A program made the translations under genes and the position numbers. From Gammaproteobacteria bacterium (GTDB lineage Bacteria > Pseudomonadota > Gammaproteobacteria > Xanthomonadales > Rhodanobacteraceae), in contig SHNG01000195.1 of assembly GCA_004295005.1 (NCBI GenBank), positions 1 through 32,945 on the forward strand: 32,945 nucleotides of DNA, given 5' to 3'. Positions 1 to 32,945 of this stretch are shown piece after piece (the stretch's first letter is position 1; every line of letters starts with the position of its first letter). The notes under the pieces are model-generated. The model worked only from the letters and a program-made list of their open reading frames with translations. It ran no database searches and was not told the DNA's origin.

Positions 1-65
1 TCCTGGCAATTCATCCGTTTCGGCGCCGCAGCCGAATGATGGTTTTAGCAATTCTGGAGGTTGAA

Positions 66-548
66 ATGATTCGCTTGATTTCGCTGTTTGCCGCAGGCCT
101 GCTGATGGCCGCCACCACCGCAATGGCAAAGAAGCCCGTTGAACAGATCATCGTCGTCGACACGCCGGAGAATTTTGCCATTCTGGTCGACAAGATCCGT
201 GCCGAAATGGCGCCAGGCAAACGCTTTGAATTCCTCAGCACCAACAACCGCAAGATCGTCGATCAGTCGCTTGACCTGATTGCCTCGATGCTCGCCGACG
301 ACGGTTCGGTTGATGCAATGGACAAGAATGAAAAGGTTCGAGTCACCAACGAACTGGAAAAGGTCAATGGCTTGTTGGCGCAGAATGCGGATGATCGCCT
401 GGTGTGCTCCTACGAGAACCCGATCGGTTCGCACATCCCGGTGAAGAAGTGCTACACCGCGCGCCAGCTCGAGAACAATCGTCGGGAAGGCCGGCGCCAG
501 CTCGACCAGGTCAATCGAAATTCGCGCACCAATGGCCGGTCAAACTGA
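66..548 (+). CDS. exported hypothetical protein
   Basis: I do not recognise a named family. The product is 160 residues. It begins with a clear Sec signal peptide (MIRLISLFAAGLLMAATTAMA, predicted cut before KKPVEQ) and is probably periplasmic. The mature part is charged and probably mostly helical. Near the C-terminus it has a Cys-containing stretch (LVCSYENPIGSHIPVKKCYT), whose two Cys could form a disulphide, followed by an Arg/Asn-rich tail. I chose the ATG at 66 rather than the in-frame ATG at 36 because GGAGG at 56-60 sits five bases before it and because the signal peptide then starts at residue 1. A perfect hairpin follows the stop codon. The gene appears monocistronic, and nothing nearby suggests its role. 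Confidence 0.75.
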   Translation: MIRLISLFAAGLLMAATTAMAKKPVEQIIVVDTPENFAILVDKIRAEMAPGKRFEFLSTNNRKIVDQSLDLIASMLADDGSVDAMDKNEKVRVTNELEKVNGLLAQNADDRLVCSYENPIGSHIPVKKCYTARQLENNRREGRRQLDQVNRNSRTNGRSN

Positions 549-577
549 AACTACATTTGATTACCTGAGCATCGATC

Positions 578-600
578 GGCAGTCGCATTTTGCGACTGCC
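578..600 (+). terminator. perfect hairpin after the first gene
   Basis: A perfect 10-bp stem (578-587 paired with 591-600) encloses a three-base TTT loop, 29 bases after the stop of the upstream gene. No T-tract follows on the + strand. It may therefore be a Rho-assisted terminator or an RNA-stabilising hairpin rather than a textbook intrinsic terminator. Confidence 0.5.
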
Positions 601-723
601 GTCTGGCGCCACGCTGCTTCGTGGTGCAATCGGAAATCCGCCAAGGCGCAACGCCCAACCCGTCACGGATTCAGTCCTTCATTTGCATGAGACTCCGCGC
701 TTTGCCTGCGGAGTTGGACATTC

Positions 724-2049
724 ATGCGACTGCTCCTTGCAACGATTCTCTTTCTGCCCGGCCTCGGCATGGCGGCAACCTATCCGGTCGGCCCCGGCGA
801 AACCTGGACCACGCTCAATGCGCTGTTCAGCGCGGTCAATCTCGGCCCTGACGATATCGTCGAAGTCGCCGGCGCAGTGACCTATCCCGGTGGCGTGGTC
901 GTGCCGGCCGAAGATGGTGGCAGCGCGGGCCACCCGGTGACCATCCGCGGCCTGCGCGTGGGCGGGCAGCGCCCTGTGATCAGCGGCGGCTCCAACACCG
1001 TCGAGTTTCGTCAGTCCGATCATCTGGTGTTCGAAGGCTTCGAAGTTCGCGGCGGCAGCGCGCGCTGCATCCTGCAGGGTGCGCATGATGTCACCGTGCG
1101 CGACAGCGTGATCCACGATTGCGCCGGCCACGGCATCCTCGGCACCGACCTCGAATCGGGTTCATTCACCCTGGAATACTCCGAGATCTACGATGCCGGC
1201 AATGGCACCAGCCAGCATCCGCTCTACATCCAGAGCGACGAGATCGCGCACTCGGGTTCAGTGTTTCGCATGCGCTACTGCTATGTACATGACGGCAATG
1301 GCGGCAACCTGCTGAAGAGCCGCCATGAGCGCAACGAAATCCACTACAACTGGTTTGAAGGCGCGGCTTACCACGAACTGGAGCTGATCGGTCCCGACGA
1401 GGAAACCCAGGCCCCTGGCTGGACACGCGATCTGGTACGCGAGGATTCCGACGTGGTTGGCAACGTGATCATCCACACCAATCCCGATTTCGGTTCCGTC
1501 GTGCGTGTGGGTGGCGATGGCAGTGGCCAGAGCAAGGGCAGGGTGCGCTTCGTCAACAACACCTTCATTCTTGCCTCGGGCGAGGATGCCACCGTGTTCC
1601 GCATCTATGACGGCATCCAATCGGTGGAGATGCACAACAACGTGATCGATGTGAGCGCTGGTGGCACGGCGCGCATCGAGCGTACCGTGGAAGCGGTGTG
1701 GACCAATGGCCGCCAGATCCACGGCAGCAACAACTGGATCGAAGCCGGCTCCAGTTTCGTGCCGGGAGCAGGCGAATGGAGCGCGACGCTGAGCGGCAGC
1801 AATCCCGGTTTCGCCAACGCCGCGGCATTCGATTTCACGCCGCTGAGTGGCAGCCCGCTTCGCAATGCCGGCAACAATGCGCCGGCCAGCGACGCCGGAT
1901 TTCCATTTCCGGGGCCAACCTTTCCACCGTCGTTTCATCCCCAGCGGGCATTGGTCCCAGTGGCCGTGGCGCGCGGTGCGGATGGATTCATCGACATTGG
2001 CGCCTTCGAAGCGCTTTCCGACCTCATCTTTGCCCACGGATTCGAATAA
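724..2049 (+). CDS. secreted right-handed beta-helix repeat protein with IFAHGFE tail
   Basis: A 441-residue exported protein. The signal peptide (residues 1-17) ends in GLGMA, cut before ATYPV. From about residue 60 to 350 it shows the spacing and Asn/Asp/Gly-rich turns of a right-handed parallel beta-helix (for example HLVFEGFEVRGGS, DVTVRDSVIHDCAGHGI, NVIIHTNPDFGSVVRVGG, SVEMHNNVIDVSAGG). This fold is found in pectate-lyase-like and other polysaccharide-acting proteins. I see no diagnostic catalytic triplet, so no substrate is assigned. The last residues are LIFAHGFE. This resembles a short tail (I/L-F-x-x-GF-D/E) that I recall at the end of many secreted Lysobacterales proteins; that comparison is from memory. 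The start is supported by GGAG at 710-713. Confidence 0.8.
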   Translation: MRLLLATILFLPGLGMAATYPVGPGETWTTLNALFSAVNLGPDDIVEVAGAVTYPGGVVVPAEDGGSAGHPVTIRGLRVGGQRPVISGGSNTVEFRQSDHLVFEGFEVRGGSARCILQGAHDVTVRDSVIHDCAGHGILGTDLESGSFTLEYSEIYDAGNGTSQHPLYIQSDEIAHSGSVFRMRYCYVHDGNGGNLLKSRHERNEIHYNWFEGAAYHELELIGPDEETQAPGWTRDLVREDSDVVGNVIIHTNPDFGSVVRVGGDGSGQSKGRVRFVNNTFILASGEDATVFRIYDGIQSVEMHNNVIDVSAGGTARIERTVEAVWTNGRQIHGSNNWIEAGSSFVPGAGEWSATLSGSNPGFANAAAFDFTPLSGSPLRNAGNNAPASDAGFPFPGPTFPPSFHPQRALVPVAVARGADGFIDIGAFEALSDLIFAHGFE

Positions 2050-2131
2050 CTGGGCCTGATTCGGCGCCACACACTCCGCGTGTTCTGATGTACGATGCGC
2101 TTCGTTGATTGGTTTTCCGACGAGGTAGGCC

Positions 2132-3799
2132 ATGTCTTCCGCTACGCACATCTTCCGCTTCGCAAGTGTTGCCGGTTTGCTCATGGGTGTCTGCGCTTGT
2201 GGAGGCGGAAGTTCCAATTCTTCCGCTCCTGATCCGGACGACAACGCGCCACCACCACCGCCACAGGTGGTTCTGGACCCACAGTACACGGCGACGGCGG
2301 CCACGCCTTTCGTGGGCGGTTGTGAGCGCGGCTCGCTTGGCGGAACGCGTTTTGCCAATGCCGAAGTGGAACCGCATTTCAGCGCCGATCCGAGCAATCC
2401 GCAGCGCTTCTATGGCGCCTGGCAGCAGGATCGCTGGTCAACCGGCGGAGCCAGCGGCGTGGCCATCGGCGTCAGCAGCGATGGCGGGCGAACCTGGAGC
2501 CTGCGCTATCCCGCCTTCTCGCGTTGCGCTGGAGGAAACGCAGCCAACGGCGGTGACTACGAGCGTGCGAGTGATCCCTGGGTGACGGTATCGCCGGACG
2601 GTGTTGCCCATGCCATCGTCATAGCGTTCAACGGAGCCGCCTTGGCACCGGGTTCGCTCAGTTCCGTGCTGGTCAGTCGCTCGCTGGATGCCGGCAACAC
2701 CTGGAGCACGCCAGCGACCCTGGTTCGCGAAGGCGGTGATGCGTTCCATGACAAGCAGACCATGACCGCCGATCCGTTTGACGCACGCTTCGTCTACGCG
2801 GTATGGGATCGAATCAGCAGTGCCAATACCGGACCCACCTGGTTCGCGCGCAGCGTGGATGGCGGTGCGAGTTGGGAACCGGCGCGTCCAATCTTTGATC
2901 CTGGCGTCAATCGGCAAACCCTCGGCAACATCATCGTGGTGCTGCCCAATGGCACCCTGGTCAATGTCTATTCGCAAATCGATGCGGTCGGCAACGGCAT
3001 CAGTGCCTACCTTGACCTGATCCGCTCCACCGACAACGGCTTGACTTGGTCAACACCCATCCGCATCAATCAGCAGCTCAGCGTGGGAACCGTCGATCCG
3101 GAAACCGGAGTGCGCGTGCGTGATGGATCGCTGGTGCCGAGCATTGCCGTGGAACCCGATGGCGGGCTGGTGGTCGCCTGGCAGGATTCGCGTTTCAGCC
3201 AGGGCGCGCGAGATGCCATCCTGGTCTCGCACTCCGAGGATGGCGGATTCACCTGGACTGCCCCGGTGCGCGCAAGTGCCGGAGCGAATGTGGCGGCCTT
3301 CCTGCCGGTGCTTCATGTGCGCAACGACGGCATGATCGGCATGACCTACTACGACCTGCGCGGCAACACCAATGACCGCAATTCGCTGCTGGCCAGCTTG
3401 TGGTTGACGCGCTCCACCGACGCCGTGACCTGGCGCGAATCCCAGGTTGCCGCTGCCTTTGATCTGGATACCGCGCCGCTTGCTGCCGCAGGCAACGCCA
3501 CCGGCTACTTCCTCGGTGACTATCATGGCCTGTCCAGTTCAGGCCTGGTGTTCATTCCGTTCTTTGCGCTGACCACGGCAAATGCGGCCAACCGCACCGA
3601 CATATTCGCTGCGCCGGCAATCTCGGCCACGCAAACGGCTGTGGCATTGGCGGCGGAAATCCGCACTCAACCCGAACCCAAGATCGAGCCTGAGCCTGTC
3701 CTGGAAATGACGCCCGAATGGTCGCATCGCATGTCCGAAAACATCGCCGGTGTGATGAAGATAAAGCGCCCGGGCAAACCACCCTTGCGTCGACGCTGA
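2132..3799 (+). CDS. Asp-box (BNR) sialidase-like lipoprotein
   Basis: A 555-residue probable lipoprotein. A hydrophobic leader ends in VCAC (acylated Cys at about residue 23), followed by a Gly/Ser/Pro-rich tether. Five Asp-box motifs (S-x-D-x-G-x-[TS]-W) lie near residues 115, 184, 241, 299 and 368, spaced about 55-70 residues apart, as expected for a six-bladed beta-propeller of the sialidase/BNR superfamily. Asp-boxes are structural. I could not confirm the Arg triad, Tyr and Glu of a true exo-sialidase, so neuraminidase activity is not claimed. The C-terminus is odd: after the propeller comes a Pro/Glu-rich linker and then a strongly basic end (KIKRPGKPPLRRR). The start has GAGG at 2122-2125, six bases upstream. 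No gene order links it to the downstream electron-transfer operon, which is on the other strand. Confidence 0.8.
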   Translation: MSSATHIFRFASVAGLLMGVCACGGGSSNSSAPDPDDNAPPPPPQVVLDPQYTATAATPFVGGCERGSLGGTRFANAEVEPHFSADPSNPQRFYGAWQQDRWSTGGASGVAIGVSSDGGRTWSLRYPAFSRCAGGNAANGGDYERASDPWVTVSPDGVAHAIVIAFNGAALAPGSLSSVLVSRSLDAGNTWSTPATLVREGGDAFHDKQTMTADPFDARFVYAVWDRISSANTGPTWFARSVDGGASWEPARPIFDPGVNRQTLGNIIVVLPNGTLVNVYSQIDAVGNGISAYLDLIRSTDNGLTWSTPIRINQQLSVGTVDPETGVRVRDGSLVPSIAVEPDGGLVVAWQDSRFSQGARDAILVSHSEDGGFTWTAPVRASAGANVAAFLPVLHVRNDGMIGMTYYDLRGNTNDRNSLLASLWLTRSTDAVTWRESQVAAAFDLDTAPLAAAGNATGYFLGDYHGLSSSGLVFIPFFALTTANAANRTDIFAAPAISATQTAVALAAEIRTQPEPKIEPEPVLEMTPEWSHRMSENIAGVMKIKRPGKPPLRRR

Positions 3800-3804
3800 T
3801 TCAA

Positions 3805-3831
3805 CCGCCGCCGACTCCACATCGGCGGCGG
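3805..3831. terminator. bidirectional hairpin between convergent genes
   Basis: A perfect GC-only-type 10-bp inverted repeat (3805-3814 with 3822-3831, 7-base loop) lies between the convergent stop codons at 3799 (+) and 3852 (-). It has no long T-tract on either side. Its symmetry and position suit it to ending transcription from both directions. Confidence 0.6.
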
Positions 3832-3851
3832 CGAACCCGGCCAAGTGCAGG

Positions 3852-4319
3852 TCAGTCGATCTCGAAGCTTTGCAGGCCCACCGGTACGGCCACGGTAATG
3901 GTGCCGAACATGCCGATGTTGGGCGCACCGTGCACTTCGCAGAAATAGTTGATGGTTTCCACCGTGGTCAGGGTGATCGTCGCCGACCAGTTGGCGGAAC
4001 TGGGCGCGCCATTGCCGCCACCCACACCATCGCAACCGTTGGCGCAGCGAAACTGCGTGGCACCCGAGTTGGATACCACATTGTGGAACCCGGGTGAGGC
4101 ACCGACATTCTGGAAGGTCACCGTGTCGCCGACCTGGGCGCTGGTAACCGCAGGGCTGGTATTCGAGCCGGCATCGGTGAAGGCATTGGACTGGCTGCCG
4201 GAGGAATTCACTCCAACGTTGATGATGTGATTGGTGCTTCCGGCCATGGCCGTCGTCGCCAATGCAAATGGCACAAGGCAGAGCAGCGAATTGCGAAACA
4301 AAGCGGTTGTTGCAGGCAT
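3852..4319 (-). CDS. periplasmic cupredoxin (plastocyanin/azurin-like copper protein)
   Basis: A 155-residue blue-copper protein. The signal peptide ends ATTAMA, cut before GSTNH at about residue 26. The mature domain has the cupredoxin layout: AQVGDTVTFQN early, His79 in PGFHNVV, then Cys127 and His130 in YFCEVH, and Met137 in IGMFGTITV. These are the expected four type-1 copper ligands. The His-Met spacing is six residues, longer than the four of plastocyanin. Cys92 and Cys96 may form an extra disulphide. The start is set by AAGGA six bases upstream (4326-4330). The gene is last in the operon, 38 bases after the diheme cytochrome gene, so it probably shuttles single electrons in the periplasm to or from that cytochrome or the decaheme protein. 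Confidence 0.88.
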   Translation of the reverse strand: MPATTALFRNSLLCLVPFALATTAMAGSTNHIINVGVNSSGSQSNAFTDAGSNTSPAVTSAQVGDTVTFQNVGASPGFHNVVSNSGATQFRCANGCDGVGGGNGAPSSANWSATITLTTVETINYFCEVHGAPNIGMFGTITVAVPVGLQSFEID

Positions 4320-4357
4320 GAGAATTCCTTGATTGGGTTCATGTTGGGTTGTGACAC

Positions 4358-5059
4358 TCACATCGAGTCCCCCGATTCGATCCATTGGGCGAGTGCCTCG
4401 ATGGAGGCATCGTCCAGATTTGCGGCAGCGCCGTTCATCATTCGTGCGCTGCTGGTCAGCGTGTGGCTTCCATCGCGATACGCCTTGAGTCGCTGAATCA
4501 CGAAGTCGGCGTGTTGTCCACGCAGGACTGGAACCAGGCGCCAGCGAATGGCTTTCGCGGCCAACGGATGCCCTTCGGCGTTGCGTCCGTGGCAGCCCTG
4601 GCAGGGCGGAATGCCGCGCGTGGCATCGCCTTCGTTCCAGATGCGGGCGCCTTCGGAGGCATGTGCAGCCGCGCCGTTTGCGGAATCGGAATGATCCGCT
4701 GGCGGCAGCGATGCATACCAAGCGGAAAAATTGCGCAGCTCGGCATCATCCAGATCGGCGAGCAACGCTGTCATCGGCGAATCGGCGCGCGCCTCCTGCT
4801 GGATCGTACGCATTCGCCAATACAGGTATTCGGCATGCTGGCCAGCCAGGTTGGGAAACAGCCCGACCACGGAGATGCCGTTCTGCATGTGGCAGGCCGC
4901 GCACGTCGCCGAACCGGCCTTGCCGGCGGCCGGATCGCCTTGCAGCGCGGGGATGCTGCGCAAGTCCATGAAGGTGTCCGAATCCGCACGTGCCCAAGGG
5001 CAGGCAAGCAGGCCCAGACCAACGAGGCTGAATGCGGCGGCAAGCATGGAGTTCTTCAT
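4358..5059 (-). CDS. diheme c-type cytochrome (c4-like)
   Basis: A 233-residue exported protein with two class-I cytochrome c domains in tandem. The haem motifs are CAACH at residues 53-57 and CQGCH at 153-157. Candidate distal Met ligands are Met96 in DSPMTALLADL and Met207/208 in SARMMNG. The repeated GLFPNLAGQHAEYL and VPVLRGQHADFV segments are typical of cytochrome c4. The signal peptide ends before DSDTF. In other bacteria c4 proteins carry electrons in the periplasm between donor complexes and terminal oxidases. Here the gene starts 11 bases after the outer-membrane barrel gene and precedes a cupredoxin, so a role as electron carrier for the decaheme/barrel conduit is inferred. Confidence 0.88.
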   Translation of the reverse strand: MKNSMLAAAFSLVGLGLLACPWARADSDTFMDLRSIPALQGDPAAGKAGSATCAACHMQNGISVVGLFPNLAGQHAEYLYWRMRTIQQEARADSPMTALLADLDDAELRNFSAWYASLPPADHSDSANGAAAHASEGARIWNEGDATRGIPPCQGCHGRNAEGHPLAAKAIRWRLVPVLRGQHADFVIQRLKAYRDGSHTLTSSARMMNGAAANLDDASIEALAQWIESGDSM

Positions 5060-5070
5060 CGCCGCACTCC

Positions 5071-7629
5071 TTACAGTCGAACCTGCAACAGCATGCCGAG
5101 CAGGTTGTTTCGATAGCCGCGCGGCCCGCCGTCGGTATAGACGCGATGCTCGATCACGCGGGTCTCGTCCATGCCGGCGTAATGCCAGTCCTCGAAGCGA
5201 CCGCGCGCCCAGGTGTCGAACACACGCAGCGACAGGCGCTCACCCAGTGGTACGCGCAATCCCATCGAGATCGCGTTGACGCGATACCGGGTATCCGGAA
5301 AGGCGTTGCCGGGCACGCTGCTGCCATCGGAAAAGTAGGCGAGGGCGGAGGGTGAGGCAAACGCATAATTGTTGCTGCCACGGGCATTGACCCAGGTCCA
5401 GTTGCCATCCCAGGCCACGCGCTTGAGGCTTGCCTTGAAGCTGGCCCCGGCATAGGCATTGCGCTGGCGGTCGCGGTCCGACCACACGGCATCCAGCGGA
5501 TAGGTTGGCCCCCCCAGGCTGGGGTCGGGGTCCAGTGCCTGATCGTTCACGTTGGCCAGTTCAAGCGTGGAAAAATCGCGACCGAAGTACGCGCTGGCCA
5601 TGAAGCGGGGATTGGGCTGCCAGTCCCACTGCACGGTTCCGCCGTGGGTGTCGTAACTCTGCCGGCCGAGGCTTGCGTCATAGTCGTTGCGCATTCCGTT
5701 CAGTGATGCGCCGAGGGTCATGTCATCACCCAAGGCGATCGTGGCGATGAGGCTGAACTTGTCTTCATCGCGGCTGGCCAGGTCGAACTTCCGCAAGGCA
5801 TCCACGGTATGCGCAGGCACGCCGCCTTCGGGTTCGACGAAGCCGGGCAGGGAGCTGGAAAAGGTGAATTCGTACGGGTCGTAGTTGTAGCGATCACCAC
5901 TCTGGCGAAGGTGCGAGAGCTTGGCGCGCAGGGTCAGCCAGTCCAGCGCACGGTTTGTCCAGTTGAGCGAGATGCGACGGAAATCGACCTGCTCGCGCTC
6001 GCGGTTGCCCGGCTCGAATCGATTGACGACGAGATCAGCCCCGATGCTGTTGCCTTCGCTGATGCGCCAGTCGGCACCCAGAGTGGCTTCCGTGGTTTGC
6101 AGGTCGAGTGGAAGATTGCGGATGCGGGTCAGGTTGGACGCACCGGCGCCCGGATACCAGAAGCCCACCTCGCCCGGCACCACGCTGCCTTGCGCGCCGT
6201 TTTCGGACACGTAACCGTACGCGCCGTTGAGCGGATTGAAGGCCAGCCAACTGCCGCGATAGTCCTCGCGGTTGAAGCGCAGGCCGGCACGCACGCTGAG
6301 CGACTCCAGCGGGTGCAGCACGATGCGTCCATCCACAAGGCTGGTGTCAATGCGCATGTCGGCGCGCGTACGCGGCAATGCCGCGTTGCTGTTCCACTGC
6401 GAACAATCGAACAGGAAGGGATTTTGCGGGCCAAGTTGCAGGCTGCCGCCGAGTCCGATGCCGAATACGCCCTGGCAATCGATGGGTGCAATCAGGGAAT
6501 CATCCTGGCTCATGCGCCCGAGCGAGGCAGTCAGTGAAAATTCGCCAGCATTGCCCAGCTTGCGCGTGATCGCCGCCTTGATGTTGTGGTAGTCGTTGTC
6601 CGGTTCGGTGGCAAACTGGCCGCGCTGCAGCGGCGCGGAAACCGCACCGGGAATCACCGGCGACAGCGCGTAGGGCATCTCGTAGTCGAAGCGCGTGTAG
6701 CGATCACGGTAGAACGAACCGGAATAGGCGAAGTCCAATCGCCATTTCGACCCGGCATAGCGCAGGCCGGTGTTGAGATTGACCGTGGCATCATCCACCG
6801 GGCGCAGGGTTTCCAGGATTCCGCCGTTGTCGGGAAATGGGAAGTTGAAGAACATGGCGCCACCGAAAGGGCGCGCACCCTTGCGCTGCTCGTTGCTCAC
6901 GTCCGCATGGGCTGACCAGCGCGGATCGAGGTAGATGCTGAAGCCCAGGCCCTGCTTGGAGCGGTTGACGGAAATCTGGCGTTCGATGGCCGCCCGTGAT
7001 GCCGCGCCCACCTGCCCGGATGTGCTCGCACCGGCTTGCAGCGGATCAACCAGGGTCAGGTGGTTGGAGCCGACGCCGTTCCATATCGAGCGCACGCTGT
7101 CGGACAGTGCATTGGGAAGCTCGCGCAGGAAAGCGTGCACCTTGTAGCTGCCGGCGCGCCCGAACATGGCGTCGAAGTAGGCATCGTCATCGCTGATGCG
7201 ACTGGCGCGCAGCGAGGCGTAGCTGCCATCGCGCGGGCGCAGGAATTCAAGCTGCAGGAGGCCGAGGATGAAACCGTCCTCCCAGTCGGCATAGCGGTTC
7301 CACAGCGCGTTGTCTTCATCGCCACTCACGCCAACGAAACCGATGTCCAGCGAGCCACTGAACAGCCACTCGCCCAGTTTGGTTTGTTCGGGGCTGGCAG
7401 CCGGGCACAGGTACAGGTTGCCACTGGGTGAACGCCGCTGCCGTGGGCTCAGCCAACTGGTGCCGCGCGGATCGAGCGGCCGTGAATCCGCGCCACCGCG
7501 CGGATCAAGAACATTGCCGCGCCACATGTCGACGCCGATGCCGGAATCGGCGTGCGCGATGTTTCCCGCCAGCAAGAGCAGGCCGCCAAGCGGGGCGAGC
7601 AGAACACGATGGCCAGATTGCCTGTGCAT
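5071..7629 (-). CDS. MtrB/PioB-family outer-membrane beta-barrel
   Basis: An 852-residue outer-membrane protein. A signal peptide (cut after AHA, about residue 27) is followed by a long run of alternating hydrophobic/polar strands rich in Tyr, Trp and Arg. The very end (GYRNNLLGMLLQVRL) is a barrel-type terminal strand. Segments such as FSGSLDIGFVGVSGDEDNA and repeated YDTHG/YRVNAISMGLRVPLGE strands match the MtrB/PioB family, whose members sheathe a periplasmic decaheme cytochrome across the outer membrane. Length is near PioB and longer than Shewanella MtrB. I see no N-terminal CxxC pair as in metal-reducing MtrB; the N-terminal region has a single Cys at about residue 75. It starts 15 bases after the decaheme gene, the standard arrangement for a porin-cytochrome pair. 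Confidence 0.88.
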   Translation of the reverse strand: MHRQSGHRVLLAPLGGLLLLAGNIAHADSGIGVDMWRGNVLDPRGGADSRPLDPRGTSWLSPRQRRSPSGNLYLCPAASPEQTKLGEWLFSGSLDIGFVGVSGDEDNALWNRYADWEDGFILGLLQLEFLRPRDGSYASLRASRISDDDAYFDAMFGRAGSYKVHAFLRELPNALSDSVRSIWNGVGSNHLTLVDPLQAGASTSGQVGAASRAAIERQISVNRSKQGLGFSIYLDPRWSAHADVSNEQRKGARPFGGAMFFNFPFPDNGGILETLRPVDDATVNLNTGLRYAGSKWRLDFAYSGSFYRDRYTRFDYEMPYALSPVIPGAVSAPLQRGQFATEPDNDYHNIKAAITRKLGNAGEFSLTASLGRMSQDDSLIAPIDCQGVFGIGLGGSLQLGPQNPFLFDCSQWNSNAALPRTRADMRIDTSLVDGRIVLHPLESLSVRAGLRFNREDYRGSWLAFNPLNGAYGYVSENGAQGSVVPGEVGFWYPGAGASNLTRIRNLPLDLQTTEATLGADWRISEGNSIGADLVVNRFEPGNREREQVDFRRISLNWTNRALDWLTLRAKLSHLRQSGDRYNYDPYEFTFSSSLPGFVEPEGGVPAHTVDALRKFDLASRDEDKFSLIATIALGDDMTLGASLNGMRNDYDASLGRQSYDTHGGTVQWDWQPNPRFMASAYFGRDFSTLELANVNDQALDPDPSLGGPTYPLDAVWSDRDRQRNAYAGASFKASLKRVAWDGNWTWVNARGSNNYAFASPSALAYFSDGSSVPGNAFPDTRYRVNAISMGLRVPLGERLSLRVFDTWARGRFEDWHYAGMDETRVIEHRVYTDGGPRGYRNNLLGMLLQVRL

Positions 7630-7644
7630 GCGGTCTCTCCTTCC

Positions 7645-8712
7645 CTATTCGTGGAAGCGCGGCCCGGAAGGCGCGTTGGAACCGTGGATGTTGGCGTGAC
7701 AGGTGATGCAGGCGCGTCCGATCAGGCGTTCGTCCGGATGCGCTCCGCTGATCAGGGATTGCGGGGTCTGCAAGTCGTTGGGATGGCGCGTACTGCTGTG
7801 GCATTGCTGGCACAGGAACGGCAGCGGCGTTACCAACAGGGCGTGCTGGTTGGAGCCGTGCGGGGTGTGGCAATTGAGGCAGTTCTCGCGCACCGGAGCA
7901 TGCTCGAAGAGGAATGGCCCACGCTTTTCCGCATGACACTGATAGCAGGTTTCGTTGACGGTATTGGTTTTCAGCAGCGGGCTGGTGGTCGAGCCGTGCG
8001 GGTTGTGGCAATCCACGCAGCTCATCTGGCCTTCCGGCAAGGGCATGTGCGAGCGGCGGTGGAATTGCACCAGCACATCCTTGTGGCATTGCGCGCAGGT
8101 GTCGTTGATCGAGCTGCGCGCAAGCAGGCCTTCGCCGGAGAACTTCGCCATCGGGTTGTGGCAGTCGCTGCACGACAACTGGTTGCGTTGGTGCACCGAG
8201 CCGCTCCAGTGATCGCGCGGGCCCCCTTCATGGCAGGCCAGGCAGGTCGCGGTCTGCACGGCAATGGGTGTGCCCGAGGTTTTCGTGAATCCGATGATCA
8301 GGCCCTGGCTGGTCGGATCCTGTGCGTGCAGGGAACCTGCGCCGTGGCAGGTTTCGCAAACCGGTATCGATGCATCGGTCTTGCTGGCTGCGTGCAGTCC
8401 GAGGGCGTGGAAGGTGTGGGTGAAGTGATCGCTTTCCAGTTGATGGCAGGCAATGCACATGCGCTCGCCAACCGGCGTGGCGCCGGCGGCGGCAGGATTC
8501 ACCGCGACGCGGGCATTGGCAAACCCGGCAGCAGGTGAATCAGCCGGCGAGGTCGCTTGTGCGCGGGATGTCGCGGGAAGGAAATGGGCCAGATCCAGTG
8601 CGGCGGTTTGTGCTCCGGCCTGGCCACAAGCAAGCAACATCGCCAGCGCACTCCACAACAGCAGAAGGGTGCGTTGTGTCAGTCCGCGGGTCGCGCTGTT
8701 AGCCGCGCTCAT
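7645..8712 (-). CDS. DmsE/MtrA-type periplasmic decaheme c-type cytochrome
   Basis: A 355-residue exported cytochrome with exactly ten CxxCH motifs, starting near residues 86, 119, 157, 181, 206, 232, 256, 278, 301 and 335. Motifs four to eight lie about 22-26 residues apart, with intervening His residues (for example FHRRSHMP and NPHG) able to act as distal ligands. This is the layout of the MtrA/PioA/MtoA/DmsE family. The signal peptide (TLLLLWSALAMLLACGQAGA) precedes about 50 residues without haem. The gene overlaps the end of the S8 protease gene by 14 bases and is directly followed by the MtrB/PioB barrel gene. It very probably forms the haem wire inside that barrel. The direction of electron flow cannot be read from sequence. 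No DMSO reductase subunits are present, which argues against a strict DmsE role. Confidence 0.92.
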   Translation of the reverse strand: MSAANSATRGLTQRTLLLLWSALAMLLACGQAGAQTAALDLAHFLPATSRAQATSPADSPAAGFANARVAVNPAAAGATPVGERMCIACHQLESDHFTHTFHALGLHAASKTDASIPVCETCHGAGSLHAQDPTSQGLIIGFTKTSGTPIAVQTATCLACHEGGPRDHWSGSVHQRNQLSCSDCHNPMAKFSGEGLLARSSINDTCAQCHKDVLVQFHRRSHMPLPEGQMSCVDCHNPHGSTTSPLLKTNTVNETCYQCHAEKRGPFLFEHAPVRENCLNCHTPHGSNQHALLVTPLPFLCQQCHSSTRHPNDLQTPQSLISGAHPDERLIGRACITCHANIHGSNAPSGPRFHE

Positions 8713-10063
8713 GACCTGCTTCCAGCTGCGGCGAGTCAGTGCAGGATGCGCCCGTCTGCTTCAACTGCAAGCGCAAGGCCATGCATGCATTGATGGCATC
8801 AGCAGGGTTCGTGCTGGACTCCCTGAGCAGGCCCAATGCGCGTTCTGCATCCACGCCAGGCGATGCCTGCAACAGCAACGCGAGGGTGCCGCTGACATGC
8901 GCAGCCGCCAGCGAACTTCCCGAGGCGTAGTCGAAGCTGCCGCCGGGTTCGAGCGTGAGGATATCGGTGCCCGGCGCACTGACCACGCTGGCACCGCCGG
9001 TATTCGACTGATTGATCGTGCGCACACCGATCACGCCATCGAGCGTGCTTGGAAAGCCGTTGAGTGCCGGGTCGGCAGGCAGGGCGGCGACCACGATCTG
9101 GCCGGCCGCCAAGGCATGCCCCAGCAATTCATCGAGCAAGGGATCGCGCGGACCGCCCAGGCTGAGATTGATGACTTCGGCCCTGGACTGAATGGCCGCA
9201 GCCAGCGCCTGGGCGAGGGTGAACGAGTTGCAACGTGCCGAGGCAGACTCTTGCGGTGATGACCAGCAGGCACGGAATGCATGAATCGAAGCAGCCGGTG
9301 CCACGCCGACAATGCCGATGCGATTGTTGGCCAACGCGGCGATCACGCCGGCGACTTCCGTGCCGTGTCGTTCACTGGCCTGCACCGGCACTGCATCACC
9401 CACGAAATCGCGATGTTCAGCGACCTGGCCCTGCAAATCCGGGTGCGTGGCATCCACGGCGGTATCGATGACTGCAACGGAAACGTGCTTGCCGGTTGCC
9501 CATTGCTGGGCGCGTTCCGCGTCGATCACCGAGAAACCGCTTTGCAGTGCGGCATACGGATCATTGAAGCGGCTTGTGCCCGCTGCCGATGCATCGACAG
9601 GTGGAGAATCGACGCTGACCGTGTTGAGGGTCATGTACTCGCGCAGCGGCTCGGCAAGTTTCACGCGCCTGTCTGCGCGCAACCGATCCAGCATTTCCTC
9701 GCGGCTGCTGGATGCCGGCACTTCATACAGCATGCAACGAATTTGCAGCGGCTCTATTGTCCATGCCGCGATCTCGACCAGTCCGTTCGCCTCGGCAATG
9801 CGCCGGGCAGCAGCGCGCGTGCGCTGGCTGCCGGAATAGTCGGGCAGGCCCGCGTAGCCGCGGGGACTGGAACCGATGGCCGCACCCGCATCGGGCTTCT
9901 CGGTGATGGCCACGATGATGCGCCGATCGGTGTTTTCCTCGATGCTGGCGGCGAACGCTCCGACCGAAGCCAGCAACGCCACCAGTGCCGTTGTCCACGG
10001 CCCGATAATTCGGATTGCCCGCCAAAGCGCGCACTCGCTGCGCAGGGTTGCATTCCTCGTCAT
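8699..10063 (-). CDS. subtilisin-like (S8) protein with altered active-site surroundings
   Basis: A 454-residue exported or membrane-anchored S8 protein. It has a hydrophobic segment at about 22-39, a prodomain-like region at about 85-142 (ending RLRADRRVKLAEPL), then the peptidase domain. The triad is present: Asp200 (VAVIDTAVD), His233 (ERHGTEVAGV) and Ser384 (SGSSLAAAHVSG). Two conserved elements differ. The usual AAGN around the oxyanion-hole Asn reads AALP (about 326-329), and the usual GTSxAxPH around the Ser reads GSSLAAAH. It may be a weak, specialised or non-catalytic protease. Its start codon overlaps the anti-sigma stop as ATGA, so it is translationally coupled to the regulator pair. 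Its prodomain-like region resembles the periplasmic end of that anti-sigma factor. A role in signalling or cytochrome-complex maturation is inference. Confidence 0.85.
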   Translation of the reverse strand: MTRNATLRSECALWRAIRIIGPWTTALVALLASVGAFAASIEENTDRRIIVAITEKPDAGAAIGSSPRGYAGLPDYSGSQRTRAAARRIAEANGLVEIAAWTIEPLQIRCMLYEVPASSSREEMLDRLRADRRVKLAEPLREYMTLNTVSVDSPPVDASAAGTSRFNDPYAALQSGFSVIDAERAQQWATGKHVSVAVIDTAVDATHPDLQGQVAEHRDFVGDAVPVQASERHGTEVAGVIAALANNRIGIVGVAPAASIHAFRACWSSPQESASARCNSFTLAQALAAAIQSRAEVINLSLGGPRDPLLDELLGHALAAGQIVVAALPADPALNGFPSTLDGVIGVRTINQSNTGGASVVSAPGTDILTLEPGGSFDYASGSSLAAAHVSGTLALLLQASPGVDAERALGLLRESSTNPADAINACMALRLQLKQTGASCTDSPQLEAGHERG

Positions 10064-10791
10064 GGCGACCTTGCCGCGTCGCCGATGGGTTCGGCCAGCA
10101 GTACGCCCGGGTTTGCACGCAGGCGCTGCAATGTGTCGTTGAGGCTCGCCTTCCTGTCCCCGGATTGCGCGCCCGCTCCGCCGTTTGCCGCCAGGGTGAG
10201 TACGGTCGCTGTCGCATTGCTGCCTGCGATGTGCAAACCCGCTTCAGCCAACAAGGCTTGCAATTCGCCCATGCCAAGCGAGGGTGAAGGCACCAGGCGA
10301 ATGATGCCCTCGGCTGCCTCGGGAGCGGCGGTGCTCAGGGTGGTGTAGGCGGCGGGCTGCTCAGGATTGGATCCTTGCGCAAACCAGAGTGTGCCAAGCA
10401 CGGACAGGCCCAGTGCCTCGACCACCACCATGGCTGCCAGCATGCGCATCAAGCGCCGTTGCCGATGCACTCGACGCGCCGTGCGTTGCGTCTCTTCGCT
10501 GCTGCCCAGGTGCAAGGGAATCTGTGCGAAGTCGCGCCCCTCGTCTTCCGCGTCGATTCGGGCCATGAGCCGCGCCAGCGAAGCCGAGCTATCGCCCACC
10601 GGCGCATGCGCATCCACCGTCATGCCACCCTGGATACGCAACTGGAAATCAAACTCGTCGCGGCAATCGACGCAGCGATCCAGGTGGCGATGCGCAATTT
10701 CGCGCTGCTCCTCGTCAAGGGTGCCGTTGACCATCCAGGGAATCAGGTCCCAGATCTGCCGATGCGCGGGGTCGTAGGGATTCATGCTCAT
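10060..10791 (-). CDS. transmembrane zinc-finger anti-sigma factor with prodomain-like periplasmic end
   Basis: A 243-residue membrane protein. The N-terminal cytoplasmic part carries the zinc anti-sigma motif H36-x3-C40-x2-C43 (HLDRCVDC), as in zf-HC2/ZAS anti-sigma factors. One transmembrane helix lies at about 116-138 and a periplasmic domain of about 100 residues follows. The start ATG at 10791 overlaps the sigma-factor stop (ATGA), which fixes it; upstream in-frame codons lie inside the sigma gene. The periplasmic end (about 176-236, including TLQRLRANPGVLLAEPIG) resembles the prodomain-like region of the adjacent S8 protein. By family knowledge the cytoplasmic part should hold the ECF sigma factor inactive until an envelope signal releases it. 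Confidence 0.87.
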   Translation of the reverse strand: MSMNPYDPAHRQIWDLIPWMVNGTLDEEQREIAHRHLDRCVDCRDEFDFQLRIQGGMTVDAHAPVGDSSASLARLMARIDAEDEGRDFAQIPLHLGSSEETQRTARRVHRQRRLMRMLAAMVVVEALGLSVLGTLWFAQGSNPEQPAAYTTLSTAAPEAAEGIIRLVPSPSLGMGELQALLAEAGLHIAGSNATATVLTLAANGGAGAQSGDRKASLNDTLQRLRANPGVLLAEPIGDAARSP

Positions 10792-11435
10792 TGTGGATTG
10801 GCCTCGTTGCGGGTGTCGCCGCCCAGGGCGGTGAGGCTGCTGCGCAGGCGCACGCGGGCGTGGAACATGCGCGCCTTCACCGTGCCCACCGGGCAATTCA
10901 TGATCTCGGCAATCTCCTCGCAGGATTGGCCAAGGTAGTAAGCCAGCTCGATGGTCATGCGCTGGTCGGGCGGCAACAAGCGCAGGCCTGCGCCCACCCA
11001 TTGCTGTACCTCGGTCAGTTGCGAATGGTTGTGCTGTTCGGGCAACCCGGCGGGATCATCGGCATCCTCATCCATGCCGGTAGCGGCACCGATGTCGAAG
11101 GGCTGGTCGCGCAGGGCCTTCATCAAGGTGCGGTAGGCGATGGCGATGATCCAACTGCGCGGCTTGGCCTCCTCGCGAAAACGCGAGGCGCCCCGCCACA
11201 CCGCCCACAGGGTGCTGTTGACCACTTCATCGACCAGGTCACGTCGAGAGGTGTTGCGGATCAGGAATCGGGCGAGCAGTCCATGGTAGCTTGTGTAAAG
11301 TTGTTCGAATGCCCGCCGGTCGCCGCGCGCTATCGCCTTGATCCAGACGAGATCCTGTGCGTCCGAATCACGGGTGTCGGCAGGGCCACGATTTTCCGCT
11401 TCGGATTTCATGCGCAATCCAGCACCCCAGGGCAT
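10788..11435 (-). CDS. ECF-type RNA polymerase sigma factor
   Basis: A 215-residue sigma-70 family ECF factor. Region 2 is at about residues 40-108 (AFEQLYTSYHGLLARFL, with RFREEAKPRSWIIAIAYR as the core and promoter-melting part). Region 4 is at about 150-205 (LLPPDQRMTIELAYYLGQ, then CEEIAEIMNCPVGTVKARMFHAR as the -35-reading helix-turn-helix). An acidic linker joins them. Two starts are possible, 11435 or 11411 (MKSEAENRG); neither has a strong ribosome-binding site. It heads the operon running to the cupredoxin gene and overlaps the anti-sigma gene by four bases, so it is likely autoregulated and the probable activator of the electron-transfer genes. This is inference from order. Confidence 0.9.
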   Translation of the reverse strand: MPWGAGLRMKSEAENRGPADTRDSDAQDLVWIKAIARGDRRAFEQLYTSYHGLLARFLIRNTSRRDLVDEVVNSTLWAVWRGASRFREEAKPRSWIIAIAYRTLMKALRDQPFDIGAATGMDEDADDPAGLPEQHNHSQLTEVQQWVGAGLRLLPPDQRMTIELAYYLGQSCEEIAEIMNCPVGTVKARMFHARVRLRSSLTALGGDTRNEANPQ

Positions 11436-11456
11436 AGGCCAACGATGTATGTACCC

Positions 11457-11478
11457 GGTTGTAACGCAAAAGGTTGCC
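11457..11478 (-). promoter_or_regulatory. candidate promoter element upstream of the sigma-factor operon
   Basis: Read on the - strand, the 22 bases begin GGCAACC and end CAACC, with a 10-base A/T-richer gap between the repeats. A GGxAAC-like block is a common -35 for ECF sigma factors. It lies 22 bases upstream of the longer sigma start and 46 bases upstream of the shorter one. No convincing -10 is visible. It also overlaps the TorF-like gene's 5' region, so it could serve either side. Confidence 0.25.
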
Positions 11479-11504
11479 TTGATCCCTCAACACAGGATGC
11501 GCCC

Positions 11505-12290
11505 TTGATCACGGCTTGTCCTGCGCGGCGTGCTCCCGGTTCTGTGCAACCCACGCGGTTCGCCTGGGCATGCGCCTTGCACCTGGCCCTGGTTGTGGCG
11601 CCATTGGCGTCTTCGGCACAGGCGCAAACCTGGGGCGGGGCGCTTGGCGCAAGCTCGGAGAACATCTATCGCGGCATCGGGCAAAGCCGGGGCGACCCCA
11701 GCGTGTTTGCCGACCTGCATGTGGGACTGGGCGGAAACTGGCTGCTGGGGATCAATGCCGCCAGCGTGCACCCGCAAGACCGGCCCGCGGATAGCCAATT
11801 CAGCCTCTATGCCGATCGGCGTTGGCGCTTCGGCACGGATTGGTCGGCCAAACTGGGATTCGTGCATTACGACAGCCTGCACAGCGAAAACCACGATGGC
11901 CTGCGTTACGACGAACTGAACGCGGCGATCGCCTGGCGCGGGCGCTGGGTGTCCACCCTGGCCTGGTCACCGCGCGTCAACAACGCCTACCTGGATGTGA
12001 TCAGCGACGACGTCGCCTGGCTGTGGGCCGAAACCGCCTGGCACCAACCGATAGGCGATCACCTGAGTCTGGATGCGGGCATTGGATTCGGCCATCCGGT
12101 ACATGCGCCACCGCATGACTACCACTACGCCAATCTCGGCGTGACCTTCGCTGTCGCCAGTGCTTCCCTGAGCGTCGGTCGCATCTGGGCCAGCGAACGC
12201 AAGTACAGCTACGAGTTGTTCAACTTCCCCTACGAACTGACCCTGCCCTCGCGCCAACGCTGGGTGGCATCGGTGATGTGGTTGTTCTGA
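11505..12290 (+). CDS. TorF-like outer-membrane beta-barrel protein (putative porin)
   Basis: About 261 residues. A signal peptide (RFAWACALHLALVVAPLASSAQA, cut before QTWGG) leads into a small beta-barrel with the family's opening GALGASSENIYRGIGQSRGDPSVFADLHVG and the terminal strand RQRWVASVMWLF. This matches the TorF/Gcw_chp group of putative porins. I prefer the TTG at 11505 because AGGA (11494-11497) sits seven bases upstream and the signal peptide is then of normal length. The only in-frame ATG, at 11445, would add about 20 residues to an already long leader. The gene is divergent from the ECF/electron-transfer operon and may share its control region. The solute passed is unknown. Confidence 0.8.
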   Translation: MITACPARRAPGSVQPTRFAWACALHLALVVAPLASSAQAQTWGGALGASSENIYRGIGQSRGDPSVFADLHVGLGGNWLLGINAASVHPQDRPADSQFSLYADRRWRFGTDWSAKLGFVHYDSLHSENHDGLRYDELNAAIAWRGRWVSTLAWSPRVNNAYLDVISDDVAWLWAETAWHQPIGDHLSLDAGIGFGHPVHAPPHDYHYANLGVTFAVASASLSVGRIWASERKYSYELFNFPYELTLPSRQRWVASVMWLF

Positions 12291-12428
12291 GTCCACAGGT
12301 GCTTTTCGCGGTTTCACACCGGGGCGATGCGGCCTCAATGGAAATACGCTTCACGATCGCGCGCGGCGACCGCGTGCTGTCGATGACCTTCGCAGATTTG
12401 GTGGATGCGGGCACGGATCGCTTGCGCA

Positions 12429-12797
12429 TCAGGGCCAACTCACGCCAAAGCGCGAGGCCAGTGATGCCAACGGCTTGTCCAATGTCCACAGGCGCGCACC
12501 CGGCGTCAACCGGGCGGAGGCGAGCAAGCTCACGTCCACCAAGCCACAACCCAGGCCGTAAAGTTTTTCACTCTCGATGAAAGCCAGCACTTCGGTCTGG
12601 CTGGCCTGCTGTGCCCAGCGCAAGCGCGCCAGATCGGCCAGCGTGCGCTGGCGCGGTGCGGGTGGTGTGCCGCAGGCCAGCTCGGTCAGAACGAACGGAT
12701 GAATCAACACCGCGTCGCTCGTCATCAAGCCAACCAACCTGGTGTTGCCGCTGCGGAAGTGATCCACCCAGACGCTGGTGTCCACCAACACGTCCAT
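12429..12797 (-). CDS. vapC: VapC toxin (PIN-domain ribonuclease)
   Basis: A 122-residue complete PIN domain. All four acidic metal-binding positions are visible: Asp6 (MDVLVDTSVWVDHF), Glu39 (LTELACG), Asp88 (GLVDVSLLASA) and Asp107 (LWTLDKPL). VapC proteins are Mg-dependent endoribonucleases that cut specific RNAs, often tRNA or rRNA, when not bound by VapB. The ATG at 12797 follows the vapB stop by four bases, typical of the two-gene TA operon. Upstream in-frame codons lie inside vapB. The target RNA cannot be inferred. Confidence 0.92.
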   Translation of the reverse strand: MDVLVDTSVWVDHFRSGNTRLVGLMTSDAVLIHPFVLTELACGTPPAPRQRTLADLARLRWAQQASQTEVLAFIESEKLYGLGCGLVDVSLLASARLTPGARLWTLDKPLASLASRFGVSWP

Positions 12798-12801
12798 GGG
12801 C

Positions 12802-13014
12802 TTACCGCACCCGACCGGCTGGCGCTGCCCGGCGGCGCGGAATGTCCGGCATCCGTGCTGCCTTGCCGCCCAGTGCCGCGAGGCGTTTGGCCGACTGCAC
12901 ACGCACGAAGGTTCGCAGGGCCTCGCGGAACAGCTCGGCCTTGTCCGTACCGGGTGCGGCCAACTCCAGCGCCTGCTCGTACAGGCTGTCATCCAGGGTG
13001 ACGGTTGTGCGCAT
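12802..13014 (-). CDS. vapB: VapB antitoxin
   Basis: A 70-residue antitoxin. It starts MRTTVTLDDSLYEQALELA, a ribbon-helix-helix-like DNA-binding N-terminus of the VapB (DUF2191-like) type. The ERF/KAELFREALRTFV helix and the RRLAALGGKA-type segment seen in this family follow, and the basic C-terminal tail is the part that usually wraps the toxin. A GGAG ribosome-binding site precedes the start. Family members bind VapC and, as the complex, repress their own promoter. A palindrome that could be this operator lies at 13029-13060. The pair sits after the sugar permease gene on the same strand but has its own upstream control region. Confidence 0.88.
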   Translation of the reverse strand: MRTTVTLDDSLYEQALELAAPGTDKAELFREALRTFVRVQSAKRLAALGGKAARMPDIPRRRAAPAGRVR

Positions 13015-13028
13015 GCGCGTACTCCGAC

Positions 13029-13060
13029 TGATGCGTCAATTGATGCGATTGTGCATCAAT
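13029..13060. promoter_or_regulatory. candidate VapBC operator (inverted plus direct repeats)
   Basis: ATTGATGC at 13039-13046 and GCATCAAT at 13053-13060 form a perfect 8-bp inverted repeat with a 6-base spacer. TGATGCG also occurs twice, 12 bases apart (13029 and 13041). The site ends 15 bases upstream of the vapB start, where VapBC complexes typically bind. Promoter hexamers nearby are weak. Confidence 0.5.
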
Positions 13061-13118
13061 CCAGGTGCCGCAACAATTGTCGACCCCCCTGCCAAGGCGG
13101 CGACCGTGAGCGTGTGCC

Positions 13119-14924
13119 TCAACGAAAATGCGCCTCGATTTCCTCCAGGGTTTTGCCCTTGGTTTCCGGCAGCAGGAAGCTGGCGACGAGGAAGTAGGCC
13201 AGGGTGCAGCCGGCCCAGAAGATGAACATGCTGGCGTAGCCGTGGCGGCCGACCATGGGCAGAAACACCGCGGCAATCGAGGTGGAGACGAACTGGTTGA
13301 TCACCAGTGCGATGCTCATGCCGTTGGAGCGGATGCGGGTCGGCATCAGCTCCGAGAGTGCCAGCCATACGCACACGCCGGGGCCAACGGCGAAGAAGGC
13401 GACAAAGAACAACAGGCAGATGGTCACCACCCAGCCGTGGGTGGGCGAGGGCACCGCACCGAGGCTGGCGCGCTCGAGTTCCAGCGGTGCCTGCGCGGCG
13501 CTGGCGGGGTCGGGAAACGGATTGAGGTGCAAGGTGCGGAAGAATGCGCCGATCACGCTGTCCGGTTGCACCGCGGCGTCGCGCCGGATATGCAATTCGA
13601 CGTCACCGACCGCGTCGCTGCGCAGGGACCGCACGTTGCTGAAGCCGCCGTAGCGGTAGGCCACGGTCAACTGTTGAGGTTGCGCGGTGTCGATCACGCC
13701 CAGGCGCCGCCATTGTTCGGCATCCAGGCGAAGGGTCAGCGCGTCAGCGTTGATCTGTTGCGCCAGAATCGGGCGTACATCGACCTGTCCGCGTTCGGCC
13801 TTCACGAACAATGTGGACAAGGCCAGCAAGGCGACCACGATGCCGCCGCTGCCCAGCATGAGCAGAAACTTGCGGCCCTTGCGATCAACCAGTACCAGCG
13901 CCACCACGGTCATCAGCGCATTGACCATTTTCACGCTGACATCGCCCCAGTTGGCGACGGCACCGGGCAGGCCGGCATGATTGAGGATGTTGACCACGTA
14001 GGCGAGGATCGAATTCATGCCGGTGGCCTGGGTCAGCGCGAGGATGACGCAGGCCAACAGGAACGGCCGCAGATAGCGGCGACTGAGCAGGCGATCGCGT
14101 TCGTGCGTCACGCCATGATCGGACGGCGCTTGCTCCTGCATCTGCTGCAAGGTGGATTCCACTTGTGCCATTGGCAGCGTGCTTTGCAATGCCGCGCGCG
14201 CCTGGCGCAGGCGACCGCGCCGCGCAAGCCAGCGGGGAGATTCGTGCAGCAACAGGCCGCCAAGGGTGAACACCAGGCCAGGCAGCAGGCTGCTCCAGAA
14301 GATCATGCGCCAGGCGCGATCCTTGACTGCGAACAGGGCCTGCTGCTGTTCCGCGGGCGAGAGTTGGCGAACCGACTCGGTGGCGACATCCACCACATGC
14401 GCCTGGTGCAGGCCGATCAATGCAGCGACCACCAAACCGATGGTGAGCAGCAACTGGAACATTGCCATGCCGCGTCCGCGCCGTTCCGGGCTGAGCACTT
14501 CCGCCAGATACAGCGGCACTGCCACGCCGATCAATCCGCCACTGACGCCTTGCAACAGGCGACCGAGCAACAAGGGCAGGTAACCGGAGGCCAGCGCCAT
14601 GATCGGAATGCTGGCGGTGAACAGTGCGCCGCTGAGCACCATCACGCTGCGTCGGCCAATCAGATCCGACAGCGCGCCGGCAAACAGTGCCGACAGCACG
14701 CTGCCCAGCAACACCGCGGCAACCACGAAGCTCAGTTGCTGGGTGGTCAACTGCCAACTTGTGCTGGCGGTGGCTTCGAGATAGGGCAGGGCGCCTGCGA
14801 TGATGCCGAGGTCGATGCCGTACAGCAGTCCACCCATGCCGGCGATGAACAGCAGGTAGCGCAGGTGCCAGCGCGGATCCGTCGGCTCGGCATGCGGGTT
14901 TGTCGCGGCGGCGGCCTGGCTCAT
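13119..14924 (-). CDS. MFS sugar-porter permease with a large periplasmic insertion
   Basis: A 601-residue inner-membrane transporter of the sugar porter branch of MFS. It has GLLYGIDLGIIAGALPYLE in helix 1, DLIGRRSVMVLSG in loop 2-3, SPERRGRGMAMFQ after helix 4, LLHESPRWLARRGR in the middle loop, and a second RKGRK loop. About 600 residues is well above the usual 450-500. The excess is a non-membrane stretch at about residues 376-497 between transmembrane helices 9 and 10, on the periplasmic side by topology. The gene ends the sugar operon and follows the deacetylase gene closely. A GalNAc, galactose or related sugar is the likely cargo, by analogy with the AgaP permease of Shewanella. The cargo is inference. 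Confidence 0.87.
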   Translation of the reverse strand: MSQAAAATNPHAEPTDPRWHLRYLLFIAGMGGLLYGIDLGIIAGALPYLEATASTSWQLTTQQLSFVVAAVLLGSVLSALFAGALSDLIGRRSVMVLSGALFTASIPIMALASGYLPLLLGRLLQGVSGGLIGVAVPLYLAEVLSPERRGRGMAMFQLLLTIGLVVAALIGLHQAHVVDVATESVRQLSPAEQQQALFAVKDRAWRMIFWSSLLPGLVFTLGGLLLHESPRWLARRGRLRQARAALQSTLPMAQVESTLQQMQEQAPSDHGVTHERDRLLSRRYLRPFLLACVILALTQATGMNSILAYVVNILNHAGLPGAVANWGDVSVKMVNALMTVVALVLVDRKGRKFLLMLGSGGIVVALLALSTLFVKAERGQVDVRPILAQQINADALTLRLDAEQWRRLGVIDTAQPQQLTVAYRYGGFSNVRSLRSDAVGDVELHIRRDAAVQPDSVIGAFFRTLHLNPFPDPASAAQAPLELERASLGAVPSPTHGWVVTICLLFFVAFFAVGPGVCVWLALSELMPTRIRSNGMSIALVINQFVSTSIAAVFLPMVGRHGYASMFIFWAGCTLAYFLVASFLLPETKGKTLEEIEAHFR

Positions 14925-14966
14925 CGTGGGATTCCTGTGGCGGGAAGGGGCGGGTGGGTTGGCGGA

Positions 14967-16079
14967 TCAATGCGGCGCAATCGGTTCGCCTTCGACAAAC
15001 ACCTGGCGGATGGCGAGATTGGAATCGAGCAGCACCAGATCGGCAAAGGCTCCCGGTTCGATGCGACCGCGATCCTGCACACCGAGATAATCCGCCGGAT
15101 AGCGTGACACGCGGTTGCTCGCGTCGGCCAGGTCGAGGCCGATGGAGACCAGGTTGCGCAGGGCCTGATCCATGGTCAATGCACTGCCGGCCAGCGAGCT
15201 GCCGTCGGCCAGGCGCACGCAACCCAGGCACTTGTGCACGCGCTGCACGCCGAGTGCGTATTCGCCATCGGGCATGCCGGTGGCGGCGGTGGCGTCGGTG
15301 ATGGCATAGAGCTTGGGAATCGCGCGCAGCGCGGCGCGGATCATGCCCGCATGCACATGCGCAAGGTCGGGAATCAGCTCGGCATACTCGGCATGTGCGA
15401 GCGCTGCCGCGGCGATGCCCGGTTCGCGATGGTGGGTGCCGCTCATGCCGTTGAACAGGTGGGTGAAGCCACTCGCACCGGCGCGCAAGGCCGCCACGCC
15501 GTCATCGTAGGTACCTGCGCTGTGGCCAACCTGCACGCGGATGCCCAGGGCGGTGAGCGCGGGAATCAGCGCGGTGTGCTCGCCGATTTCCGGGGCCAGG
15601 GTCAGCACCCTGATCGGCGCGATCGCGTGCAGGCGTTTCACCTGTTCGAGCGTCGCCTCGACCACCAGCGGCGGTTGTGCGCCGAGTCGTTGCGCACTCA
15701 GATACGGCCCTTCGAGGTGCACGCCGAGCACGCGTGCGCAGCCTGGTGCGCGGGAGTCGATGGCCTTCGACAAGCCGCGCAGCGCGTGCACGATGTCGTC
15801 CTCGCTCGCCGTCATGGTGGTGCCGAGCATGGCCGTGGTGCCGTGCCGCACGTGCGTGCGCGCGACCGTGTGCGCGGCCTCGCCACCATCCATGATGTCC
15901 ACTGCGGATGCGCCGTGCACATGCAGGTCGATGAAGCCGGGCAGGATCCACGGGGCGTCGTCGGTCACCACGCCGGGGTCGGCATGGATCTCGAGGATGC
16001 GGCTGTCGAATCCGATCTCGCCGTGCACCACGCCGCCCGGGGTCAGGATGCGGCCGCGAAGTCTTCCGCCAGTCTTCAT
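14967..16079 (-). CDS. nagA: N-acetylglucosamine/galactosamine-6-phosphate deacetylase
   Basis: A 370-residue amidohydrolase that removes acetate from an N-acetylhexosamine 6-phosphate. Visible motifs are PGFIDLHVHG (His53, His55), HLEGPY (Glu123), GHSAGT (His186), HLFNGMSGTHHREPG (His207) and ITDATAATG (Asp262, catalytic). These cover the metal site and the sugar-phosphate site of the NagA/AgaA family. The ATG at 16079 has AAGGG six bases upstream and starts 19 bases after the beta-galactosidase stop; an earlier in-frame ATG would overlap that gene. Given AgaS and GatZ homologues in the operon, the in vivo substrate is more likely GalNAc-6-phosphate (AgaA role) than GlcNAc-6-phosphate, but sequence alone does not separate these. 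Confidence 0.9.
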   Translation of the reverse strand: MKTGGRLRGRILTPGGVVHGEIGFDSRILEIHADPGVVTDDAPWILPGFIDLHVHGASAVDIMDGGEAAHTVARTHVRHGTTAMLGTTMTASEDDIVHALRGLSKAIDSRAPGCARVLGVHLEGPYLSAQRLGAQPPLVVEATLEQVKRLHAIAPIRVLTLAPEIGEHTALIPALTALGIRVQVGHSAGTYDDGVAALRAGASGFTHLFNGMSGTHHREPGIAAAALAHAEYAELIPDLAHVHAGMIRAALRAIPKLYAITDATAATGMPDGEYALGVQRVHKCLGCVRLADGSSLAGSALTMDQALRNLVSIGLDLADASNRVSRYPADYLGVQDRGRIEPGAFADLVLLDSNLAIRQVFVEGEPIAPH

Positions 16080-16098
16080 TTCAGCCCTTCGCGCATGT

Positions 16099-17964
16099 TC
16101 ATTGGCCCGCTGGAGGATCGGCAACCTGGTAAACCGGATCGGTGATGCCTCCGATGCTGCGTTTGGCGGCACCGCCTTCCACATCCAGCACCACCACCTC
16201 GTTGCGGCCGGATCTCAGCCACGGCGCAGGCAGATACAGAGCCTGCTGCGGACCGATCTTCCAGTAGCGGCCAAGATGATGTCCATTCACCCACACATGA
16301 CCCTTGCCCCAGCCACGCAGGTCGAGAAAGCTGTCGCCCGGCTTTTTCAGCTTGAAGCTGCCACGCCAGAAACCCGGTTCGTCGGTGGCCGTATCGGTAT
16401 TGCCAAACGCAAGCCCGGAAAGATCCGCCAGCGGCAGCGCATACATCGTCCAGTTGCGCAGCTCGGCATCATCGAGCTTCACCGCACGCGTGATGCCCTT
16501 GTACTCGGTTGCCAGCGGCTGATCAAAGTTGATTCGCCCCATGTTCTCGACCAGCAAATCGAGCGTGGCACCGGCTTTCGCGTTGATTGAAAGCGTGTGC
16601 CGGTTCTCGCGACGATCAAGCGTTCCTTGTGCCACGCCATCCACCAGCACGCTGGCGTAGTCGCGCACCTCTTGAACCTGCAACTTGCCACCAGTCGATG
16701 GCAATCGGGTGCGATACCACACGAACCCGTAGTTCTGGCCGAGTGCCTCCATGGTCTTCGGCAATACCGACAGCACCGGTTTCGACAAGATCGGCAAGGC
16801 ATCGCGCAAGCTCACCGATTCGGCCAGCTCGAAGCGCGGAATCGACACCGTCCTTGCATCGGCAGGCATCGGCGGCAGCGTTTCGCCTGCATCCAGATGC
16901 TTGCCGATCACGGCACGGATGGCGTGGTACTTCGGTGTCAGGCGTCCGGCCTCGTCGATGGGCGCGTCGTAGTCGTAGCTGGTGGTGTCCGCGCTGTAGC
17001 TGCCATCAAGCTTGCCGTTGGCGCCGGCGAGGTAGCCGAAGCTGGTGCCGCCATGCGCCATGTACAAATTGAAGGAAACGCCATTGGCGAGAAACCACTC
17101 GATGGCACCGGCAACCTTGTCGGTGTCGCGTGAGGTGTGCGGCTTGCCCCAGGCATCGAACCAGCCATCCCAGTATTCGCCAACCATGCGCGGTACGCCG
17201 GTGCGGAACCGGGCGAACTCCTCGAATGAGGATTGCGCATCGTTGGCATCGCCATCGAAGTTGATCACGCTGGTCACGCCCGGCAAGGTGCCACCTTCAA
17301 GCAGGCGCAGGTGTGGTCCATCCGAGGTGAACAGCGGCGTGTCGAATCCGGCATCGATGACCTGCTGCTTCACTGCCGCCATGTAGTCGCGGTCGTTGCC
17401 GTAACTGCCGTACTCGTTCTCCACCTGGATCATCAGGATTGGTCCGCCCCGCGTGGACAGCAGCGGTGCCAATTCTTCGCCGACACGCTTCAGATAGCGG
17501 GCGCTGGCGGCCATGTAGCGCGGATCCATGCTGCGCACACGCAGTCCAGGCGTGCGCAGCAGCCAGGCCGGATAGCCGCCGAAGTCGAGCTCGGTGCAGA
17601 TGTAGGGGCCGGGACGGACGATCACTTCAAGGCCTTCTTCCTGCGCCGTGCGCACGAACGCGGCGATGTCGAGGTTGCCGCTGAAATCGAATTGGCCGGG
17701 TTCGGGCTCGTGCAGGTTCCAGAACACGTAGGTGGTGATGGTGTTGAGACCCATCGCGCGCAGCTTGTGCAGGCGGTCGCGCCAGTATTCGCGTGGCACG
17801 CGCGGATAGTGGATCTCGCCGGAGCGGATCAGGAAAGGCTTGCCATCGCGCAGGAAATGTTCGCCTTGCACGGAAAAACGGGGCGTTTGCGCAAGGGCGC
17901 AGCAGGCCATCGCGATCAGCACCGTCGAAAGGATTCCAAGGGCAGCGTGTTTCATGGCATTCAT
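16099..17964 (-). CDS. exported GH35 beta-galactosidase
   Basis: A 621-residue glycoside hydrolase family 35 enzyme with a signal peptide (cut after about residue 25, ALA before QTPRF). The catalytic domain starts FSVQGEHFLRDGKPFLIRSGEIHYPRVP. The acid/base Glu184 is in QVENEYGSYG, and the nucleophile is probably Glu263 in GEYWDGWFDAWG. Two C-terminal beta-sandwich regions follow, the last with FLDLRGWGKGHVWVNGHHLGRYW. It should release terminal beta-linked galactose in the periplasm or outside. Its start overlaps the stop of the upstream GatZ gene (ATGA); a second ATG at 17955 is possible. Within a GalNAc-type operon a Gal-beta-GalNAc disaccharide would be a sensible substrate (inference). 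Confidence 0.92.
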   Translation of the reverse strand: MNAMKHAALGILSTVLIAMACCALAQTPRFSVQGEHFLRDGKPFLIRSGEIHYPRVPREYWRDRLHKLRAMGLNTITTYVFWNLHEPEPGQFDFSGNLDIAAFVRTAQEEGLEVIVRPGPYICTELDFGGYPAWLLRTPGLRVRSMDPRYMAASARYLKRVGEELAPLLSTRGGPILMIQVENEYGSYGNDRDYMAAVKQQVIDAGFDTPLFTSDGPHLRLLEGGTLPGVTSVINFDGDANDAQSSFEEFARFRTGVPRMVGEYWDGWFDAWGKPHTSRDTDKVAGAIEWFLANGVSFNLYMAHGGTSFGYLAGANGKLDGSYSADTTSYDYDAPIDEAGRLTPKYHAIRAVIGKHLDAGETLPPMPADARTVSIPRFELAESVSLRDALPILSKPVLSVLPKTMEALGQNYGFVWYRTRLPSTGGKLQVQEVRDYASVLVDGVAQGTLDRRENRHTLSINAKAGATLDLLVENMGRINFDQPLATEYKGITRAVKLDDAELRNWTMYALPLADLSGLAFGNTDTATDEPGFWRGSFKLKKPGDSFLDLRGWGKGHVWVNGHHLGRYWKIGPQQALYLPAPWLRSGRNEVVVLDVEGGAAKRSIGGITDPVYQVADPPAGQ

Positions 17965-19244
17965 GCCTCGTTGCTGGCGCAGGCACGCGCGTATTCGGCC
18001 AGGCGCAAACCGATCTTGTGCTGCACCAGGGCCAGCGGATCCACCGACAATCGACCGGCCAGCACTTCGGCCACCTGTTCGGGCAGGTATTGGCTGATCA
18101 GCGTGGCCGGTGGCGCGTGTCGGCGCAGGTTGTCGATCAGCAATTGCACGGCGGCAGCAACCCTTGCATCGCCCCAGTAATAACGACAGCGGTCGCTGAG
18201 TGCATAGGCACGCAACAGGCGCAGCGATGGTTCATCACCGCTGTAATGGCCTTGCCAGTATTTCGGATTCGCGCGCATGGCCTCATCGAGCACGTCGATC
18301 AGGCGCGAACGCTGGTCTTGCGGGATCAATTCATCCTCGATCCGGCTCAGTGCAAACACCGCCTCGCGAAAGGCGAACGTCGCCGCCGGTCCCACCTTGA
18401 GGATGGCGAAGTGATCGCGCACCAGCGCATGCAGCGAGGCTTCGCTCTGGTAATCGGTGGAATGCGCCTCGAACACGATGCGCGGTTGCGTTTCGAGGAA
18501 GCTCGAGAGCGCCTTGGCCTTGGCTGGATCGTAGTGCTGTACCGAGCTGTGATCGAAATCCACGCCCGGTTGCACCACCATCGCGATCACCCGTTGCCAG
18601 GCATCAGCGAGATCGGGCACATCGAAAGTGCGGCGATGGATTTCCAGCGTGGTCGCGGCGGCCTCGGGCGTGGTCACCGCCACCCCGCTGCCGAGTGAAC
18701 TCTCGCCGCCGGGTATCGGTACTTCGGTGCCGATCACGTACACCGGCGCAGGCAATCCGGCATCGCGCGCGGCGGCCTCGGCAATGCGCGCAAGCTCGGC
18801 GGAGCGTGCCGCCACGATTGCATCCGGCAAGGGACTGGGATCATCCGCGCAGGACATGCTGCAATCCAGATGGATCTTGTGGAAACCGGCACTGGCATAG
18901 GCATGGATCAATGCACGCGCATTCTGCATTGCCAATTCGGCAGGCTGCTTCTGCCAGGCATTCGGACCGAGGTGATCGCCGCCAAGGATCAGGCGTTCAC
19001 GCGGGAATCCGTGGGCATCGGCCAGGCCTTCCACGTAAGCGCGAAACTGCGCCGGAGTCATGCCGGTGTAGCCGCCAAACTGATCGACCTGGTTGGAGGT
19101 GGCTTCGATCAGCAAGGGCGTGTGATAACGCCGGGCAACCTGCATGGCGGCGAGCAACACCTGCTCGTTGCTGCAACACACGCTGTAGAGACCGCTGCGC
19201 TCGCCCTTGCGATGGGCCTGGATGAGTGATTGCACGGCGGACAT
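17961..19244 (-). CDS. kbaZ: GatZ/KbaZ-family protein (tagatose-bisphosphate aldolase accessory subunit or tagatose-6-phosphate epimerase)
   Basis: A 427-residue full-length member of the GatZ/KbaZ/AgaZ family. Hallmarks include YSVCCSNEQVLLAAMQ, LIEATSNQVDQFGGYTGM, LILGGDHLGPN, FHKIHLDCSMSC, YVIGTEVPIPGGE and KYWQGHYSGDEP. E. coli members are named as non-catalytic partners of the GatY/KbaY aldolase. No such catalytic subunit is in this operon, nor a tagatose-6-phosphate kinase. Some family members have been reported as 4-epimerases interconverting tagatose 6-phosphate and fructose 6-phosphate, which would close the pathway in one step. It starts 24 bases after the ROK kinase gene and overlaps the GH35 gene by four bases. 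The family call is secure; the reaction is not. Confidence 0.88.
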   Translation of the reverse strand: MSAVQSLIQAHRKGERSGLYSVCCSNEQVLLAAMQVARRYHTPLLIEATSNQVDQFGGYTGMTPAQFRAYVEGLADAHGFPRERLILGGDHLGPNAWQKQPAELAMQNARALIHAYASAGFHKIHLDCSMSCADDPSPLPDAIVAARSAELARIAEAAARDAGLPAPVYVIGTEVPIPGGESSLGSGVAVTTPEAAATTLEIHRRTFDVPDLADAWQRVIAMVVQPGVDFDHSSVQHYDPAKAKALSSFLETQPRIVFEAHSTDYQSEASLHALVRDHFAILKVGPAATFAFREAVFALSRIEDELIPQDQRSRLIDVLDEAMRANPKYWQGHYSGDEPSLRLLRAYALSDRCRYYWGDARVAAAVQLLIDNLRRHAPPATLISQYLPEQVAEVLAGRLSVDPLALVQHKIGLRLAEYARACASNEA

Positions 19245-19268
19245 GCTGGAGTCTCCGGTCGAAAATGT

Positions 19269-20204
19269 TTATGCGTGCTGGCGCGCGAGCAAGGCCGCGC
19301 CGCGCGCACCACCGGCATCGCCAAAACGCGGTGGCAGGATGGGCGGCACGCGCATGCCGGCGAACAGGTGCGCCCGCACCGCTGCGGGCAATGCCCCATA
19401 CAGCGGTTCATGGCGGGAAAGTCCGCCGCCCAACACGATGACGTGCGGGTCAACCACCATCACCAGGCTGGCAAAGGCATGACCGAGCAGGTCGATATGC
19501 ATGTCGGTCGCGCGCTGCGCGCTGGCGTCGCCGGCTTGCGCGGCGATGGCCACTGCCGCTGCGTCTGCCGATGTGCCGCCAAGGATGCGATGCAGAGCGG
19601 CCAGTCCGCTGCCCGACACATAGCGCTCCAGGCATCCACGCAAGCCACAGGCGCAATCAAGCATCGGCAACTGGTGTTTGGCCAGCAGATGCGCCGGAAT
19701 GCTCCAGTGTCCCCATTCGCCGGCAATGCCGTTGTAGCCATCGATCAGGCGTCCATCGATGCAGTAACCGCCGCCCGCGCCGGTGCCGAGGATGGCGCCG
19801 AACATGCTGGCATGGCCATCCGCCGCGCCGCCGTTGGCCTCGGACAGGGCAAAGCATTGCAGGTCGTTGCCGAGCATCAGTGGACGTTGCAATCGCGCGG
19901 TCAGATCCGCACCCACCATTTGACCGGTGAGCGCGGGAACATTGGCGCTGAGTTGGCGACCCGTGTCGCGGTCGCGGATGCCGGGAAGGGCAATGCCGAC
20001 CCGCATGCACCGCGTGCCATGTTCGGCATCGGCGTCGGTAACCAGGGTGCAGACGCCATCGAGAAAACGCGCGTAGTCGCCTTGTGGCGTATCGATGCGC
20101 TGGCGTCGGATCGCCTGCATGTTGGCATCGAACACGACCAGCTCGATCTTGCTGCCACCGATATCGATGCCGTAGCAATCGGCGCTGGCGTTGGCTTCAG
20201 TCAT
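19269..20204 (-). CDS. ROK-family sugar kinase (probable N-acetylhexosamine kinase)
   Basis: A 311-residue ROK kinase. It shows the N-terminal ATP-binding segment YGIDIGGSKIELVVFD, the catalytic region LGNDLQCFALSEA, the ILGTGAGGGYCIDGRLIDG phosphate loop and GEWGHWSI. The zinc-binding CACGLRGCLERYVSGSGL motif is typical of ROK sugar kinases. It would phosphorylate an imported aminosugar at O6, supplying the deacetylase. In Shewanella the comparable gene is AgaK acting on GalNAc; that equivalence is inference from gene order. It overlaps the end of the agaS-like gene by eight bases and precedes the GatZ gene by 24 bases. Confidence 0.9.
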   Translation of the reverse strand: MTEANASADCYGIDIGGSKIELVVFDANMQAIRRQRIDTPQGDYARFLDGVCTLVTDADAEHGTRCMRVGIALPGIRDRDTGRQLSANVPALTGQMVGADLTARLQRPLMLGNDLQCFALSEANGGAADGHASMFGAILGTGAGGGYCIDGRLIDGYNGIAGEWGHWSIPAHLLAKHQLPMLDCACGLRGCLERYVSGSGLAALHRILGGTSADAAAVAIAAQAGDASAQRATDMHIDLLGHAFASLVMVVDPHVIVLGGGLSRHEPLYGALPAAVRAHLFAGMRVPPILPPRFGDAGGARGAALLARQHA

Positions 20205-21351
20205 GGATGTGGATGGTGACGCCTTTCACCACGCGATTGACCGTGCCATCGGGAAACGGATTGTCGGGACCGAGGCCCAACGCGGCCGAGCGATGCAAGG
20301 CAAGCAGTTGCGGAAAGGCAAGCCAGACCGGCGCCAGCCAGGCATCGGCCATGTCCGGAACCTCCAGGCTGAAATCATCGGCCTCGCCTGCGATGGCTGG
20401 CCCTACTGAAAGCACGCGTCCGGCCACGCGGTCGCGGCGCAATTCATCGAGCAGATCCTGCTCGTAGCGACGAGACACCGCCTGCGTACTGCGCACCATC
20501 ACCACCAGGGTGTTGCCATCGAGCAGTGACTTCGGGCCGTGGCGAAATCCCAGTGGCGTGTTGGCAAAAGTCGCCACGCGCCCGGCAGTGAGTTCCTGCA
20601 ATTTGAGCGCCGCTTCACGTGCCCAGGCTTCCAGCACGCCGCTGCCAAGATAGATGACGCGCGTAAACGGCGTTGCCGCCAGATCCGCGATGGCGGACTG
20701 CCACGCGCGCACGGCGTTGACTTGCAGCGCGGCGAGGCTGCGCAGTTGGGCCAGACGTTGCGGCCAGGGTGCGGAATCAAATGTGGCGAGCGCGGCCAGC
20801 ACCATGCAGGTGAGACTGCTGGTCATGGCAAACGCGCGATCGCAACTGGCCGCCGGCATCAGCAGGGTGCAGGTATCGACGCGATCCCTGCCGCGCCTGG
20901 CCAGTTCGCCATCGGCATTGCAGGTGATGTCGAGGAATCGCGTTGCATCTACCGCACCGCGCAGCAGATCCACGGCGGCCACGCTTTCCGGGCTGGAACC
21001 GCTGCGCCCGAACGAGACCAGCAGGGTCGGGCGATCGCGCTTGAGATAGCTTGAAGGATGAGTCAGCAGGCTGGTGGTGTGCAGCGCGCGCACATCCGCC
21101 GGCCACTGCGCATGGATGGTGTCGGCCACCATTTCGGCGATGAAACCGGAGCTGCCCGCACCGGTGAAGATCACCCGCTTGCGCGGATCGTGCAGCCAGT
21201 CACCGAGAAAACCATCGAGGCGCGCCTGTGCACCCTCAAGCAGATCTGCCAACTCCTGCCACAGGGCCGGCTGCTGGGCGATTTCCTCGGCCGTGTACTG
21301 ACCGCCGGGCGGTTGCCAGGCCGGTGCGGTGGGGAAGCGGGGCGTGTTCAT
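20197..21351 (-). CDS. agaS: AgaS-like SIS-domain isomerase/deaminase
   Basis: A 384-residue cytoplasmic protein with two SIS (sugar isomerase) domains. The first contains VIFTGAGSSGFIAEMVAD and LLVSFGRSGSSPESVAAVDLL. The second contains VIYLGSGVLEAWAREAALKL, ELTAGRVATFANTPLGFRHGPKSLL. This layout matches AgaS, which converts galactosamine 6-phosphate to tagatose 6-phosphate and ammonia. GlmS and NagB are excluded: there is no glutaminase domain and the fold differs from NagB. It is the first gene of the - strand sugar operon. AAGGA seven bases upstream supports the ATG at 21351. A small inverted repeat upstream may be an operator, but no dedicated regulator gene is in the window. Confidence 0.88.
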   Translation of the reverse strand: MNTPRFPTAPAWQPPGGQYTAEEIAQQPALWQELADLLEGAQARLDGFLGDWLHDPRKRVIFTGAGSSGFIAEMVADTIHAQWPADVRALHTTSLLTHPSSYLKRDRPTLLVSFGRSGSSPESVAAVDLLRGAVDATRFLDITCNADGELARRGRDRVDTCTLLMPAASCDRAFAMTSSLTCMVLAALATFDSAPWPQRLAQLRSLAALQVNAVRAWQSAIADLAATPFTRVIYLGSGVLEAWAREAALKLQELTAGRVATFANTPLGFRHGPKSLLDGNTLVVMVRSTQAVSRRYEQDLLDELRRDRVAGRVLSVGPAIAGEADDFSLEVPDMADAWLAPVWLAFPQLLALHRSAALGLGPDNPFPDGTVNRVVKGVTIHIHD

Positions 21352-21383
21352 TCCACGTTCCTTGCAAGACCGCGCAAGGGTCA

Positions 21384-21403
21384 GACTTTACCCAGGCAAA
21401 GTC
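21384..21403 (-). promoter_or_regulatory. candidate operator upstream of the sugar operon
   Basis: GACTTT and AAAGTC form a perfect 6-bp inverted repeat with an 8-base spacer, 33 bases upstream of the agaS-like start. On the - strand the right half overlaps a TTGACT sequence that could serve as a -35, but no good -10 is at the right distance. It is the only symmetric non-REP sequence in this leader. Confidence 0.3.
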
Positions 21404-21430
21404 AAAACCCGGCGACCCCGTGCCCTGGGC

Positions 21431-21600
21431 AAGGTCTGAACAGGTATCGTCGCGAGCAAGCTCGTTCCCACCAGTGCTTGATTTTGTGGGAGCGAGCTTG
21501 CTCGCGACGAATGAGTGCCGTACTTGTTCAGGGTTTCCCCAGCGCCGCTCTGCTTTTGCCCGTCATCCCGGAATCGCGCAGCGATATCCGGGACCCGGTG
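21431..21600. repeat. composite REP element, copy 1 (downstream of ubiM)
   Basis: Two 25-base REP arms face each other (21447-21471 and 21486-21510, one mismatch) around a 14-base spacer. They are nested in an outer 11-base inverted repeat (CTGAACAGGTA at 21436 and TACTTGTTCAG at 21521). A second palindrome of the CGTCATCCCGG...ATATCCGGG type follows at 21567-21592. The arms contain GGGAGCGAGCTTGCTCGCGA, a core like REP sequences of pseudomonads, probably spread by a RAYT transposase encoded elsewhere. Confidence 0.85.
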
Positions 21601-21620
21601 CCTTCCTGCTGCAGCGCAGG

Positions 21621-22859
21621 TCAGGACACGAACGGACGCGGCGTGCGCCACAGCGTTCGTTCGATCGCGCGCAACCAAACCGGCGGACGCGGTTCGTCGG
21701 ACTCCAGCGCCGCCGCCAGCAGCGAGCGAAACGGCGGGAAGTGCTGGCCGAAGCGCAAGCCAGCCCGACGCAGCACGCGCGCCGGTGCCCGGTCATCACT
21801 GTACAAGTGCACAATGCTTTGGGTTGCCAGAAACAGCGGACGGGTGATCGCGCGGAACTCGTGCTGGAAGGCATCCAGCAGCGCATCGCTGCCGATGTCC
21901 TCGCCGCGCTCGCGTGCCTGGCGCAGGCGGTCGCTCAACAGGGCAATGCCGCGCAGGGCCAGGTTGTAACCGTGCGCGGTGATCGGATGCATGCCGACCG
22001 CGGCATCGCCGATGCAGGCAAAACGCTTGGCCACGCAACGCTCCGGATGCACACCGACCAGCGGATAGGCAAAACGTCCACCCACCAGGCGCATCTCGCC
22101 CAGGCGGTGACCGAAGCGGGCGGCGACGGCGGTATTGAAAGCCACCTCCGGCAAATTGCAGAGCGCCTCAACCTCCGCCGGTGGCAGGGTAATCACCACC
22201 GAGGCCAGATCATCGTTGAGCGGCAGCAGGGCGAGCGTTTGTCCGTAGCCCATCCACTCCCAGGCCACGCCGCGCTGCGGCTGTTGCAGGCGCATCCGGC
22301 AGACCAGCATGCTGCGACCGAAGTCATGCATGCGCGCGGAAATGCCAGCCGCACGCCGGCTGGCTGAGAAACGGCTGTCCGCCGCAACGATCAAGGCCGC
22401 TTCGATGCGCTCGCCGTCATCAAGTACGGCCACGGCCGATTCCGCATCGCGTTCGCTGCTGGCCAGGCGCCGACCCAGGCGCCATTCGATACCGTCCAGC
22501 GTCTGCGCCTGTTCCCAGGCCACCCGACGCAAGGCATGGTTGGACACCATCCAGCCGAGTTGATGGCTGCCCTTGCGCGGCGACACCGTCATCGGCCGCG
22601 TCGAGTTGCCATCGAACACCTGCGCCTCGCGCAGGCACGGTGTTTCCTCGACCGCCAGCCGATTCCATTGCCCCCAGAGCAACAGGCGCGAACGCGACAA
22701 GGGCGTCAGTGCAATCTCGCGTCCGTCATCGGCGGGATGGGCAAGCGACTCCTGATCGGCCGGATCAACCACGACCACGCGCAATCCGGCCTGCGCCAGC
22801 GCACCGGCAAGACTGAGACCGGACGGACCGGCACCTGCAACTACGACATCGGTTTGCAT
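21621..22859 (-). CDS. ubiM: FAD-dependent 5-demethoxyubiquinol hydroxylase UbiM
   Basis: A 412-residue flavoprotein monooxygenase of the UbiH/UbiF superfamily. The FAD-binding GAGPSG (residues 9-14) opens the protein. DGREIALTPLS, WMVSNHALRR, AADSRFSASRR, GISARMHDFGRSMLVCRM, LALLPLND and GDAAVGMHPITAHGYNLAL fit the UbiM subgroup as I remember it. UbiM hydroxylates demethoxyubiquinol and replaces UbiF or Coq7 in some proteobacteria. I chose the ATG at 22859 because the FAD motif then starts close to the N-terminus; longer in-frame extensions run into REP sequence. It stands alone between two composite REP elements. If UbiF or Coq7 is absent from the genome this gene would be essential for aerobic ubiquinone synthesis. 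Confidence 0.85.
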   Translation of the reverse strand: MQTDVVVAGAGPSGLSLAGALAQAGLRVVVVDPADQESLAHPADDGREIALTPLSRSRLLLWGQWNRLAVEETPCLREAQVFDGNSTRPMTVSPRKGSHQLGWMVSNHALRRVAWEQAQTLDGIEWRLGRRLASSERDAESAVAVLDDGERIEAALIVAADSRFSASRRAAGISARMHDFGRSMLVCRMRLQQPQRGVAWEWMGYGQTLALLPLNDDLASVVITLPPAEVEALCNLPEVAFNTAVAARFGHRLGEMRLVGGRFAYPLVGVHPERCVAKRFACIGDAAVGMHPITAHGYNLALRGIALLSDRLRQARERGEDIGSDALLDAFQHEFRAITRPLFLATQSIVHLYSDDRAPARVLRRAGLRFGQHFPPFRSLLAAALESDEPRPPVWLRAIERTLWRTPRPFVS

Positions 22860-22979
22860 GTTCCTGCTGCCTTTGCAATGAAGGAACGCCGATGCTGAAC
22901 CCACCCGCGCCGCCGTGCCTTGATCCGGATCAGATGGAGGTTTTACGAGTCCACCGCGTAGTTCGCGATCCCGCGGTAA

Positions 22980-23120
22980 AGGCTGCCTTTGGCATGGGCC
23001 GAGTTGGATTGGTGCTGCCGCTGCCCGCTGGAACTGTTCCTGCGCGTCATCACCGTCAGCCTGGAAACCCAAAAGATCGTCGCCAGCTTGCCGCCACTGG
23101 ATATCCGCGAAGATGGCTGA
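22980..23120 (+). other. possible coding remnant, no intact gene in 22860-23476
   Basis: This stretch upstream of ubiM has no convincing full gene. One frame is open for 46 codons from the TAA at 22977 to the TGA at 23118-23120. Its product reads protein-like at its end (CPLELFLRVITVSLETQKIV, then ASLPPLDIREDG). It has no ATG and no ribosome-binding site, so it is either the tail of a lost gene or chance. The rest, 23136-23476, is repeat sequence. Confidence 0.25.
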
Positions 23121-23135
23121 GATCGGGGCGCGCCA

Positions 23136-23302
23136 AGGAAACTCTGAACAAGTACGGAACGCATTCGTCGCGAGCAAGCTCGCTCCCACCATTGCTTGAC
23201 TTTGTGGGAGCGAGCTTGCTCGCGACAATACTTGTTCAGACCTTCCCTAAGGAAACTCTGATTTTGCTCGTCATCCCGGAATCGCGAAGCGATATCCGGA
23301 CC
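23136..23302. repeat. composite REP element, copy 2 (upstream of ubiM)
   Basis: The same build as copy 1: outer CTGAACAAGTA at 23144 and TACTTGTTCAG at 23229, REP arms at 23165-23189 and 23204-23225, then the second palindrome at 23275-23300. The spacer between the arms has the same orientation as in copy 1. The outer flanks are exchanged: the long flank (with ACGGAACGCAT) is on the left here and on the right in copy 1. Confidence 0.85.
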
Positions 23303-23313
23303 TGCGAAGGCAT

Positions 23314-23376
23314 GGATGCCGAAGCGGAACGCCGCAGGCGGCCCGGAGGGCGAACGCCGGGAGGCGTGAGTCATCC
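23314..23376. repeat. 63-base GC-rich dispersed repeat, copy 1
   Basis: Runs from GGATGCCGAAGCGGAA to GTGAGTCATCC and is nearly identical to the reverse complement of 27568-27632. The two copies differ by a few substitutions and a two-base indel. It contains no gene; one frame spells a GGRTPGG-like peptide, which is low-complexity translation and not evidence of coding. Confidence 0.8.
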
Positions 23377-23416
23377 AGTGCCTTTGCATTTCAACGAGTT
23401 GTGAAAAAGTCACTGG

Positions 23417-23436
23417 GTTCCCGCCTTCGCGGGAAC
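23417..23436. repeat. GTTCCCGC-type palindrome, copy 1
   Basis: GTTCCCGC (23417-23424), four-base loop, GCGGGAAC (23429-23436), preceded by CACTGG and followed by GACGAAGG. The same stem with matching flanks recurs inverted at 28695-28714. It resembles the short ATTCCC-type dispersed palindromes common in proteobacterial intergenic DNA. Confidence 0.7.
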
Positions 23437-23476
23437 GACGAAGGTTGGATTTAATCAGACCTTCCCTAAGGTCGTC

Positions 23477-23760
23477 ATGCAACAGCGAAGTGCCGAGTGG
23501 TACCGCGAACGCGCCGGCCGCATTACTGGCTTACGCTTCGTGCAGGCGATGGCCTCCACACGCTCGGATCGCTATCGAAGCCTGATTGATCTGCTGGTAG
23601 AGGAGCGCAGGAGCGGCCAGTGTCGTGACAACGGCTGTTTCAATGCCGCGATGCCGTGGGGCATGGATCACTAGGCGCAGGCGCGACGCTGGTTCAGTAC
23701 GGCGCATGGTCGCGGAGGTTATGGGGGTACCCACGCACTGGGACGCGCAATGGTGATTCA
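23477..23760 (+). pseudogene. YqaJ-type phage recombinase exonuclease, N-terminal fragment
   Basis: The first 65 codons read MQQRSAEWYRERAGRITGL...LLVEERRSGQ...CFNAAMPWGMDH. This is the N-terminus of a YqaJ-family nuclease: the RSxEWxxxRxGRITxxxF opening, then the AMxWGxDHE segment. The frame stops at TAG (23672-23674) exactly where the family has Glu (WGxDHExxAR). Past the stop the same frame continues AQARRWFSTAHG, as the family would, so a GAG-to-TAG change is likely. Homology fades by about 23760 and the rest of the domain (normally about 200 residues) is missing. YqaJ proteins are phage single-strand-annealing exonucleases. It is a dead prophage remnant, bounded on the left by a 16-base repeat. 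Confidence 0.7.
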
Positions 23761-23871
23761 ACAATAACCCCTACCAGTTTCTTCGCCTAAGCAAAGTCCC
23801 CGATAGGGGCCGTGTTGGTGAGGATACCGAGTGGATGATCGGCGGCACTCAAATCCTTGCTTAAGGCTGCC

Positions 23872-23899
23872 TTGAGCATGCGCGCAATTCCGGCTTATG
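23872..23899 (+). promoter_or_regulatory. candidate promoter for the fic-dusA pair
   Basis: TTGAGC at 23872-23877 and TATGAT at 23894-23899, 16 bases apart, match the sigma-70 -35 (4 of 6) and -10 (5 of 6) hexamers. They lie 56 bases before the fic start. The stretch 23761-23871 before it holds no gene that I can see. Confidence 0.45.
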
Positions 23900-23955
23900 A
23901 TAAAGGCTGCATTTCATATGCGGCGAGAAGGCTTCCATACTGAAGCCAGACTTCC

Positions 23956-25122
23956 ATGAGCAACCCATCCGGTTCAAACAGGGCAGGCGTGTATGTCCGT
24001 CAGACGGCGGGCTATCGGGCGTTCATGCCCGCGCCGCTGCCGCCGGTGCCGCCGATTGCCTTGCAGGGCGAGCTGCCCGGTCTGTTGTCACAGGCCGATC
24101 GTGCCTTGGGTCGGCTGGATGGATCGGTGCTGACCTTGCCGAACCCTGATCTCTTCATCTTCATGTATGTGCGCAAGGAGGCCGTGCTGTCGAGCCAGAT
24201 CGAGGGCACGCAAAGTTCACTGCAGGATGTGCTGGCCGCCGAAGCGGACCTGTTCGATGAACAGCGGCCGCAGGATGTGGGTGAAGTCATCAACTATGTA
24301 CGCGCCATGCATCACGGGCTGGGTCGACTTTCCGCCCTGCCGGTGTCGCTGCGCCTGGTGTTGGAAATCCATGCCGAACTGATGCGTGGTGTTCGTGGCG
24401 GTCGCCTGCAGCCGGGCGAGTTGCGGCGCAGCCAGAACTGGATCGGTCCATCCGGCAGCACGCTCGCAACGGCGGCCTTTGTGCCACCACCGGCCCACGA
24501 GGTTCCGCAAGCGCTGGGCGACTGGGAGCGATTCCTGCACGCCGAGGATGGGTTGCCGCCGCTGGTCAGAATCGCATTGGCGCATGTGCAGTTCGAGACC
24601 ATCCACCCGTTTCTGGACGGCAACGGGCGTGTCGGGCGTTTGCTCATCACCTTCCTGTTGACCGAATGCGGGATTCTGCACAAGCCGGTGTTGTATCTTT
24701 CGAACTATTTCCGTCAGCACAGGCAGGCATACTACGATCATCTGCAGGCCGTACGCGATCATGGCGCATGGGAGGCATGGCTGGCATTCTTCCTGCGTGG
24801 TGTCATTGCAGTGGCCGGTGAGGCGGCGGAGACGGCGCGGCGCATCCAGTTGTTGCGCGAAGCGCATCGGAGCGCGATTACCGAGCATCTTGGCCGCGCA
24901 GCCGGCAATGGTCATCGTGTGCTGGAACGGCTTTTTGATCGCCCCATCGTGACCGTTGCCGAGGTGCAGCAGGTCACGGGCACCACCTATGTTGCGGCCA
25001 ATACCCTGGTGCGTCGTCTGGTGGAACTCGACATCATCGCCGAGATGACTGGCTTTGCGCGCAATCGACGCTTCCGTTACGAGCCTTACGTTCGGCTGTT
25101 CACCGACGAGGTGCCGGAATGA
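23956..25122 (+). CDS. Fic-domain protein (probable AMPylase) with built-in inhibitory helix
   Basis: A 388-residue Fic protein. The active loop HPFLDGNGRVGR (217-228) is a perfect HPFx[D/E]GNGRxxR motif, with catalytic His217 in the AMP-transfer reaction. An N-terminal Fic_N region carries SSQIEGT (79-85), which fits the inhibitory motif [ST]xxxE[GN], with Glu83 able to block ATP in the resting state. The C-terminal third has a winged-helix-like region (VTVAEVQQVTGTTYVAANTLVRRLVELDII), as in Fic proteins that also bind DNA. Its stop overlaps the dusA start (ATGA). The ribosome-binding site is weak. The target protein is unknown, and no separate antitoxin is needed for this class. Confidence 0.92.
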   Translation: MSNPSGSNRAGVYVRQTAGYRAFMPAPLPPVPPIALQGELPGLLSQADRALGRLDGSVLTLPNPDLFIFMYVRKEAVLSSQIEGTQSSLQDVLAAEADLFDEQRPQDVGEVINYVRAMHHGLGRLSALPVSLRLVLEIHAELMRGVRGGRLQPGELRRSQNWIGPSGSTLATAAFVPPPAHEVPQALGDWERFLHAEDGLPPLVRIALAHVQFETIHPFLDGNGRVGRLLITFLLTECGILHKPVLYLSNYFRQHRQAYYDHLQAVRDHGAWEAWLAFFLRGVIAVAGEAAETARRIQLLREAHRSAITEHLGRAAGNGHRVLERLFDRPIVTVAEVQQVTGTTYVAANTLVRRLVELDIIAEMTGFARNRRFRYEPYVRLFTDEVPE

Positions 25123-26093
25123 GCCGCCTTTCCGTCGCCCCGATGATGGATTGGACGGATCGGCATTGCCGCTATTTCCATCGGCTGCTCACGCCTTCGG
25201 CCTTGCTCTACACCGAGATGGTGCATGCCGAGGCGGTGATCCACGGGGATCGCGAGCGCCTGATCGGGTTTCATCACCACGAAAATCCGCTGGCCCTGCA
25301 ACTGGGTGGCAGCGAACCGGAAAAGCTGGCGCAGGCGGCCCGAATCGGGGCGGAGTGGGGCTACGACGAGGTCAATCTCAATGTGGGTTGTCCGTCGGAT
25401 CGGGTGCAGTCGGGGCGTTTCGGTGCTTGCCTGATGCATGAACCGGCGCTGGTGGCCGATTGTTATGCGGCGATGCAGGCGGCGGTGTCCATTCCGGTGA
25501 CCATCAAATGCCGGCTCGGGGTGGATGACCAGGATGAATATGCCGATTTGCAGCGATTCATTTCGGTCATCGCTGAACGCGGCTGCGGCACCTTCATCGT
25601 GCACGCGCGCAAGGCCTGGCTGAAGGGCTTGTCGCCGAAGGAGAACCGCGAGGTGCCGCCGCTCAACTACCAGCGCGTGTACCAGCTCAAGCGCGACTTC
25701 CCGGCGCTGGGCATTCTCATCAATGGCGGTATCCAGACCGTGGCCGAGGTGCAGACCCATCTGCAACACTGCGATGGAGTAATGCTGGGTCGCACCGCCT
25801 ACCACGAGCCGTATCGCCTTGCAGAGCTTGAACATTCGCTGTTCGGCACGCCGCTGCCGGATCGGGTTGAAGTGATCCGGCAGATGCGTGGCTACATCGA
25901 AGAACATCTGGCCCAGGGCGGCAGGTTGCAGCATATCGCCCGCCATCTGCTGGGCCTGTTCCAGGGCTTGCCCGGCGCGCGCGGCTGGCGTCGCTATCTG
26001 AGCGAAAACGCGCACCGGCCCGATGCCGACTGGGGCGTGGTGGAACGGGCTCTGACGTCAGGCACGGAACTGGCCCGAGTTCGGGTGGCGTGA
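25119..26093 (+). CDS. dusA: tRNA-dihydrouridine synthase A
   Basis: A 324-residue FMN enzyme that reduces uridine 20 and 20a in the D-loop of tRNA. The TIM-barrel motifs are clear: SVAPMMDWTDRHCRYFHR near the start, LQLGGSEPEKLAQAA, NLNVGCPSDRVQSGRFGACLM with catalytic Cys91, VTIKCRLGVDD, FIVHARKAWLKGLSPKENREVPPL, INGGIQT and MLGRTAYHEPY. The HARKAWLKGLSPKENR stretch is the DusA subgroup signature. GAGG eight bases before the ATG lies inside the fic gene, and the ATGA overlap implies translational coupling. Confidence 0.96.
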   Translation: MSRLSVAPMMDWTDRHCRYFHRLLTPSALLYTEMVHAEAVIHGDRERLIGFHHHENPLALQLGGSEPEKLAQAARIGAEWGYDEVNLNVGCPSDRVQSGRFGACLMHEPALVADCYAAMQAAVSIPVTIKCRLGVDDQDEYADLQRFISVIAERGCGTFIVHARKAWLKGLSPKENREVPPLNYQRVYQLKRDFPALGILINGGIQTVAEVQTHLQHCDGVMLGRTAYHEPYRLAELEHSLFGTPLPDRVEVIRQMRGYIEEHLAQGGRLQHIARHLLGLFQGLPGARGWRRYLSENAHRPDADWGVVERALTSGTELARVRVA

Positions 26094-26140
26094 ACCCGGC
26101 AGGGTGCGCTTGCCGCCCCGGTCCGGGTGTCGTTTGGGGG

Positions 26141-26169
26141 TTCACGCTCGCCCGTTAACATCGTGTTAT
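26141..26169 (+). promoter_or_regulatory. candidate promoter for the FadL-type gene
   Basis: TTCACG (26141-26146) and TGTTAT (26164-26169), 17 bases apart, each match 4 of 6 consensus positions. The -10 overlaps a small palindrome (TAACA, three bases, TGTTA at 26156-26168) that could bind a repressor. It is about 55 bases before the start codon. Confidence 0.35.
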
Positions 26170-26224
26170 CTTTGGCCCCGTTTCCGGTCTGTGGTTTGGC
26201 TTTGGATCAACGGGGAGTAGGTCA

Positions 26225-27541
26225 ATGAAAAAGGTACTGGCAACAGCCGTGGCATTGGCGCTGGCAGGTTTCACCGGCAATGCCTTTGCAATCACCGACA
26301 ACGAGGCCAACGCGAGCCTTCCCTACAGTTTTGCCAACCCGGGTGCGCGTGCACTGGGCATGGCTGGTGCGTTTCTCGGTTTGGCCGATGATGCCTCGGC
26401 GGCCTACACCAATCCGGCGGGTCTCACCCAACTGGTCAGCCCGGAAGTCTCCGCCGAACTGCGCTCGGAGCGCACCGATACGCGCTGGCTGGATGGCGGC
26501 AACGTGCAGTTCAACGCGTTCAATGATGGCGGCCTCAACTATTCGTCGCAGAACGACACCAGCACATCGCTGCGCTCGTTCTCGTTCGTCTACCCAAGCG
26601 AGCGTATTTCCTTCGCGTTCTATCGCTACGAGTTGGTCAACTACGATTCGGACTTTCAGAGCGAAGGCGCCATCTGGACCACAGGTGACGGCAGTGGCAT
26701 CAACGGCAGCATCTTTGCCTACGACGTCAGCACCAGCTTCGACGTGGAAACCTATGGCGCCGCGATGGGCATCAAGGCCACCGATTCGCTGTCCTTCGGT
26801 CTGGGCATCAACTACTACCGGCTCGACATCAACAGCGTTACTGACCGCTTTCTCGTAGACGGCGCGCTGGATGGCACGCTGACCGGAGACGCTGTCAACC
26901 GCGAAGCCAACTTCGATGGCGATGGCCGCTTTGGCTTCACCCTGGGTGCGCGCTTCGCGGCCAACGACTGGCTGAGCATTGGCGCGTCCTACCGGCGCGC
27001 TCCGGAACTGGGTTACGACGCCGTGCTTTCTGCACCGACCACCACCGATACCCTTACCCGCGACACCGGGCTGGACGTGCCCGATGTATTCGGCGTCGGC
27101 TTCAGCATCCGTCCGAGCGAATCCTGGGTGATCAACTTCGACGTGAATCGCGTGTTCTATTCCGACGTCACCGATGACCTCACCTCGGTGTTCGACGCGA
27201 ACCAGGCACTGGACCTGGAGCCGCTCAAGCTAGACGACGGCACCGAAGTGCACCTGGGCGCGGAATACACCTTTGCCACCGCGCATCCGTTCAGCCTTCG
27301 CGCCGGCATCTGGCGTGATCCAGCGCATGAGCTGGTCTATCGCGGCACGCCGCCGAACATCGATCTTTCGGTGAACAACGTGCCGGCCAACGCCGCCACG
27401 TTTGCCGCCGGACGCGATGATGCGCAGACCCATATCGCCATCGGTGCCGGCATGGCCTTCGAGAAGTTCCAGATCGACTTGGGTGCGGATTTCTCCGATA
27501 CCGTCGATATTCTCTCGATGTCGGGCGTGTTCCGCTTCTGA
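26225..27541 (+). CDS. FadL/OmpP1/TodX-family outer-membrane transporter
   Basis: A 438-residue outer-membrane protein. The signal peptide (MKKVLATAVALALAGFTGNAFA) is followed by a mature N-terminus beginning ITDNEANASLPYSFANPGARALGMAGAFLGLADDASAAYTNPAGLTQL. The AxALGMAGA and DASAAxxNPAG segments are the FadL hatch-domain signature. About 14 amphipathic strands follow, ending SMSGVFRF with a terminal Phe typical of barrels. FadL proteins take up long-chain fatty acids or other hydrophobic compounds by lateral diffusion. A GGGGAG ribosome-binding site precedes the ATG. It is the last gene in this + strand run, followed by a long hairpin at 27650-27679. Confidence 0.9.
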   Translation: MKKVLATAVALALAGFTGNAFAITDNEANASLPYSFANPGARALGMAGAFLGLADDASAAYTNPAGLTQLVSPEVSAELRSERTDTRWLDGGNVQFNAFNDGGLNYSSQNDTSTSLRSFSFVYPSERISFAFYRYELVNYDSDFQSEGAIWTTGDGSGINGSIFAYDVSTSFDVETYGAAMGIKATDSLSFGLGINYYRLDINSVTDRFLVDGALDGTLTGDAVNREANFDGDGRFGFTLGARFAANDWLSIGASYRRAPELGYDAVLSAPTTTDTLTRDTGLDVPDVFGVGFSIRPSESWVINFDVNRVFYSDVTDDLTSVFDANQALDLEPLKLDDGTEVHLGAEYTFATAHPFSLRAGIWRDPAHELVYRGTPPNIDLSVNNVPANAATFAAGRDDAQTHIAIGAGMAFEKFQIDLGADFSDTVDILSMSGVFRF

Positions 27542-27567
27542 TCCGCCCCGGGGGCGTTGAAGTCACC

Positions 27568-27632
27568 GGATGACTCACGCCCCTCCCGGCGTTCGCCCTC
27601 CGGGCCGCCTGCGGGTTTCCGCTTCGGCATCC
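27568..27632. repeat. 65-base GC-rich dispersed repeat, copy 2 (inverted)
   Basis: The reverse complement matches 23314-23376 almost base for base, from GGATGCCGAAGCGGAA to GAGTCATCC. It lies 26 bases after the FadL-type gene's stop. Confidence 0.8.
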
Positions 27633-27649
27633 TGCATGCGCAGGGAAAA

Positions 27650-27679
27650 GTCGGCTCCGGCCTTTGGCCTTGAGCCGAC
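27650..27679. terminator. long nested hairpin after the FadL-type gene
   Basis: The outer stem is GTCGGCTC (27650-27657) with GAGCCGAC (27672-27679); the inner stem is GGCC/GGCC around a TTT loop. It may end transcription of the FadL-type gene and, from the other side, the kinase operon. There is no T-tract. Confidence 0.4.
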
Positions 27680-27782
27680 CTGCGACTGCGATTTGCCAAG
27701 CAGCAGAAATGGGACTGGCTTGGAGAACGGGGCGCTTGAAGGGGGTCGTTCACGGCCGAGCCCAGGGGAAGTTCTCTTTCTG

Positions 27783-27880
27783 CTCGTCATTCCGGCGAAC
27801 GCCGGAATCCATCTTGATCTTCTGCAACGCAATCAAGAGCAAAATGGGCCCCGGCGTTCGCCGGGGCGACGAAAACCCGG
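27783..27880. repeat. pair of CCGGCG-type dispersed palindromes
   Basis: TTCCGGCGAACGCCGGAA (near 27787-27804), in the CGTCATTCCGG...GGAATCCA context, and CCCCGGCGTTCGCCGGGG (near 27850-27867), followed by CGACGA, are two mutually related palindromes facing opposite ways. Together with 27568-27679 they fill the roughly 355-base gap between the convergent genes. I see no gene in that gap. Confidence 0.65.
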
Positions 27881-27896
27881 GTTGATCAGGGCTTCT

Positions 27897-28682
27897 TCAG
27901 CGGCCGGAATAAAACGCGATGAAGCGCGGTGAGAAGTAATTCGGATCCGGCTTGAGTGTCGCATCGGCGGCTCGCGCATCGGCGACCGCGCTGCGTGCGA
28001 TCTGACCTGCGCCTTCATCAGCGCCCGATTCGGCCAGGGTGAACGCGGCTGCGGCGCGCAGGGTGAGCATGTGCCAGCGCAGGCGTGGAGTCGGCGGCAC
28101 CTTGGCGCTCAGCTTGATCACATCCGCATAGCGTCCAGACAAATAGGCGTCGATCAATGGCTTGAGGATGAGCGCGTCGCGCGAAAGCTGCACCGTCTGT
28201 TCGACCACCGGTGGCGGGGGCGGAGGCGGTGGCTTGACCTCCGATGGTCTGGTATCGGTGCGATTCTCGACAGGTGGAGTGACGACCGGTGGTTTCTCGG
28301 TGGTTGCCACTTGCGAGGACGACGAGCAAGCCGCCTTGCCTTCCTGCTCGACGCTGGCCAGATCCGGAAAACCCTGGATGAAGCTGGCGTTGCCGCCTTG
28401 CGACCAGTAACGCAGCGCGCTTGCGCAATCGCCCTGGCGCCATGCGGCAAGGCCGGCATAGTGCTGTGGAACATAGACTTCATAGCGCTGGCCATAGAGG
28501 CGCACGCGCTTCTCGGGCGTTGCATTGCCGGCCAGGGCACCTTGCATGTAGCGCGCGGTATCACCCCAGCGACCATCGCCCGCGGCTTCCACGCCGCGCG
28601 CGTAATCCTGTTTCCAGTCGGCCAGTGCGGAGCCGGCCAGGCAAGCCAGGCCAAGCAAGGCGAGACGCAGCACCCGGGCCAT
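27897..28682 (-). CDS. exported proline-rich hypothetical protein (kinase operon)
   Basis: A 261-residue protein that I cannot name. The signal peptide (MARVLRLALLGLACLAGSALA) is cut before DWKQDYARG. An N-terminal helical region (about 22-110) has TPR-like features (EAAGDGRWGDTARYMQGAL, then HYAGLAAWRQGDCASALRYWSQGG). A Pro-rich linker includes a run of eight prolines, and a helical C-terminal domain follows (LKPLIDAYLSGRYADVIKLS, then LRAAAAFTLAESG, ending FYSGR). The start at 28682 is chosen because the signal peptide begins there; upstream codons lie in palindrome sequence. It follows the Ser/Thr kinase gene by 112 bases, so it may sense or scaffold at the envelope with that kinase (inference). 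Confidence 0.75.
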   Translation of the reverse strand: MARVLRLALLGLACLAGSALADWKQDYARGVEAAGDGRWGDTARYMQGALAGNATPEKRVRLYGQRYEVYVPQHYAGLAAWRQGDCASALRYWSQGGNASFIQGFPDLASVEQEGKAACSSSSQVATTEKPPVVTPPVENRTDTRPSEVKPPPPPPPPVVEQTVQLSRDALILKPLIDAYLSGRYADVIKLSAKVPPTPRLRWHMLTLRAAAAFTLAESGADEGAGQIARSAVADARAADATLKPDPNYFSPRFIAFYSGR

Positions 28683-28694
28683 TCTGCGCTCGTC

Positions 28695-28771
28695 GTTCCC
28701 GCGCAAGCGGGAACCCAGTGCCTTTGCGATAGAGTAGCCTGAAGGCGATGGATCCCCGCCTGAGCGGGGAT
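28695..28771. repeat. two dispersed palindromes inside the kinase operon
   Basis: GTTCCCGC/GCGGGAAC at 28695-28714 and ATCCCCGC/GCGGGGAT at 28752-28771, each with a 4-base loop. They fill most of the space between the kinase stop (28795) and the next start (28682). Both hairpins would form in the shared mRNA and could change the ratio of the two products. Confidence 0.7.
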
Positions 28772-28794
28772 GGCAGCAACAATCCGGCGTTGCC

Positions 28795-31761
28795 TTAGAG
28801 CCCTGCATTCTTCAGGTACTCCTCGGAACTCAGGCTCGGGAATGCCGCATTGGCCTGGCTGCGCTGGCCGGCCTTGACCCGGGCAAATGCTGAAACCGAC
28901 TTGCGCGAATCCGGATGGGTCAGGGTGACGTAATAGCTGCCGGCGGGCAGGGTCAGGCGCATTGGCGTGGTGCGTTCGGCAGGCAACTCGATCGGCTTGC
29001 GCGAAGCATCGAGCACGCGATCAACCGTGCCCCAGGGCGTGGCGTTGATGACCAGTTCGCCATTGTTTGCTGCCAGCTCGGCATCGCGCTGCGCTTGCAG
29101 TTCGGCAACCCGTTTTTCGACAACCGGAGTCAGGGCAGCCAACGCCTTGCTGTCGGCGAGCGGACCATTGGCGGCGCGGATTGCAGCAGCACTTGCCTGG
29201 CCAGCATCCAGATTGCCGGCGTTGTTGAGGTCGCCGGAAAGCACCTGTGCCAGTTGTTGCTCATAGCGCGTCGCGGCAGCGGCATCGACACCACGCAATT
29301 CGATGATTGCCGTGGCAGCGGCGGTGGCCGATTCGACGCTCAGCGGACGGCGCTGGAGCAATTGGGCGAGACGCTGCTCACGTTCGACAAGCGCCTGCTG
29401 CGCCTGGCTGGCGGCAACCTTCTCGCGCACCGAATTGATTTGCGTGGCGATGCGCGAATCGTCTGGATAGGCGATGGCGGCAGCGTCGGCCAGCGGTACC
29501 GCAACGGACATTTCGTTGCGTTCCACCGCGCCGCGCAGCGCATCGGCCACCACCCGCGGCAGGGCATCGCGCAGCTTCATCGCATCGGCATTGCCTGGAT
29601 CCTCACGCAACAGCGCGTCGAGCACGTCACGCGCATTGTCGGTTGCCGGAGGCAGCAGGCGACCCGATGCGATGGCGGAACGGGCCAGGTTCAATTGCGT
29701 GGCGATCTTCGCCTTTTGTGCGCCGAGGCTTTGTTGGGCGGCATCGCGGATGCTGGCCGCCGCGGCAAGGTCCGGGTCCACGCGCAATGCGAGTTCGGCG
29801 CGGTCAAGCGCGCTGGCGATGTCGTTGCGCGCCTGTGCGGTGCGCGCATCGCCAATGATGCGCTCGGCCAGGATCTGCTTGAAGGCCACCACAGCGGGGT
29901 TGCCGAAATCAATCTGGCGCGCCTGTTCGAACCATTCAAAGGCATTGTCGCCGGCCGGTTCACTGATGCGGTCGGCGTCCAGGGCACTGCGCGCCTTGGC
30001 CAGCAGGCCTTCGAGGCGCAGCTTTCCCGCCTGCACGATTTTCGCCTGCTCGATTTCCGCATTCAGCGCGACAAACACGGGATCACTGCCAAACTGTTCG
30101 CGCAAGTCCGCAAGCGCGCGTTCGGCAGAATCCAGATCGGCGTCCGCGAGCAGTTTGCGCACGCGTGCAAACTCGGTGTCGGTGAGCGCCTTGAGGCGCG
30201 CAAGCACGTCGGCATTGCTGGAATCGAGCGCCAGCGCGGAACGCAGCAGTGCGTAGGCACCCTCCGCCCCTGTGACCTGGTTGCGCTTCTCCGCCTCGCT
30301 TGCCTTCTGCAGGAGTTCCGCGATGCGCGCGGCATTGGCTTCACGCTGCTGGGTTTCGGTGATGCGCTTGAGCAGGTCCTGTACCTGTGCATCCTCGGGT
30401 GCAACCAGCAGGGCCTGATTGGCAATCTCGCTGGCGCCGGCCAGGTCACCCGTGGCCATGACCTTTTCCGCGTTGGCGCGCAGCAGCCCTGCGATCTGGG
30501 TCAGCAATTCGAGACCGCGCTCGTTTTCCGGATCCTTCTGCAGCACCTTTTGCACGTCTTCAAACGCGTTCTGTCCGGGCGGGGCGAGCAGGTCACCCTT
30601 GAGGATCAGGCTATCGGCCTCGCGCAGCAGGGTGCGCACCAGCAGTTGTTCGTCCTGGCTCAGGGTGCGCGGCTTGAACACCGCCCACAGCACGAGGCTC
30701 AGGATCAGCACACCCAGCCCAGCAGTGATGCCGAACACCAGGCGCGGTTTCTTCATCGCCTCCATGACCAGCGATGTGGTCTGCTGGCGCATGGCCGGAT
30801 CGGTCTGCGGCATGCGCAGGAGGTCGAGCGCAAAATCGCTGCTGCCGCCGGTGTAGTCGCCGGAAAAACCCAACGCGCGCAGGCGCTCGGATGTGCTGGC
30901 CGTGGTGACGCTGCCCAGTTGCTTGACCAGTGCATCGTTGCCGACCACCAGGCCACGCAGCGCCTTGATGAAGTCCAGCAGGTTGGCGAAGCGGTCGTCC
31001 GGATTCTTGGCCAGCATCTTGTTGAAGATGGGCTGCAGGGGCTTCAGGTCATCCGGCAGCGGCGGTGGCGGCTGCAAGGCATGGCCCATCAGCACCGCCA
31101 TCGGATTCTCGCCGGTGAACGGTGGCTTGCCGGTCAGCAATTCGTAGAACAGGATGCCCAGCGCATATTGATCGGCGCGGCCATCGATGTCCTTGCCGCT
31201 GGCCTGCTCCGGGCTCATGTAAGTGGGTGTGCCGAGCACAAGGCCGGTTTGGGTGATGCGCGAGGCGAGCACATCGGATTGCTTGGCGATGCCGAAATCG
31301 GTGAGCACCGGAGTGGTCGGATCGCGGAACATCACGTTGGAGGGCTTCAAGTCGCGATGGATCACGCCATTGCGATGCGCAAACTCCAGGCCATTGGCCA
31401 GTTGCACCACCACGCCGATCGCCTCGCCCAGCGACAGGCCCTCGCGCATGCGATCCGACAGCGTGCCGCCTTCCAGCAACTCCATCGAGATGTAGGCAAC
31501 ATCATCGCGGGTGACGATGTCGTAGACCGCCACGATATTGCGATGCGGCAGCTTGGCCATGGTGCGCCCTTCGAGCAGGAAGCGGCGCTCGAACTCGGGC
31601 ATGGGGCCATCGTCGTTGCCGCGCAATTGGCGGCGCATGACCTTGATCGCCACCTTGCGGTCGAGCGAATGCTGGATAGCGAGGTAGACGGTCGCCATGC
31701 CGCCCTCGCCCAGCTTGCTGATCATCTCGTAACCAGGAATGTCCTGGAGGCGATCGGCCAT
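28795..31761 (-). CDS. membrane Ser/Thr protein kinase with large periplasmic repeat region and PEGA-like end
   Basis: A 988-residue PknB-like kinase. The cytoplasmic kinase domain (about 10-270) is complete: KLGEGGMATVY loop (18-23), Lys40 (VAIK), Glu64, HRDLKPSN with catalytic Asp137, DFG at 155-157 and GTPTYMSPEQ. A transmembrane helix lies at about 341-362. The outer part (about 365-900) is a long helical repeat region (TPR-like, many A-D/E-R helices, for example LADLREQFGSDPVFVALNAEI). The end (about 905-980, GELVINATPWGTVDRVLD then LPAGSYYVTLTHPD) looks like a PEGA domain, a small beta-sandwich that often binds surface structures. It probably reads an envelope condition and phosphorylates cytoplasmic targets. 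The downstream exported gene is a likely partner. Confidence 0.92.
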   Translation of the reverse strand: MADRLQDIPGYEMISKLGEGGMATVYLAIQHSLDRKVAIKVMRRQLRGNDDGPMPEFERRFLLEGRTMAKLPHRNIVAVYDIVTRDDVAYISMELLEGGTLSDRMREGLSLGEAIGVVVQLANGLEFAHRNGVIHRDLKPSNVMFRDPTTPVLTDFGIAKQSDVLASRITQTGLVLGTPTYMSPEQASGKDIDGRADQYALGILFYELLTGKPPFTGENPMAVLMGHALQPPPPLPDDLKPLQPIFNKMLAKNPDDRFANLLDFIKALRGLVVGNDALVKQLGSVTTASTSERLRALGFSGDYTGGSSDFALDLLRMPQTDPAMRQQTTSLVMEAMKKPRLVFGITAGLGVLILSLVLWAVFKPRTLSQDEQLLVRTLLREADSLILKGDLLAPPGQNAFEDVQKVLQKDPENERGLELLTQIAGLLRANAEKVMATGDLAGASEIANQALLVAPEDAQVQDLLKRITETQQREANAARIAELLQKASEAEKRNQVTGAEGAYALLRSALALDSSNADVLARLKALTDTEFARVRKLLADADLDSAERALADLREQFGSDPVFVALNAEIEQAKIVQAGKLRLEGLLAKARSALDADRISEPAGDNAFEWFEQARQIDFGNPAVVAFKQILAERIIGDARTAQARNDIASALDRAELALRVDPDLAAAASIRDAAQQSLGAQKAKIATQLNLARSAIASGRLLPPATDNARDVLDALLREDPGNADAMKLRDALPRVVADALRGAVERNEMSVAVPLADAAAIAYPDDSRIATQINSVREKVAASQAQQALVEREQRLAQLLQRRPLSVESATAAATAIIELRGVDAAAATRYEQQLAQVLSGDLNNAGNLDAGQASAAAIRAANGPLADSKALAALTPVVEKRVAELQAQRDAELAANNGELVINATPWGTVDRVLDASRKPIELPAERTTPMRLTLPAGSYYVTLTHPDSRKSVSAFARVKAGQRSQANAAFPSLSSEEYLKNAGL

Positions 31762-31885
31762 GTCCCCTTCCTCTGCCTTGCGATCATAGCAAAGCCGCGC
31801 GACGCTTCAGGCTTCGTCCGCAATGGGCTATAAGGAGCCATCGGCCCGGGGATCGATCCAGTCCCGTGGGGCGGCCGGGAATGAA

Positions 31886-32945
31886 ATGCGGAAATTGCCG
31901 AAACCAAACGGGGGGGTGTGCGCCAAGACCGTTTCCATGCGTTGCCCGTTGTTGGCTCTTTGTGCCCTGGCATCCGTGCCGGGCGTGGCTCAAGACAGGT
32001 TCCAATCCATTCCGGAGGCTGCCACCTCGGCAGAGGTGCGTGTGGTGATGCCGGATGGCCGGATCACCCACCGGCAATTCGATCGCGCCGCAGAAATCGC
32101 CAAGGGACCACGGCATTGGCTGGGAACGTCACCCGCCGATGGCCTGTATCGCTATGAGATCCGCTTTGCCCAGGCCCTGAGTGAAGTCCAGCGGGCGGCT
32201 GCAGCGCAGGCGCGCGCAGAGGGCGGCACCGCATCCGTCGAGGGCATGCCGGAAGCACTGGCAGCGGTTTTCGGCAGCTTTCGCGTGCAGGGTGGCGAGA
32301 TTCAGTCGCAAACCGGCATCGAAACGAATGCGACCGCAGCTCGACCCAAGAGTGGCGAGACGCCCAACGACCAGGTGATCCCTGACGACCTGATTGTACA
32401 GAGCAGCCTCTGTGTCGGACTCGATTGCGTGAACAACGAGAGTTTCGGCTTCGACACCATCCGCATGAAGGAAAACAACACGCGCATCAAGTTCGAGGAC
32501 ACCTCCACGGGCACCTTTCCCGCCGATGACTGGCAGTTGACGGCCAATGACGATGCGAGCAACGGCCTCAACCGGTTCTCGATCGAGAACATAACGGCGG
32601 CGACCGTGCCGTTCACGGTGCAGGGCTCGGCACCCAACAACAGCCTGTATATCAATGCGAATGGCGATGTGGGGCTGGGTACGGCAGTGCCTGGTCTGAA
32701 ATTGAGCCTGAGTGACACAGACACACCCTCGATACGCCTGGAGCAGACGGGTGCGGGCGGAATCACGCCGCAGACCTGGGACATGGCCGGCAACGAGGCC
32801 GGTTTCTTCGTGCGCGACGTGACCGCGGGCAGCCTGCTGTCGTTCCGCATTCGGCCGGGGGCACCCGGCAGCAGCTTGGACATTGCTGCAAACGGCAATG
32901 TCGGAATCGGGACCGGCAATCCGCAGGCCAAACTGCACGTGGCAG
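31886..32945 (+). CDS. exported VGIGT-repeat, tail-fibre-like protein (3' end beyond window)
   Basis: The frame is open from ATG 31886 to the window end, at least 353 codons. A signal peptide (about MRCPLLALCALASVPGVA, cut before QDRF) lies within the first 40 residues; the ATG at 31937 is an alternative, but GGGA lies five bases before 31886. A variable N-terminal region is followed by SLCVGLDCVNNESFGFDTIR, IKFEDTSTGTFPADDWQLTA and NGDVGLGTAVPGLKLSL, then SIRLEQTGAGG, WDMAGNEAGFFVRDVTAGS and NGNVGIGTGNPQAKLHV. The N-G-x-V-G-[IL]-G-T-x-x-P-x-x-K-L repeat and layout are shared with tail-fibre-like secreted proteins that often end in a self-cleaving S74 chaperone domain. That end is not in view. 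It is divergent from the kinase gene. Confidence 0.8.
   Translation, partial: MRKLPKPNGGVCAKTVSMRCPLLALCALASVPGVAQDRFQSIPEAATSAEVRVVMPDGRITHRQFDRAAEIAKGPRHWLGTSPADGLYRYEIRFAQALSEVQRAAAAQARAEGGTASVEGMPEALAAVFGSFRVQGGEIQSQTGIETNATAARPKSGETPNDQVIPDDLIVQSSLCVGLDCVNNESFGFDTIRMKENNTRIKFEDTSTGTFPADDWQLTANDDASNGLNRFSIENITAATVPFTVQGSAPNNSLYINANGDVGLGTAVPGLKLSLSDTDTPSIRLEQTGAGGITPQTWDMAGNEAGFFVRDVTAGSLLSFRIRPGAPGSSLDIAANGNVGIGTGNPQAKLHVA

Follow-up and report, generated by a model that had tools for sequence, protein, structure and literature searches.

Several described systems resemble the locus reported here. The MtoAB(D)–CymA/ImoA system of Sideroxydans lithotrophicus ES-1 is alike in its decaheme cytochrome, outer-membrane barrel and small periplasmic carriers (PMC12016527 and PMC13390432, both in part). 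PioABC of Rhodopseudomonas palustris TIE-1 likewise unites, in a single operon, a decaheme with a barrel and a carrier of high potential, and the Cyc2–Cyc1(c4)–rusticyanin pathway of Acidithiobacillus is alike in the c4 and cupredoxin carriers that lead to an oxidase. MtrCAB, for which Photobacterium sp. DA100 (L082) served as reference, has MtrA and MtrB homologues in common with our locus. Sequence alone does not reveal which way electrons flow through MtrAB-type conduits (PMC8805035, in part).

The window operon

The window is the whole stretch of 32,945 nucleotides analysed here. All seven genes that the initial annotation had placed in one operon are present on its minus strand, with a predicted promoter in front and a divergent gene beyond:

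11448..11476, minus strand: predicted ECF promoter (CAACCTT, 14 bases, GGTACATA)
10788..11411, minus strand: ECF sigma factor (Sigma70_r2 + r4_2; TIGR02937 above cut-off)
10060..10791, minus strand: anti-sigma factor (zf-HC2, 25 bits) with zinc-finger N-domain, long hydrophobic helix and periplasmic domain
8699..10063, minus strand: exported S8 (subtilisin-type) protease (PF00082, 113 bits; D, H and S motifs by eye)
7645..8712, minus strand: MtrA/MtoA/PioA-family decaheme cytochrome, 355 aa, 10 CxxCH (TIGR03508, 246.8 bits, above cut-off; PDB chain 6r2q_A, E 3.4e-58)
5071..7629, minus strand: MtrB/PioB-type outer-membrane barrel, long type, 852 aa (PF11854, 279.3 bits; 6r2q_B, 3.1e-22)
4358..5059, minus strand: exported diheme cytochrome c4 (2 CxxCH; PDB c4 match, 4.8e-25)
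3852..4319, minus strand: exported type-1 copper cupredoxin (PF00127; invariant ligands in 6 homologues; conserved tail VPVGLQSFEID)
11559..12290, start approximate, plus strand: divergent TorF/Gcw_chp-like putative porin (PF09694, 20.6 bits, below the cut-off of 24)

Judging from these genes and their relatives, we consider it fairly likely that this is an ECF-controlled operon for extracellular electron uptake, with Fe(II) as the probable donor, which feeds high-potential carriers and oxidases. The ATGA overlaps reported earlier are there: the sigma and anti-sigma genes share 4 bases, as do the anti-sigma and S8 genes, and the S8 and mtrA genes share 14. Two gene starts needed attention. The cupredoxin start was mended to the ATG at 4319, and the sigma gene, whose longest reading frame runs from 11435, more likely begins at the ATG at 11411, since 11448 is where the promoter motif ends. 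The identical seven-gene order was found again in three related loci (L002, L005, L006). Carbohydrate genes occur elsewhere in the window.

The ten CxxCH motifs do lie in one exported protein, and the decaheme MtrA-family gene directly adjoins the MtrB/PioB barrel gene, as in a porin–cytochrome conduit. The structure 6R2Q is named as the MtrAB of Shewanella baltica (PMC10654088, in part); the PDB label of 6r2q_A in our search reads 'Cystathionine beta-synthase'.

Both proposed periplasmic carriers were confirmed. The c4-like protein has two CxxCH class I domains and matches PDB cytochrome c4 over its full length. The cupredoxin scores 21.8 bits on PF00127, just above the cut-off of 21.2, and its type-1 copper ligands (H77, C125, H128, M135) are invariant among six homologues. 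It is plastocyanin-like by a weak family score and rusticyanin by no test in our analysis. A search against PDB sequences gave zero matches at E 0.01, and we make no claim about its fold because the structure model is poor (pLDDT 60.6).

The putative porin gene is conserved beside the sigma gene, with GCW profile matches in 12 of 13 barrel-clade loci that have a sigma gene nearby. A position weight matrix (PWM) scan of the window found no promoter site of its own for it.

A switch shared with Cyc2

The sigma factor, anti-sigma factor and S8 protease had been described as the operon's own switch. The promoter motif backs this, but the module is not private to the operon. It occurs in 61 of 299 genomes: beside a Cyc2 homologue in 40, beside mtrAB in 9 and beside neither in 12. 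A switch for mtrAB only was therefore rejected, as this order-wide search found it mostly beside Cyc2. Cyc2 or a long mtrAB is held by 60 of the 61, and in 40/40 genomes with a close Cyc2 the module adjoins it, the gene starts lying 2.5–9.2 kb apart. Among the 33 genomes with a long mtrAB, 26 have the module and 7 lack it, and 6 also have Cyc2.

Cyc2 is an iron-oxidase family of cytochrome-porins, recognized by AXPXFAR[Q/K][T/Y] ahead of a lone CXXCH, by PXL behind it and by a fused barrel; the function of its Cluster 3 is called most uncertain (PMC8406198, in part). The relatives' proteins show this motif arrangement, with AxPx[FY]ARQT before CxxCH in 8/8 (five with F, three with Y), at 3 residues' distance versus the published 5. 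Their length and end point to a fused barrel. Representatives scanned against Pfam and NCBIfam gave zero matches. The surprising part is that one switch is common to two unrelated conduits, Cyc2 and MtrAB. Because the module stands beside Cyc2 in so many genomes, it adds to the case for electron uptake.

The periplasmic domain of the anti-sigma factor resembles the S8 prodomain. Alignment by hhalign with the S8 N-region gave a probability of 78 (E 1.8e-5) and a score of 32.9, versus a maximum of 16.3 among 100 column shuffles; BLAST of anti-sigma against S8 alone gave E 0.027. The predicted model of the domain is beta-alpha-beta-beta-alpha-beta. Its fold search listed the subtilisin propeptides 1scj_B, 1spb_P and 2z57_B (prob 0.91–0.98) among folds of the same topology, and is supportive only, since it gave zero matches at E <= 0.001 and listed other folds of this topology.

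The promoter motif

The single site in the window stands before the sigma gene, and the same motif precedes the sigma gene in the 24 training loci. The window promoter scores 32.3 by PWM, and all other positions reach at most 8.2 save its 1-base neighbour. It is the sole exact pattern match in the 3.47-Mb host genome, where a reversed control pattern likewise has one match.

Further copies of the motif stand in front of certain mtrA, cyc2 and cupredoxin genes, and mtrA can have one at a great distance from the sigma gene. G164 has only three exact sites, one each before mtrA, the sigma gene and a cupredoxin gene, with 1.65 Mb between mtrA and the sigma gene; in G293, three sites precede the same kinds of gene on three contigs. 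Ten genomes together have 25 exact sites (before sigma 9, mtrA 3, cupredoxin 3, at cyc2/mtrA-divergent promoters 4, elsewhere 6) versus 5 matches of the reversed pattern. The PWM was trained on the 24 sigma-gene sites, which were chosen by pattern, and tested on other genes. Ahead of mtrA, 11 of 144 rows, representing 7 different genomes, scored at least 16, versus 0.04 expected from control loci. The fetched loci hold 61 pattern matches versus a shuffle mean of 0.67, a post hoc count, because the pattern was picked after the sequences were seen.

The pattern is not uniform. Where module and mtrAB lie apart, a site precedes mtrA in only 4 of the 9 genomes examined. The sole exact site of G026 lies elsewhere and its sigma gene has a one-mismatch version only, and at L016, where G293 has its second copy of mtrAB, the PWM score is just 10.0. 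Of eight Cyc2 loci, five have a pattern site no more than 1.2 kb from the open frame, and only one has it within the scanned 510 bases. The other four sites stand ~0.7–0.8 kb before the likely start, so that cyc2 may follow another gene in its operon.

Possibly, though we lean slightly against it, a single ECF/anti-sigma/S8 regulon for uptake extends across much of Xanthomonadales. It would have an exchangeable conduit (Cyc2 or MtrAB) and a regulon-specific downstream cupredoxin, and a prodomain copy in the anti-sigma factor would serve the protease as bait for sigma release.

Proposed route and purpose

The decaheme MtrA within the long MtrB barrel would conduct electrons inward across the outer membrane. 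The c4 cytochrome and cupredoxin would then ferry them across the periplasm to acceptors of high potential, for example the haem-copper oxidases of the genome; such oxidases were found in 15/15 genomes. Fe(II), dissolved or solid, is the probable donor, and could give an apparent heterotroph extra energy or protection. The host is Dokdonella-like, and its assembly is 87% complete, so that absences in it are provisional. The anti-sigma factor would tether the sigma factor to the inner membrane until the S8 protease, as its prodomain's likeness to the anti-sigma periplasmic domain suggests, cuts it on a surface or redox signal. The freed sigma factor would read its own promoter, and hence the whole operon.

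Alternatively, uptake may serve as defence, with Fe(II) or another reduced metal oxidized at the surface so that it stays outside the cell, and with a small energy yield. Such a reading shares ground with the preferred explanation and differs in purpose. ECF/anti-sigma switches are often envelope-stress circuits, and none of 15 genomes has a RuBisCO match. An iron-stress role of pioABC has also been mentioned (PMC10654088, in part). Yet the carrier chain of c4, copper protein and oxidases points to electron use, and we regard defence as an unlikely purpose.

Inward or outward

The same conduit might instead work like MtrCAB and pass electrons from respiration out to minerals or humics. Its MtrAB core is homologous to that reductive system, and the window c4 is weakly PdsA-like (37.4 bits, cut-off 330). 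A PdsA-like diheme gene adjoins the genuine MtrCAB of the Photobacterium reference, so a diheme carrier alone is no proof of uptake.

The relatives argue against export. Among the 65 loci whose barrels form a clade with that of the window, scored within 9 kb or up to the contig end, c4 is present in 64, MtrC in 0 and NapC/CymA in 0, versus MtrC in 7/21 and NapC in 7/21 contrast loci, which stand on a separate branch of the barrel tree (FastTree, long branches flagged). A Fisher value for these counts was set aside because it takes no account of relatedness. The one clade locus without c4 (L022) is on a contig that ends inside the barrel gene. The clade is mostly Xanthomonadales; loci labelled otherwise are L022 (Burkholderiales), L023 (Rhodospirillales), L029 (Burkholderiaceae) and L032 (Pseudomonadales). 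The contrast set combines 20 loci hand-picked from weaker matches with the Photobacterium reference; its barrels have 656–771 aa in 18, and L113–L115 have 874–1057-aa frames. Locus counts omit duplicates and, in the three groups, 2, 1 and 0 loci without a full mtrA and mtrB. An apparent MtrC at L016 was rejected as an over-extended mtrA reading frame. Plasmid searches gave three short DNA matches and, by protein, the one Photobacterium MtrCAB taken as reference.

Whole genomes agree with the initial annotation that a surface MtrC and an inner-membrane CymA are lacking. No MtrC scored above cut-off in 15 genomes, the host and relatives included, and the single weak match (G012) is the mtrA gene. 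NapC/CymA-type genes number zero in the host, and the sole match among the 15 (G014) is again mtrA. Across 299 genomes, the MtrC model exceeds its cut-off in 25, all of them outside the host's family.

The carriers are also of high-potential types. Beside the clade core stand azurin (18 loci), HiPIP (7), a window-type cupredoxin (4), cupredoxin plus HiPIP (6) or none of these (30); the identity of azurin and HiPIP was checked on one protein each. High-potential carriers of these kinds are common beside the clade core (35/65 loci). Together with the Cyc2 adjacency of the module, these results favour uptake over metal reduction, as proposed earlier, and make export improbable. They suggest that ordinary members of this order may take up extracellular electrons.

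The link between the switch and mtrAB varies among relatives. Adjacency to the ECF module changes at least 4 times on the tree against the other groups, and 6 times among the non-contrast rows. In Pseudoxanthomonas/Stenotrophomonas-type loci, mtrAB is embedded in ccm genes and preceded by different regulator genes.

Electrons might also leave for an extracellular enzyme partner of a polymer degrader, such as a copper oxygenase or peroxidase, and the carbohydrate genes of the window would suit this. However, no further conserved enzyme family was seen beside the core, where most neighbours in the compared loci are unnamed, and the genes inspected behind promoter sites include none either; we consider this reading very improbable. 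A DmsEF-like conduit that supplies an extracellular molybdenum reductase would suit the NCBI family name 'DmsE family decaheme', which belongs to a model that we take to cover the MtrA family at large. It is barely credible: DmsA exceeds its cut-off in 0/15 genomes, the operon has no molybdenum reductase gene, and the host's weaker molybdoprotein matches lie on contig C52, whereas the window is on C33.

Comparison with known systems

The role of Cyc2 in organisms not known as iron oxidisers is an open question (PMC8406198, in part). A switch common to Cyc2 and MtrAB would give this question a genetic handle, in one sigma gene and one promoter motif. Such a common switch would also point to a rule for reading MtrAB direction, in which a long barrel accompanied by c4 plus a copper or HiPIP carrier marks inward systems, and a shorter barrel accompanied by MtrC and NapC marks outward ones.

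Unlike MtrCAB, the window has neither MtrC nor CymA, and its barrel falls on the other, fully supported side of the tree. The Acidithiobacillus pathway, whose cupredoxin is rusticyanin, differs in its outer-membrane part, which is MtrAB in the window; the host genome gave zero Cyc2 matches, whereas in relatives of the window a Cyc2 homologue adjoins the switch described here. PioABC has as its third gene a HiPIP, which is absent from the window operon and stands beside the core in 13 of the 65 related loci; the window has a copper protein and c4 instead. The window MtrA homologue, with ~85 residues before its first haem motif, also lacks the long haem-free N-terminal region of PioA (residues 1–270; PMC10654088, in part). 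Mto has the CymA/ImoA tetraheme and monoheme carriers, whereas the window has c4 and cupredoxin and a NapC-type gene was not found; in contrast to Mto, it carries an ECF/anti-sigma/S8 switch within the operon. We regard the window system as a new variant within the Mto/Pio kind of conduit.

The operon and its genome

The operon and the genes around it are arranged in the window as follows.

11435 to 3852, minus: seven-gene operon, ECF sigma factor to cupredoxin
start placed at 11411, minus: ECF sigma factor
second gene of the operon, minus: zinc-finger anti-sigma factor
third gene, minus: S8 protease
fourth gene, minus: decaheme MtrA homologue, ten CxxCH
fifth gene, minus: MtrB/PioB barrel, 852 residues
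sixth gene, minus: diheme cytochrome c4
3852-4319, start placed at 4319, minus: cupredoxin
11559-12290, plus, divergent from the operon: TorF-like porin gene (weak family match)
13119-21351, minus: transporter, amidohydrolase, GH35, GatZ/KbaZ-like, ROK and SIS genes
23956-25122, plus: Fic/DOC-domain protein, adjoining a dihydrouridine synthase gene

The initial annotation had counted ten CxxCH motifs in the decaheme protein and described ATGA overlaps joining the first three genes; both descriptions were right. The divergent TorF-like porin gene belongs to the same conserved neighbourhood as the operon, and the set at 13119-21351 looks like a cluster for amino-sugar or galactoside utilisation. 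The cupredoxin and its homologues in our alignment A2 have two extra conserved cysteines in common (FRCxxNGCDG), as well as a C-terminal tail close to VPVxLQSFxID. The assembly (3.47 Mb, 197 contigs, 87% complete) contains one MtrB/PioB match. Among the 80 loci kept, the nearest public relative of the decaheme protein is encoded in a Dokdonella metagenome assembly (94% identity).

A regulatory module beside Cyc2 and MtrAB

The anti-sigma profile matched in 69 of 299 Xanthomonadales genomes, and exceeded 190 bits in 61. In these 61 genomes, which are related and hence not independent events, the sigma/anti-sigma/S8 module lay beside Cyc2 in 40, beside long mtrAB (within 15 kb) in nine and beside neither in 12. 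Cyc2 or long mtrAB was held by 60 of them, both by six; the sole exception, G275, is of the window's genus. The module is absent from 7 of the 33 long-mtrAB genomes, and its adjacency requires at least four changes on the barrel tree.

Twenty module loci away from mtrAB were fetched (19 of the 52 module genomes lacking that adjacency, plus the weaker G283). The S8 gene was recognised in all 20, the sigma gene in 19 and the porin in 17; in L151 and L155 a cupredoxin gene comes next. Just upstream, 8 of the 20 encode a protein of ~450 residues with one CxxCH and the motif AxPx[FY]ARQT, given as unique to Cyc2 in an excerpt of Keffer et al. (2021; PMC8406198), although motif and CxxCH are 3 residues apart in our proteins and 5 in the wording there. 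With these eight proteins as queries, close homologues (>600 bits) were found in 40 of the same 299 genomes, with the anti-sigma gene 2.5-9.2 kb away in 40/40.

Predicted promoter and regulon

Most module loci have a common motif upstream of the sigma gene: CAACC[TA]T, 13-14 bases, GGYA[CT]NYA. A weight matrix built from 24 sigma-gene sites never reached 18 in 52 control loci (1,653,936 positions, counting both strands). Eleven of 144 mtrA rows, representing seven distinct genomes, had an upstream score of at least 16, as did 7 of 28 cupredoxin rows (one a duplicate). In ten genomes, the exact pattern gave 25 sites versus 5 for the reversed pattern. By their next genes, nine belong to sigma genes, three to mtrA, three to cupredoxin genes and four to the cyc2 promoter or divergent promoters adjoining cyc2 and mtrA; six lie elsewhere, including the only exact site of G026.

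For instance, G164 has three sites, before mtrA, a cupredoxin gene and the sigma gene, with mtrA and sigma gene 1.65 Mb apart, and in G293 sites before the same three kinds of gene lie on three different contigs. Among nine genomes examined in which module and mtrAB are apart, a site preceded mtrA in four (G164, G293, G124, G036) and none reached threshold there in five (G045, G053, G159, G228, G309); the mtrA loci of G119 and G216, likewise apart from the module, were left out of this count. The window's own genome has a single exact site, before the sigma gene (the reversed pattern likewise matches once), making the seven-gene operon its expected target.

Next to cyc2 or mtrA, the motif is also directed towards a divergent set of genes (L159 11805, L161 3558, L162 3452, L163 2907, L169 4180, L121 6816, L142 6581, L144 6605). 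This set includes a 221-aa NeuD-like acetyltransferase, preceded in L159 by a WxcM/FdtA-like cupin gene, both named from reading their sequences. The placement of the motif suggests that surface sugars might be altered jointly with the conduit.

A putative proteolytic switch

In a profile comparison of 34 pairs, the anti-sigma periplasmic domain matched the S8 protease in its N-terminal region, with a score of 32.9 (probability 78, E 1.8e-5). No column shuffle out of 100 exceeded 16.3, and neither the reversed region nor the other portions of S8 exceeded 15.4. The domain was modelled as beta-alpha-beta-beta-alpha-beta, the order of subtilisin propeptides and a common fold. In the mechanism that we propose, the S8 protease would recognise this domain and cut the anti-sigma factor. 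In the part of the literature searched, no paper on such an anti-sigma/S8 pair was found.

Carriers and barrel type

Three sets of loci were compared, with duplicates dropped and genes sought within 9 kb: 65 belong to the window's barrel clade and bear mostly Xanthomonadales titles, 30 are further related loci, and 21 serve as contrast. In the window clade, c4 was present in 64 of 65 loci, immediately 3' of the barrel gene in 55. Near the core, 18 had azurin, 7 HiPIP, 4 cupredoxin, 6 cupredoxin with HiPIP and 30 none of these; the azurin and HiPIP assignments were each checked on one protein (TIGR02695, 167.9 bits; PF01355, 85.4 bits). In line with the initial annotation, which saw neither an MtrC-type nor a CymA-type partner, MtrC and NapC were each found in 0/65 within 9 kb, and likewise in 0/30 of the other related loci, where c4 occurred in 5 and azurin in 6. 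The contrast loci included MtrC in 7, NapC in 7, PdsA-like proteins in 3 and cupredoxin-like proteins in 2, with c4 within 9 kb in 0/21. A fully supported branch of the barrel tree (FastTree, with long branches warned) separates the 21 contrast rows from the remaining 94. In the set of 299 Xanthomonadales genomes, 25 passed the cut-off of the MtrC model, all in families f8 and f10 and none in the window's family f1.

The initial annotation knew of no described system with exactly this gene order; the complete sigma-to-cupredoxin order recurred in L002, L005 and L006. In L007, L015, L017, L019 and L132 the cupredoxin precedes c4, followed by HiPIP. L020 and L026 carry mtrA-mtrB-c4 twice, in consecutive copies. 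Pseudoxanthomonas, Stenotrophomonas, Luteimonas and their relatives (L024-L052), along with some further loci, have mtrA-mtrB-c4 amid ccm cytochrome-maturation genes, often with azurin; the ccmF profile matched in 19 of the 65 window-clade loci. A TetR-like gene (cluster c10, named from its sequence) occurs in 14 loci. In Verrucomicrobia, mostly Opitutae (L056, L058, L068, L072, L074, L078), an azurin-like gene follows mtrA-mtrB, and hence the pairing with a copper protein extends beyond Proteobacteria.

Direction of electron flow

As high-potential carriers, azurin, HiPIP, c4 and cupredoxins would be suited to handing electrons to oxidases. Oxidases were found in 15/15 genomes searched (the window's own and 14 picked) and RuBisCO in 0/15. 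For HiPIP, an excerpt gives a potential range of +0.05 to +0.5 V (PMC10654088). The initial annotation favoured electron uptake. That this switch also lies beside Cyc2, a family of iron oxidases, argues for such inward flow. An excerpt of He et al. (2017; PMC5566968) mentions a Cyc2 homologue in Rhodanobacter from an iron-oxidising enrichment, an independent hint in this direction. According to the excerpts available, Cyc2 homologues outside known iron oxidisers still await tests (PMC8406198), and net direction is not inferable for most MtrCAB carriers (PMC8805035).

The portions of the literature covered by our search held no account of the window operon or of an ECF module common to Cyc2 and MtrAB. 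As a conduit it is of an already known kind, from which its carrier set, its barrel clade and the shared switch set it apart as a variant.
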